Shown here: positions 1 to 64,000 of the stretch, one piece after another
Position numbering within the stretch: the first letter of the stretch is position 1
Layout of the letters: every line of letters starts with the position of its first letter
Assembly: GCA_037367355.1 (NCBI GenBank)
Contig: CM074698.1
Span: 3,906,001 to 3,970,000 of the forward strand
Source: Neoscytalidium dimidiatum
Taxonomy: Eukaryota; Ascomycota; Dothideomycetes; Botryosphaeriales; Botryosphaeriaceae
Length of the DNA stretch: 64,000 nucleotides
Reading direction: 5' to 3'
Notes under the pieces: generated by a model
Database searches by the model: none
The model's input: only the letters and a program-made list of their open reading frames with translations
What the model was told of the DNA's origin: nothing
Made by a program: the position numbers and the translations under genes

Positions 1-1005
1 ATGATCGAACACGTCGCCCCTCCTCTCCGGATCGTCCGCCGGCTCGTACACCTCATCCCCGCCGACCCCGCCGACCCTCCTGCCCCCACCCCTCCAATCC
101 GCCCGCTCCACCTCCCGCTCAATCTGCCTGCACAGATCCCAGAAGTTCCGGTCGTGCTCGCCCCACACGTTATGCGCCAGCTCGTGGCACAACGTGCGGC
201 GAATCGTCTTGTAGTCGCGGTACCCGTCATACGCGTCCGTCCGCAACCGCAGCTCGATCACCTCGCCGCGATTGCGGTTCAACCCCAGCGTCCTGCTCTC
301 GTGCGTCGTGTGCGCCGCCGGGTCCATCTCCGTCAGCAGGCCGACGCCGAACCGGTGCCGCCGCATCGCGTCCCTGACGCCGGGGTCGTCGCGCAGGCGC
401 TCCAGCAGCGCCAGGCTGCGCTCCGGCCGGGGCAGGTGCGGCAGCGGCCGCAGCGCGTGGAACGTGTACCGCGCCTCCTCGCTCGCGCGCGCGGAGCCGG
501 CAGCGCCGCGGCCGGCCGTCCGCGCCGGCGTCGCGGGCGCGACCGCGTAGCGCCGGGCCTCGCGCTGGCGCTGCTGCGCGGCCGCGTGCGAGACGGCGGT
601 CTGGAGGGACGAGATCTCCGAGGGGGTCGAGCCCATGAGGACAATCTTGCGGGAGGCAAGCGGCGCGAGGGGCAGGGCCGGGTCGCGGAAGGGCGGCTTG
701 AGGAGGCCCGGCTTCGGGGTGATGAGGAGCTTCTGGTGGGAGGGCGGGACGGAGAGGGTGGCGGCGATGGCGGCGGAGAGGTCGGAGATGGTTGCGTCGG
801 CGGGCAGGTGGAGGGTGTGCTTCTGCCCGTGGTGGGTGAGGGTGATGCCGAGGGTGCTTTCGCCGTTCTCGTCCGCCGGCGGAGGTGAGGCGGTGCGGCG
901 CTGCTCGTCGGTGCCGGCGGACATGGTGGCGTCGTTGACGGCGGTTGATGGGTCGTTTGGTTGCTGTTCTTGCGAAGAATGTTGCGGCTCACCGGTCGAT
1001 GCCAT
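1..1005 (-). CDS. Ubiquitin-like/WLM-domain metalloprotease (Wss1-like), 3' end outside the window
   Basis: Single open frame from ATG at 1005 down to the window edge, 335 residues without a stop, so the C-terminus is missing. Residues about 43-125 look like a ubiquitin-like fold (GITLTHHGQKHTLHLPADA). The WLM zinc-protease signature follows: LCHELAHNVWGEHDRNFW, with H274, E275, H278 and H284 as the HExxH...H metal site. Proteins of this type (S. pombe SPCC1442.07c, related to yeast Wss1) act on DNA-protein crosslinks or SUMO/ubiquitin conjugates, usually in the nucleus. The N-terminal ubiquitin-like domain matches the S. pombe-type architecture rather than Wss1 itself. The start was chosen as the first ATG of the frame; it lies about 860 bp from the next gene. 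Assignment to WLM is secure, the exact substrate is inference. Confidence 0.9.
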   Translation of the reverse strand, partial: MASTGEPQHSSQEQQPNDPSTAVNDATMSAGTDEQRRTASPPPADENGESTLGITLTHHGQKHTLHLPADATISDLSAAIAATLSVPPSHQKLLITPKPGLLKPPFRDPALPLAPLASRKIVLMGSTPSEISSLQTAVSHAAAQQRQREARRYAVAPATPARTAGRGAAGSARASEEARYTFHALRPLPHLPRPERSLALLERLRDDPGVRDAMRRHRFGVGLLTEMDPAAHTTHESRTLGLNRNRGEVIELRLRTDAYDGYRDYKTIRRTLCHELAHNVWGEHDRNFWDLCRQIEREVERADWRGGGRRVGGVGGDEVYEPADDPERRGDVFDH

Positions 1006-1866
1006 GGTGGAGTTTACGCTTGCGTCTGGTGAGCTGCGAGCTGTTGTATGGACGCGGTGGCGGCATGGTGGAAGGCGCGCGCGGCTGCGGATGATGATAT
1101 TGTAAGCAGATGTCGGAAGCTTGGGGGTTCGCGCAGCTTCGGAGCTGTTCGCCTCCGTCATCGACCACCCCGGACCCATTTGTCATCACTCCTTCCCATC
1201 TCCCCATTTGCTGCCTGAGGCTACGACAGCTACTGACAATCACGAGAGGGGAATGTTTCGAGAACCCCGCACCATCGTCAGCTTGCGCAATACGAAGTAC
1301 GACCTCGAGCTTAATCGCACATCCGAAAAATGCTATCCGAGAGCTACTCGGACCGGCCCAGCCGTGTCTCTGGGCATACCCGGGTTCTCGGAATGCGCCA
1401 TGCCTTCCGTAGTGTCTGGAATGACGGGTGAGGCTGCGAGGCTTATACTGCGCTAATAGGCTTATCGTATGTCCTCATATTCAAAGTTACCCGAATCGGG
1501 AACGCGAGGGTCGCCATTCAACATATAATCGGCAGTAAAATATTAACCGCGCTGCCAAGTTTGTCTGTAAGTACTATTTTTTTTCCCCTTCTCAATTCCC
1601 ATGGGAGAGCCGTTTTCGCAAAGTAGGCCTTCACCTGCTGTGTCCAATATCGTCGCTGTTCCGCTATGCCTCCCAAAAAATCCCGAACATGAAAATGAGA
1701 CGCCAATAAATATGCTGTTGGTTCCCAACCAGAACAGACCGGGTATCATGCCTAACATGCTCACACACTCTGTGCGATGAAAAAGGAAATGCAATAGAAA
1801 CCCGGTGACAGCAATCCATCTACACAGATTTATGCATCATCAAGGTCATTAACAAGGTAGTCGATC
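1006..1866. other. Intergenic: promoter of the WLM gene and 3' flank of the LicD-like gene
   Basis: Both neighbours are on the minus strand, so this stretch holds the WLM promoter and the end of the LicD-like transcript. The small open frames here are short, overlap on both strands and show no recognisable domain. I see no gene. Confidence 0.5.
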
Positions 1867-3002
1867 TCAACTGACGTGAGCAAACGATGCGCGAGAGGAG
1901 TGTAGATGCTTAGGACGTTGGCCTCTCAGGATCTTCCTCTTCGATTTTGATCCACATTCGCTCCTGGGAGTTCCAGCGATGTCTGCAATGTCGACGTCAG
2001 CTGCTGGATAGTTTACTGGAAACACGATGTCACGAGGAACGCACCCTTCGTATTCAGTCACAGTCAACGCCTTCTCCTGGTACTCATCGACTAGGATCTT
2101 ATCGTACGCGTACGGAATCAACGCCGGCACGCCCTCGTAGGTGCTCTCCCGCATGGGATAAAGGTCGCTTGTGCGGTACCGGTGGTTGTTTTTGCAGGCC
2201 CAAACACCCGGATTGCCCTCCGGATCCGTCTCGCTCAGGCCGGTGATGTCGATATACAAGCCGTTACTGGTGTCAATCCACCTGGCATCGATAATGTTCA
2301 TACCGTCACCTCTTACGCGCTCCTCCGCATGCGGGTTGACGTCGAGCAAGTAGGTCCGCTCAACACCGCTGCCGTCGGCGGAGCGGTAGTGGACACGAGT
2401 GCGGTTGTGGTTGTGTGCGAGGAAGGCCAGGGTCCGGTCAGCAACCTGCGTATCGACGTCCCAATCCCAGGGCAGCATGCGGCCGCTCCACCACCAACCC
2501 AGCAGCGTGCCATGCGCAATCCACGTCTCGAGGCCTTGCTTGCGGAACCAGGTCAGGTAGGCGCGCGTCATGTGGCGGATGGTCGTTTTGCGCTCGTCGT
2601 CAGACACGACGCCGCCGAAGTAGCGGATATCATAGTGACCGAGGACGTCGTCACCGCTGCATCAAACACACAATTAGGCCATGGCTCCACGAAATGCCAG
2701 CTTGAGGCACTAGAGTTACAACTGGAAAGGGCGGCGAATTGCTAAAATCGATGAGGCGAGGCAACTTACCCAGGTTCATCTGCAAGACAGTCAGCTGCGT
2801 CGAACCACTTGAGGTATCGTGTTGGAAAAGTGGACCTACGAAAATATTTGGCGGGATCAAGTGCTGGGCCTTCTGGTTTCTGATCATCGTTGTGCTCCTC
2901 CGGATCCGCGTTCTCTTCCTGAGCCGCAGGGACGGCGGCAGCCAGCACAGCGCACTGGGAAGCTAAAAGGCACGCTGCGGCTGCATACCGCAGAACCCTC
3001 AT
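1867..3002 (-). CDS. Secreted/lumenal LicD-family protein, Mnn4-like (mannosylphosphate transfer)
   Basis: Two exons, 3002-2770 and 2656-1867, joined over a 113-nt intron (GTAAGT donor, GATGCAG acceptor), give 340 aa. Residues 1-23 are a signal peptide (MRVLRYAAAACLLASQCAVLAAA). The join restores a continuous DEPGGDDVLGHYDIRYF block, which supports the splice. The LicD core follows: WIAHGTLLGWWWSGRMLPWDWD with an Asp-rich metal motif at about D142, D144 and D146. LicD/fukutin-family proteins transfer phosphosugar or phosphocholine groups; fungal relatives of this pattern are Mnn4-like and are linked to mannosylphosphorylation of glycans in the secretory pathway. The C-terminus after VFPVNYPAAD is basic and weakly conserved, so a small 3' intron could be missed. 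The family is clear, the reaction is inferred. Confidence 0.85.
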
Positions 3003-6000
3003 GGCTGGCGTGTGCGGGTGCAGGCAGAGAAGAGGTCAACCACGCGCTTTCTCCACTTCACGGAAAGTGCGGGCGAAGATTAGGAGAAGAATGTGCGCTA
3101 AGATTTGCTGGTAGCCTCAACCGGGTCGACGAATCCAGGGATATATGTTCAGTTCGGCGGGAGGTGTTTCCAATCCAGTGCAATGAATGGTTGGAGGGCG
3201 GTGAGACCGGGATGGGACTGGAATGTGGGTAAAACGGCCGCGAGGACGGGCACGACGCGCGGCAGAGCTGACGTAGGGCGGCGGGAGAAATAGATTGCAC
3301 GGACTGAGCTACGGCAGAACAGATCGGTGAGGGTGTGGGGAGAGGGTGGAAAAGTGGCGGCGCGGGAGCGGTCGTTGGGATGGCGGACGTGAACGGAAGG
3401 CAGATAAGAGGGCGCGGGAGGGCACGTATGGACTGGTGCAAGTACGCCAGGTCCGTTCCGGTGAGGGAAATTTCAGCCAGTCAACACGAGCAGATCTGAG
3501 GCCAAGAGAGGAAGAAGGGAAGGCGGAAGGGAGGCTGAAAAGGGCCGGCATAGGGTCGTAATAAGGCTTGAAGGCGGGCATGATATGCGGCGTACTGGGC
3601 TCGCATTCGGAGCGGCGAGCGACTTGTACGTCAGGATCCACGGGGCCGGCGGTGGGCGGGAAAGGTGATAGATGCGATGTCACTCGCTGCCCGGGAGGAC
3701 ATGGGACATGGGACATGGGACATGGGACATGGACAGGCACAGCACACGCACCAACGCGGCAAGCGCTCGCGTGAACGCGTGAGATTTGGAGGATTGAGCG
3801 GGCACAGCCATGGGCAGCCCGCACATCATCACCAAGGCAGAGCAATCCTACCGGCTAGTCGGCATGACGCGCCAAGCTTGGCCAAGAGTGAACGGGGAAG
3901 CAAGCGCTGGTGCGAAGTCGAGGTCGATGCGGGATTGAGCTTGTATGACGCGGCGTGGTGATGTTTCTGCCTGTGTGCCTCCCGCATCCCACCGCAGCGC
4001 CCCCTGCTGGTTGCCGGCCCGCAGCACGCGACCTCTTTCCTGACCAGTCACCTCCTCTGCCTGCGCGCGCCGAACACACGGTGCCGGAACAAGTGGCTCT
4101 CCACTCCAGAGTGCGGAGAAGAGAGCCCATCGTGCCCGTTGCTAGCCTGAGTTTGGTATCGCTTGGTTGTGTGTTGCTGTTGGTTGCCGCGCTGCGACCG
4201 AGAGCCATTGACGCACCCTGCATCCGGCGCCGAGAGAGAAAGAGAGGACGAGAGTAAGAGCCCGGGGGCGGCGGTGTTCTCTTCCATCCAGTGCGTTGCA
4301 TCCAGGCCTTGTTTTCCTGCTCATACCTGCGTTGCCCCGTCGCCAATGGAGGCGCAACGGCACGGCATGCCAAGTGCACGGCCAGCGCCACAGGTGCAGC
4401 CTGAAGCCCGGTGACAGCCGCCGCGCTGCCGGAGATAAGGCTGGCGACGCGCGAGAGACACACCGGTGCTGGCACACTGCGGCCGGCCACGGCTATCCAG
4501 CCCTTCCGTCAACCTAAATCCACATCCGGCCCTTCTCGCTGCTGGTCCGCCTCACACAGCGAAACCCAAAAGCAAAAAAATAAAAGAAGAGAAACGATGC
4601 GAACAGCAGGCATTCCGCCAGCACTGCCCTCTGTAGATCGCGCCCTCTCGACCGACCGTGCTTTGCCCCTGCAACGCATCCCATGTCCCCGCAAACGGAC
4701 GCTGCCCAGCGCCGAATCTCTTCGCCCGCGCATCAATACAAAACCGAGATATGCACTGCGCCCGTTCGTTCTCATGGCGAAGGAGGGTTGCACAAAGGCT
4801 GAGCCCGTCATCAATCGCAGGATTACTCACCTCCCCTGGCCCTCTCTGCAGCATGTACTCCAGAAGGGTTGCTCATCCGTGCCGGCATCCCGTCAAGAGG
4901 TAAGCGGAGCAGAATCCACCGAAGAAGAGATGCACGTCCCCGCTATCCTTCAAACGAACGAGAAAACGATCGACAGGCAATATGCCCTGCCTGCCCTGTG
5001 CCACGAGCGGCCCGGTGTGACAAAACCCCCTTCGCAGCCACTGGTACCTGGTCTTCTCTCCTCCGTGTCACTCCGACAACTTCTCCTCGCATGCATTAAA
5101 CAGGACAATGTATTTCTCATTCCACGGAGTCGATCCTTCGACAAGCATCCCACACGGATGAGGAACACGTTGTTTTTCCTGATCGCGTCCTCGAAAACAA
5201 GAAAGACAAATCAGCCTTCATCCTCCGTACGAGACAAGAATACGTAATTCCCTTTTCCCTATCGTATTCTTATTTTTTTTCTCCCATCAATCCTCACAGC
5301 CCCACCATATCTTAATAATTACTGTACCCATAATATTGCATGCTCCATAACACACCTATACATTTCCACCATAAGCGAACGTGCTTGTGGCTGTGCAGGC
5401 GTCCGCCCAGCACGTCTCATGTACCAAGGAAAATCAAAGCCACCACCACAACAACCACCACCACCAACACACGGGCAATGAAAAAAAAACCCCCCAAGCA
5501 TCCCCTTCCCCCTTTTCAACTATCCCGTGTTCCTCACATTTGAAACAGCCCCGGAAACCATGTCCTCGTCCTCGGCAACAGCCAGATGTCTCAGACGCAT
5601 GCGCGCGGAAGCGTCCCCTCCCGCCATCTCCCTTACCAAGATCTCTCATCACCAAGACGCTAGTCTCGGCAAACACGTCCTAGCCCGCCCCTCTACACAT
5701 GGGTGGAAGGCGAAATGATGGCGCAGCCGGCAGACCGAGCACCTTGAACAGCGCGGCAGCCAAGGAGTGCAAACTGGAGATAAGGCTGGGTCCCAGTAAG
5801 ATCGCAGCGAGACGAATTTTTCGAGCAGCCCAGCGATCCGGGGGTGAACGGTGTGGCAATACTTTCTTCTGGACTGCCCGTTTGGGAAAAAAAAAAAAAT
5901 AAAGAAAGGGAGAAGATTGAGCCCCAGGGGGAAACGTCCGCCTCTCCTCTTCCGGTCTCCTGTTTTGATCTTCTTTGCTCCTGGTAGCCTGAATCTGTCT

Positions 6001-6731
6001 TGACGAGGCTGGTTTATTGCATTACCAGACGCGGACTCATCTTACCGTGCCACCGGCGGTACACCGATTTTCGAAGCGTTTTCCAGTGAAAGAAAACATG
6101 AGGTCCATCAACCTCTCTTCTTCCAGCCAAGTGGTCAAAGGTTTTGAAGAGAGAGAGAGGAGGGTGGGACGGCACGAGAACAAGACAATAAACAAGAGAA
6201 AGCCAAGTTTCCAATAGCGCCAACGCCCAGAAACTCAGCCCTCCAAGGAACACACGTCCTTTTGGCAAATTGCCCGTTTCTGCCTATCGGGAACCAGGTG
6301 TCTCGCACGTGGCGCCCTTAAGGCATATAGACAATCGCAATTCTCGTCCATTAGGCAATCATGGCACTCTATCATCGCGACAAGGGACGGAGGAATGAGT
6401 GATAAGTAGTACGAGGTTGACTAATTGCTCAGCCTCCCTTGGTAGTATCATATTTCCCATACTGCTTAATACGTCTCATGCCGACATGAAGGACTAACTA
6501 TTGTCGTATCCCAGAATACGAGGGAGGGGGCATGTGTACAGAAGCGGTTTGGAGGTTGCACGCCGGTGCATTTGAGAGTATCTTCCGTTACAAAGACTTT
6601 AGAAAAGATCAAAGACAGCAATCAGTAACGCCAGTTTTGGAATCGCGGAATGATTCGAATGCCACCGCTCATAAAAGAGTCAGAAAAAAAAAAAGACAAA
6701 GAACACAGAATGAACGTCATGAGCCCCGCGT
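3003..6731. other. Long intergenic region without a supported gene
   Basis: About 3.7 kb between the 5' end of the LicD-like gene and the 3' end of the GABA transaminase gene. It contains a five-copy heptamer repeat near 3.7 kb, pyrimidine/A-rich tracts (5270-5520, 5886-5900) and many overlapping frames. The longest frame is 4411-5247 on the plus strand (278 aa, rich in Arg, Ser and Pro). I recognise no domain in it, and antisense frames cover much of the same sequence, so I do not call it a gene. Confidence 0.5.
3698..3732. repeat. Tandem heptamer GACATGG x5
   Basis: Five perfect head-to-tail copies of the 7-mer GACATGG. It lies in the gap upstream of the LicD-like gene. Confidence 0.95.
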
Positions 6732-8323
6732 CTATGCCTTGACGACCTGCTCAAGACGCTCGAGGAAGATGTCGGCGTGGTGCTTCTGGAAGATGAGCAT
6801 GGGCCTCAGTCTGACGGCGGAGGCGCCGCTGCCACCGATGTTGATACCGGCGCCCTTGGCGTTCTTGAGCACCTGGTCGCGGCGCGGGCTGTCCCAGGCG
6901 ATGAAGGTGCCCTGGCCCTTGCCGCGCAGGTTCTGGATCTCGTTGGGGTACTGCTGCGCCAGGCGCTCGAGGCCGGCGTACAGGTAGTCGCCCGTCGTGG
7001 CCGTGTTCTCGACCAGGTTGAGGCGCTCGATCTCGTTGATGATGCCGCGGAACAGGAGCGCGCGGGCTGGGTCGCCCATCCAGGTGTTGAACTGGCGGTA
7101 CGGCTTGTTGGGCCGCAGGTCGTCGTTGCCGAAGTAGTAACCGGCAGTCTGGGCCTTCTTGGAGAAGGTGACCATGTCCGGAGGGCTCTGGAGGTTCCAG
7201 TGCTCGTGAGCCCAGAACTTACCAGTGGCACCGACACCGGTTTGAACCTCGTCGACGATCATAAGGACGTTGTTGCGCTTGGTGATTTCACGGAGGCCAC
7301 GGAAGAATTCGGGCGAAGCGTGGTTGTCACCACCCTCGGACTGGATGGGCTCGATGATGATGGCAGCAGGAGGGTTGTGGAACTCCTTGATCAGACGCTC
7401 GGTCTCCTCAAGGCAGCGCTTCTCCTCAGCCGCGTTCTCCGCAGCGTGCTGGTCAAGAGGGTACTTGAGGTTGGGGAAAGGAGCCTGGGGCCAGTCGAAG
7501 GCGGGGATGTCGAGCTTGTGGATGGGCTTGCTGCGAGTGGTGCTGAGGGAGCCGAACAGACGGCCGTGGAAACCAGCCTTGAAGGACATGATGGACAGCT
7601 TGGGGGCACCAGGGACCGTGTTGTTCATGGCCGACGCCTCCTCCTCGGGAGTGAACTCGACGTCAGGGCCACCGCGCTCGATGCGCCTCCTCCACATGAA
7701 AGCCGCCTTGTATGCCAATTCGTTCGCATCAGAGCCGGACTGGGCGGTGAAGACCTGGTTCAGACCCTTAGGGGCAACCTTTAGGATACCGGTCTCGAGA
7801 ATATCGGCCCAGTCGTGCTGAGGGAAGTTGCCGAGGGCGGGACGGTTGATAATGGCACTGGCCATCTCGGGAGAGCTGGCAGCGAGCAGAAGGGCAGCAT
7901 TGTTGTAACCAACCGGGATGGAGGCAATCTGGGCGTAGCTGGAATTTTTGTCAGTTGCCAAACTCTCGCAATTGACTCGCAATGTACTCACACATCCAGC
8001 AGCACGTTACCGTCCAGGTCGGCGATGTAGTTGCCGTAGCTGTTCCTGTAGTCGGCCATCATGTTCAAGCTCCTGGTGTCGAACACCTTGCTGAGCTTTT
8101 CAATGGCCTTGGTGCTCTGAGGGCCGGGAATGGGGCCCTTGACGATGGGAGCAGCAGGCTCATCGGGGAAGAAGGGCTGCTCGGTGGATGCCGGCGCCGA
8201 AGCAGCAGCGGCCGCGGAGGCATACTGGCGGCTCAAGGGCGTGGCGATAGCGGCAGAGGGACGGGCAATGGCGCGCTGGGCGCTGGGCCTCAGCTTGCTG
8301 GCAGTGCGGAGGAAGGAAGACAT
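6732..8323 (-). CDS. gatA: 4-aminobutyrate (GABA) aminotransferase, mitochondrial
   Basis: Two exons, 8323-7992 and 7938-6732, with a 53-nt intron (GTGAGT ... TTCCAG), give 512 aa, the usual size for fungal GABA transaminase. The N-terminus MSSFLRTASKLRPSAQRAIA is a basic, Ser/Ala-rich mitochondrial presequence, which is why this ATG was chosen; an in-frame ATG also exists 59 codons upstream at 8500. The PLP fold shows SGSDANELAYKAAF, the VDEVQTG block (Asp about 340) and the FSKKAQTAGYYF block, whose lysine at about 371-372 would bind PLP. The enzyme converts GABA plus 2-oxoglutarate to succinic semialdehyde and glutamate. The same window carries a lactam-use gene pair (53-59 kb) that would deliver GABA. 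Function is secure from whole-length similarity to the GatA/Uga1 family. Confidence 0.96.
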
Positions 8324-9356
8324 GGTGATTGTTGTAGTTGGAAGAAAACGTCGCGGGGACGGTGAGAGCTTTAAGCTCGGGTTAAGCCGCCGATTGCCGT
8401 GATAGACGGGTTCGTGGCGCTCTTCTCCGCGCGAGCTGTGTCGCGGATGCGCTGTCGGCGTGTGCTTAGGAGCTTGTGACGCGGCGGGATTGAAGCGCAC
8501 GGAGCCCTAGGTAGTGAGCGGGTGAGGTTACTGCTCGGGTAGAGAAGACAAAGAGAAGACGTCGAAGTGAGTCAATGGCAAACAAGAGTGGGAGCCGCGA
8601 AGGCAAAGATGAAGCTTTAAAGCTCCCCAGGCCGGCGGCGGGGCGTGGCTATCGATTGCAGGGATCGCAGCCGAGGGCGAGAGCCAAGCTCGCGCCCTTG
8701 ACGCCGTTGCGCGCAACACGGTGGATTTGACTGGCCGTAGCTGCTTTTGGCGAGTCCACGCGAGCCTTAAACGGCTCCAGATCCAGCAGGCCTCCGCGAT
8801 CGCTCCATCTCCCTCTCCCCGGAGCCGCCTGAGGGCGTATACGGCGGCGGAGCGTGTACGGCGGCCTTCGTGCGCGACGTCCAAGCCGCCCAAACACACG
8901 ATAGCGCGCTACCGGCGCCGCTTGTCTCCAGAAAACATTACCAAATTCCTATATTTTATGTACGCGCCGCCGTCTGCCAACGACATGCCGCCCTGACACA
9001 CGCCTTCCTCCATTTTCTACTTCTTCCCGCCCAATACCGCCGGTGTGTGCGTCTGCGTTCCATACCCACGATGCCGTGGTCCTGCTGTTTGAGACCAAAT
9101 CCCAGGAATTTCTCCGTTCTCGCCGCTGAAATGCAAGATCTTGTCAATTCAAAAACGCCTTCCGTTTAGTTGCCAGGCCGTAGCCGTCCATGTTTTGAAC
9201 CACTCGACCAGGAGACCCATAAATCAATGCAAAGCCAATTAAAAGAATGGCTGTCAAAGGGCGTTAAGCAGAAGAATATTTCCACTAGAACCTACGCGCC
9301 AATGCAGCCAAGTCTGGAAAGAATGCTTCACAGTTGCTGGTGTAGCCAACTGTGCA
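8324..9356. promoter_or_regulatory. Promoter region of the GABA transaminase gene and 3' flank of SET2
   Basis: About 1 kb between the ATG of the transaminase gene and the stop of SET2, both on the minus strand. GATA-type motifs (TGATAG at 8400-8405, CTATCG at 8649-8654) are present, which would fit nitrogen control, but such 6-mers are common. No gene recognised. Confidence 0.4.
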
Positions 9357-12300
9357 TCACCTGCCATTAGCGACGCCGGGGATGCGAATCCGCTCGGGAT
9401 GCACGCCGTCGGAGTTATCATACGAATCACTTGTTGATGGGGTTGCCAGCTGCATCGGACTGGTATGACCGTTCGCTCCCGAACTGTCTCCGAGATCCGC
9501 CTTAACAGCCTTGTTGACATGCATGGTAACCTCGTTCTTTGCGCGCACGCTGTCAACCATCGGGTGGTTGGTGGGTGTGCTGGCCGATCCGTTTTCAAGG
9601 GAATCCAATGCAGCTTGTTGGAATGCATCAAGTTCGTCCACATTGTCGATCGCATCGCCGTGTTCATCGAATGTGGTGGAGTCAGCGGGCGGGGGAGGCG
9701 GCGGAGGTGGGGGAGGGGTATCAATGTCCGTCGACTTAAGCCGTTTAGACAGGGACTCGTGCTCGTCTCCCAATGACGTGCTGGTTGGAGTCTCGTCTTC
9801 CCTTTTCCGCTTGGATGAGTCCTCGGGAGAATCGCCTGGCGAATCATCCTTTGCTCCAAGATCATCGGATGCATCGGGCATCTCGTCATCTCCCTCCCTG
9901 GGGTCCTTAACGCCTGAAGCGCCCGGCTCGCCCGGAGGCGTGGTACTACCTGCAGCTGCAGCCTTCTTCTTCTCAAGTCTCCTCTTCTTCTCGCATGCCT
10001 TTTCCAGCGTCTCATGGACGTGTTTTTTCACGTCCTTTACGTGCTTTTCTGAAATTTTCGTTGGATCTGACACTCGGCCACGCTTGTAGTCCGAGTTGAC
10101 GATCTTTTTGGAAACCTGTTGCGGGTAAGTGCAAGAAGCGAGTGATCTCAAGTAAGAAGCGCTTACCTCCTTCCCCAGACGCTTGAGGTCATCCTTCGGG
10201 AGCTTTTTGCTGAATTTGTTGAGGACGTAGCTGACATGCGGGAAAATCTTCATGCTTCATTAGTACTACTCACAGAACGCTTTGGGCATTCTTACGGTAT
10301 TTTCGTAAACCTTCTTCTGCTTTTCTTCGCTGTAAGATCTCCATCTCTCCTCATGAGGCTGCTTGTCCTTTTTAGCCGAGTCGGGTTGAGGAGTGCCTGT
10401 GCCAGGGCTTTGAGTTTTAGGAGTGCTATCGGTGATTTCGCGAATGATGTCTTGGAGCTTTTGCTGGTGCGTTTTTTCTTTAGGGGGAGGAGGGGGCTGA
10501 GGCGCGGGAATGGTCGGACGCTGCCAAGTAGTGGCACCACTAGCACTGTAATAGTACGTCCTATTGTTCGCATCTTGAGCCATAAACCATCCGTGAGGTA
10601 AAGGATTGAAGTGAGGTGGGCGGCGGAACGGCCTTGGAGGCCCGGGGAATGGCCTGGGTGGTATCGGGTTGCGAGGATTAGAGGGGCCACGCGGTGCTTC
10701 AGGAGAAGGCGAGCGGCCCTTAGAAGAACGCTCGGCTCGTTCTGCCCATCTAGGATCGAAGTTGTTCGGGCCACTCTGTTCGCGCTTGACTCTGGGAATC
10801 CTGTATTCCATTTTAAGCTGACTCCAGTCGTCGAGCAGTGTGACAGCTCTGCTCGCAACCCTCTGGTCCTCGCAAGCTTTCAGCTTCTCGACGGTTTCCT
10901 CAATTTTCGAGTTTTGGATTTTGTTCCGCGACAAACGCGGCAATCTGTCCAAAATTTCGAGGACCTGGAGAGCAACGTTGTGGTCGTCCATAAACGTATT
11001 TAGAGTAGTCTTGAGAATTTGGTAGCCATGCATTCGGATAACACGATTCATGACCTTTTCGTCGTCACTACGTTGAATGCGGCTCAGAAGCTTAACGGCA
11101 ATCCACTTCTCCTTGCATTGCATTAGTGTGGCCATAACCTTAGTGACGCTACCTTCATCAAGAGACTTAGGTTCGACGTTGTTGACGTATTCTTCGTCGT
11201 CCTCGGAAATCCTCTTCTTGCGGGGCTTCTTGGCGACGGCGGTCTCCCAGCTGTCAGCATCATCAATGCCGAGGGCTTCAATTGTCGCATGAGATAATTT
11301 AGTAGCGTTGTCGGTCTGCGTCTTGCCACCGATGAAGCCTGTGCAGTTTGCCTCACCGCAATAGCAGGGTTGCGGGTCTGCGCCATAGCGGTCCACGTTG
11401 TAGTTAAAGACGAGCTCTTCACCGGCTTTGATGTGTCGTTCGGCAAAAATGCCCATGCGCAATTTCTCCCCCACCACCCACTTGTCGACGAAACAGTTGG
11501 GATTGCAGGAATGGTTGCAGAAGCGCCCTAGATTCCCTTTCTTTGTCGCATCAACAAACTCGCCTTTGCTGAGGGACATGAAGTAGAAATGCTTGATTTT
11601 CTCTTGGTCATACTGAACCATTCGGTTGCGAAACGACCGCTCGTTGATGACCTCTCCGATATATTCGTAAACGAAGTCGTTCGGTTTAAGATCGGTATTC
11701 GCGCGAAGACCGTAGCCCTTTTTTTCTGTCTTGAAGACCGTGACGTCGGCGTATTGCTTTTTGAGGAAGCGCTGATTCTGACAATTAGGGCCGCAACCGC
11801 AATCGCCAACGCACTCCATCTTCGTGGCACGGTTGATGCAATCGGAGTCGTCACCGCATGCGAGATTCTTCCTGACCTCAGGATCTGAAGACAAAATTAG
11901 CTGACTCTGCTCGTACGCCGATGGAATGGATGCGGGTGTCATACCCCACTCCTCGGCACAGTCGCACTCGAGAGCGTGCTCGGTCGAACCCATGTACTTG
12001 TTGCCATAGGTGCAGCTCTCGATGACGTCGAAAGTGCCCTTGGCCTCCTCAGTCTTGTCTTCGGCATCGAGAAAAAGTGGCGGCGGCCGCGAGATGACTT
12101 TTTGGGACGTCGATCGGGCGAGCTTGGGTCCTTTTCCCGGCTCCAACTTGACCGTTATGTCGCCACCGAGGACTTCCTCACGCCCCGATCCGTCGCCCGG
12201 GGATCTGCTGCTCCTCTCGCTCTTTACCGGTGTCTGTGAGCCTGACTTCGTGAGCTGGCCGTGAGATGCAGCAGTGCCATTCAACACTGCAGCCGGCTCA

Positions 12301-12431
12301 TTCCCGTCCTCTTCCACGCTGGGCTTCACGTCCGCATCTCCATCCGCCGCCGGGGTGTCGGGCTCGAGCTTCATGTCGCGGATCTCGGGCTCGAGGCGAG
12401 CGGCTTTTTTGTCTGATTCGCTGTCTGACAT
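9357..12431 (-). CDS. SET2: Histone H3 lysine-36 methyltransferase Set2
   Basis: Four exons: 12431-11945, 11884-10296, 10247-10167 and 10115-9357, with introns of 60, 48 and 51 nt, giving 971 aa. The start is MSDSESDKK; the frame is open further upstream but without conserved sequence. Order of parts: acidic N-terminus, Cys-rich AWS domain (ECDCAEEW joined by splicing to [16 protein letters not shown], about residues 155-198), SET domain (about 199-327, with [11 protein letters not shown] and [10 protein letters not shown]), post-SET (CYCGEANC), a WW domain ([16 protein letters not shown]) and the SRI domain ([19 protein letters not shown] ...) that binds the phosphorylated C-terminal repeat of RNA polymerase II. 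The enzyme methylates H3K36 during elongation. The tail after SRI is low complexity with a run of ten prolines. The first and third introns are multiples of three without stops. Confidence 0.97.
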
Positions 12432-15400
12432 GGCGTGCGTAGGCCGGGGGCGCCAAAGGGGGTGACGGGTTGGCGAAGGGAGGCTGCGGCGTGAGAAGGA
12501 GGGAAGAAAACCGCGCTCCAGGCCCTTCAAGCACTAAGCGATTCCGTGTCTGCTCAACACCCAAGCCAGCAGCAGCATGACCTCCCACTCTTACTCCGCG
12601 TCTGCGCACACGCTTCCGGCTGATTCTGCGCTGGAGGTAGTTGGAAAGGTGTCGTGGAGCCGGGGTCTCGGCGGGTGAGATGCGCGCTTGCAGTACGGCC
12701 GGCTCGGTCTGCGGGCGGCGCCGAAAAGAGCGGGCGGCGGTGCGGCGGCGTGTATGGTGTCGCGAAGGATGGGATTTGCGGTCGGCGCGAGGGCGGAGGC
12801 GTGGACGGTAGGGGTGGAGGATAGAACGCGGGCGGAAGATGGTAGGAGGGTGCGAGTGAAGGAGCGGTGCGGGAGACAGGAAGACCCTTCTTCGTTACGG
12901 CATGCTCTGCGAGTTACGCGTTCGGCGCAGCGCGACCAGGGATCCGGAAAAGTGCCGCGAAGGCGAATTGTCACCGATGCTGCGGGCGCGCAGACAGAGC
13001 GTCAAGATTGAAGATGCGGCCCTCGTGAGGCTCTACAGCCGTAGCTTGAGCGACATCTCGGCCCTGCATCCTCCGACGCGGCAGGGGTCTGGAGCGAGGC
13101 CAGCACGCCGCAGGGCTCGAAAACTAAAACGAATGACCTGGTTGGCATCCGAGAAAAGCCATTGACAATTTCCTCAGGCGCGGGCAAAGGCTCCAGACAT
13201 CCAGGAGCTGGCTCTGGGTCTCTGCAGGCGCCGGGCAGCGATCGGACACCGGCATGCGGAGTGCGCTGCTCGCTTCCTTGCCTGTCTCTGCCCTCCATGT
13301 GGGTATCGCAGCCGACGGTTAGCGTCAGCTGCGCCAGGACTCAACGCACGTATCTGGCTGTTGAATCTACGTTGACTCCGGCAATTAGCATGTTAAGATT
13401 AACGCTTGATCGAGCTACCACCGCCTAGTTCAGAAACAATCTGTTCTAATCGCACCAACATCGTCATGGATGCCAACCTCGGCTATAATACCCGCATGGA
13501 ACCCACCCCCAGGTACAGCTTAGCCACAGCGACGGTCCGTATCGCTGCGCCTTCGTGGGTGTTGCATGCTCGCTGCTGAAATCCATCATTCTTGCACGAT
13601 CCATCGATCCGGAGCACCTCTACTAGGGAAAGTGACGCGGCCGGTACGGCAGAGCGCGCTGCCGAAGCGTGGAATCAAGCCAGATGCAGTCGCCGGTTCG
13701 CTTATCCGCGGCTGCGTGGTCCTCAGGCATGCACCGCATCATTGCAGCACCATAGACGTCCAGAGTCTGCCCGGCTCGTCATGAAACAGATTCACTGCGG
13801 TGTCTGCAAGTTCCATGCGCCCTTGATCTGCGCTGAGCCGAGCAATTTCCGGGTCATAGCAAAGCACAAGGTGGGACCAAGCTGCGGTATTCTGATGTGA
13901 TTCCAGCTGGCATGCATAGCTGCCTGGACAGTTGGAGCAGAACGCGGCGACTCAGGTACGGATACCACCCGCCCGTTGCGTGCTCACCTCCCGCGGCACA
14001 TGTCTACGAGATTGTTCTGCAGACTTTTTCCTTGGCCCAAACTCAGAATGCGGCGATGCAGACCAGGCCATCCGCATCGAGCTAGCAGGACTCGACAGAC
14101 AGTACGTACATGCAGCAGCTCGTTGCCAGGCCGTCGAGCGAGCGAGCGAGCGAGCTAACAGCGGCCGGCCTCTTATGGAATCGTTTGCGAGATATGGGCG
14201 CTGAATGGCTGCCCACTTGCCGTTTCAGAACGCTGGGTGTGGCAACGCCTGTCGTGCCATGTGAACGGCCGACCAGAATTTCCTGATTGGGAAAGGGACG
14301 TCCACGGCGGACAATTAAGATAGCGTCTGGTCTGTGCCGACTTCTGCCGTACTTCCAGAAGCCGAGATCGTTACCTGGTTCATGGATGAAAAGGTGTCTC
14401 TGCATGAACGGCCGCCGGGAGATCTCTGACGCTGTGGTCCAATCGTTGACCATTCGCCAGCCTGTGGCTCGGACGATCCGCCCGCGCTGTGCTCGCCTTA
14501 CAGCAGGGCAAGACTACCCTCCGCACGACGTCAGCAGGGCCAATGGCTCTCTGCGCCTGATGCGCCGGTCCAAACAGCACCGCAACAGGTGGAAAAACAG
14601 CCCTGCCGACCAGGAGCATTTAACCGGATGCAGAATGCTTTTTAGACGCCGGCGAAGCCCGTTACGGACGAGCTCGTCGTCCTCCGTGTCCGGTCGCTCT
14701 CTGACGATATTGCGCAATCTGTCCAAGCAGATGCCCCGATGCCTGCTGCGAGTCCGCGCTCGGGGTAGCACGCCCGTTGTCTGCGGCAAAAGAGCAGCCA
14801 GTCACAGCAAATGTCTCGTATCAGGTGGTACTGGTGGTGCTGGGCAGATCTTTCCCTCTAAACGGAGATCTCAAACAGCGCTCTAGCAGGCCTGGCATCC
14901 CCCAACCCCCACCCGAGACGCGACGACGGCCGGGGGGAAAAGGCAGTGAGATCTGGAGGCAGATCGCCAGGCGGGCGCGGGCCAGGAGCATCAGCGGCGC
15001 TGTCTGTGGAGGAGGAGCCCACGGCGCACGAGATGCTGCAAGGTACACGGGCGGCTCCCCAGAGTGAGGGCGGGCTGTATGGTGCTACGTGGCTCTGCAG
15101 GCTCGGCAGTTGCAATTGGGCGTGCTGGACGAGGGGATGGGGAGCCGAGTGGGCAGGCGGGCGTGGTATAAAGAACAGAAGCGCGGCGGCGCTCGCGGCA
15201 GCCAGCTGCTGGCCAGACGACTCGACGACCCCAGGACCCTCAGTCCCCCGGCTGCCAAAACGCTCCGGCGACGAAAATAGCTGCGTCGACACGACTCCGG
15301 CCGCTCTGAGCCCGCTTCGGGCAGGCGAACGGCAGGCGCAGACGGGATGCTGACGTTGGAGGCAGCAGAACCTGGTGCGCACGGCGCGGAGGCTGGACTA

Positions 15401-16164
15401 GCGGGCACGAAGAGCCCTAGTGTTGCAGAGAGGAGTCGTGAGACGCTCGCGCCAGGGGCTCCGGGGCTTGAAACTCGATAGCGACGAGCTTAAAAAAGTT
15501 TCAGTGTTTCGCGCGGTGCAGGCGGGCGGCCGATTGGACGGCGCTTGAGCCGCTCGCTCTCTGCTCTCAGCGTCCGCCCAGTGCCCACGCCTGCGCCGCT
15601 CCTGCGTCGTCGCGCATTGCCAGAAGGGGCTCCGCCTGCTCGTCGTACTAAGGCGCACCGGGCAGCGCGCGGCGAGCACAGCCGGGCCTCGTCGCCGCCG
15701 GCAGTGCTGCCAGGCCGGTGGTGGTGGTGGTGGTGGTGTTGACGAGCAGCTAATTATGCACGTCACGAAGCTGCAAGCCAGCTCCATCCATGTCTGTTTT
15801 TCCTCTGCCTGTTCTCCCAACTCTCTTCTCGTCCTTTCTCGCAGCAAGAGCTCCCAGTTCCTTCTCTGCCGCTCTGTGCGCGTCCGAGGCCGCCGCATGC
15901 AGACATGTAGCATACTCCTTTTTTGTACATCTCCACAACCACTCTACCGCACGCTCGTTTCTTCATCCGTTTCACTCACCCTCGTTTGGTCCCGTTGCTT
16001 CGAGTCCCGCCCGCGCTGCCGCCGTATCGCGCGCGCGTCTGCATCCTGCTTGTCGGCCTTGTGATCGCGTTTTACTCATTTAGTCCTGCTGCATCGACCC
16101 CCCCGTGTATGGACGCGAGACTTTTCTTTCCCCAGTCCTCCGTACCACTCCGAATTTCCTCGCC
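12432..16164. other. GC-rich divergent intergenic region
   Basis: About 3.7 kb between the start of SET2 (minus) and the start of the AT-hook gene (plus), so it must hold both promoters and probably long 5' leaders. It contains a short GAGC repeat near 14.14 kb and a GGT run near 15.72 kb. Several frames of 100-200 codons exist on both strands (for example 14287-14886 plus) but they overlap antisense frames and show no domain I recognise. Nothing else supported. Confidence 0.5.
15717..15738. repeat. GGT trinucleotide run
   Basis: Seven consecutive GGT units in the leader region upstream of the AT-hook gene. Confidence 0.85.
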
Positions 16165-17567
16165 ATGGAGCCCTCAAGGGATATCCCTTGGGCTGAGCAC
16201 GAGAAGGTGGGTGTGCGAGCCAGAGGCGCCCGCCAGCCCGCCCGCCGTCCAATTCCCCCTCGCCCACGCTGATCAGGCGCGCCCCCGCAGGTCTACCTTC
16301 TGGCCGAGATAATAAAGGCCGCGCCCGTGTCGTCGGAAACGCTCTTTCACCTCATCAGGAATGCCGGCATCCAGCCAAAGTGGCCCTCTCTGTTCGTCCG
16401 CGCACTCTCCAATTGCCTCATGGAATTCCAGCCAAAGCGGGGAGATCGCTCCCACAAGGTACCATCGCAACTCGCCACCTGCGCCCGCGCAAGCCCTCGT
16501 CGTCTCCTCTAGAAGCATCCCCGCCCATCTTATTAACGCGTCAATTCGCTCTAGGACGCTCGCTCCGCCAGTCCCAGATAGCATTCCAGGACCTTATCGC
16601 CAAATTCTCCGCCCCAGATCCCCGCGCCGGCACCGCGAGCGCGGGGCCCGTCCAGTACCACCACGCGCACCAACCGCCTCCACAGCACCAGCAGCACCAG
16701 CCGCTCTACAGCCAGCCGCCCGTCGAGATCCCGCGCAAGCGCCCGCTCGCCCCCGATGTATCCACCCCGACAGGCCGCCTGCTGCAGCCCCGCCCGCCGA
16801 ACACCTACCCGGCAGACGCGGGCGCCGCCTCCATGCTGGGGCATCACCAGGGCGCCGCCGGCGGCGGCGGCGGGCCCACGTACATAATGTCGCCGACGAT
16901 GGGCGCCGAGGGCACCAGCAAGAAGCGCCGCGGCCGTCCCACCAAAGCCGAAGCTCAAGCCCGCGCTCTCGAGGCCGCCGCGCGAGGCGAACCGTACCCG
17001 CCGCCCAAGACGGCGAAGCGCGCGTCCATGGCCTCCGCTCTCAGCAGCAGCAGCGGGGGAGGGGGAGGGGGGGCGGACGCGCCGGGCACCGGTGGCTCCA
17101 CGGGCCCTGGGACGAGGAGCCCTGGCACGCCTGGCCCCGTGGGCGGCGCTGTTGGTGGCTCCGGCGCGGCAGCAGCAACGGCAGCAGCGAGACCCGAACG
17201 CGAGCAGATGTCCGTGAGCATGATGATGACGGCGCCAGCTGGCGAGCCTGGCCCTGGTGAACTGGGCAGCGCCGAAATGGGCGAGAGAAAGAAACGCAGG
17301 CAGTCGAGCCTCGACGTGCCGGTGTCGCCGTCGGCGAAGGAAGAGGTGAGCGAGAGCGCCGGCGGCGCCGTGTCGTCGCCCACCAAGGCGGGAGCGCAGT
17401 TGCCCGAGGGGCGACGCGATACTCTATTGACGCAGGGGTCGCCCTTAGCAGTGTCTACTATCTCGTCGCCGGGCGAAGAGCGAGAACGAGAGACGCCGCG
17501 TGAAGCGAGCGAGGAGTATAGACGTCGTGCGACGCCACACTCGTTTAAAGACACCGTGGGCATCTGA
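16165..17567 (+). CDS. AT-hook, MYB-like nuclear protein (uncharacterised); frame break in exon 2
   Basis: Exon 1 is 16165-16206 (MEPSRDIPWAEHEK), then an 84-nt intron, and exon 2 opens at 16291 with VYLLAEIIKAAPVSSETLFH. This W...EHEKVYLLAEI start resembles small MYB-like helices in fungal nuclear proteins. The remainder is read in another frame up to the stop at 17567: QLPHG, then a likely 96-nt intron (16459-16554), then GRSLRQSQIAFQDLIAKF, an AT-hook KKRRGRPTKAEAQ near 16921 and a long Gly/Ser/Pro-rich tail. Between about 16381 and 16412 the two frames meet and I find no usable GT-AG junction, so either the exon structure is unusual, a base is missing in the sequence, or the gene is damaged. 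A DNA-binding role is inferred from the AT-hook. The presence of a gene is well supported, the exact protein is not. Confidence 0.7.
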
Positions 17568-19141
17568 ATGGCCAGCAGCAGCGACAGCAGGAAACCAAAC
17601 GCAATGCAGCGAAACACAGCAGGACCCGAACCAACATCGCATACCCACCTTCGTTACTACACACAATCACACCAACGCCCTCGCTTCAACCCAATCCGCA
17701 TTGAAACTCTGATATTTTATGCAGCAAGGAACGAGACGCACAGAGACGACTCTCCTATAGGCGGCAAACTCTATTTGAACAAGGAAAGCAAGTAAGCATG
17801 TTATGCAATCACGCAGGACGACAACAAATGCACAAAATCTCCCCTAACAAGAACGCTGTAACGTCGACGATAAAGGAAAGACTTCAGCATACACACACGG
17901 TTACGAAGTTACGTGGAGGATCTCTGACCTTCCAGCACGTCTTCCCATATTTCCCGTTTCAACAATTTTCGAGAGTAAAAGCGTGGGGTTTCTCTTTCTT
18001 GGTCACTCGGGAGTTTACGGATCATTTTCTGCTATCGTTTATGCGTTTCCCCCTGTGAAGCACCACCCGGTGTTTCTTACTCCTCCCAGTCTTACCACAA
18101 CATCGTTTCCTTAGGAACGTTATGCGTCGAACCCCTTTCCCCCGGTCTCAATATTCTTGTCAGACGTTCTTGCCGTTGAGCTTGTTTTATCTGCTTGTCT
18201 CTTCCTGCCTTTTATTTTCCCCAAACGTTTCAGCGGTCTACGAGCCAAAGATTCACGACTCTCCTTGGGAACGCGAACAAAAACTTCTCCTCATCTTCTT
18301 CAGGAGCATACATCATGTATAGCGGTATCTGCTCTCCTACTAGGTCGTCACCCCCTATTGGAGTGGGAAAGGCGACGGGGACAAAGTAATATGTAATCAT
18401 AGTCCATCCTCTTTTTTTTTAACGACATATCTTTTGCCTTTTCTGGGTTGGAGTTCTTCTTCACGGCTCTTCTCGCTTCTTCTCTTCCCATCCTGAAACG
18501 AGTCTCCATCTTTCTTGATGTACGGCTAAAATGGCTGCTTGACGATTCTTCTCTTGTTTTCGGACGATCTTCCTTAACTCTTCTCGAGTTCCGTGTACGA
18601 ATACAAGGGGAGGGGCTCTTTCTCATAATTGTTCCATTATTCTCCGGGGTTCTCCTCTTCTCCCTGCGGGCGGTTTCACGTCACAGTTTCAGACCTTCCC
18701 GCGTTCCCGCTATTTGACGGCCGATATAACGCACATTATACATACACAGCTGTAGATTATCCCTCATAAAAAAAAGAAACAAACGTCCGCGGTGCGAATT
18801 CGAGGAGTGAATGGGTAGGAATCTGATCATCTCGGACTTTGAACTGTCATTACGCATTAGAGCTACATTCTTGTGACGCCTCCTTGTTCAGCAATCTTTT
18901 TGCAACCGTTTTAGACTTCCGTGTAGACTTCCATGCTGACAAAAGAAGAACTAAGCCCCCCATCCTTCTAACTCCCCGAATTCCCGTTTGAGTGAAACGC
19001 CGATCCCCCTAAACTTTTTTTCTCTTCTATTAATAACCCAAAACACATGTGCCGCTAATTCCTTTCCGCATCAGAGTAGGTCATGATGGAACCGTATCCC
19101 GTATCGTATAACACTTCACACCTCACACACCACGCGCAGCT
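17568..19141. other. Convergent intergenic region
   Basis: Lies between the stop of the AT-hook gene (plus) and the stop of RCE1 (minus). The sequence is T/C-rich and less GC-rich than the coding neighbours. It carries only short frames without recognisable domains; both 3' untranslated regions must lie here. Confidence 0.5.
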
Positions 19142-20522
19142 CTACACGGCGAAAGCAGCCAACGCGTTCGGACTCTCGGTCAGCGGCCACAACAACCACC
19201 AGAAGCCGAGGGCGCCGGCAACGAGGAGGGTATAGTACGCCACCGTCCAGCCGATATGATCGCCATGGGCGGCGGGCACAACCTTGCCATCCGCCCTCTT
19301 GCCCTCGCCGTTCACGCCGGCCGGTCCAATCGGGACGGCCTCGGGGGTGGCGCCGCTGGAGCGCGGCGGGCCGACCCTGCCCCACAACCTGGGCAGGCCC
19401 ATCCAGTTGCAGAAGGCGTGGGCGACGACGGCAGCGGGCAGGCTGGCGGTGCGGACGAAGACGAAGGCGGCGAAGAAGCCGAAGAGCGAGGTGTAGGCGA
19501 ACTGGAAGAGCGAGCGCGCGACGCCGGTGGCGATGGGCGTGTGCGGGTGCGTGATGCGGAACTCGTAGAAGTGGTGCACGTGGGCGATGCCGAAGTAGAG
19601 CGGCGTCACGAAGACGGCCGTCGTGGGCGAGACGTGCGCCGACAGGTGCAGCGGGATGATGAGGGAGCGCCAGATCAGCTCTTCCGTGGTTGGGCCCTGC
19701 ATGAACGGCGCTTGGTTGGTTATTCATGGGTGTTCCTGGTGTTTTTCGACGGACGCATTGCAAGTGGCGGCCGCATTTGGAATCGTGGGGGGGTGCGGCG
19801 GAAACACTTACGGCAACGTAGTTGCGCCAGCCAATCCAACTGCTAAAGGTCTCGTTGACGTGCCTTCCCACAACCCAGTCTCTCCATTCTCCGTCCACAA
19901 TGCCATTCTCGAACAGCGGCCCGGCGAACAGCACACAAAGCAGGAGCAGCACCTTGGCGATGTCGGCGATTGAGATTGGCCACCAACCAAGGTGGTGCAG
20001 GGCGTCGAGCAGGCTATCGTGTGCGGACTGGGCGAGGATGTAGAGGGTGATCATGGTGCATACAATGCATGACGAGGTGACGGCGCGTATACGCGCGCGG
20101 ATGACGGATGGCGCGTCTCGATGGAGAGTCTGCGACGGGCGAGTGGTCTTGGACACGTAGAAGGGGGCGACGTAGATTACAGTGAAGAGAACCTGCTCGG
20201 CGTGAGGTTAGAAGAAGCTCAGCGCTGGGCGGAACGGCGCATGGCGAATGGCTAGCTGGCCGGCGCTTCGGCGAAGGTGCAGATGATACGCAACGGGCGG
20301 TGTAAGGAACTCACGGCAAGCAGGGCGGCTGATCTTGGGGTGATGGCAGGGCCGCTGGCAACTGATGAAACGAGATCTGGTTAGTCGCGGTATGCATTGC
20401 GCAGAGCGGCGGCTGCTGAAGACAGGTGGTGGGCCAGAGGGAAGCGGGCCAGCCAATGCTGTGGACGCACCGGGCTCGCCGCGACTGACGCGCAGGCGCT
20501 GGAGGAACTGGACGGGCGCCAT
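19142..20522 (-). CDS. RCE1: CAAX prenyl protease 2 (Rce1)
   Basis: Four exons: 20522-20471, 20361-20315, 20192-19812 and 19696-19142, with introns of 109, 122 and 115 nt, give 344 aa. Each join restores conserved text, for example SAALLA to VLFTVIYVAPFY and NYVA to GPTTEELIWRS. The CPBP/Abi catalytic residues are visible: E165-E166 (TTEELIWR), H199 (GIAHVHHF), and H253 with N257 (VVAHAFCNWMG), spaced as in yeast Rce1. Several membrane segments surround them. The enzyme sits in the endoplasmic reticulum membrane and removes the last three residues from prenylated CAAX proteins such as Ras and a-factor precursors. The SRDAPSVIRARI-type region (here HRDAPSVIRARIRAVT) is also typical. Identity is secure. 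Confidence 0.96.
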
Positions 20523-21682
20523 GGGAAGCGGCAGCCGCGCTCGAGGGGGAGCTGCACTACGCCGTTCGGAGAGCAGTGCAGGCGGGAGGGAGCAGTGGGA
20601 GGGCGCTGGCTGGGTCAGACAGCTCTCTGTGCATCCGCGTTCGTCATTGTCGATGTTCGGTGTCGTGGTGTGTACCGGTATTGTTGCGGGCAGGTGGCCC
20701 TTGCAGCGAATCCGCAATCGCGCGATTGCCGGAGCGAGGCGCGCCGGCCGGCCAGGACAAGCTTGGACGCCCGGGGCCTTTGTCCGGCTGGCTAACTGTG
20801 AACGGCCAGCCGATCGTCAACTTAACGACGCTCACCTCGCGACAGCCTATTTATCGTGCAGGGCTCCTCCGCCAAACATGCACGGCACACGGCATCTGGC
20901 CGCTGGCTGGTGGCCGGTGGCCGGTGGCCGCCAGCCGTTCGTGCCGCGTCGGGCAATTTGCCCGCATCGCGCCAGTCGCCAATGGACGCCCTCGAGAGTA
21001 TCGATAACCACCGCGTCTCCGTCCAATCTCGCCAACGCAGGCCTGCGCCTCTTGGGCCACCACGCGTCACCAGCGCGAGGGCGCGTTTCGCTGTCGCCGG
21101 CCAGCAGGCGACGATCTTCTGCGCTCACTCTTCGCACCGGCCCACGGCCCATTGCTCTCTACTTCTACGTCGCCCATCAGGCTGCTCATCTGGCCATTGC
21201 AATCTCAACGCCCCAAACGTTCATCTTGCGCGCGCCGCCCCGGGTCCAGCGCGCGCCACAGGCCCCAGACTGCGTGCCCGTCGGCCTCTTCCAGCGTCCG
21301 TGCCCCCCTTAGTGCGCCGTGTTGCACGCTGCAGCTGCAGGCCTGCTTGTCCCGTCGCAGCGCGCGCCGGCGCTGCTGCTGAGGCCTCCTGAATATTTAC
21401 AGCCAGACACTGCCCGCCAGCCCCAGACTTGCAAAACCTCAGACGTCGTTTCGCTCGCTCGTGCCGCCCCCAGCGCCAACTCGGCCAATTCCCTCCCTTT
21501 TGCAATGCTTTCCTAACTACAAGTCGCTCTCTGCACCTATTGCTATTCTTGCATATCTACTTTTTCCCGAGCCTTTTCAGCCGCCCCGGATTCTGCTAAT
21601 TTAATGTCTCCTCGACCCGGATCTGCGCGTGTTTTCGAAGCCTTAATCCCCAGCCCAGCGCCCTAGTAGGTAGGGAAGAGAC
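20523..21682. promoter_or_regulatory. Divergent promoter region between RCE1 and the serine-rich membrane protein gene
   Basis: About 1.16 kb, GC-rich, with small imperfect GGTGGCC repeats near 20.91 kb. Open frames on both strands overlap each other and lack recognisable domains. No gene called. Confidence 0.5.
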
Positions 21683-24355
21683 ATGTCTTCCCCGCCTACG
21701 TCCGACACCCACCCATCGTCCCCGCCGTCATCTCCACGCGCTACACGTCCCACGTCTCCTAGGTCACCGCCTCGCCGGATTCTTCACGACCAACGTCCCT
21801 CGGACACAAACTCTGCCGCCGGCGGTCCCACCATCCGGATTGTCGAGGACCCAGGCTCCCCCGTCTATGGAAAATCTCCCTATCCGTCCCAGCCGTCACA
21901 CATCCTGTCACCCTCCAATGCTCCGGGATCGCGTCAGGATGTCCTGGCCTCGCCAGTTTCAGATTCGGGACGCTCAGCCAGTCCTGGAGCAGACTCGCGA
22001 CCAAGCTCCTTTGTGCAGCGAATGGCGGCCCGCTACGAGACCCTGGCTACTAAGCCGTCGCAATCACAGCCACGCCAGTCATCCGCATCTTATCGAGCGT
22101 CGACGTCAACCACCACGTCCGATGCGGAGACTCTCAACACCCTCGCTGCACCTTTCTCTCCGGGCGAGAACCGCTTCTCACAGGGAACTACTCCGCCAAC
22201 GTCACCGCTGCCGTCATTCTCTGATCGTAAGCATGACAGCATTGGGAGTCTAGGCTTGCTCCAGGAAGAGTCGAAGCCCCCGATCGCACCAACTGTTCGC
22301 GCTGTGATTCCGTCCTCATCCACCACCGGAGATACCGCTTCCACATTTAGGCAATCTCACGACACCTCAAGACAGTCGCACGACTATTCGCAAGATCTTA
22401 CGGAGACTTCGTACGAACAATCCAACGCTTCCACACCCACCTTGACCTACCATAATAAGGATCGCCGCGGGTCCTTCGCTTCTTTTCCCTCGCGCGACCA
22501 GCCCGCCGACCGCCCTCCAACCCGGGGTAAGGAATCCGAGAGCCAACGAAGTTCGTGGGCTAGCGCCTCTGGATTCGCGCCCGATGAGAGACCACCAACT
22601 CGCGGTAGTAATATCATCCGCCACGCTCCTTCTTCTTCTTCCGAGGAACCCGAAAGGCCCCCAACAAGGGGCTCTAATAGCGTTCGGAGTTTCTCCACCA
22701 CACACACAGTAGAGAGGAGACCGTCAAGAGCAAATCTCAGAGAGGCGGCGTCGGAGCAGTCTTTCAGCAGTGGAGCACAGAGCAGCGGCCGTCCACGGTC
22801 AGCAACCAGTCCGCTCGGCACTTCGCATGAGAACCGTTCAATTGAGGAGTTCCAGGGTGGCTCTTTACTGCATTTTCCTAACCGGCCCTCGTCCTCAGGC
22901 GGGGAATGGTCCGAGTCGCGCATGCTTCCGCCTCCTCCCCCGCGTATGCCAGAGCCCGAGTCGCCCAGACGGTACAAATGGAGCCCGCCGCTTTCGACGA
23001 TCGAGTCGGTCTCGGAGCCCCGGACCGGCTCGGTGGCCAGCACACTGGCCCTCAGTGGAATGAGTCGCACGAACAGGAGGCAAACAATGGGCAGCCTGGG
23101 TTCGTCAGAGCCATGGAATTCTTCAGAGCATCGTTCTTCCGAGAGCAGGCCAGATATCCCATCTACTCCGAGCGAATTCTCAGTCATGCCTCGTCCACTG
23201 TTTTCTGGCTCAAGAGGCGGAAATGGTCAGATGGAAAGCCGGCATTCAGAGGAGGGCAACGACACCGTCGGAGAGCTACAACCTCAGCCTTTGCGCCTTC
23301 AACGTTCTGGACTGTTTCGGAGAGGTTCGAATGGGAACCTGTCCAATGACGGTCGGCCAGACACAGCAGCGTCTGATCGTAGTTCTTACACTAGCCTCTT
23401 CGTCAACACTATCCCCCAATGGGCGAGGTAAGTGTCGCACCTCAGCGCACCAATTTTAGACGTGGCTGGCTGTACTCGTCGATGAAAGCTAACCGCACCT
23501 AGGCTATACTACCGTCGCAGCGAACGCGTCTCGCTGGCCACCGACTCTTCTGATTCCCCCAGCAACAGTCCGCTACCCAGTCGTACTGCGACTATGCAAT
23601 CTGGCACCAGCCGCTCCCCCACCGAAGCAAACTTTCCAATCCACCCTATTTGGTCGCCGCGTCGTCGACCGCACCAGCGCGGCAACTCGGGATCGCCGTC
23701 CGCTCGGCAATCGCTGGAGCCGAACGTTATGCCTTACGATTCCCAGGATTCCATCACTCCCGCCCCGCCACCGAAGTCCGCGAGTCGTGCCGAGGGCACG
23801 GCCCGAACACGTGCCAATACGGCTGGAACAAGGAGTATGCCTCCTCCAACTGCCGCTGGAAGGGATTCGTTCACACCACGACTGCGGCGCGACCGCAAGA
23901 GCGTAACGCTGAGCGTTTGGACGGTCCCAAGCATTGACGAGGCGCTTGGAACTCCCGCCAACAAATACATCCTGCTTTTCACTCTCGGGTTCGTCATGCC
24001 GCTCTGCTGGATCATTGCGGCGTTTCTTCCGCTGCCAACGCGGCCCAACGAAGAGCTCGAGCGTCTTGGCGGTGAGATGACGGAGAAGAGCAAAGGCAAG
24101 GGCAAGGAACGTGCTTGGCCTGGAACGGAGCAACAACTGACCGGTGGAGTTACGCTAGGAAATGAGACTAATATCGAAGCGGGCCTGGGCCTAAACTTAA
24201 GAAATGCTACACAAGAGCACCAGCGGGATTGGGCGCAAGAGGAAAGATTATGGCTAAAGGCCAGATGGTGGAGACGGGTCAACCGGGCAATGTCGGTTGT
24301 CGGCATTGGTGTAATTGCAGCAGTTATCGTGGTCGCGGTCCTTGAGACGAAGTGA
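21683..24355 (+). CDS. Serine/proline-rich protein with two C-terminal membrane segments, unknown function
   Basis: Two exons, 21683-23427 and 23503-24355, with a 75-nt intron (GTAAGT, branch GCTAAC, acceptor ACCTAG), give 865 aa. The join restores SLFVNTIPQWAR-LYYRRSERVSL, a motif I recall from conserved fungal serine-rich proteins. The first 700 residues are low complexity: SP/TP-rich and with a repeated RPPTRG(S/K) block around 22.5-22.7 kb, presumably disordered and phosphorylated. Near the C-terminus are two hydrophobic helices, about residues 736-759 (YILLFTLGFVMPLCWIIAAF) and about 842-862 (VVGIGVIAAVIVVAV), separated by a charged loop. This suggests a membrane-anchored protein with a long cytosolic tail. 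The start is the first ATG of the frame. Function unknown. Confidence 0.85.
22494..22691 (+). repeat. Imperfect intragenic repeat encoding RPPTRG blocks
   Basis: Four encoded copies of (D/E)RPPTRG(S/K)-like text (DRPPTRGKES, ERPPTRGSNI, ERPPTRGSNS and a diverged ERRPSRAN just after) lie within the serine-rich protein gene, spaced about 20-30 codons apart. Confidence 0.7.
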
Positions 24356-25455
24356 AGAGACGTATTATCATTTCTGGGAGGCTTGAATTTTGCGGAGGAA
24401 AAATTTCTTGGCTGCATCTTCTTTCTTGATATCCTGGCTGGACTTCACGGCCTTGCTCAGTTCTTCGCAGACAAGTCCTACGACATCTACCTACCTACCA
24501 ACCAACCTACTTACCGACATACATATCTACATACATCCTTCTTACGTCCTTAATGCCGTTATGGTTCATTTCTTGTCAACTTTTTTTTTTGCTATTGGTT
24601 CTTACGTTTTGGCTCATTCGCATCGTCATTCCGTCTTGTCGCATCTGACGAAGTCGATGATAATATGACTCTCGACGGCCTTCCCAGCCATCTCATCTCC
24701 TTAGACGTACATGGAGCGTGCTTGTCACATGGGCGGTATCTGCGCATTCTTCTTTTGTGTATGCTATCCTATGCACACAGCGTAGCGGTTCCAAATGTGG
24801 ACAAACGAGGAATAGACTGGGGTTTTTGATAGCCTTTCTTTACTTCTCTTCCGTCCTCCTGACTTTCTGCTGGGAGTGATGAGTTAATGATATTTTTTTA
24901 AGAGTTTGCACGGCAGGTATTGCAGTGCTAGTATATGGTCTTCACGGACACTAGCAGTGTAGAGTGGCATAATGCGGAATCAGCAGTTCTCGAAGGAAAC
25001 ATACTTGAGTCGTCGTCAAAGTCATAAGGCGACCCGAATCTAATGGGAGACGAGGGTCATCGCCAGCACATATTACAGTTCTCTCTTTGAAAGCATTCAG
25101 TATTATCTCAACATTCAGCTAAATCTCAAATAACGAAAGTGACGTAGGGCAGGAATCTGAGACACCCATTTCCCAACAAAAAAAGGCCCCTCTGAATATA
25201 AGAAAAGCCATGGGTATCACAAACCAGACCCTAACCCCTCTCTGCGACTTTTGCCTGTGTGTTCTGCGGAAACCTAAAGATTTCCATAAAGTTCATGTAC
25301 GTAAGCATACCGCTACAATAGTCAAAGCATATATATGAGGATGACGTTGGAAATAGACCACAGGCCAAGAGTGAAAAATGAATCAATGGAGGAGTTAGTG
25401 AAAATTACGAGGATCTGTGGGTAAGATGTTAGACTTACCTGGAGAACAGATCTTC
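24356..25455. other. Convergent intergenic region; start of the AT-richer segment
   Basis: Lies between the stops of the serine-rich gene (plus) and kinase 1 (minus). It includes a CTAC-rich stretch near 24.48-24.55 kb and AT-rich sequence. Only short frames are present, and no domain is recognised. From here to about 43 kb the base composition is visibly lower in GC than in the flanks. Confidence 0.5.
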
Positions 25456-27547
25456 TCACCTCCTACGTAGTAAGTATTGCTCGTCTCTCTCGGCCTTACA
25501 AAGCAGCTTTTGAAGACTTTCATGAAGTCCACCAGATCTGATACGGTCCTCGGGTTTGATTCTGAGCATACTTCCCATGAAGAGATCCAGCAGGTCGTAG
25601 ATCAGCTGAGAACAATGCTCATCCGCTCGCAGCTTATTCACCCATTCAATGACTCCTTTCCGCATCTCGGCTTTCCGTTCGCCATTATCAATCTTTAAGG
25701 TCCAGAAGTAGTCGTCTTTGATACTTCCCTCCTTAAGCAGAATAGAAGACTCCTCTACTCGCTTTGCCGAAAATTGGTCTATGGCTTCTGCACCTAACAG
25801 TAGCCAGGTCACAAACTCCAGGAATAAAGCGCCTAAGCTCCAAATGTCGTAGGCCCGGGATACGACAAGGTGCACGTGGCACTCCGGCGGTTCATACGTC
25901 GGGGAGCTGAAGATATGGTACCCAGCTGCGTGTGTTCTCGTTTCTCGACCATGGAACCTTCCCAGTCCGAAATCGGCGATTTTGAGAGTACCCTTCCCGT
26001 TTTTGCTTTGCGGAGTCTCCTGATGCCACAAGATGTTCTCAGGTTTGAGATCGCCATGGCGCCCAAACCATTCTTCTCCCGCTTTAACGGCTAACATCTT
26101 GTTGTCGCGCGTCATTTTACGGTCTCCGTCCACCGTCAAAGCAATGGGAGCTCTGAAATTGTGCACTCTGTCCAACGCGGAAGCCAAACCCTTCATTTGC
26201 CTAAGCATCCAAAGAACTGTCTCTTGGTCAAACACAGGTTTTTTCTTATCCCAATACGCCCTCAAGTTAGAGTTAGCACAGGGGAACATGAGGTGGAAGT
26301 TCTCCCTGTATTTGTATGAACCCAGCAACTGGACCAGGTGATCATGTGGCTCCGCGTAGCCGAGAACTCTGAGGACTCTAAGTTCCTTGTTGAACTCTCT
26401 CTCATCGCTTACACGTAGCTTCTTGATTGCTACCTTCACTTCATTCCTGTCCTATGCTGCGTAAGCCCTCCGGACGCGCTGAAGCTGAGAAGATACTTAC
26501 TCTAAAGACACAAATACTCCAAAAGTCATGATATTCTTCATGGATCTGAACGAAGGAAACTTCGCTGTACGCACCGCCACTCGGACTCTTGTGTTTTTCC
26601 TGCTGTTGAGACAAGGGAATAAACGGTAGAGCCGCATTATGGCCAACGTCATGGTGTTTGCCGACTGAAAAGAAAGGAGCGAGCATCCACCACTGGTGCC
26701 TATCGAAGTCTTCTTTCTTTTCACTTTTCCAACTCTTCAACCAATTGAGTTCTTGTCCTCCTTTACAGCGTAAATCGAAACCAGAGTCCGTGCCCCGCAG
26801 GAGCGGCAGGTCAGTGTCAGAAATACCTGCTTCCAGAAAGGACACAATGTCTCCGACCTTTTTGATAGAACAGAGTATGCAGAAGAGGCCTATCGATGAT
26901 GTAACAACAGAATTCGCTAGTTTTGCGGCTTCTTCTGACGCCTTGGCCGGATGTCCCAATTGTATTGCCGCCTTGACAGTCTCGCATGTGGTCAATCTTT
27001 TCATTTGACTCGGAGGAATGTAGAAGCAAAAGGATCCGCGAGGGTTCTCAATACGAGCCGCCATTACTTGTTTCTTGAGCCTGCTGGCCTCCTCTCTCAA
27101 CTTTTTCAAGTTCTTTTTGTGATCCTTTTCGTTATCTGTCATACTGCCTGAGCTCGAATCTGATATTTCCGCGGACTCGTCGGTGGTAGAGCGATCCGAC
27201 ATAACCTTGAGTACAGAACGAGCACTCAGTCATAGTGAAAATCAATAGAGGCAAAACGAGACTGGCGGGTTCTTGTGATAGTTGGAGGTTCGTGTGCTGC
27301 ACACTTACCTGAATCTCAAGAGCCTTCTTCGTACACGGTTGGTAAAATAATTTGGGCCAAGGGTTCCGTTTGAGGTTTTGGAGGAGAGCTTAGATGTTTC
27401 ACCGAAGCGTTGTTTAACATATAATCCTATCTTAATTAATCAGGCAAGTAGTTTCGAAAACAAGTGTTGTCCTACCTTGGCTTCTTGTGGTTCTGCTCTT
27501 CGGGGTGAGCGGTCTTTGAGCGGACGCGTGCAGTCACAGAAAATCAT
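25456..27547 (-). CDS. Protein kinase with fungal N-terminal helical region, copy 1
   Basis: Main exons are 27205-26501 and 26451-25456 (49-nt intron). They encode an acidic start (MSDRSTTDESAEISDSSSG), a coiled coil (LKKLREEASRLKKQ), a helical region, then a complete kinase fold: glycine loop GGAYSEV, VAIKKL lysine, HGDLKPENIL catalytic loop, DFGLGRFHGR and SPTYEPPE. All catalytic residues are present, so it should be active. A first exon 27547-27476 (MIFCDCTRPLKDRSPRRAEPQ) is proposed because it matches the start of copy 2; the short exon linking it to 27205, somewhere in 27420-27309, is not resolved. The kinase is closest in pattern to the second copy at 32689-34956, with an intron at the same place just before the AIK lysine. 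Substrate and role are unknown; the cluster context suggests signalling in an accessory system. Confidence 0.85.
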
Positions 27548-28660
27548 TCCTGTAATCTGCCGGCTACTATGAAACAGATTTTCAGGACAACCGAGTCAGG
27601 TCAGCTCTTTTTAAGGCTAAAATGTAAGATGGTGCACGGGAGGAGGGTCGCAGTTTCTGAAGATGCCAGCCATTGGACGGAATTGAGCCTCAAATATTGC
27701 TAAGCAACCGGCCAGGAAACCGGTACTCCGCACTCCTAGGAGATAATGCTTGTCCGTCTAGCCTTGCGGTCGTAGCCTTGCATTTACTCCACCAGCCATC
27801 CTTCGGTGCATGTGTGCTGCGATAAGCTATCGTGAGTGGTCAGCAAAGACTTGCGGTGATGGAAATTGCAAGCCTACATTTGCCTGATTTTGCCTTGCAT
27901 TTTTGAAGCCCATCAAGGCTGCATGCGGGGTGCTGGGCATCATTGCTGTTCGAACAACGTCGAATGGGGATAGAGAACCGGGAGTTCCAGGCTGCGTCTG
28001 CAGATGCAAGCCTGCTGCACCTCAGCACACAACATGCTTGTCACTGCCTCCCAAGTACTTGCATGTGGCTGCACCAATTGAATATGAGCAAAGGAAAGTC
28101 CATTGAAAATGTCGATGTTTGACTTTCCCCGGTTTACCAGCTTGCTAGAAAAGTGGATGCTTATGTCAAACATGTTCGACTTACTGCTAAATTCGATCAA
28201 CCTTCTCCAAGGATTTTCGTTCACCATCTGCAACCGTGGCTGTCTCGGCGTCGATGCCGTTGCTGGGTTAAGGCATAGTTCTGAAGGTGGCAACGGTCCC
28301 TAAGTGCAAATGTCGAAAGACCACACTCTTGTGCGGGAACACGATCTTTAGATTGCGACCGTGAGAGTTGACGTGACCAATGCAAGAGTAACGGTTCATT
28401 GTAGATAGACAATTCTGTGACTATGTGAGCCTCATTTCCAAACAAGTGATTGAAGGCAAGTAACAATATCCTGATGAACTTAAAGGATTTCACAGACTTT
28501 GTGTCCTCATCCTATCTCTCCCAGGAAGGAATCTTAACAGATATCAGCAATGTATGTTTAAGAAGATCCAAATCAGAGATACTTAGGGCTACAGCTGTAT
28601 CACAGATGAACTACCATGATCAGATATACATACATCTTTCAAGCTACATGGCAGCTTCTC
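27548..28660. other. Promoter of kinase 1 and unassigned AT-rich sequence
   Basis: Only short frames. A minus-strand stretch around 28493-28340 reads KFIRILLLAFNHLF...ELSIYNEP and faintly recalls the small-protein family found at 30.3, 30.9 and 38.5 kb, but it lacks the conserved introns and residues. No gene called. Confidence 0.4.
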
Positions 28661-28669
28661 CATGAGATC

Positions 28670-28960
28670 GAGGTTCGAATGTTTTTCGGGGCTCGGTACG
28701 TCAAGAACGTGTAGTCAATCCACCTCTTCACGCTGTCTCCAATGATTGAGCCGTGTACAGTTTCTGTGATATTGGAATTTCCGTGGAGAGAAAATCAATT
28801 AAGGTAGTCAGTTTATCTTCGTCTATCATGAACTCGAGGGAATGAACATGAGAAATCGGAACTGAGGTTCCAGGATAGCAGAATAACGAGCGACTCTCAA
28901 GTTCTTGGTAAATTGCTGCCCAGCCTCAGGGGATTGAACAAGAACATTCATATTCAGCTG
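28670..28960 (-). pseudogene. Degraded CorA-like gene fragment
   Basis: Read on the minus strand, 28790-28690 encodes NITETVHGSIIGDSVKRWIDYT. This lines up with the end of exon 3 of the intact CorA-like gene (IFHSLLVADSVKGWMGY near 36.7 kb) at protein level and also visibly at DNA level over about 30 bases (GACAGYGTGAA...TGGAT). The frame has stops just upstream, and no continuous gene can be built around it. I infer a remnant of a second CorA-like copy. Its position just upstream of kinase 1 mirrors that of the intact gene relative to kinase 2. The boundaries are approximate. Confidence 0.55.
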
Positions 28961-30308
28961 ATTGTAGGATGTGCACCTCAACCGACCGAATGGCAAATGG
29001 TGACATGTTAGAAATGCATCACATACTACTCGACATTTTTCTTTAGTAAGGGACTCTTAGCCCGAAGCATCACAATCTGTTATGATTTGGAGGCCAGAAG
29101 CTTACAATCATGTTCCTGCGACTGCGGCGAAACCAAGGATGTCGATCCTAAGGATATTGAGGCTCCTGCGAAGTTTTTAGATTCCGCAGACAGTCAGTGA
29201 CGTGTTGATAGTGGGCCATCAACATTTCTGACAGATAATGAATATCAACAAAATATTTCGTATGCTCTGCAAAATATTCAATTTCGAGCGCTTTGAAGGC
29301 CAAAACACTGCTTGGAAACAATAGAACCACCTTTTCCCGCAGCCTTTTCCCTCGGTCATTCGATGACCTTCAGCTGCGTCTTGTCAGCTTTCGCTTTGAA
29401 ATGAGCGACTGATTTCTGGTCGCTTGATGTTCCGAGATCGGAATTATCTTCCTGAACATCAGGGTACGATGGAGCAGGTCATTCTCGAGGCGAAAAAGAA
29501 AGAGAGTACATCATCCCGCCACTGCAGCTGCAAGCGAGGCTCGGTCGACAACGGACAGCCGAGATCTTCTGGAGTAAGCTGCTTTCGGGGTCTCCGAATC
29601 CATAGGAGGAATGTGGTGAGTTTGTAGGGCCCGGCCTTCAATCGAACGCAGCTCCGGGAAGCGGGGCACAAGGTCCAGCTCTGCCTCGCCCCAGCTGTGT
29701 CTTCTCGGCGCCTCGAGAATCCTGCCTGAGTGGCCAACGAACCTGCAGTTGAATGACTTATAGTAGCACAACATGTCCGCCCCCCTTTATCAACACGGTC
29801 ATGCGGCATTTTTCTCATTGCGCAGTGGCCTTGCAGGATTGCGCGGCCTGCAGGATGCATACATGAGGCATCCACGGACTAGAAGCCTTTTCCTCGGGTG
29901 CTTGAGTTCGTGCGATTAAGTTCGTGCGAAGCTCGGGAAGTTCTTGTTGATGTCTACATGCTCGGACAGTTGAGGCTCAGAATTTCTCACAGGCGCTAGA
30001 ACGAGAGTAAGCTGGAAGGGGAAGTTTTCTCCGGAAGCAATTGGCCAACAACGCTCGAAAATTGAAAAGCAGTGGATAGAGCAATCGGTCCCATATTGCA
30101 TGCAGAAGTCACGGTAACATTCGACCATTTGGTTCAACTGCATGATTTGTTGTCAATGCATAGCAGGGACTCACCCGATAACAGTATCGAACGGACATTA
30201 AAGCATGCTGTCTCAAAGCAGTCCATACTCAAGCTCATCGATACTTCTCGTGTTGCACTCCAGAAGCCAGGAAGGCATTTGTGGCAATTCTTCTGTCAAA
30301 GCAGCGCA
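28961..30308. other. Unassigned sequence with probable gene remnants
   Basis: A minus-strand frame at 29330-29148 (60 codons, EIEYFAEHTKYFVDIHYLSEM) and another at 30143-29916 (75 codons, with GTDCSIHCFSIFERCWPIASG and SEHVDINKNF) look protein-like but have no intact gene around them. The second recalls the end of the hydrolase-like region of fungal NLR/SERAC1-type proteins; this is a weak impression. The region may be a graveyard of accessory genes. Confidence 0.35.
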
Positions 30309-30593
30309 ATGCCAACCAGGAAAGTCGAGCCTCGTTATGTTGATTATGCACGGCTGTTGAAACTGTTGGACTCCCTCTATCCAGGACGTTATCGGGCTGA
30401 GGTTTGACTGACCGGCGACCCACTTCAGACGTGTGCAAGGCTAATTGATCAGTAGATGAGGCTAGGAAAATGGATCGTCACCACACCTGAACCACTTACG
30501 GAGGTAAGTGTTTCTTATAAGCCTTGCGCGCCAGTTCTGTCAGCCTTTTGACTCCAGCAGAGCCAACTTCAAGGCTGTGCGCAGCCCTCATAG
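30309..30593 (+). CDS. Small three-exon protein, family copy A (57 aa), unknown function
   Basis: Exons 30309-30401, 30456-30503 and 30561-30593, with introns of 54 and 57 nt (branch GCTAAT in the first). The protein starts MPTRKVEPRYVDYARLLKLL and continues LDSLYPGRYRAE, then after the first intron MRLGKWIVTTPEPLTE, and ends SQLQGCAQPS. Both intron positions match copies B (30922) and C (38523): after the RAE/VE dipeptide and just before the (S/D)Q(L/I) segment. That shared structure, not length alone, is why I call a gene too small for routine prediction. There is no signal peptide or membrane segment. It lies 328 bp upstream of copy B on the same strand. Function unknown; the fold could be a small alpha/beta unit. 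Confidence 0.65.
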
Positions 30594-30921
30594 TGACCGG
30601 TGCGCACAATCTTGGAAGAAGGTATTTGGTACCACCTGCACATTGTTTTACTTTGCCGATTCATGCGGTGGAACGGTGCAAGCCGCCGCTTTCAAATCAG
30701 GTACGGATCAGAGCAGCAGTTGCACATGCATTAGCGCTAGCTGGCGGGGGCAGTCTGCATTTGTTTAGCGAATGGTTTGGCACTACGCACAACGTGTAGC
30801 TTTTCTATCTGAAAATCTATAAGTTCCTGCAATTTCACTTCTGTCGTGGGCCTCGGACGTGTCCACTCTTCATTTGCTCGCCGCCCCACCCCTCTGCCCT
30901 TGGCTCTCGTTGTACGATACA

Positions 30922-31260
30922 ATGAAGTCCGACCCTCAAATCATAGAGAGTCGCTTCGTCGACCCGCGGAAACTGATGGCTCTCTTGGAAGAGAGGTGCG
31001 GTAAAGGCGCATTTCGCGTGGAGGTAAAACGCAATCATGATGGATCCATGGCGCTGAACACTGACGATGCTTCAAATTTTGACAGCTGAGACGGAATCGA
31101 TACAACATCTACTATGCAGCCGGTGTAAGCACCTCGGATTACCTCACTTCGGTACGCGAAGCTTCGATGGATTCATTTGGCATCCCGGGACCAGATTATT
31201 GATAATCCTCAGGATCAAATACGGCATTGCCGAGGGAGCAGTAGAATATTGCGTGCTTAG
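30922..31260 (+). CDS. Small three-exon protein, family copy B (62 aa), unknown function
   Basis: Exons 30922-31023, 31086-31124 and 31213-31260, with introns of 62 and 88 nt (GTAAAA/GACAG and GTAAGC/CTCAG). The protein opens MKSDPQIIESRFVDPRKLMA and continues LLEERCGKGAFRVE; exon 2 gives LRRNRYNIYYAAG and exon 3 DQIRHCRGSSRILRA. Compared with copy C, the blocks QIIE, DPRKL, F(R/K)VE, LR.NRY.IY and DQIR.C are shared, and the introns fall at the same residues. The middle exon is shorter than in A and C, lacking the segment that ends in LTE. There is no targeting signal. Copy A lies just upstream on the same strand. Function unknown. Confidence 0.75.
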
Positions 31261-32415
31261 CAATTGCGGGAATATTCAGCTCTTTCGGGTAGCCACTGCA
31301 GCTCACATTTCCCCATTCTTGGAGTCTTGGAACGGGGCGCAGTCGACGTCGGCAAAATATTTGGAGGCGAACGGGCGTTCACGGTCTTATTTATGAAGCA
31401 ATTTTTATTGGATCCTTGTGAATTTACATTCTCTTTGTACATATCAGACGTTTTTGATCACACTAGGGAGTCACGAATAACAAATATATGGCTTACGCGC
31501 GTACAGTATTCTTCAGAAATATCTGCGATCACAGCACAGATGCGGGGTCTTCAGGTGCCCACATGTTTGCATCTTGTGATCATCGGCCGAGTATCCGGGG
31601 TTGCCTATCACAGCCAGCTCCGGCCCCTCCATCCTTCAGCAAGAGATGGCGCTCGCCCTCGAGCGTAAGGTGTGAGTCCTAAATTTATGACGGGTCGGCT
31701 CAAACCCTTGCTCGAATCCAAGCAACCATCAGCAACACCCCTTGTTGATTCGTCAGCAAGTGTGTTAATGATCTCTCGCCTCCCAGACAAGATCCCTGCT
31801 TCTTGTGCTAACGAGGGACAAGGCAGATCCTACCACGTACTACTATGAGTCGGGTCTCGCCAGCATCACACCGTATCACTTTATTGTACATCCTGAGGAA
31901 TCCTGTCAGGAGAGTTGAATCAATGGGTATGGAGCTAGTAAAAGAGGGCGTGTGGGAGAACGCTGTGTTTCCAAGAGGCAAATGCGGCAGTCGCCGATGG
32001 CCGCCACCGCGTCGGTCCCAGGCTGGAACAACTTTCATCGCCTGGCCAGTGGCAAATTCGTTGCTGATGGTGTGTTGGACGTGCTCCGGGGTTGCGTTTC
32101 AATGAGAGGAATACGACAGAGCCAGCGACACCCGGAATAACGGCGCATTCGCTCAGTCAGATGGCCACCGAGGCCTGCTTCAACCGGAGGGAATGCAAGC
32201 TGAAAATGTTACTCGTAGTCATTATCTCATATCAGCACTGCTTGGCTCGTGTCAGGTGATGGTAATTACTCTAACAGGTCCGACGGTTTCCGTGAAGGAG
32301 TCAGAATGCAACATACTGCAAGGTGATCAAGGATCCAGAAAGGCAAGTGGAGTGAGATTAGCATCCACAAAGCACCGCCGTAAGATTCAAAGTTGGTCTG
32401 AAACCACGGTCACGA

Positions 32416-32455
<40 letters not shown>

Positions 32456-32688
32456 AAAAGACTGCTCTCACTAACAAGTCTGATATGGAGAGATTGAAGG
32501 GGTATCGAGGCAATAGAGTCACCATCTATGTGGAAACAATGACCTGAGTCCCAGTAAAAACCGCTCCGCATCCGATTTGCATTCCACCCCTTATGAAGTG
32601 AATATGTAGAGAGTTGCATCGTGAATACTTTACTGAGGGGAAGATGACCTAAGTTCAGGCAAGACCTAAGCCTCTTTAAACTTAGCTG
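31261..32688. other. Intergenic between small protein B and kinase 2 (convergent)
   Basis: Contains short frames without recognisable domains and a GAAA microsatellite near 32.4 kb. No gene supported. Confidence 0.5.
32414..32457. repeat. GAAA tetranucleotide microsatellite
   Basis: About ten uninterrupted GAAA units ending in an A-rich tail, some 230 bp downstream of the kinase 2 stop codon. Confidence 0.95.
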
Positions 32689-34956
32689 TCACAACTGATC
32701 AGAATTTAGTCGATGCACGCTCGTTTCCGTCGAACTGGGATTCGGTGTTCTTGGATTTTGGCCAACCGGATCCTGTGGGCCATTTTTGGGGGCTTCGTCC
32801 GAGAATGATGATGGTATATTAGCCCCCACAAATGCCACCTTCTTTCCGGCCTTCCTAGACTTCGAGAATTCCGATGTAGCTTCGTCGTTGGCAAGTTCCG
32901 CTTCCGAATGTAGACGAATCGGCTTGCTCGGCTGATATGTCGCAGGTGCACATAGATAACTTTCGTCTTTGTCTACTTCAGCCAGGAAATTTCGAAAACG
33001 GACGCATAGCTCTGACGCCGGGACACGGTCTTTCGCTTCGATGCAGAGAAGATCGTTCATGACGAGGTCCACAACATCGTGGATGAACTTTGAGCAGTTG
33101 GGATGCTCGTGGATACCCTTTGCCCAATTAATAACGCCCTCGCGAACGAAGGCATCCACCGGCACGTTACCATCCCGTATGACCGTGAAAAAGTGGTCGT
33201 CGTTTAAGTTGCTTAGGCTTGAGGGCTCTCCACGGTTGTCTGAAAACTTTTCGATGGCGGCGTAGCCCATGAGAAGCCACGTCACAAATTCTAGATAGAG
33301 GCATCCAAGGCTCCACAAGTCGTAAGCTCGGGAGACGGGCCGATGGAGCTTACACTCGGGCGGCTCGTATGTGGGAGAGCCGAACACGTTGTGTGGAAAC
33401 TGCTCAGTCCGAGAATCCCTACCATGGAAACGTCCCAGGCCGAAATCTGTGATCTGAAGGATTCCTTGACCATCGCTGTCATGCTCAGGTATTTGCTCAA
33501 ACCATAGAATATTCTCAGGCTTTATATCACCGTGGCGTCCGTATATCTCTTCGCCTGCTTGCACTTTGAGCTTGACGTCCTTCTGAGGAGACCGGACCTT
33601 GTTGTCGACATCAAGCAAACGTGTGACTTTGAAGTTGTGGATTATGTTCAGAGTCTTCGCAATTCCGGCCATCTGTTGGAGAGACCAAAAAGCCGTCCTG
33701 TTATCAAAGGCTGGGTGCGGTCGGTTGCTCCAGAACTTTCTCAAGTTACAATTCGCGCGCGGGAAGATCAAATGATACTTTCCCTGGTGCTCATAAGTTG
33801 CAAGAAGCTTTACTAGGTGTGGACCTGCGTTCCTTTTTCTTCCAAGGGTTGTCAGGTTTTCCCGCTCTTGATCAAATTCATCTTTGTTGTGGTCACGGAG
33901 GCGTTTGATTGCAATCAGAAGATGCTGATCCTGATGACATTCGTTAGAGCGCACATTTGTAGGGAGAGGATTCTGGTCTATTGCTTACAGATGATTTCCA
34001 ATGGTTGTGGAATTTGTGATGCGCTTTATGGATCCGATATGTAAATACTTCGCCGTATCCACCTCCAGTTGGATTCCCCTGCTCTCCATCTTCTCCATCA
34101 AGCGAAATGAATGGCAGAACCGTGTTGTCATGAAGTTCATAGTGCTCCTGATCCTTGAACACGGGTGCAAGCATGTACCACTGTTTTTCGCCGAATGCTT
34201 CCAGGTCGTTGGACGTCCACCGGTCCAAAACATGGATTTTTTGCCCATTCTTCCGTTGTAGGGAGAACATGCATTTGCGATTCTCGCCTTGGGCTCTCTC
34301 AAAAGGCAAATCCTTGTCCCACAGTCTTTCATCCAGGAAGTCGCAAATTTCTCCACCCTTTCCAAGGTATGCCAAGATAGCGAAGAGATTCCGGGCCTTT
34401 TTGACAACCATTTTGGCACGGAGTCTGACATCGTTGTAACCAAATTCAGTCCTTTTAGCAAGTATCTCCCTTACAACCACCTCCTCCGTAATTATTGCGG
34501 CCTTTTCACTTTCTGGGACGAAGAAGTGATGTGACCTCAACGGATATTCGATGCGCGCCTCTTGCAACTTCTGGCGAAGGTGCTCTGTGTCTAGACCCAG
34601 CAGAAGCTCGCTGGGAGACTTACTTGATTTCGTATCGTTTCCTGGACCACATTCGCTATCCGTCTCTCGTGTTGCTTCATGTTCTTTAGATTATGTGTTA
34701 GGCCTCAGACCACTTCTCAACGTTGTCCAAATTTATGGTAAATACCTGGAACGTTCCCTGCCACTACTACCGTATCTTCTGGGGGCTGAGACGAAGATTC
34801 GACTTCACAAACAAGTGGAAGAGGAGAAATCTACCTTCTAGTGAGTGAAAACTAATAAGATAGCCTAGTTTGAGTAGGTGTACTTACCACTGTTCCCTGC
34901 TCTGTATTTGTATCTGGGCGACGTTTCGAAACTCGTGGAAATGGAAAGCATATCAT
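32689..34956 (-). CDS. Protein kinase with fungal N-terminal helical region, copy 2
   Basis: Four exons: 34956-34888, 34830-34746, 34683-33989 and 33930-32689, with introns of 57, 62 and 58 nt, keep one frame throughout and give 696 aa. The N-terminus starts MICFPFPRVSKRRPDTNTEQ; a helical region (EHLRQKLQEARIEYPLRSHH) precedes the kinase domain with glycine loop GGGYGEV, IAIKRL lysine, HGDIKPENIL, DFGLGRFHGR and GSPTYEPPE, so catalysis should be intact. A 100-residue polar tail after the C-lobe is absent from copy 1. The kinase domain and the intron just before the AIK lysine are shared with copy 1 at 25456-27547. The first two introns are less certain than the last. The gene lies 676 bp from the CorA-like gene, on the same strand. 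The substrate is unknown. Confidence 0.85.
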
Positions 34957-35632
34957 GCTCTCCAAATGGCTCTGGACACTTCGGAGATGTTCTCGAAATC
35001 TATTCATGATGGGTAGTCCTACAAGGGGATTGTGCTACGAGCTTAGAAATTTGTTGCCGAGCTAGTCTGAGATTCGAGATTGCACAAAAACCTGCATTTA
35101 GATAATATGAGCATGATACTCGAGCCGCAAGGCTGAATTCAGAGATTTTATTAGTTAGCGCGCAGTCGCGAACCAGGCTTGATGCAATTTTCCAGTTTGA
35201 GCTCTCAGCTCAGCCCCGCAACCACACGCGATTTGAACATTTCTACCTCCTTATCCCAGTTCGGATACCACACCGAGCACAATTCTGCCTTAGCGGTGGC
35301 TGGCTTGCGTCAAAATGCATGATCAAGCCATGACTGACACTAGTGGTGGTCAGCGTGCAACATGCGATCAGTATCCGAGCGGCGCAGCTGAAGAGGTTTC
35401 TATTTGCGCGGCACATCTTGCTGTGCCACATATAGGCCAGGCAGTAAGGCAACTATGAATGCAGCGCAAGACTAGGTAAGGGCGGAATGGGAATACTGAA
35501 TTGGACGATAAGAAATGCAAGGTTGTCAAGCCATCTAATCCCGGCCAGCCACACATCGCACTCCCGTGTTTTGCATGATCGGGAAGGTGTTCGCAGAAGG
35601 ACCCCTGCAGCTTTGCTCAGCTGAACCAATGA
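34957..35632. other. Promoter of kinase 2 and 3' flank of the CorA-like gene
   Basis: 676 bp between two minus-strand genes. No gene or clear motif is seen. Confidence 0.5.
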
Positions 35633-37634
35633 TCACCCATCTTGCAACGTAGTCTTGCCTGTGGACCATGTACCAACGCTGACAGGAGCAGGCATCATTG
35701 AGGGATCTTCCAAATCCCCACTGTTTCCCAATCGGCGCTTCTTCCTTTGCTGTCCCCAAGCGGGCCAGCCACCATGAAAGGCCGCAAGGCAGCACTTTAG
35801 TGGCTTTTTGGAGGCTGAAGAGTTTCGGTACCGCACACAAAGCCACCAAGTCGCGACCGTCAGGATTGTCAAGGGTAGTGCGATGGCTGCAAGCAACCAG
35901 GTATTGGCATTCACGTTCATGTTACCGCTCTCGTCCGTCCGGACAAACTCCGTAGAGAAGAAATTCTTTGGTGCAGTCAGCATCCACAAGGATTTCCGGA
36001 GATGGATCGACTTACGGCGACAAATGTTGTTGGCAGGTATACCAGGCCAATAATAGTTAGGACCTTGACCGCTTCGGCATCTTTCGTACTCTTTTCCTAT
36101 TTACCCGTAAGTATACTTTCGCATTTGGTATCTTACTCAGATGTAATTACAGCCAAAGACCGCATTGTATGGTTTTCTTCATGTGCCTGTGCAGTCAGCT
36201 CTTTCAGAGCCTTCTGGTCTTCATATCGTAACAAATCCGAGAGCTTATGAGAGAGTTAGCGAAGGTTTCTCGTCGTGAGCTGGTAATATATACCAATTGA
36301 GCAGTCGAAACAACTCTTTCTTTCAGTACACTCGTTCTCTCAATACAGATATCAACCTCTGCGATATACTCATCGAATTCGTCGTATGCCTGCTCACAAG
36401 CACAGCCGGCACTATCGATCTTTTTGCAAGAAAGGCTACAGCACTTCTCGCAATACTTACGAATGCCCTCTATGGTGCTGCGCAGCGTAGATAAAATGAT
36501 TTGCAGGTCGATTATTGAATCCTCAGTGACTTTGAGACTCTGACGATCCTCAACACTGAAGTCGAAGCCGTCACGTCTTTCTTTATCCGCTGCACTGAGA
36601 TCTGCAAAGGTGATTTGTACAGACTAAAGTCCTCATTTAGCTGTAGGATTGCGGTTGCGTTCCGGAAACTTGACCTACCTGCTCCTTGACATGTTTTTCA
36701 AACCAAGCTATGTAGCCCATCCAACCTTTCACACTGTCTGCAACAAGCAAGCTATGAAAAATGCACGGGGCAGCTGCGCTCTCTGACGAGAGCGCTACCT
36801 CAAGCAGATTGTTGACACTCCGGTCAATTGATTTCGAAGGAGCAACGAGAAGTGCTATTGAGCGGGGTTTTGAACCCGGATCAGAGTCAAGAGAGAAGGG
36901 GTCGTCCGTAGGAGAGCCGTAACGATGATATACTGCCGTTTGGCGTATAGACCATGGGCACTGGCCCTCGGTTGACTTTCGATTATTCAGCTCAGCACGT
37001 CTGATAACGTAGGCAGATTCTAATACCTTGTCAGTTTACTGAGTCATCAACCGAGGTCGTGAACAAACCGATTGCCCTCCGTCCTGAGATGCCTGATAGG
37101 GCGCGTGATCTGAATCCTGGAAACTCGCACTCATCTTCATCTGACTTCTTGCCAAAGGTAGATATGCAACTCCATAACGGCGGAAATGCAGCAAAGGTTT
37201 GGACAAAGTCTTCAAACAGCTCTCGAGAAATATCGAGGGAGGTCCACGAACGTTCTTGACGCACAACGTAGACTTGAAACAAGTCACTCGTGGCCTGTAA
37301 GTTGTCAGAAATTTAGGAAATTATGCAAATGTGTCAATTGACTTACCGCTCTCAAAATCTTGAGCTCTGAGGCATCTTTGACTTCCACGTCCCGTTCAAA
37401 TGACATTGTCTCGTTGTCATGAGCAACGCCACTCTTGAACAATCTACTGACTTGTAATTGAGGCCTGTCTGGCTTTCCGTCGAAAAGATCGATCGACTTC
37501 TTATCAATAATCGTTCGCAACTCCCAATCTTCCTCTCCGAGGTTGAGGAAAGAAGCCATTGTGGATGTTGGTCCCTTGCCTCCTTCCAGCGACCGCGTGC
37601 TAGAATCCGGATTGAGACACACGGTTCCGTTCAC
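35633..37634 (-). CDS. CorA-like Mg2+ transporter domain protein (fungal type), intact
   Basis: Seven exons: 37634-37347, 37294-37069, 37019-36679, 36623-36294, 36243-36151, 36090-36016 and 35965-35633, with introns of 49-60 nt, give 561 aa. Every join keeps frame, and several introns have GCTAAC/CTGAC branch points. The N-terminal region shows RSWTSLDISRELFEDFVQTF, CPWSIRQTAVYHRYG and LLVADSVKGWMGY; a Cys-rich helical stretch follows (CEKCCSLSCKKIDSAGCACE). The end has two membrane helices (VLTIIGLVYLPTTFVANFFS and TWLLAAIALPLTILTVATWW) after an alpha-helical stalk, the layout of CorA-fold channels. The GMN signature of true CorA is not visible; the first helix instead ends in a NFF(S) motif as in fungal CorA-like proteins of unknown role. 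It probably sits in a membrane as an oligomer. Whether it moves ions is unknown. A decayed relative lies at about 28.7 kb. Confidence 0.88.
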
Positions 37635-38181
37635 TTCAGCTGATGGAGGGTTGCCTCCAGCTGATCAGACAAATACTGAAAGCGGGGGAAGCCACCTGCT
37701 GGAAAACTGTCCATTCACCGGCCGTGAGTGTCGTATGCATGTGCGGAGCGCATGCCGCATGGCTTGCCGCTCTGCCTTGCTGCGCATGTCCAGATGGTCC
37801 AGAGTGCATACCCATTGGCAGATAAGCAAAGCCACCCACCATGCATATGCAAAGATGAGAACTGCCTTGCCACCCTGTTCTTTCTGCCTTGCGCGTCACC
37901 CTCGCGTGGTTCTGATCTAAGATTACTTGCAGAAGCATCCTCGTTTACGCAATGCTCCTCGTACCTCTTGCGTTCTTCACTCTTAGGGCTTAGCAATCAT
38001 TGGAGAGCTTCCCAGAATCACTCCAAAACTCCATTCAATACTCAGCTAAGCTTCAAGACTTTTGCTATGGACACCTTTTCATCACTTCAAGACGAAAAAT
38101 GTGAATATTGGAGAAATAATTCTACAGGGGCATTCCGAGGAATAGGATCTCGCTTTGTCAACTCTGCGCAGCTTCCCATAC
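37635..38181. other. Promoter of the CorA-like gene and 3' flank of small protein C
   Basis: About 550 bp between two minus-strand genes. A plus-strand frame (37728-38234) runs through it but shows no domain and is antisense to the neighbour. No gene called. Confidence 0.45.
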
Positions 38182-38523
38182 CTAATAACGCCGTATCCGA
38201 TAAGCTTGGCAGTCCCGGATTTGGTCCTGTGTAAAAATCATTCAGTGCCTTTCATGGTGGCAGACTTCTCAGAGAAAGCCCATACTTCTGTCAAATTGCC
38301 CGCTGTCTCTTGCGAATGATATATCTTGTACCGATTTAGCCTGAGCTAAGATTTTGCGAAGCTATTAGTCCCACTATCCAAATATCTCTGGAAGCCGAGT
38401 CGGACAGACCTCGACCTTGAAATTATTCTGGCCGTAAACATCGCTGAGCAGGCAGATGAGCTTACGCGGATCCAGATTCTGGCCTTCAATGATTTGCGAA
38501 GGCCCCGTTTCAATGGAGGACAT
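38182..38523 (-). CDS. Small three-exon protein, family copy C (72 aa), unknown function
   Basis: Exons 38523-38410, 38345-38286 and 38226-38182, with introns of 64 and 59 nt (first: GTCTGT donor, branch GACTAAT, acceptor CTTAG; second: GTATGG/ACACAG). The protein opens MSSIETGPSQIIEGQNLDPR and continues KLICLLSDVYGQNNFKVE; exon 2 gives LRLNRYKIYHSQETAGNLTE and exon 3 DQIRDCQAYRIRRY. It shares the blocks QIIE, DPRKL, FKVE, LRLNRY and DQIR.C and both intron positions with copies A and B. An in-frame ATG 32 codons upstream exists, but the added text is not conserved. It lies about 550 bp upstream of the CorA-like gene, on the same strand. Function unknown. Confidence 0.75.
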
Positions 38524-40562
38524 CTCTTGAGGTGGAATTGGGGATGAAAAGTTGCATAGGATGGAGGAGATTGTGTGATTTAGAGCATGTGGGATCTGGA
38601 GAGCACTGTAATCTGACACTTAGGCGGGCGATGTCGGACTGATGAGGAGTTCCTGGAAATGCGCATCTGCGCGCAGCGCCTCGTGAGGTAACAAACGTAA
38701 GTATGAAGGCAGCTGCCAAGACCGAGCCTTGCATTTCGCCCCCCACCTTGCGCAACTATACATGCATGTCTTAACGAAAATGGCATATCCTAAGGCCATC
38801 GCGCCACCGGAGTGCGGCACGTATTCGTGCATCTGCAGATGTTATGGCACCGCCGGCTCTAGCTCCTCTGGGTGCAGTAGTAGAGTGACATGTGTACAAC
38901 GAAAGGTAACGCGCGCGTCGTAACAAAGAGAGTGGAGAGATATCATCGCATCTTCAAGCCCTGTTAGCCAGGCTCCAATGAAAGGCACTCACATCTGTCA
39001 GGGTGGCGGGCGTTTCTGCATGTACAGTAATTAAAATTTCGAGCGTCGCTGTCAACGCTAATTTTCGGCTGGCGCGCGCCTAGCTTTGCTGGTGCCACTG
39101 GACAGAGAAATCAAGGCGCCCGGAATGGCAGCATCACTCTTAGCTGATAGATTTTCCTTAAATTGCGCCTTTCCAGTGACATGGTTGTCTTATCCCATAC
39201 GCCGTAAGTCTTAGGAGGTGGCTCGGAGAGGCAACGGAGAAGCTGAACGGCAGCTGAAAGTTGAGAAGCAGCGTTGCTGAGATATTGGGGGCACAGGCAT
39301 CTTTATACATGGGATTCATTGGTAGTTGGGTATCAGTCGCCACGGCTTGTTGCGCATTGGGCAGACCTCTGCTGCGTATTTGGGCAGCTGCGCAGTTTTG
39401 AGACGCGTAGCATCCCAGCTCCAGAAATATAGACCAATCAGCGGTAAGGCTTGTAATTGAGTGATTTGTGGCACCCAGCATCGAACGTTTGATGTATCAC
39501 CGGAAGCCTTCCGATCTGTGGAGCGTCAGCCGTGTAGATATCTCATACAAAGTACGAGAACATAAATGTCTAGATTGAGCGAGCCCCGCAGGAGAGAAAC
39601 TGGCTCTGCAGAAAAAAACGGGATGGAGCCTCTTCGAGCACAACACTCGAGGATTCCAGTCTTTCTCAACCTTCAAAGTAGACTGAGATAGGTTGCTCAC
39701 TGTTTCCTTTCCATTGTTTGTAGATAACGGAACGAACGAGGAAACTAAATCGAAAACGATAGCGCACTGAATACCTCTCATGTCCTGATTTCTCACCAGA
39801 CTAATATTTTAAAAGCATTTCTACACATGAGGTGGCTCATTGTGTTTCCCATTCGACTTTTCATGCACTTCTTCTGGGGTAGGGGTGAGGAAGAATACGG
39901 CATCCCGGAAGCTCGGCATGGTATGTTAGTCTTGAGAAAAGACACTTCCCCTACTCTCAACGGAACGGAATATGTGTGTGGAGAAGCTGTCAGTAGCCAG
40001 GGATGACCCCTCCGGATCAAACCCGTGGGTCGCCTCTAAACGTGAAGCACCCGAAGGTTAACCGATTTTGGAAAGTATAATACCTTGCATCTGAACACTG
40101 AGCTCCTACATACCCAAAAGTCAATTATAACTTGAAGTGTGTGATTACCTCTAGTTTTCCAGCAGATTGTTCCACGGCCCTTATTTATCCGTTCAATACA
40201 GGTTTTGAGAATCCACCTTCATATTGAATAGTGCCAGGCTGGCCTGATATCGAGGCCGGTGGCTTCCCTTACTTTGCTAAAGGCTATTTCACTACGCTTA
40301 CACCGCAATCAACACGTCATGAACTCCCGCTGCACACTATGTTCGCAAGAAATACTTTCTTTTTCTTTGTTGGTTGGGAATATTCTGGAGATGCGGTGCC
40401 GGATCAAAAAAGAAGTATACTTCGCAGATAGTCTTTTTCATTCCACGCCCAAAGATACGGCCTTCAGCATCTTCAACAACAAATAATGGAACACTTCAAT
40501 ATGCCTCAAGCGAAGTGTTTCCTACACAAAACATCAGAGGCTCTCCTCAACCACCCGATCCC
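38524..40562. other. AT-rich intergenic region with unassigned short frames
   Basis: About 2 kb. Minus-strand frames at 39796-39497 (containing GIQCAIVFDLVSSFVPLSTN) and 39481-39158 are open for about 100 codons each, but I recognise no family and cannot build a gene. The remainder shows nothing clear. Confidence 0.4.
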
Positions 40563-42039
40563 CTAAGGAAACCGAATAAACACCTTCACCTCCTCCTTCC
40601 TGTCAAACCGCCTATAATACTCCGGCGCCTCCTCGAGCCCAATCTCCGCCGTCCCGATGAAACTCGGATCCGCCTTCCCGCTCGCGATCAGCGAGACCAG
40701 CTCCCCGGCGACCTCCAGCGGCCGCACGCCGCCGCTCCGCCAGCTCAACCCCTTGCCCCAGAACGTGCTCAGCGGGAACGGCACGGCGGGATCCAGCGCG
40801 GGCGCGACCTCCGGCGGCGGCGGCGGCGGCGACGGTGCGGTCGTCACGTTCCCCGGCACCGGCACGCCGCCGTACACGCCGATCTGGCCGATGCCGCCCT
40901 GGCTGCCCGTCACCGCGATCATCTGGCGCGTGACGACGTCCTCCTCGACCGTGCCGTTCGCGTTCAGCGCCTCCATGCCGACGGCGTCGACGCTGCGGCG
41001 CACGCCGGCCGGCTCGCGCGCGAGGATCTGGCGGACGGGGTCGGCGGCCGAGAAGTCGACGGGGATGGCGCCGATGGAGGCGGCCAGCGCGAGCCGCTGC
41101 GGGACGCGGTCGACGCTGTAGACGCGCGCCGCGCCGCGCAGCTGCGCCGCGTAGGCCGCCAGCAGCCCGACCGGCCCCGCGCCGAAGATGGCGATCGTGT
41201 CGCCCGGCTCGAAGCCGGACCAGGTCACGGCGGTCCAGCCCGTGGCGAAGATGTCGGACAGGGTCAGGTAGCTGGTGTGCCGGGGGGGTCAGTGTCGGTC
41301 TCCTCGCCTTTTCGGGATGACGGGATGGGGGGACTTACGCTTGTTCGATGGTCGAGTTGGTGGTGTCGTGGGTGAGTGGGACGGGGATGAGGTTCGTGTC
41401 GGCGTTGGGGATGAGAGCGTATTCGGCTGGTTGGAGCGTTAGCAAGCGGTCGTTTTCATGGTGGCGCGGGTAAATGTGGTATGGAAGCGCTTATACACAG
41501 TTGATCTGAGAATTAAAGGAAAACAGGAGCTAGATGGGAAGATAGAGAGGCAAAATGGGCAGAGGTGAAGAGGAGCTGGAGAGACGCTTATTATTGATCA
41601 CTTACCTTGCAGGCCACCCAAACCGCCGAGTACACCGTAGGACAAGAAGTCCGCCTGCGGTCCCAAGTCGAGGTGTCCCGATCCAACGATATCGGGAATC
41701 ACCACATAATCCCCTACCGCCAGGGAAGTGACAGCGTCTCCGAGCTCCGCGATGTAGCCGATGCCCTCATGGCCCATGCCCCAGGTGGTACCTCCGCCTT
41801 GGAGCCCGTGATACATGTGCAAGTCGGAGCCGCAGATGGCAGCCTTCAAATTTCAAGACTGCATGTCAACTTTGCTCTCACGCTTTATGCTTGGAGTTCT
41901 GGGGATCACTGACATGCGTAAGGCGCACGATTGCATCGGTGCCAGTCGAGATGGTCGGGACAGGTAAGTCCGTCACGTTGACCTGGTAGGGGACTCCGGA
42001 GTACACGACTCCGCGCATAGTGGATGCATTGAGAGCCAT
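40563..42039 (-). CDS. Zinc-type alcohol dehydrogenase (MDR family), substrate unknown
   Basis: Four exons: 42039-41914, 41843-41606, 41426-41339 and 41271-40563, with introns of 70, 179 and 67 nt, give 386 aa. The GroES-like half shows the catalytic-zinc residues C46 (AAICGSDLHMY), H67 and E68 (GMGHEGIGYI). The Rossmann half has FGAGPVGLLAAYAAQL for NAD(P). The four-cysteine structural-zinc loop is absent; the matching stretch reads VVIPDIVGSGHLDLGPQADF, as in fungal formaldehyde-dehydrogenase-like or sorbitol-dehydrogenase-like proteins. It should oxidise or reduce an alcohol/aldehyde in the cytosol, but the substrate cannot be read from sequence. The last exon is much more GC-rich than the first three and than the flanking accessory DNA, and contains a run of five prolines near residue 290. 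Confidence 0.9.
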
Positions 42040-43393
42040 TGTGAGCTCCTCTCTGTAGCCTTGGGAGCCTTGGGAGCCTTTTGGAAGAGTATCGCTGCCG
42101 TGAAAAGGGAGGTTCTGATGCTGGCGCTCGCAATGCCGCTTTTTGTTTCGTTTCTCCTCAGTATTTATACTCTTTTGCGCGTATCCCCTGCATTTCGTGT
42201 TCTTGGTCTCTCCCCGCTCTTCTTCTTCCCACCTGCCGACTTCATCATGGGATCAACCAAGCGGTGTATAGCGGCTGTGGACACCGGATTGCGCGAGTGG
42301 TAAAGGTCGCCCGAGACAGTGGTACAGATTGCGAAATGTCGTGAGGTGCGAGGTATCCCCGCGATATAGGACGGAGATAGCGGAAGGAGAATATGTTCGT
42401 AGAAGCAACCGCTGGAAATAAAACGCTTAGACCCGACAAGCGTTACCTAAAGGGTAGGGAATAGCAAGGAGTATTAATCGCTACCAGGGCAATGTCGGCC
42501 GAGGACTATCTTCGGGAAATCTTCTATCGGATGGAGCAGGTCAGTTCATTTCTACGTAGGTCTTCTCGACTGCCTATTCGGGATGATGTGGATACAAACA
42601 ACAGTAGACAAGTATGACATAGCACGCGTGACTAGCTTTGTAAGGTACCCACAGGAGATCGTGATTGACTTAGTTGGAACTTCACTCCACCCTTTATATC
42701 CGGAAAGAGTATTATGGCAACACATTGACAGTAAAGCACAAATCAAATTCAGATACCGAGATATTTAATATGAGAACTTCTTCATGTCATCCGACTACTT
42801 GCAGACCGTCTTACAACACTCAGCTTCAGCATCGTCCGTAGATTGAAGAGAGAGAGGGGGGGAAGGAGAGAGAGAAGAGTTTTTTTTTTTTTTTTTTTTT
42901 AGAGAAATAAGAAAAGAAAAGAACACAGCGACTTCTGGGAGATGCAGATCACTTCGAAGCATCTAGATTAGAGTTTTCAGGCCCCCTAATGAGGTCACTA
43001 CCCGTGTGCATTGCCGCAATACCCCACGAACGTGACACGCAATGCAACACCTACGGGAAGGCCGGCCCAGTGAAATGGGCAGTCCATCACGCCAGGCCCT
43101 ACGAGAAACATCAGTCACTCTCCTTTGAACAGTCAAGCTTTGTCAGTAAATCTCAAATCGAATGAGGTAGTAAGAGAGAAAAAAAAGGGGGGGGGGGGAA
43201 GACGAAGCGGTCAATAGTGCACAGTCGAGACGCACTCGTGTGGATATCATTGCCATTCTCCCGACAGCGACAGCCGTCCGCGAATCTTCGTTATCACACC
43301 ACAGCCCACCAAGCTAGTTCTGCCATCTCCCTGTTGCCTTCGAATGCAAGGACCGAAAAACCCCGCCCTCTCCCACCATCCCAAAACTGACAA
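42040..43393. other. Promoter of the dehydrogenase gene and 3' flank of the HAD-like gene
   Basis: About 1.35 kb with a 21-base T run (42880-42900) and an 11-base G run at 43187-43197. Short frames only. No gene recognised. Confidence 0.5.
42880..42900. repeat. Poly-T tract
   Basis: Twenty-one consecutive T bases following a GA-rich stretch. Confidence 0.95.
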
Positions 43394-45682
43394 TCACGCC
43401 TTCGTCCTCAGGCTCTCCCTCCACCACTGCTGCTGCGCGGGCGGCGTGTCCCGGTTGCTCAACCCGGGGGGCAGGGCATCCGCCCTCGTCCCCTCCGGCC
43501 ACACGTAATCCCAACCCCTCCCGAACGCGAACCTCTCGCCGCCCTTGACCCACGCGCTGACGTCGCTCACGCGCCGCGCCTGCTCGAGGTACCCGACGAC
43601 CTGCCTCAGCACGTCGCTCTGCATCTGCTCGGGCCGGCCCTCGAACTCCTCGACCTGGACGAGGTTGTGCGGCTCCGAGCTGGCCTTGAGCATGCTGTCG
43701 TCGACGAGGAACGTGTTGTGCTGGCCGAAGCGCTGGCCCGCGCGGTGGGCCGGGTGCCACTCGCCGACGGCGGCCGCGAGCCAAACCTTGCGGAGGATCT
43801 TGTACACCTGCACCTTCTCCTGGTACTGCGCCGGCGTGAGCCCCAGCGTGTCGCGGCCCCACTCGGCCATCAGCTGTGCGCGCCGGTGCGGCTCGAACAG
43901 CTGCGCGCACATCTTGCCGACGTTCTCCGGGCGCGCCGACGACCAGACCATGACGCGGTGGTTGGCTAGGAGATAGTCGAGGAAGGCTTGCACGTAGGGC
44001 CGGCAGACGACGCGGGAGGAGTTCTTGCGGCTGGGCCGGTGGACGAGCGTGCCGTTGAGGTCGATGATGACGAGGAGGGTCTGTGGGGTGTCGAGCTGCT
44101 TCGGCACGGCGGATGCTTGCCGTATGTATTCTTCCGTGGGCTGCGGCTGCGGTGGGCCCTTCTTCCTGCTCGGGGACGGAGGAGGAGACCGCGGCTTTGT
44201 CGGTGATTGTGATAGAATTTGCTGCGAACCTGCTTGGATACCGTCCCATGCGCGAGCTACCTGGTCCTCCGCGAGCTCCTTCGCGGCAAGTCTCTTGGAA
44301 CGGCGAGATGACCGCCCATTTACTTTACCTCCGCCCTCGCTCTCGCTGGTACGCTCTGGACTGATCAGACCGCCATTTCCCGCAGCATTTGTTGCAAGAC
44401 CACGGTTCGAGGCACTATAGTGTTTGTTAACGCGCCAGCTGTGGCCCTGGTAATGGTGGAGTACTGACACTGTAGGAAATCCCGGAGTGAAGCTGTTGGC
44501 ATGACCGTGGAAGTGGCGTGGGCCGTTCAGACCCTGATAATTCGGGTAGTAGCCAGACTGGGGAAGAAAGCCCGTTTGTTGATAATGGTTCCAGCCAAAA
44601 GCTTGTCCGTATGGCGCCATATAAGCTTGTTGACCGTAGCCAGCCATTAATCCGTATGCGCTTGGCCAAAATGCTGAAGTTGTGCCTGCTTGTCGATTAA
44701 GGACTGATGTACTTGAGCCGCTGTCGTTCCCATCACTAGTGTCGCGTGGACCTGCCGAGCTTTCAGACGTCTTAACAGAACCACTGAATGTGTTCCAGTC
44801 CCACGTCGCATTTTTTATGTTGTATCCGTATGGGTTATCTTCCGTTGCGGGCCCATTAGGTGCCGCCGAGGAGGCAGGCGCTTGACAGGAAGCCGTATTT
44901 GGTAAGGGCATGTCAGCTCTACCACTTACTTGCCAGTTCTGCGGGAGAAGTACACCACCGCCTGGTGGCTGAGGTTGAACTTGACTGCGTGAATCAGACC
45001 GAATATGGGCACCTGATGAGAAAGAGTCATTGGCACCGTCACTTGTGGCAGGTCGCCAGGCTAAAGACGTCCTCCTGCCAGTGCCTGATAACGCATTCAC
45101 GGGCTCAACCTTCCCTCCGCTCTTCTCAACGCTATCAAGAGCCTCGAACAGCGGTTGGCCCACGAAGCTTCCCTGGCCCGACAAATCTTCACCTCTGCCT
45201 CCACGACTTCCGTGTCCGGGAGCGAAGTAAGCTGCGGGGTCCTCGGTGGCTGAGGCAAAGACCGGCGGCTGACGAGCTCCATGGCTTTCCTGGGTGTGCT
45301 CCTCCTCCAATTGTTGCTGCAGCCGCTGTTGCTTGGCTGTTCTCTTCCTCTGTCTCTTGGCCTTCTTCCCTTGGCCTTGCTGAACGTTGTTCTGGGCGAC
45401 CTCACTTGGGGTTCGTGCCTGCGTCTTCGTCATTTGCTGGTTGGGCTGGCCGCCGGCTGCGGCCACCGTCTGCTGGGCTTTCAGCTTCTTCGCATTCTTC
45501 TTCTTCCCCATCTGCGCGTCAAAGTTGTCGTTAGTGTCAGAGTCGCTGGTTGTAAAGTTTCCGTGCTGAGAGGCAGGAAGGCTGGTGGTGTTGCTGTACC
45601 GTGATAGAGGGAGCAGAGTCGAGGCTTCCATGGACGGCGGCGGGGGTAAGGCTGGCAGCACGACGAGGCGCAAAGGTGACAA
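43394..45682 (-). CDS. FCP1/NIF-homology (HAD-fold) protein with long disordered N-terminus
   Basis: One exon, 762 aa. The first about 530 residues are low complexity with a basic coiled stretch (KAKRQRKRTAKQQRLQQQLE), suggesting a nuclear or RNA-linked protein. The C-terminal HAD domain starts at about 535: LLVIIDLNGTLVHRPSRKNS with D541, then VMVWSSARPENV and a later NTFLVDDSMLK. FCP1/SCP/Dullard phosphatases normally carry DxDx(T/V); here the second Asp is Asn (DLNGT), so the general acid is missing from the usual place and activity is uncertain. A fungal subgroup with DLNGT exists to my knowledge. It could be a pseudophosphatase or part of the Tim50/NIF family, but there is no targeting signal for mitochondria. 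The start could also be the next ATG, 17 codons in (MEASTLL). Confidence 0.85.
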   Translation of the reverse strand: MSPLRLVVLPALPPPPSMEASTLLPLSRYSNTTSLPASQHGNFTTSDSDTNDNFDAQMGKKKNAKKLKAQQTVAAAGGQPNQQMTKTQARTPSEVAQNNVQQGQGKKAKRQRKRTAKQQRLQQQLEEEHTQESHGARQPPVFASATEDPAAYFAPGHGSRGGRGEDLSGQGSFVGQPLFEALDSVEKSGGKVEPVNALSGTGRRTSLAWRPATSDGANDSFSSGAHIRSDSRSQVQPQPPGGGVLLPQNWQVSGRADMPLPNTASCQAPASSAAPNGPATEDNPYGYNIKNATWDWNTFSGSVKTSESSAGPRDTSDGNDSGSSTSVLNRQAGTTSAFWPSAYGLMAGYGQQAYMAPYGQAFGWNHYQQTGFLPQSGYYPNYQGLNGPRHFHGHANSFTPGFPTVSVLHHYQGHSWRVNKHYSASNRGLATNAAGNGGLISPERTSESEGGGKVNGRSSRRSKRLAAKELAEDQVARAWDGIQAGSQQILSQSPTKPRSPPPSPSRKKGPPQPQPTEEYIRQASAVPKQLDTPQTLLVIIDLNGTLVHRPSRKNSSRVVCRPYVQAFLDYLLANHRVMVWSSARPENVGKMCAQLFEPHRRAQLMAEWGRDTLGLTPAQYQEKVQVYKILRKVWLAAAVGEWHPAHRAGQRFGQHNTFLVDDSMLKASSEPHNLVQVEEFEGRPEQMQSDVLRQVVGYLEQARRVSDVSAWVKGGERFAFGRGWDYVWPEGTRADALPPGLSNRDTPPAQQQWWRESLRTKA

Positions 45683-47468
45683 CCAGGCGCTGCGAGCTGA
45701 GCAGCAGTCGATTCACGCTTCGCGAGGGCAGCGACATTTGCTCACGAGGCAGCCATTCCGGTCGTGTTTGCTGCTGCGGAGCGCGCCGACATCACTGCGG
45801 CGAAACAATAAACCGAAAAGATCAAGGACCCCAGAAAGTGCCTCAGGCCACATTGTGGCCTGACCAGGCATGTGAAATTATCCATGCGGCTACCCACTAC
45901 GATGATGTCAGCGCGATCAGCACTGTCTTCTCCTCCTTCCATCGCGGAAAACCTGAGCGCCTGTCGTTTTACGTTGCGACGCACGAGGGCAGATCCCAAT
46001 TCGGGATCTCAGCCAGGCAACCACAAGAACTGCTGCCTGCTGCTGCTCTTCTCGCCTAATGGTGGATCGATCCCGTGTGGCCCCGGCCATCAATAATCGC
46101 GGAAAAGGGCACAGGAAAAAAAAAAAAAAAGCTTGTGTATACTCTATGCCGGCGGTCGCTAATTGGGCCGCTCCGTTACGCGCCCGCGAGAAATGAGATT
46201 CCAAATCCATCATGCGTCGTCCCAATCCGTTCAGCTGAAGCCAGAGCATGCCTGCCAATGACATGCACATCCCTTCGTGCTTTGCAGGAACCCCTTTTTC
46301 GCTGTCCTTGTCCAAATTGTCAGGGAAGTAGGAGCTGGTATTGTGGGAGTCACCGGTGTCCACCGAAACAATAGTGCCTTGAATTATTCAAACTATACTG
46401 CGCCCCCTCCCTTCTCCTAGCTGCAGCATTCGTGGTAAGGGATGTTTCCAATCCAAATCATCCTCCAGCCAATTGCTTTGGCTCTGCCCGCAATATCTGG
46501 ACACAAGCCGTAGCATCACTGTCACAGCATTCACTTTTGCATTGCATTGCCTGCGGGGCACGTCATGTGGCTTCCAGTGTCGATTTTCCATTCGACTGCG
46601 AGAACTACCTCCCCCGCCCAATATCCCTTTGGTATAACCCTTGTTCTTCTTTTGCCAACGCGGAAAAAAAAATTGAGGCCTTGAGTGCCAGCCGTAATCT
46701 TCCAAAAAGGCTTGCAGCGGTGTATGAACAAATCCCAAGACGCAAAAAGATTCAAACACTTGTGCAACCCTAATGCCCTTTTGGAGGCTACCCAGCTTCT
46801 CGTTGAAAGGAGAAAAATTAAGAAGCCGGGGGACGAAGAAGATTGGAGAAAGAAAAGCATGAACAAGACGCCAAAAAGACAGTGACAGAGCGATATGAGA
46901 TCTCCTCTCCAGACATGGTTGGACAGACCACGCATCATCTGCGTTAGCCCAAGTGATTCCCAAAAATGACGACCCAGCGTGCCAGTTCGCGAAGCGGAAA
47001 AGGTAAGAACTCCCCCAACGTCAGAACAGACCATGCATGATGCGTGCATCATACGAGGCATCCAAAATCGTGGGTAGCGTTCAAAAGTAAAAGAAAAGAA
47101 GACATGCTTGAGTGCGAACATTCGTACTCTCTCATGTCGACTTTCGCTTGCCCAAGAAGGCTAGCAGAAGAACAAAATACATGGAGATAGGAGAGGGTGT
47201 GCCAAAACTCCTCCGCCCGTGATTTTGTTGTTGAAGGAACGATTAAGCGAATGGTGTAGGGTCGAGACGTCGCCAGGCCTTAAAAAGTGAGAGAAGCCGG
47301 TACGCACAGAGGGAAAATACTCTTCAAAGACGTAAAATGAAAGCAGACCAGTGCGCAATGAGAAAGAAGAGCGAAGAAGAACCGATGATGATCCTGTAAC
47401 GCCCGATCCAGAAACGAAGCCTCGAATTGCTGGAATTCAAAGGTAAGTGCCGATCAATCATCCGCTGC
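45683..47468. other. Promoter of the HAD-like gene and 3' flank of the next gene
   Basis: About 1.8 kb between two minus-strand genes. A poly-A tract lies near 46.12 kb. Frames of 100-190 codons exist on the minus strand (46963-46388) but have no recognisable domain and overlap plus-strand frames. No gene called. Confidence 0.5.
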
Positions 47469-48857
47469 TCAGGAGTGGAACAAATCCCATGCCCGCGCAC
47501 AGAGCGCGATGAACTCCTCCTTCTTTCTCCTCTGGGTGTCAGGGCTATCGCGGCCCTCGCCGAAGGGGCCGGGCCTCCGCTCTTGACGGCCGAGCGGCGG
47601 GGTACCCATATCTCGCTCATACTCCTCGCGAGTACGACGCCTCGAAGTGGTGCGGTGCGCTTCAGTCTGACCATTCTGATTCTTCGAGGGCATTGGTGAG
47701 GGAGGAGTGGGGGGCTGGTGACCTCCGTAGTGAACAATGCGGGGAAGAAGATCCTCGCGACCACCAGACATAGACTGCACGGCTTCTTCAGCTGACTTGT
47801 ACTCGCGGCGACGTGGAGGCTGAGCAGAGTGATTCTGGGCGTTCGGAGGGAAGCCAGGGGAGGGAAGAGGCTGGTTAGAGTGAGAGGAGTGTCCCGGGCT
47901 ACCGTTGTAGCGACCCTCCCTCGGCGCGGCAATGGTCTCGCCGGCAAACACATCGGAAATTGGGGGAAGACGGTTGTTGGTTTGCTGAGCAGGAACGTGG
48001 TGGATGTGAGAAGTCTGAGAAAGGTTGGAAGGCTGGTTGGCAACTTGTCTAGAAAGCGACTGGAATTGCGAGCCTCTCATGCCCGTGAAGGATTGGTTCA
48101 GAGGCGCGGATTGAATGACACGCTCGTTAGCGAACTGCTGAGCCGAAGGCGGGGCAATGGAAAGGCCTGGGGGAGGACCCTTCCTACGCGACGACGCAGG
48201 CGTCCTTCCTCCGCTCTTGAACGGGTTTGTCTCAGCGTGCCTGGAGCTCTCGCCAGCCTCGTGGGGAATCTGAACGTTCTTGCCCTTCTGCCTCGCCTCG
48301 ATAATCTGCCTTTGCCTGTCCCTAACATCCATACTCCTCTGAAGCTGTGACCGCATGGCGGGGTCCTGGGTTTGGAATCCGGGCGACAGGCAGGCGAGGC
48401 CGACATCTTGCATAACCAACCCAGCGCTTTCCTTGCCGGTCAGAGGTCCAGAGGGGCGTGCGCTTAGAGCGCCAGCAGAGTGTACATTGCTCGAGAGGTC
48501 AAGACGGCGAGGGCGGTGGCGCGAAGCGGGCATTTCGGGAGAGTCGGGTTCCTTCTTAACGACAATCTTGGGCGCATGTGAATTTCTGGAACTGAGGCAG
48601 ATTAGCGAGTGATCGCGCAACGCAGATCTGACGGGAGACACGTACGAGTTGGGGGAGCGCTTCCCCTCCCGGTGAGAACCGTCGCTGTGGGTAGAGACGG
48701 GCGAGCCGTGGTTGCTCGAGGAGCGGGCGGACTTCCCGCTGGGTGTGTTTCCATTGGAGGGCGCGATTGGAGCGTATCTAGAGCTGGAAGCGCCTTGCTC
48801 GGAAGGCGAGGGCGCATGCGGTGCGGTCACCGGCGGTGCAGCGACAGCGGTAGTCAT
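47469..48857 (-). CDS. Conserved fungal protein of unknown function, mostly disordered
   Basis: Two exons, 48857-48646 and 48591-47469, with a 54-nt intron (GTACGT, branch GCTAAT, acceptor CTCAG), give 444 aa. The intron is a multiple of three and stop-free, so the unspliced frame also stays open; the splice is preferred because it joins SPNS to SRNSHAPKIVVKKEPDSPE smoothly. The protein is rich in Ser, Pro, Gln and Arg. Three stretches look ordered or conserved: RQRQIIEARQKGKNVQIP, PPRRREYKSAEEAVQSMSGG and the C-terminal RRKKEEFIALCARAWDLFHS helix, which is the best candidate for an interaction motif. There is no signal peptide or membrane segment. A nuclear or regulatory role is a guess. Confidence 0.8.
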   Translation of the reverse strand: MTTAVAAPPVTAPHAPSPSEQGASSSRYAPIAPSNGNTPSGKSARSSSNHGSPVSTHSDGSHREGKRSPNSYVSPVRSALRDHSLICLSSRNSHAPKIVVKKEPDSPEMPASRHRPRRLDLSSNVHSAGALSARPSGPLTGKESAGLVMQDVGLACLSPGFQTQDPAMRSQLQRSMDVRDRQRQIIEARQKGKNVQIPHEAGESSRHAETNPFKSGGRTPASSRRKGPPPGLSIAPPSAQQFANERVIQSAPLNQSFTGMRGSQFQSLSRQVANQPSNLSQTSHIHHVPAQQTNNRLPPISDVFAGETIAAPREGRYNGSPGHSSHSNQPLPSPGFPPNAQNHSAQPPRRREYKSAEEAVQSMSGGREDLLPRIVHYGGHQPPTPPSPMPSKNQNGQTEAHRTTSRRRTREEYERDMGTPPLGRQERRPGPFGEGRDSPDTQRRKKEEFIALCARAWDLFHS

Positions 48858-48989
48858 GGTGGATTCTCGACTCGGTCAGCGACAGCGAGTCCGGGTGTTC
48901 GACGAGCGCAACGGCGCAGGCTGGAGACCCGGCGACAGTGGACGGGTGAATGAGCGACGGGCGCGGCAGGCGGCTGCCACTCGAGGAAT

Positions 48990-49020
<31 letters not shown>

Positions 49021-52000
49021 AGAGCGGCAGGTGGGCGGGGAGAGGGCAGCTGTTGCGGAGGTGAGGTGCAGGACAGGGTGGTGAAGAAGCAACAGGCTTG
49101 GGCGGGAGGGCGCTGGCGACGATAATATGGATTGGCACGGACGCGAGAGCGAGGGCAGGCGGACAGGGTATGGCTGGGGACGGGGGCGTGCTATGCTCGG
49201 AAGCGGCTAGGATGAAACTGGACCTCAGACAGAGTCGCGATGGGCCCACGGACTCCAGCTGTGCGACCACTCTATTTGATGCCAATAGACCAGGGCCCGG
49301 GCTAGGTGTTTCAAGCTGAGGGAAGCGAGCGGCGGGCAGCACAGGCGCAGGCGCAGGCGCAGGGCCGGCCGGCCTGACCCAGCGCGCGTGGAGGCGGTTG
49401 GGGCCCACCGCGTACGAGCAGCGCGTGCGGCACGGTCGCGGAGGGAGCATTTGCAGGCGCAAGGGAAAGGGAAGAAGCTCGTCGGCAGAGCGAAGGGCGT
49501 GACGGGGATGGCGACGGGGAGGGCAAGCAGCGTCTGGCCGGGCTGCCTGGCCCCGGGCCCCGGGCTGCTGCTCGCTGGCTGAGGCTGGGATGCTGTGCAG
49601 CGGCTCGCCGACGACACGCAAATATTGGCCGGAGCAGCCCTAAGCGGCACACAGCCAATCAGCTCCGCAGCGTCGAGCAGCTCTCAAACAACGAACGGAC
49701 GCCCCATTGCCCGAACGGGCGCGGTGATCGCCCTGGCCGCCTTCTCGCTGCCTGCCCCCCCGGCGCACCCCTCCAAGGCCATCAAACACCACCGCGACAC
49801 CCGCTCTGCGCATCTCCATTTCGCCGGCCCAAGCCTGCGCTCCTGCTGCGATCTCCGCGATGCGCGCAGGGCGGGGTCGCCAGCCCCTCGCTCGCCGTCG
49901 CCGCCGCCGCCGCCGCAGCCCCAGGCCCCAAGCCCGCCGCTCCTCCTGCCTGCCAGTGGGCTCATTTCGTATTGCTGAGTGTGCGGCACGCAGCACGCGA
50001 TAGCCACAGGCCCCGTACCATTTTTAACGCGGCCACAGGGCATGATCGTCAATTTAACGCGCATCATCGGAATCAATGCAGCGCTGGGCACCCCGGGCCT
50101 ATACTCGACCCTCCTTAATGCTGTTCCCTCAGAGGCTCAAGCGGCGGGCCAAGCGTCTATCTTTAGCTGCACCCGTCCGGCCAGGCAGCTTTTGGCTTTT
50201 GGCAGCCCGCAAGAGACTCTGACGCGCGCACAGCTCGCAACTCTGTTGCGCCGGCCGCTCAAGCTTCTCCACCGGCTGTTCAGCCGCACCGCGATAAGGG
50301 TCTCCCGTCTGGCTCCCTCGGTCCCGCCTGAGGGGAGGCCAGGACGCCAGAACGCCAGGACGCGTAGCGGCCGACCTGCCCGAAAGCGTCCATCCGGCGG
50401 GGGCGCGCAGATTGTCGGCCCAGGTCAGCCGCATCCATCGCATTGCCTCCGCCGCTGGACGACGCTCGGCTGGACTGCGACTGGAGCGAATGGAGCAAGC
50501 GGTGTTTCATCGCCGGCTGCTAAAGTGCACAGCACGCATTCGCTTGCACCACCGCCGCCCGCCTTCACATGAAGGACTCGGGCGGCGCTGTCGCTGTCGC
50601 AGCTTGCGAGGGCGCAGCGGCGAAATGTGCTCTTCGAGATGGCGCATGCCGGCCGCACCCTGGAAGGCGTGTATCTGGCTGATTGACGATAGCGGCCAGG
50701 CTGTTTCACGCGGCGCGCCGCTCGGGGCCTCTCTCGACTCGCTGCGCCACCGGCCGGCACCGTCTGTCGCTGGCGCGCCGGCAGCGCTGGCAAGAGCCGC
50801 AGCGGCCGCTGGCTCTGGGGAATTGTCGACGCCCGCACATTATTGCGACGGGTGAAATGGCCTGCTCCCACCGGTGCGCGGCCGCGACGGCCGCCAGCGG
50901 CGCACTGACGGCGAGCAAACGGTGCCGAGATGTCGCAATTCCGCACATCGTACGTTTCAGGCCGCTGGAGCGCAACCGGCCGCGCGGTTTGCCCATGTCC
51001 CACCGCTCCACGCCCTCGCCGGCTGCTCTTCTACGCGTAGCGGCAGGCAGGACTTGCCTAGAGCAGGCGGCGGTGGGGAGGCGGCGGAGATTATTGAGAG
51101 GCTCTCAACGGCGAGCGCCAGTCATCCACGCCCACATCCACACTTCCCGAGACCCGGGTCCCCGTCACGGAGGGGAGGCAAGTGCCGATCGACAGGTGGG
51201 ATCGGCCCTCAAGAGGTTGGTAGGCTGCTGCTCTCCCCTTTGATTGCATCTCTGATCGCCGCGGGTCACATGGGAGGCCGCTGTCGCACGACGCAAGCTG
51301 TCAATTTGCGTTGCCGTGCGCAGGCATCTGCCATCTGCCATCTGGCGGCTGGCTGCGGGCTGTGTGGACTTGCGGACCGCGGACTGCGGCTTTGCTGCGA
51401 GCTGGGGACGTGAATGTTGCGCATCCCGCCGCAGGGCCACGCCTCCAGGGCCCCAAGGGCCCCAAGGGCCTGTCGTCCTGCCGCCTCAAACAGCGTCGAA
51501 CACACCGCATTGGGCTTTGCTGATCGTCCCCGCCCGCCCGAACGGGAAACAAGAACTGTGCCCGTCGACTCGAGCCGCCAGCCAGTCGCGCTCGTGCTTT
51601 TTATTGAACGCGCTGAGCACCAGAAGGCCACCGTCGCCCACGGCCACGTTTACAACGCCTGTCAACTGCTGTCAGTGTTTCAGCCAGCCTCCAGGGCGCG
51701 TGCTTTATTGAGCGCAGAGCACTGCTTGGCCCACCAGCAACACCAACACTGCGAATCATCTGGACCACGCAAAACCCATCCCAGCCCGCCATGGCCCGAT
51801 GTTCTCCCATGCTCCCACCTCCTCCGCATCGCACATCGCCCTCCTTAAACCCGTCAATCAGTGGCAACTACGGAGCCCGCACCGCCGACTCGTTCGAGAT
51901 GAGGACCAGCACTCAATAGTCCCAGATACGGGACCCCAGTCCACACCTGCGTCCGAGCGGCTGCTGGCTGAAGTCACCACTGACAACAGATCTTGCATCG

Positions 52001-53009
52001 CGAATCTGTCTGCTCGACGTCAGCCGTCCGTGGGTTTTCTTCTCGAAAAATCCGGACCTGCATCCGTCCTCAACCCATCGTATCGACGTCAGGCGGCGTG
52101 AAGATTTGCTCACCCCGGCCCGAAAATAGCAGGGAAAAGAGGTAAAATGGGAAAAAAGCAACGATGAGGACTGCGAACACTTCAGCAAAGATCACGACGA
52201 GGCTTTCACCGCTCCAACCCAAAACGCCGTATCCCAGTCCAGCACGCCAAAACACCGTCCGTGTGCCGCCCGGCCAACGCTGACGTCTCAAGCGCTACGC
52301 ATCAGTGTCTCACGCCGTTTTGCCGTGTGGCCGAGGCATGACTGACTCACCCTTCCCTTTTCGTCCGAGACCATGGTTGCTCCGATCTACACGCGACACG
52401 CTGCTGCTGCGAACGCCCCAGGCGGTGAAGGTAAATCCACCGCGTCAGCATGAACCATTCCAGCCGCACGGGTGCCTGACAGGCAGACACGCATTCCGAA
52501 ATCGTCAAGAAGGCGACGTGTGTGTGAGCGTGGCCGACGCGCAGGCCAGTTCCCCCCCCAACCCTTTGCGTCCCACAGCCAGGGCGTCGGAACGCCGCTC
52601 TACTCTGCTAAGGGGATGGAGAAGGTGACAAGCGTCGAAAGCAATGGCATTTTCAATCTACGTAGGGCTTACCGGGCTGGCTGGAGCTTCCACCGCATGC
52701 TCAATGCTCAGCCTGTCTCTTGACTCGGCGTCTCTCGACTTATACAGCCCTGCAGCCGCACTAAAGAAGCGATGTCCATCTTATGGGCGTTATTAAGACG
52801 GGAGCAGTCAATCGCCTGGGCGAAGCCGCCCTGCGGAGTCCATCGCCACCGTACACGTCACCATAGGGGTATGCAATTCTCCTGAAAGAGCTGCAAACTA
52901 GCAGTGGGACGAACTAGACAAGACGCACAAGCCCTCCAAGCCAATCGCATTGACGCCAGCCACACCCGTACCTTATTGCCGCGTTCCCGGCCTCCAACTG
53001 ACCTCACTA
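48858..53009. other. Long GC-rich intergenic region without a supported gene
   Basis: About 4.15 kb between the start of the 444-aa protein gene (minus) and the stop of the lactam fusion gene (minus). It has a GCG/GGC triplet run near 48.99-49.02 kb and GGGCCCCAA repeats near 51.45 kb. Frames up to about 190 codons occur on both strands and overlap heavily, as expected for GC-rich DNA. I recognise no domain, tRNA or rRNA. Confidence 0.5.
48989..49020. repeat. GGC/CGG trinucleotide run
   Basis: About ten GGC units just upstream of the 444-aa protein gene; it lies in its leader or promoter. Confidence 0.85.
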
Positions 53010-56000
53010 TCAGGCCCTCCTCACGAGCGCAATTCGGCCGCCAGCTTTGACCGTGTCACCCGGTCTTACGAGCACCTTCTCCACCTTTGCCGGTGGGCCA
53101 TCGGCCGTGACCAGGTCTTCAGGCAGGCGGACGGAGATTTCCAGCTTCATCGCCTCAAGGATAGAAATCTGAGAGCAGATATCTCGTCAGTGATTGTAAC
53201 GCACGATATGCTTGGGTCTGGATCTGGATCTGTTGATCCGGTCTGTGCCTTACCAGGTGATTCGGCTTCAAGACGTCACCGTCTGTAACCTCAACCTTCC
53301 ACACGTTCGCATCAACTGGTGCTTCTATAGCCGTGATGGCAGGGTCTGTGAATTTAATCATCAATATCATCCGTTCGCAAGTAGGGCAGGTACGAGGACA
53401 GGGGTTTCTTACCATCCAACAAGCTCTCCACCGTGCTCTCATCCACCTGTTGGCTCTTCTTCTCCTCCCTCCACCTCGCCAAACTTTCTTGCTCAGCCTT
53501 CACCATTTCTGCTTGCGCGATTGCCTGCTTCTCTCTAATCTTCCTGACTTCGTCCTTCGTCTCTTGCAGCAATCTGTTGTGCTCCGCCATATCAAACGTC
53601 ACTTCCTCCCACTCCCACTCGTACAACCCTGCTCTGAACTTCTGCAGCAACTCCTCCATCTCCTGCTCGCTCACCTCGTAATACGTCAACAAATCAAAAT
53701 CCTTATACAACCACGGCCGCGACCGCTCAAATCCCTTCTTCCAGCCCAGCACGTCAAAGCACGGTACCGTGCGGCCGGTCATCTGATAGCCACCGGGAGA
53801 GTCAACAGGGTAGAGCGACATGCAGCTGCCGCCCCAACTAACAGTGCCCTCAGGAGTATAGACGCGGGACGGATTCATCTTAGGGCAGTTAAGACGCATT
53901 CGGGGGTCGGCAGGCAAACAAACAGTGTTGCCGCAGAAGAAGCCGACCTCGACAGCGACGTGGGTGCCGGTCAGGTAGATCTGCTTGAGCTCTTCCGGCG
54001 TGATGCCGTTGTTGCGAGCGACGAAGGCCAAGTTGTCAGGCAAATAGGGGGCGTGCGGTCGCTGCGTCTCCATGTACCGCGCGATGGCCTCGCGCTGGGC
54101 GGCGCTCTCGAAGCTGAGCGGCAGGCGGAAGCGGCGGCAGGTGAGCTTCGCGGTGCTGAGATCGCCCAGCTGATCCTCGAGTGACTGCAGGTACGGGATG
54201 AGCTTCTCGCGTGGCAGGGCGCTGCCGTCGTAGAAGAGGAGGAGCGAGGTGCAGCAGCCCATGGTGGTGATGAGGTGGTCCTTCAACCAGGAGGGCGTGT
54301 CGTCACCGCGGATGCGCGTTTCGAGCGCAGTGACGCGGCAGCGGTGATTCAGGTCGAAGTTCTCGTGGCCGTACTCGATGATGAGGTGGTCGTCGCCGCC
54401 CTAAGGAAGAGGTCAGTCCTCCATCTACTCCCCTCCACCCAAAAGCAGATATACATACTTGTCTGTACGTCACAGCAGGCTGGTGGCCCTGTTCTGGCCT
54501 GTGCCAGAGGACCGACTTCCCCCATTTACCAGACACCGTCGACGGCGCCTTGGACTGCGTGTCTAGTGGCTCTACCAGATCCCATCCAATAGCTCCCTGA
54601 ACCGCGGCCTCCACGGCGCTCAAGAATGCCTCTAGCTTCGCCCGCGCGGTCAGCGCATCCTCCAACGACACCCTCTCATACTGCATCTGATCACCCGCCT
54701 TGATCTGGCCCATTTTCCACCACTCAGCCCGCACGATGGTTGTCGAGCTGACGAACCCACCGAAGTTAGGGCAATCCATAGGGAAGATGCATGGGTCGTC
54801 GCCAGTCCAGTTGAGCGTGCCGAGCGGGTAGCCGTACTCGACCAGATTGCTCGGATGGGCGCCGCCCTCGCCGCCATCCTTGCGCGCCCACTTGGGCACG
54901 GGGCCGATCAGTCTGATACCGCTGCGGCTGGCGTTGTGGCTGACCTTCCAGATTGTATCGTATATCATGTCCACATCCTCCGGCAGCAGATACCCTTCAT
55001 CATGCGGCCCGACCATGGCCTTGATCTTCCAGTCCTTCGTGTACGCCGGGCGCAGGTGCTCGGGCACGCTCACCACCTTCTCGGCCACCTCCGCCGGTAT
55101 CTCCCTCACGACCTCGAGCAGGTCGCCCGGCGCCAGCTGCCGCCCCTGGTACCCGCCGATGCCCACCGACGGTGACGTGCTCTTCGACCCGAAGTAGCTC
55201 GCTACGCTCGGCAGGCCGCCGTAAATCGCCAGGTACGCGCGACACCCGCCCGCCGTCGTCTTGCCGATCTTCAGCCTCTGGCCCGCGCGCACATGCACCC
55301 GCGTCCACATCGGGAACGCCCCGCCGTCCAGCGCGGCCTCCATCGGCGGCCCGCACAGCGCGACGACCGCGGGGCCGACGAACCGCAGCTCCGGCCCGGA
55401 CAGCGTGATCTCGAGCGCCTCGGTCGTGCGCGGGTTGCCGACGACGATGTTGGCCAGCTGGAACGCCAGCGGGTCCATGGGCCCCGCATGCGGGATCCCC
55501 TTGCCGACGGAGGGCCGCCCGGGCAGATCCTGCACCAGCGTGTAGGCGCCGGCCGAGAGGACGTCGATGGCGTGGGGCGCGAAGGTGAAGTCGGCCAGGA
55601 AGCTGGTGAGCGTGTCGCCTGCGGCGAACTTGTCGCTGCGCAGGATGGCGGTCAGGAATTCGAGGTTCGTGGGCGGGCCGCAAATTTTGGAGTTTGACAG
55701 CACGTCTTGGAGGCCAGCGATGGCGGCGGCGCGGGTGGGCGCGTGGTGCATTACTTTGGCGATGAGGGGATCTGAGGTGTGAGGAGTTAGTCATTGCTAT
55801 AGCAGGCCATGCGGTCGAGGTAGGTGCCATGTCCCGTATCTACATGCACTGGCGTCGCTTGTGGCCCGTCTGTTGTTATACAATCTTGGCTGAGTGGTGA
55901 GAAGGAGAGCCAGCTTACCGTAATTGGGAGTGATTCGGGAGCCGGTGAAGACCCACGTGTCAATTCTGGTCCCAGGAGTCTCCTTCCACTCAACTTCTTG

Positions 56001-57354
56001 CAACAGACCCGGGGAAGGAGCAAAATCCCTGACCGGATTCTCCGCATACACTCTCACCTCGATCGCCGTGCCATTCGGCCCAGTCGGCTGCAACGACTTC
56101 AAGTACGCCCCATCCAAGCCGCCCTTGCCCGCACGCTCCGCGTCCGCCTGCTTGAGCATCAGCTCTACGAGATCAACGCCGTAGCACAGCTCCGTAATCC
56201 CATGCTCAACCTGCAACCGCGTGTTCATCTCCAGAAAGAAGAACTCCCCCGTCTCGTCATCCACCAGATACTCCACCGTCCCCGCAGACCCATAGTTGAT
56301 CGACTCGGCCAACATCACCGCCGCCTCGCCCAGCCTCTCCCTCAACCCGGGCCCGCTCGCCTCCACAAACGGGCTCGGACACTCCTCCACGACCTTCTGA
56401 TGCCTCCGCTGAATCGAGCACTCCCTCTCCCCGAAATGCACCGCCTGGCCCGCGCCGTTCCCAAACACCTGCACCTCCACGTGCCTCGCGCGCGGGTAGT
56501 AGCGCTCCACGAAGACGCCCGGGTTCGCGAACAGCGCCTGGCCGCGGCTCCGCACGTTCCGGAACGCCTCGCGCACCTCGGCGGCGTCGCCGCACGCCGC
56601 CAGCCCCATCCCGCCGCCGCCGCCCGTCGCCTTCAGCATGACCGGGAAGCCCAGCCGCTCGGCCTCGCGCACCGCCTCGGCCTCGTCCGCCACCAGCCCC
56701 GCCGTGCCCGGCACGACGGGCACGCCCGCCGCGGCCGCGAGGTTGCGCGCGACGTGCTTGACGCCGAAGGCCTCGATGGCCGCGGGCGACGGGCCGACCC
56801 ACGCGATGCCGGCGGCGGCGACGAGGCGGGCGAAGGCGGCGTTCTCGGCGAGGAAGCCGTAGCCCGGGATGATGGCGTCGATGGCGTGGGCGCGGGCGAT
56901 GGACAGGATGAGGGCCGCGTCGGTGTACGAGGCCGTGTCGGAGGGGAGCGCGACCGAGGCGTCGGCCAGGGCGACGTGCGTCGAGGCGGCGTCGGCGGGC
57001 GTGTGGAGCGTCGTCGTGTGGATGCCCAGGCGGCGGGCGGTGCGGATGATGCGGACCTGTTTGGGGGGTTTTGTTTTTCGTCAGTTTACGTGTAAGTCGA
57101 TTTCATTGTATAACACTTTTTTTTTTTAACTTTTTGCGCTGTTTTTTTTTTAAAAAAAAAAAAGGGAAAAGAAAAGTGGAACTCATGGGCAGATGTGGCA
57201 GAGAGAGGCTCATGGGTGCGGGAGAAGAGGGCCCGGGGAGATGGGTTTGGCTGATGGTGAGATGCGTGCATGGTGGTCCCCATTGGGTTGTGCGGTTTTT
57301 ACGTACAGCGATCTCGCCCCGGTTGGCGATCAGCAGTTTCTTGATGGACTGCAT
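53010..57354 (-). CDS. lamA: Biotin carboxylase/PxpC/PxpB/biotinyl fusion (urea-carboxylase-like, LamA-type lactamase subunit)
   Basis: Six exons: 57354-57307, 57056-55919, 55771-54459, 54400-53413, 53345-53254 and 53168-53010, all in frame, give 1245 aa. Order of parts: biotin carboxylase (LLIANRGEIA, ATP-grasp loop KATGGGGGMG near 158-167, EMNTRLQVEH), a PxpC/KipA-type domain (LVQDLPGRPSVGKGIPHAGPMDP), a PxpB/KipI-type domain (DDHLIIEYGHENFDLNHRCRV ... PRMRLNCPKMNPSRV), a helical linker, and a biotinyl domain with EAMKLE, K1201 being the biotin site. This is urea carboxylase without an allophanate hydrolase. It is divergent from a PxpA gene, the pairing known for lamA/lamB of Aspergillus nidulans in 2-pyrrolidinone use; the two products together would open the lactam ring at the expense of ATP. 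The first intron is unusually long (250 nt). Family is certain, substrate inferred. Confidence 0.93.
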
Positions 57355-58148
57355 CTTTTGTGCATAGAAGCTGCAGCAAGCTTACAGCTCCTTTTTTTTT
57401 TTTTATCTTTTCTTCCTTCGTGCTCAACTCCCGCACGCGACCAGCGTTGTATCAATTTATAAATGGCGGGGGGAAGGAGAGAGATACACCACCACCACTC
57501 TTCTACCAAGACGATCACCGGAGTGGCTCGCGATTGCACCGCCCAGCAAGCGATACCTAGTCAGGAACGCGCCTCGTGGGCAGAGCAGGACAGCTGGGGG
57601 GCAGGCGGGCGGAAGGAGCTTTATCAGGGCGCTATGGGCGGCGAGGACGGTCGTGTTACCCCTCTCGCGGGGACGAAGCTATGTCATTGATGGCCATGGG
57701 ATCGGGCCTTGGCCCCCTGGTTGCCGTGGCCGCGGGCTGCCTGCCATCCCAATGACAAGCGTCAGATCGGCATTGCTTGGGTCGCGGGGGGTGTCGCAGT
57801 CATGACGGAGGGAGGGGTAGCTCTGATAAAGCTGGGCCCCAAGCTACTCTACTCTACTTATCAACGCGGGGTCGGCACCGCTGCTCCACCCAGAGCTCCG
57901 CGGGATACCGTCCCTATCGCGAGAGCTGCCATAACTCCCGCCCACCTTTGGATAACCCCTCTTTTTAATTCTGTTTCTTTTTTTTCTTTCTTTTTTTTTG
58001 AAGCAGGAGATCGCCGAACTCGTGGTTCCCATCGGCTCCGTTTTAATTTTCCTGCATCGTCTCACTCGCGACGTTTTGCAATTGGCATTCCTTTTCAACC
58101 GCCGCCCTTCTTCTCTAAATTCCCGTCGCACCTCACACAATCATCAGC
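57355..58148. promoter_or_regulatory. Shared divergent promoter of the lactam gene pair
   Basis: 794 bp between the two ATGs. Three TGATAA motifs (GATA-factor type, as used by AreA in nitrogen control) lie at 57621-57626 (minus orientation, one base either way), 57824-57829 (plus) and 57858-57863 (minus). Close spacing of two of them would suit a nitrogen-regulated promoter. Pyrimidine tracts lie near 57.39 and 57.97 kb. Binding is inferred from sequence only. Confidence 0.55.
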
Positions 58149-59140
58149 ATGGCTCCCTCAAAACACAAGATCGAGATCAACGTCGACCTCGGCGAGGGTT
58201 ATGGCAACTTCAAGTGCGGCCCGGACGAGGAGCTGATCCCGCTCATCGACCACGCGAACGTAGCATGCGGCTTCCACGCCGGGTGAGCCCTCCCACATCC
58301 ACACCAATTCCACAAACAACCAATCAGGAGAGAGATATAAAAAAAAAACGGAAGAAGTTAAACTCGAACAACCACCTCCGAGCCAACTACACGATGGAAA
58401 CAACCTCGCTGACGTCCAACACGATCACCCCAGCGACCCCCTCATAATGCAGCAGACCGTCCGCCTCTGCAAGCAGCACTCCATCGCCGTGGGCGCGCAC
58501 CCGGGCCTGCCGGACGTCCAGGGCTTCGGCCGGCGCGAGATCCGCATGACGGCCGACGAGCTGACCGCCATGACGCGCTACCAGGTCGGCGCGCTCCGGG
58601 CCTTCCTCGACGCCGAGGCCGTGCCGCTGCACCACGTCAAGCCGCACGGCGTGCTGTACGGCATGATGTGCCGCGACCGCGACGTGTGCCGCGCCGTGTA
58701 CGCGGCCGTGCCCGCGGGCACGCCCGTCTTCGGCCTGGCCGGCACCGCGCACGAGGACGTCGCGCGCGAGCTGGGCCTGCCGTTCGTGGCCGAGCTGTAC
58801 GGCGACGTGAAGTACAACCGGGACGGGACGCTGGTCATCGATCGGAAGAAGAAGTGAGTGTGTTTTTTTTTTTTTCTGCCTGTTTGCGGAAAGGCGTTGC
58901 GGCTGACTGTTTTTTTCTTTCTTTGTTCGCAGGCCGTGGACGCCCGAGGAGACTCGCGCGCACGTTACGTCCCAGGTGTTTGAGGGCGCGGTGACGGCGG
59001 TCACGGGCGAGAAGATCGACTTGCCTCTGGGGGATTATGAGATTTCGCTGTGCTGCCATTCGGACTCCCCCGGCTGCGTCGAGATTGTGAAGGCGTCAAG
59101 AGCGATTATTGATGATTTCAATGCAAAGAATTTCTCTTAA
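58149..59140 (+). CDS. lamB: LamB/YcsF (PxpA) family lactam-utilisation protein
   Basis: Three exons, 58149-58282, 58434-58853 and 58933-59140, with introns of 151 and 79 nt, give 253 aa, the normal size for PxpA. Family blocks are all present: [35 protein letters not shown] (restored by the first splice), [19 protein letters not shown] and the C-terminal [14 protein letters not shown] block (here [20 protein letters not shown]). Bacterial PxpA works with PxpB and PxpC as ATP-dependent 5-oxoprolinase; in fungi the partner domains are fused in the divergent neighbour. It would act in the cytosol on 2-pyrrolidinone, 5-oxoproline or a similar lactam. No targeting signal. Identity of the family is secure. 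Confidence 0.95.
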
Positions 59141-59412
59141 GGATACCAGGGTGTAATGATAGAGATAACCAAACGTCCTATGAGGTTGGTGACATCTACG
59201 CTCGGACTGCTGCTTCACTTGCTTGTTGGGGGTTGGGAGGGGGAAAGTGTTACGGGTTGGAGATGAATTATCCCGTCGCTCGTCCTAGTTTGCATAAATC
59301 ATGCGCTTACTGTTTTCTGCAGTGTGAGTGGAATCTCGGGGAGCCCCAGAACAACGTGGAAAGGAAAAATTTACTGGAATGATCCAAAGCAATGGGAATT
59401 TAGACACAAAAC

Positions 59413-62400
59413 TTAGCGCCACCACAGAAATATCAAAAGGAAGAGAAAGAGCGGTGCAAAGCTTCGTAAGTCCCGTCTCTGCCTGAGAGTCCAAATACCG
59501 AAATGCAAAAGCTTGTGCAACAGCAAGAGAACCAGGATCAGCACAAGTCCAATGATACCGATCAAGTAGTCCTGGAAAGGCGCACGGTAGCGTCTACGAA
59601 GCCACTGGCCACTCTTTCCAATAATTTCCACGCTATTTTCCAACCTCCGCTTGATCTTATACATCGCGATCCTGACAGTCTCCGATGACCTTCCTGACTA
59701 TGGGTCAACTCTTGACTTCTGATGCCACGAAGAAGTTCTATAAACTTACTGAAAGCCAGCCTCCACTTTGAAGCCCGAAATTCCCTTGAACTCTGTCTTT
59801 CTAAGGCTTTGGTCAATTCTATCCTCTCATCAGGCCCGTCTTTTGGGCTGTGTTTGATGATAGATACAAGCGCCGCTTCCAGAATAGCGGCGCAGCGAAG
59901 ATCCGTCTGCAGAGACACACCACATGTCTCATGATGGATTTCCTCAAAAGATGATTTGGGCACCTCAAGTTCGTTGAGATATGCATTGTTTGACTTGAGA
60001 TCGGAGTAAAGATCCGATAGCTGCACTGGCCATTTGCGCGGATGCTCCCTCTCTAAACACTCACGGGAGAGGTTGAGTGCATCTGTGACTGATCTTGTGA
60101 TATTCTTGAAGTTCTTTTCAGCGTCGATGAACCTTTGGATGACTCTTTCGTAGCCAAGCTCTACAGCCCATTCGAGTGCTGACAGCTTCGTTGCTGCCTT
60201 TTCCGGGCCCTTGTAATCCAGACTTGCCCCCAGTTGAAGCAAGATATCAATCATATCTTTCTCACCAAATGTGTAGCTGGCTGGATGTCCTTCCGTATCC
60301 ATATGGCAAAGGGTAACGTAAATCATTTCCGGACCGAGAAACATAGAACGAGAATATGGCGGTCGGGCAAAGTGTCCTATGCCCTTTCTGGAGAGCCTCC
60401 TGTACAGACTAAGGGCGGTGGTGTGGCTCACTTCCTCGGTAAAACGAATGTTAGCTGCCAGGAGAGATATGGCAAATATATCCATGCCACTCGCAAAAAC
60501 GGAACTTGAGATCATTCCGATAGTAGTGATATGCGGTAACAGAGAGTGTAACCTCTGTAACTTCCTGTACGACTGGGAGAAAAGCGAACCCTCGTACAAA
60601 TCTATGACTTTTTCGACGTGTTGAACCGTAAGCAGAGTTAAGATGGGCATCTCACGGAGCATGTAGATGAGTTCGTCTCCACAAATTGCGTAGCCACTCG
60701 AAATAAGTAACTCAAGGGTATCGAAATTGAAACATCGAGTGGCAACAGAGACATATGAACCGCCGCTGACATCTGTGTGGGCCAGGGGAGTTCTGAAGTC
60801 ATACCCCAATTCGATGAAAGGCCTCAAAAGCAAGGAGTTTCCGATCGCGCAGATCATACTGAGCATATTCTGCTGTATTGATCGTCGTGAACTGAGAACT
60901 TCTTGAACAACAGCATCGTAGGAGTCAAAGTATGGCCAGAGGTGTTGTCGATGAGACTTCGGGGTTCGCCGATGCGATCCACTCGGATTCGAGTAGCTTT
61001 CGAGCTCTGCTTGGATCGTGGCTCCGAATCGCTTGTCGTTATGATCCAATGCTGTGAACCACCACCTGTCAACCGTCCCCAAGTCTTGAAAAGTCGAAAG
61101 ATCCATATGAGGAAGAATGTCCCTCAAGAAAGACCGATACCCGCCATCTGAGCTAGAAATCAAAAAAGTTGGCGCTGAGCTTGGGCAACCACTCACAAGC
61201 CTTTCCGTGCCGTCGAGGAACGATCCTTGCAACGGAACTCCGTAAGAGAAAGTTACGAGGCTTTGCTTTTCAGACTCATTGAATTGCTCCTTACATGCCA
61301 TGCATTTTTGCGAATCCGGGAAGTGTAAACAGCTAGATAATGCTTCGTGTAGGGTGACTGAGAATGAACTGTGTCCGTATTAGTCAGTGATAAGACTGAC
61401 CGCCATGCAAATATCGAGTAAACACCTTCCGGAGCGCAAAGTGACGTCAGAAAGCACATCGTTCTGTAGAGTCCACCAAATGCACAACCAGCTTCTGTCA
61501 CCAATCTGGCACTCGATGTTAGCATGAGATTTAATGCCAGGAAAAAGGAGGCCAAAGCTTTCTCACCGCTGTTTTAGTCTCAAACTTCCTCCTGTGCTGG
61601 CTGAATAGTATGTCTAGAATTTGTCTGTTTGTCTCCAGGAGGAAGGAAGAGATGCTGTACGGATTTCCATCACGAAATGCTGCTATGAACGCGGAAGGAA
61701 CAACGTCCCTGGAGCGAAGCGGCGAGGCGCTAAATGAGCACCAGAATTCCGGCATATCCGTGCCCGCAAAGGAAATCCCTTGGGACATAGCGATCCCTAT
61801 GTCAGAGATCCAAGTAGCTGGCAGAAACTTGACGCAAGATCGAAAGGCTTTTCTGGACATAGCAAGCGCAGCAGTGGCCCTGTCTTCGGACCATTCGGGT
61901 TCTACTTCGGATGCCTCCACAGACAAGGTGCCGATAGGGAGAGCGAAGACTGACCAATTCCACCAAAGAGTCTTTTGAACCTTGGTGGCGACCACGTCCT
62001 CCCCAGCGGGTTGAGGCAAGGTATGTGAGGTACAAGGCGTCGTGCTGTGGCTCTGGCTCTTTAAATGAGATCCCAGTTTTAAGAGATGTTCTTCGAAGCA
62101 TTCGAGCCTGTCTTCAATTCTCTTCAACGCAGGATTGTCCTGCTGCACCGCAGATGAGATACCATCAATATCCTTTTGAATACTGTCGAAGTAAGCGAAA
62201 ACGGAGGTGAAACTCCGCCCGTTCGTTCCGGCAAGCTGGGACAGTTGGCGGCTTTTCTCGCGTGTTTAGTAACTGTAACGAAACCGAGAGCTTCCGAGGT
62301 CGGCACTTACGTTGCAATTTGAGCCAAGAGAGTGTCAAGGAAGCCTCTGTGCTCAGCCAAGGCACGCTTATGACGGATGATGCTCCGTTCAGACAAAGCT

Positions 62401-62759
62401 TTCATCAATCTTGCTTTCAGGTGCCACTCTGAGGATTTGGGTTCATCAAACCTTCTCAGGAGGTCGTTAACCCATCTTGCGAAGGAGGTAAGGTCTGTGG
62501 CCATTTCCGAGTGTTTTCTCTCAGCGAATTCCTTCACGCGCGGTCCTACGTCATCGTCACCGAGCTCATGCTTGATCAACGCGGAGAAATCGTCCAGAAC
62601 GAATTTCAAGGACTCTACTTCCTCGCACAACTCTTTCAGCGCTTCGGGCGCGTCTCTGAAGCATTTCGCGAAACGGTACAAAGCCTTGCTGCTCTTACCG
62701 GCAATCTCACCCAAAGTGGCGAGGCTGGCTGCAAGGCCAACGCCTGTGACGGGGTCCAT
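59413..62759 (-). CDS. NLR-like protein: STAND N-terminal domain, ankyrin-like repeats, C-terminal membrane tail
   Basis: Five exons: 62759-62311, 62251-61567, 61505-61426, 61368-59750 and 59693-59413, with introns of 59, 61, 57 and 56 nt, give 1037 aa. The N-terminus (MDPVTGVGLAASLATLGEIA ... LKELCEEVESLKFVLDDF) matches the fungal N-terminal domain of STAND proteins (HeLo-like group). No NACHT or NB-ARC Walker motif is visible. Ankyrin-like helices occur near residues 582-632 and 776-820 (DMIDILLQLGASLDYKG ... LEWAVELGYERVIQRF). The last splice (GTAAGT to CATAGTCAG) leads to a strongly hydrophobic helix (LIGIIGLVLILVLLLLHKLL) and a second short one at the end; without that splice the frame would stop at 59562 and lose the membrane tail. 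Such proteins are linked to fungal self/non-self recognition, but no role is proven here. Confidence 0.82.
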
Positions 62760-64000
62760 GAAGGAGCAACGGAAAACAGAAGAGCGAGGAAAGATCAAAT
62801 TCGAATACTGATGGATAGATCGATAACATGCCTTTCTCGTGTGGGTATGAGGAGTGTGCCAGGTAAATAATCTGGCGGGCTGAGGCTGCGTGAAGATGAT
62901 GCACGAGAGCCAGGCAGACACGACCATGATGACATCTGCCATGCAGCTGCAGAGGTGTGTGCGGGCGCTGCAGTCATTCGCAGAAAAGTAGCCTTGTGGA
63001 ACCTCACTTCTAGAACCGAGAGTGGCTTGTTGGACTTGCTAGTAAGCAGCCTGAGACACAGAGCATACTTATCGTTGCCTTGCATAGGCTGGGTGAGTAC
63101 GCGGTTTCGAAGACACCTTTCTCGGAGGTGCCTCCCAAGGTTTGATAGTCATCCGTACCGTTCCCGGTTTCGAACCGCTATGAACAATCTGTAAACATCA
63201 GCATACTCAACACCTAATTCAATACGCCCCACACGAGAACGCCTCATAACCAGAGACTCGAAAAGGAAGATAAGAAAATACAATACCCGTCACAATCCCG
63301 CCCACCTCGGTATAGACATCACAGCCCTCGGCTCCACCCTGCCTCTGCGTCCCCGGCTAAAAGAACATCCCATCGCTCAGAGGCCACAAACGGGAAACAT
63401 GGGCCCACTCTTCCCAAATATACTCCACGTCAAAATCCCCGCGTTGACCCGATCGCTCCCATACGTCCGGGTTACCCCGGAAAGCGTTGCGGGTAGTGAC
63501 CTCGGCTGAAGCCCGGAAAGGGGAAAACAAAGCACACCAGCGCCCAAAGGATTCCCGATCCATGTCGCCATTCTTCTCGCTAAGCAATTACGTATTGCCG
63601 CGCAACGCGAAATGCTCGCAATTGGTAAAAAGAGAGAGAGAGAGAGAGGAAAAGGAGAGAAGAGATAGCCAATGACGGTTTTGCTGTTACTCGTGCCTTG
63701 ATCAAGCTCTCGGGTCGGCGGCAGTTATGAAAGAGAGCACAAATGGTGCTCGTTATCTGTGCATAAATGCAGATTGACGTTCTATAGACGCTTTTCTCAT
63801 CGCCATTGCAGGAAGAGAAACGCCAGTCGTCGATACTCAGCGGGCTCGCTATCTCACTACCACTGGTCTATCGCTGTGTCAAAGAAACGAACTGCAAAAC
63901 GTCGAGAGAGAAAAATTGGGCAGCAGGCGAATAAAAGAAAATTACATCCACACCAAACGCCCTTCTCTCCATGGAAATGCAACTTCGCTATCATCATTCC
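62760..64000. other. Promoter of the NLR-like gene and unassigned right end
   Basis: Only short frames, the longest minus-strand one at 63587-63357 (76 codons) without a recognised domain. A GA dinucleotide run lies at about 63631-63649. No gene supported. Confidence 0.45.

What the first reader, a model, noticed from the sequence alone, without database searches (positions are those of the whole stretch)
30309..38523. A family of tiny three-exon genes (57, 62, 72 aa) with conserved intron positions
Copies A (30309-30593), B (30922-31260) and C (38523-38182, minus) share the blocks (V/L)D.RKL..LL, the dipeptide VE or AE, L/M-R-x-N-R-Y or similar, and (D/S)Q(I/L)..C. In all three the first intron falls right after the VE/AE dipeptide and the second just before the Q(I/L) segment. 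Gene finders usually miss genes this small and split, so the family may be largely unannotated. The repeated co-occurrence with kinases and a CorA-like protein suggests a shared system.
Basis: seen in the sequence. Interest (0 to 1): 0.8.

Follow-up and report, generated by a model that had tools for sequence, protein, structure and literature searches.

The report
Tiny three-exon fungal gene family
Three tiny, twice-interrupted genes found by eye in a fungal genome belong to a real, unnamed small-protein family shared by several classes of fungi, and they sit in a gene group, seen in a second fungus too, with a membrane protein and a protein kinase, which suggests an unstudied signalling module.

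Summary
The three small genes are real. A profile of 44 database proteins, none from the window, was run blind over 66,409 possible three-exon chains of the window. It ranked C's ATG first (102.6 bits) and B's second (71.0). A profile of two A-type sequences from other fungi ranked A first (46.1). Chains not overlapping the three genes reach at most 11.4 and 8.6 bits. Introns share alignment columns and phase in five modelled genes, partly by choice of model. The profile search listed 84 proteins, each without Pfam domain, in Dothideomycetes, Leotiomycetes and Eurotiomycetes. In this 43.8 Mb genome clear matches lie only here. A misfiled fungal contig (L011) carries A-type, C-type, two-TM protein and kinase in that order; the window has C, the same membrane protein and kinase in the same order. 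I read it as a conserved kinase/membrane-protein module with two paralogous tiny partner proteins, probably cytosolic regulators. Genes and family are well supported, the linkage rests on few loci, the function is inferred.

The parts
30309..30593 (+). small gene A (A-type, 57 aa): exons 30309-30401, 30456-30503, 30561-30593; introns 30402-30455 and 30504-30560
   Evidence: rank 1 with the A-type profile (46.1 bits); with the C-type profile 19.5 bits, tied with one other chain of the same ATG
30922..31260 (+). small gene B (C-type paralogue, 71 aa): exons 30922-31023, 31086-31151, 31213-31260; introns 31024-31085 and 31152-31212
   Evidence: 71.0 bits with the C-type profile, best chain of its ATG; corrected second intron
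38182..38523 (-). small gene C (C-type, 72 aa): exons 38523-38410, 38345-38286, 38226-38182; introns 38409-38346 and 38285-38227
   Evidence: rank 1, 102.6 bits; 66% identical to a Lepidopterella protein, E 4.4e-18
35633..37559 (-). two-TM, CorA-like membrane protein gene, several exons (ends read by eye from the open frames, approximate)
   Evidence: piece-by-piece match to L011 6668-8629; only strong copy in the genome; two hydrophobic stretches; below the Pfam CorA cut-off
32689..35008 (-). kinase K2: N-terminal domain without Pfam match, then protein kinase domain (5' end by eye, approximate)
   Evidence: Pkinase 65.4 bits; ATP-lysine, HGD, DFG and YEPPE motifs; 46% identical to the L011 kinase
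25456..27202 (-). kinase K1, paralogue of K2 with the same N-terminal domain
   Evidence: Pkinase 71.7 bits; the other strong copy of the N-terminal domain in the genome

Best explanation
A, B and C are functional members of one unnamed small-protein family of Pezizomycotina with two branches: A-type (53-57 aa in the two full models) and C-type (about 70-80 aa; B and C belong here). They are part of a conserved gene module: A-type, C-type, a roughly 500-aa two-TM membrane protein, and an N-domain protein kinase with intact catalytic motifs. Shown: the genes, the shared intron sites, fewer replacement than silent changes, and collinear linkage in two lineages. Inferred: the small proteins are cytosolic partner subunits. 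C-type is predicted as strand-helix-strand-strand-helix, a half-ferredoxin-like arrangement without a last strand, which suits pairing through open sheet edges. A-type and C-type could thus form homo- or heterodimers that bind the kinase N-domain or the membrane protein's cytosolic part, set kinase activity, and pass a signal to or from the membrane. B and K1 look like old in-place duplicates of C and K2.
For: Genes; A-type and C-type profiles align over 54 columns (hhalign E 4.2e-16; that A-type profile includes window A). Selection: pN/pS .349/.913 for B-C with the 71-aa B and .261/.823 for C-L011 C.474/.774 for A-L011 A, silent sites saturated. Linkage: L011 has A 4658-4997, C 5618-5955, membrane-gene pieces 6668-8629, kinase pieces 9344-11577, plus strand; the window has C, membrane gene and K2 in the same order. 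A-type beside C-type in Botrytis cinerea T4 as well: protein P0083 joins an A-type exon 1-2 to a C-type exon 2. In the genome; no small gene recognised in 10 kb around each of two weak kinase relatives and one weak membrane-protein match. Fold: pLDDT 80.5. Kinase motifs.
Confidence: 0.4

Rival explanations
1. The small proteins are real but unrelated in function to the kinase and membrane gene; they merely share an old, slowly rearranging locus.
For: Full linkage is shown in only two loci; no interaction evidence.
Against: Order of C-type, membrane gene and kinase kept between two lineages that look like Dothideomycetes and Leotiomycetes, A next to C in Botrytis too; in the comparison of L011 (13.9 kb) with the window the clear matches are these genes; the duplicates B and K1 stayed in the island.
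Confidence: 0.3
2. A-type and C-type form an antagonistic pair (toxin/antidote or cell-death switch and its inhibitor), with kinase and membrane protein as sensor and executioner, like the two- or three-gene regulated-cell-death clusters of fungi.
For: Tiny paralogous neighbours in a compact cluster; [quoted passage not shown]
Against: No NLR, HeLo or gasdermin domain in the module proteins scanned; C-type is conserved rather than fast-changing; no toxicity data.
Confidence: 0.15
3. C-type is a spliced upstream reading frame in the leader of the membrane-protein gene, controlling its translation.
For: C lies 5' of the membrane gene on the same strand with about 620 bp (window) and 730 bp (L011) between them (starts read by eye).
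Against: B is a C-type gene with no gene-like long reading frame directly downstream on its strand (a 134-aa open frame at 31264-31668 was not tested further); many genomes list C-type as its own protein.
Confidence: 0.08
4. Chance assembly of GT-AG pieces or spliced non-coding RNA.
For: Tens of thousands of open three-exon chains exist in the window by chance.
Confidence: 0.02

Closest known systems
Unnamed fungal hypothetical proteins of about 70-90 aa (for example Lepidopterella K432DRAFT_430468, Hyaloscypha K444DRAFT_612776, Lachnellula LAWI1_G003447)
   Same: Same family as B and C: QIIEG..(V/L)D..KL..LL...YG...NNF.VELRLNRYKIY...LTE.QI.DC
   Different: None of the 84 listed has a Pfam domain, and the names shown are hypothetical or uncharacterized; A-type is not listed as a protein of its own
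Fungal two- and three-gene regulated-cell-death clusters (nwd2/het-S, HELLP/PNT1, protease/gasdermin; PMC12881547, passages)
   Same: Compact fungal gene group with a signalling and a membrane component
   Different: No NLR, HeLo or gasdermin domain found in the proteins scanned; amyloid motifs not tested; contains tiny paralogous proteins and a kinase with an N-domain that has no Pfam match
CorA-type divalent cation channels
   Same: C-terminal pair of hydrophobic stretches; weak Pfam alignment of the L011 protein to the end of the CorA profile
   Different: Below the Pfam cut-off and no GMN in the two C-terminal pieces

Membership tests
C-type small-protein family (profile A5) | full-length match to the profile of 44 database members | tested here: met
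   C 102.6 bits, B 71.0 bits; best chain not overlapping the three genes 11.4
C-type small-protein family (profile A5) | intron 1 after (V/A)E and intron 2 before the (D/S/E)(Q/E)(I/L) segment, both phase 0 | tested here: met
   same columns in 5 of 5 modelled genes; 4 are the top chains of blind scans, L011 A was modelled to fit. Independently, 24 of 84 database proteins run on after F.V(E/Q) with V; the pattern demanded the V, and 3 of the 27 unjoined proteins do not fit it
A-type branch | match to a profile built from L011 A and the Botrytis head, without window sequence | tested here: met
   A 46.1 bits, best chain not overlapping the three genes 8.6; the profile has only two members
Protein kinases (PF00069) | Pfam cut-off and catalytic motifs | tested here: met
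   the catalytic loop reads HGD, not HRD, in 3 of 3
CorA channels (PF01544) | Pfam gathering score | tested here: not met
   13.2 bits against 27 for a rough L011 join, where PF00001 7tm_1 scored higher, 16.9, also below its cut-off; CorA not listed for the window piece
CorA channels (PF01544) | GMN motif after the first TM helix (motif recalled) | tested here: not met
   absent from the C-terminal pieces of window and L011
Fungal NLR/HeLo/gasdermin cell-death clusters | NACHT/NB-ARC, HeLo or gasdermin domain in the cluster | tested here: inconclusive
   none in the module proteins scanned; not every ORF of the island was scanned
Toxin/antidote pairs | one product toxic, the other protective | not testable with these tools
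   needs expression experiments

The most novel reading that the evidence does not exclude
A new kind of eukaryotic signalling cassette: two paralogous tiny proteins, encoded side by side, act as paired regulatory subunits of a kinase and a two-TM membrane protein, kept together at one locus across classes of filamentous fungi and possibly serving self/non-self or stress sensing.
Probability: 0.3. Interest if true: 0.85.

Novelty: new variant of a known kind. Interest (0 to 1): 0.6.

Why it matters
It defines an unnamed protein family with a precise gene-model signature, explains why gene finders truncate or fuse some members, and ties it to a kinase and a membrane protein through gene order. 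That turns dozens of hypothetical proteins and a nearly unannotated A-type branch into parts of one testable module. It also shows that twice-split genes of 50-80 codons can be found with a profile-guided splice scan.

Full report
What was claimed. Three tiny three-exon genes (A, B, C) with shared motifs and intron positions, near kinases and a CorA-like gene.

Check of the genes. To remove choice by eye I built a profile from 44 database relatives (alignment A5) and scored possible ATG-to-stop chains with two introns. With nothing left out there were 66,409 distinct chains (46,854 scored). C's chain ranked 1, B's ATG gave the second-best start with 71.0 bits and a later intron-2 donor, and A's chain ranked 66; the chains between overlap the three genes. 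B is therefore 71 aa, exon 2 ending YLTS, matching the family's LTE at that place. A profile from only the L011 A-type gene and the first 48 residues of Botrytis P0083 ranked A first (46.1 bits), with B at 35.3 and C at 19.7; the best chain not overlapping the genes had 8.6. Of 20,000 shuffles of each protein none reached the real score with either profile. The two branches' profiles align over 54 columns at E 4.2e-16 (the A-type profile there includes window A). Direct pairwise similarity of A is weak: BLASTP E 4e-5 to B and 0.08 to C in a one-pair search space, against 6e-16 for B-C.

Gene structure. In A, B, C, L011 A and L011 C both introns fall at the same alignment columns (49 and 71), phase 0. 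A, B, C and L011 C are the top chains of the blind scans. L011 A was modelled to fit the family sites; the C-type profile slightly prefers another intron 1 for it (21.7 against 20.1 bits). Independent support: of 84 database proteins 57 have exons 1 and 2 joined, 24 run on after F.V(E/Q) with V as expected from reading into a GT donor (the pattern demanded the V), and 3 are neither, P0002, P0082 and P0083. Of the 24, 13 continue to exon 2, the residue before it being Q in 12 and K in 1, compatible with an AG acceptor. Some joined cases come from contigs of about 1 kb in metagenome collections and may be transcripts; I could not check that.

Selection. Replacement differences are fewer per site than silent ones.349/.913 for B-C with the 71-aa B.261/.823 for C-L011 C.474/.774 for A-L011 A. 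Silent sites are saturated, so only the direction is meaningful.

Distribution. The single-sequence search with C gave 11 proteins; the profile search gave 84 at E up to 10 from 2740 candidates, each listed without Pfam domain. Classes include Dothideomycetes (Lepidopterella, Diplodia), Leotiomycetes (Botrytis, Cadophora) and Eurotiomycetes (Rasamsonia); I looked up five species, the placement of others is recalled. The A-type search returned only two proteins, both sources of its query. A two-pattern scan of the bacterial and archaeal genome collection gave one locus, L011; viral contigs and phages gave none. The window's C is closest to Lepidopterella and Diplodia proteins, so the host is probably a Dothideomycete; the species is not known to me.

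The second locus. L011 lies on NYXK01000079.1, filed as a Deltaproteobacteria MAG. Its genes carry introns, its C-type gene matches the database protein P0041 read into intron 2 and is nearly that of Cadophora malorum P0047 (by eye), and the rest of the contig looks eukaryotic by eye. I take it as a fungal contig in the wrong bin. It holds an A-type gene at 4658-4997 (53 aa, recognised by eye, 20.1 bits with the C-type profile), a C-type gene at 5618-5955 (78 aa), membrane-protein pieces 6668-8629 and kinase pieces 9344-11577, on one strand. In the window C, membrane gene and kinase K2 follow in the same order on the minus strand, with piece-by-piece similarity (a 28-residue TM piece 86% identical, kinase 46%). 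A and B lie beyond K2 on the plus strand, and a second kinase K1 further left. In Botrytis cinerea T4 the gene model P0083 fuses exons 1-2 of an A-type gene to exon 2 of a C-type gene, so the two types seem to be neighbours there as well.

Own genome. Six-frame searches of the 43.8 Mb genome gave clear matches to the small family only at these three places. One further B match at E 0.27 on contig 3 was not followed, and the Botrytis query found nothing, not even A. The membrane protein has one strong copy and a match at E 0.13 elsewhere. The kinase N-domain has two strong copies, both in the island, and two weak relatives elsewhere, E 3e-4 and 5e-3. Scans of 10 kb around those three weak places found no convincing small gene; the best was 12.4 bits with the A-type profile, without family features by eye.

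Proteins. AlphaFold2 predicts the C-type (P0014, 44 sequences) as strand-helix-strand-strand-helix at pLDDT 80.5. No solved structure matches convincingly. The kinases keep the ATP lysine, HGD loop, DFG and YEPPE in 3 of 3 and pass the Pfam cut-off. The membrane protein has two C-terminal hydrophobic stretches but does not reach the CorA cut-off.

Interpretation. Real genes, real family; the linkage is real but seen in full in few loci. The most economical reading is a module in which the tiny proteins are partner subunits of the kinase or membrane protein. That step is inference from linkage, duplication in place and fold. The layout resembles in outline the small gene clusters that encode fungal cell-death pathways (PMC12881547, passages), but no component characteristic of those was found in the module proteins scanned.

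Noticed in passing
L011 / NYXK01000079.1, 1-31846: A contig with spliced genes and eukaryote-type protein kinases, apparently fungal, is filed in a Deltaproteobacteria MAG (CPC1 66860).
   Followed up: partly
window 24000-40000: Low-GC island (0.47-0.50) between flanks mostly of 0.51-0.66, without a RIP-like dinucleotide signature.
   Followed up: partly
window 62307-62939, minus: ORF passing the Pfam cut-off for PF17111 (PigL_N); that this is a common N-terminal domain of fungal STAND proteins is recalled. Beside it ORF 59565-61301 with no Pfam match; a second low-GC stretch.
   Followed up: partly
window 54303-58857: ORFs with carboxyltransferase (CT_A_B), biotin carboxylase and LamB/YcsF domains side by side, resembling an oxoprolinase or urea-carboxylase type set (resemblance recalled, domains).
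   Followed up: no
window 28474, plus: Best unrelated three-exon chain for the C-type profile (11.4 bits), between K1 and A; possibly a decayed copy, more likely chance.
   Followed up: no
P0021 (Rutstroemia): One gene model reads two C-type first exons in a row, so C-type genes may also occur as direct tandem copies.
   Followed up: no
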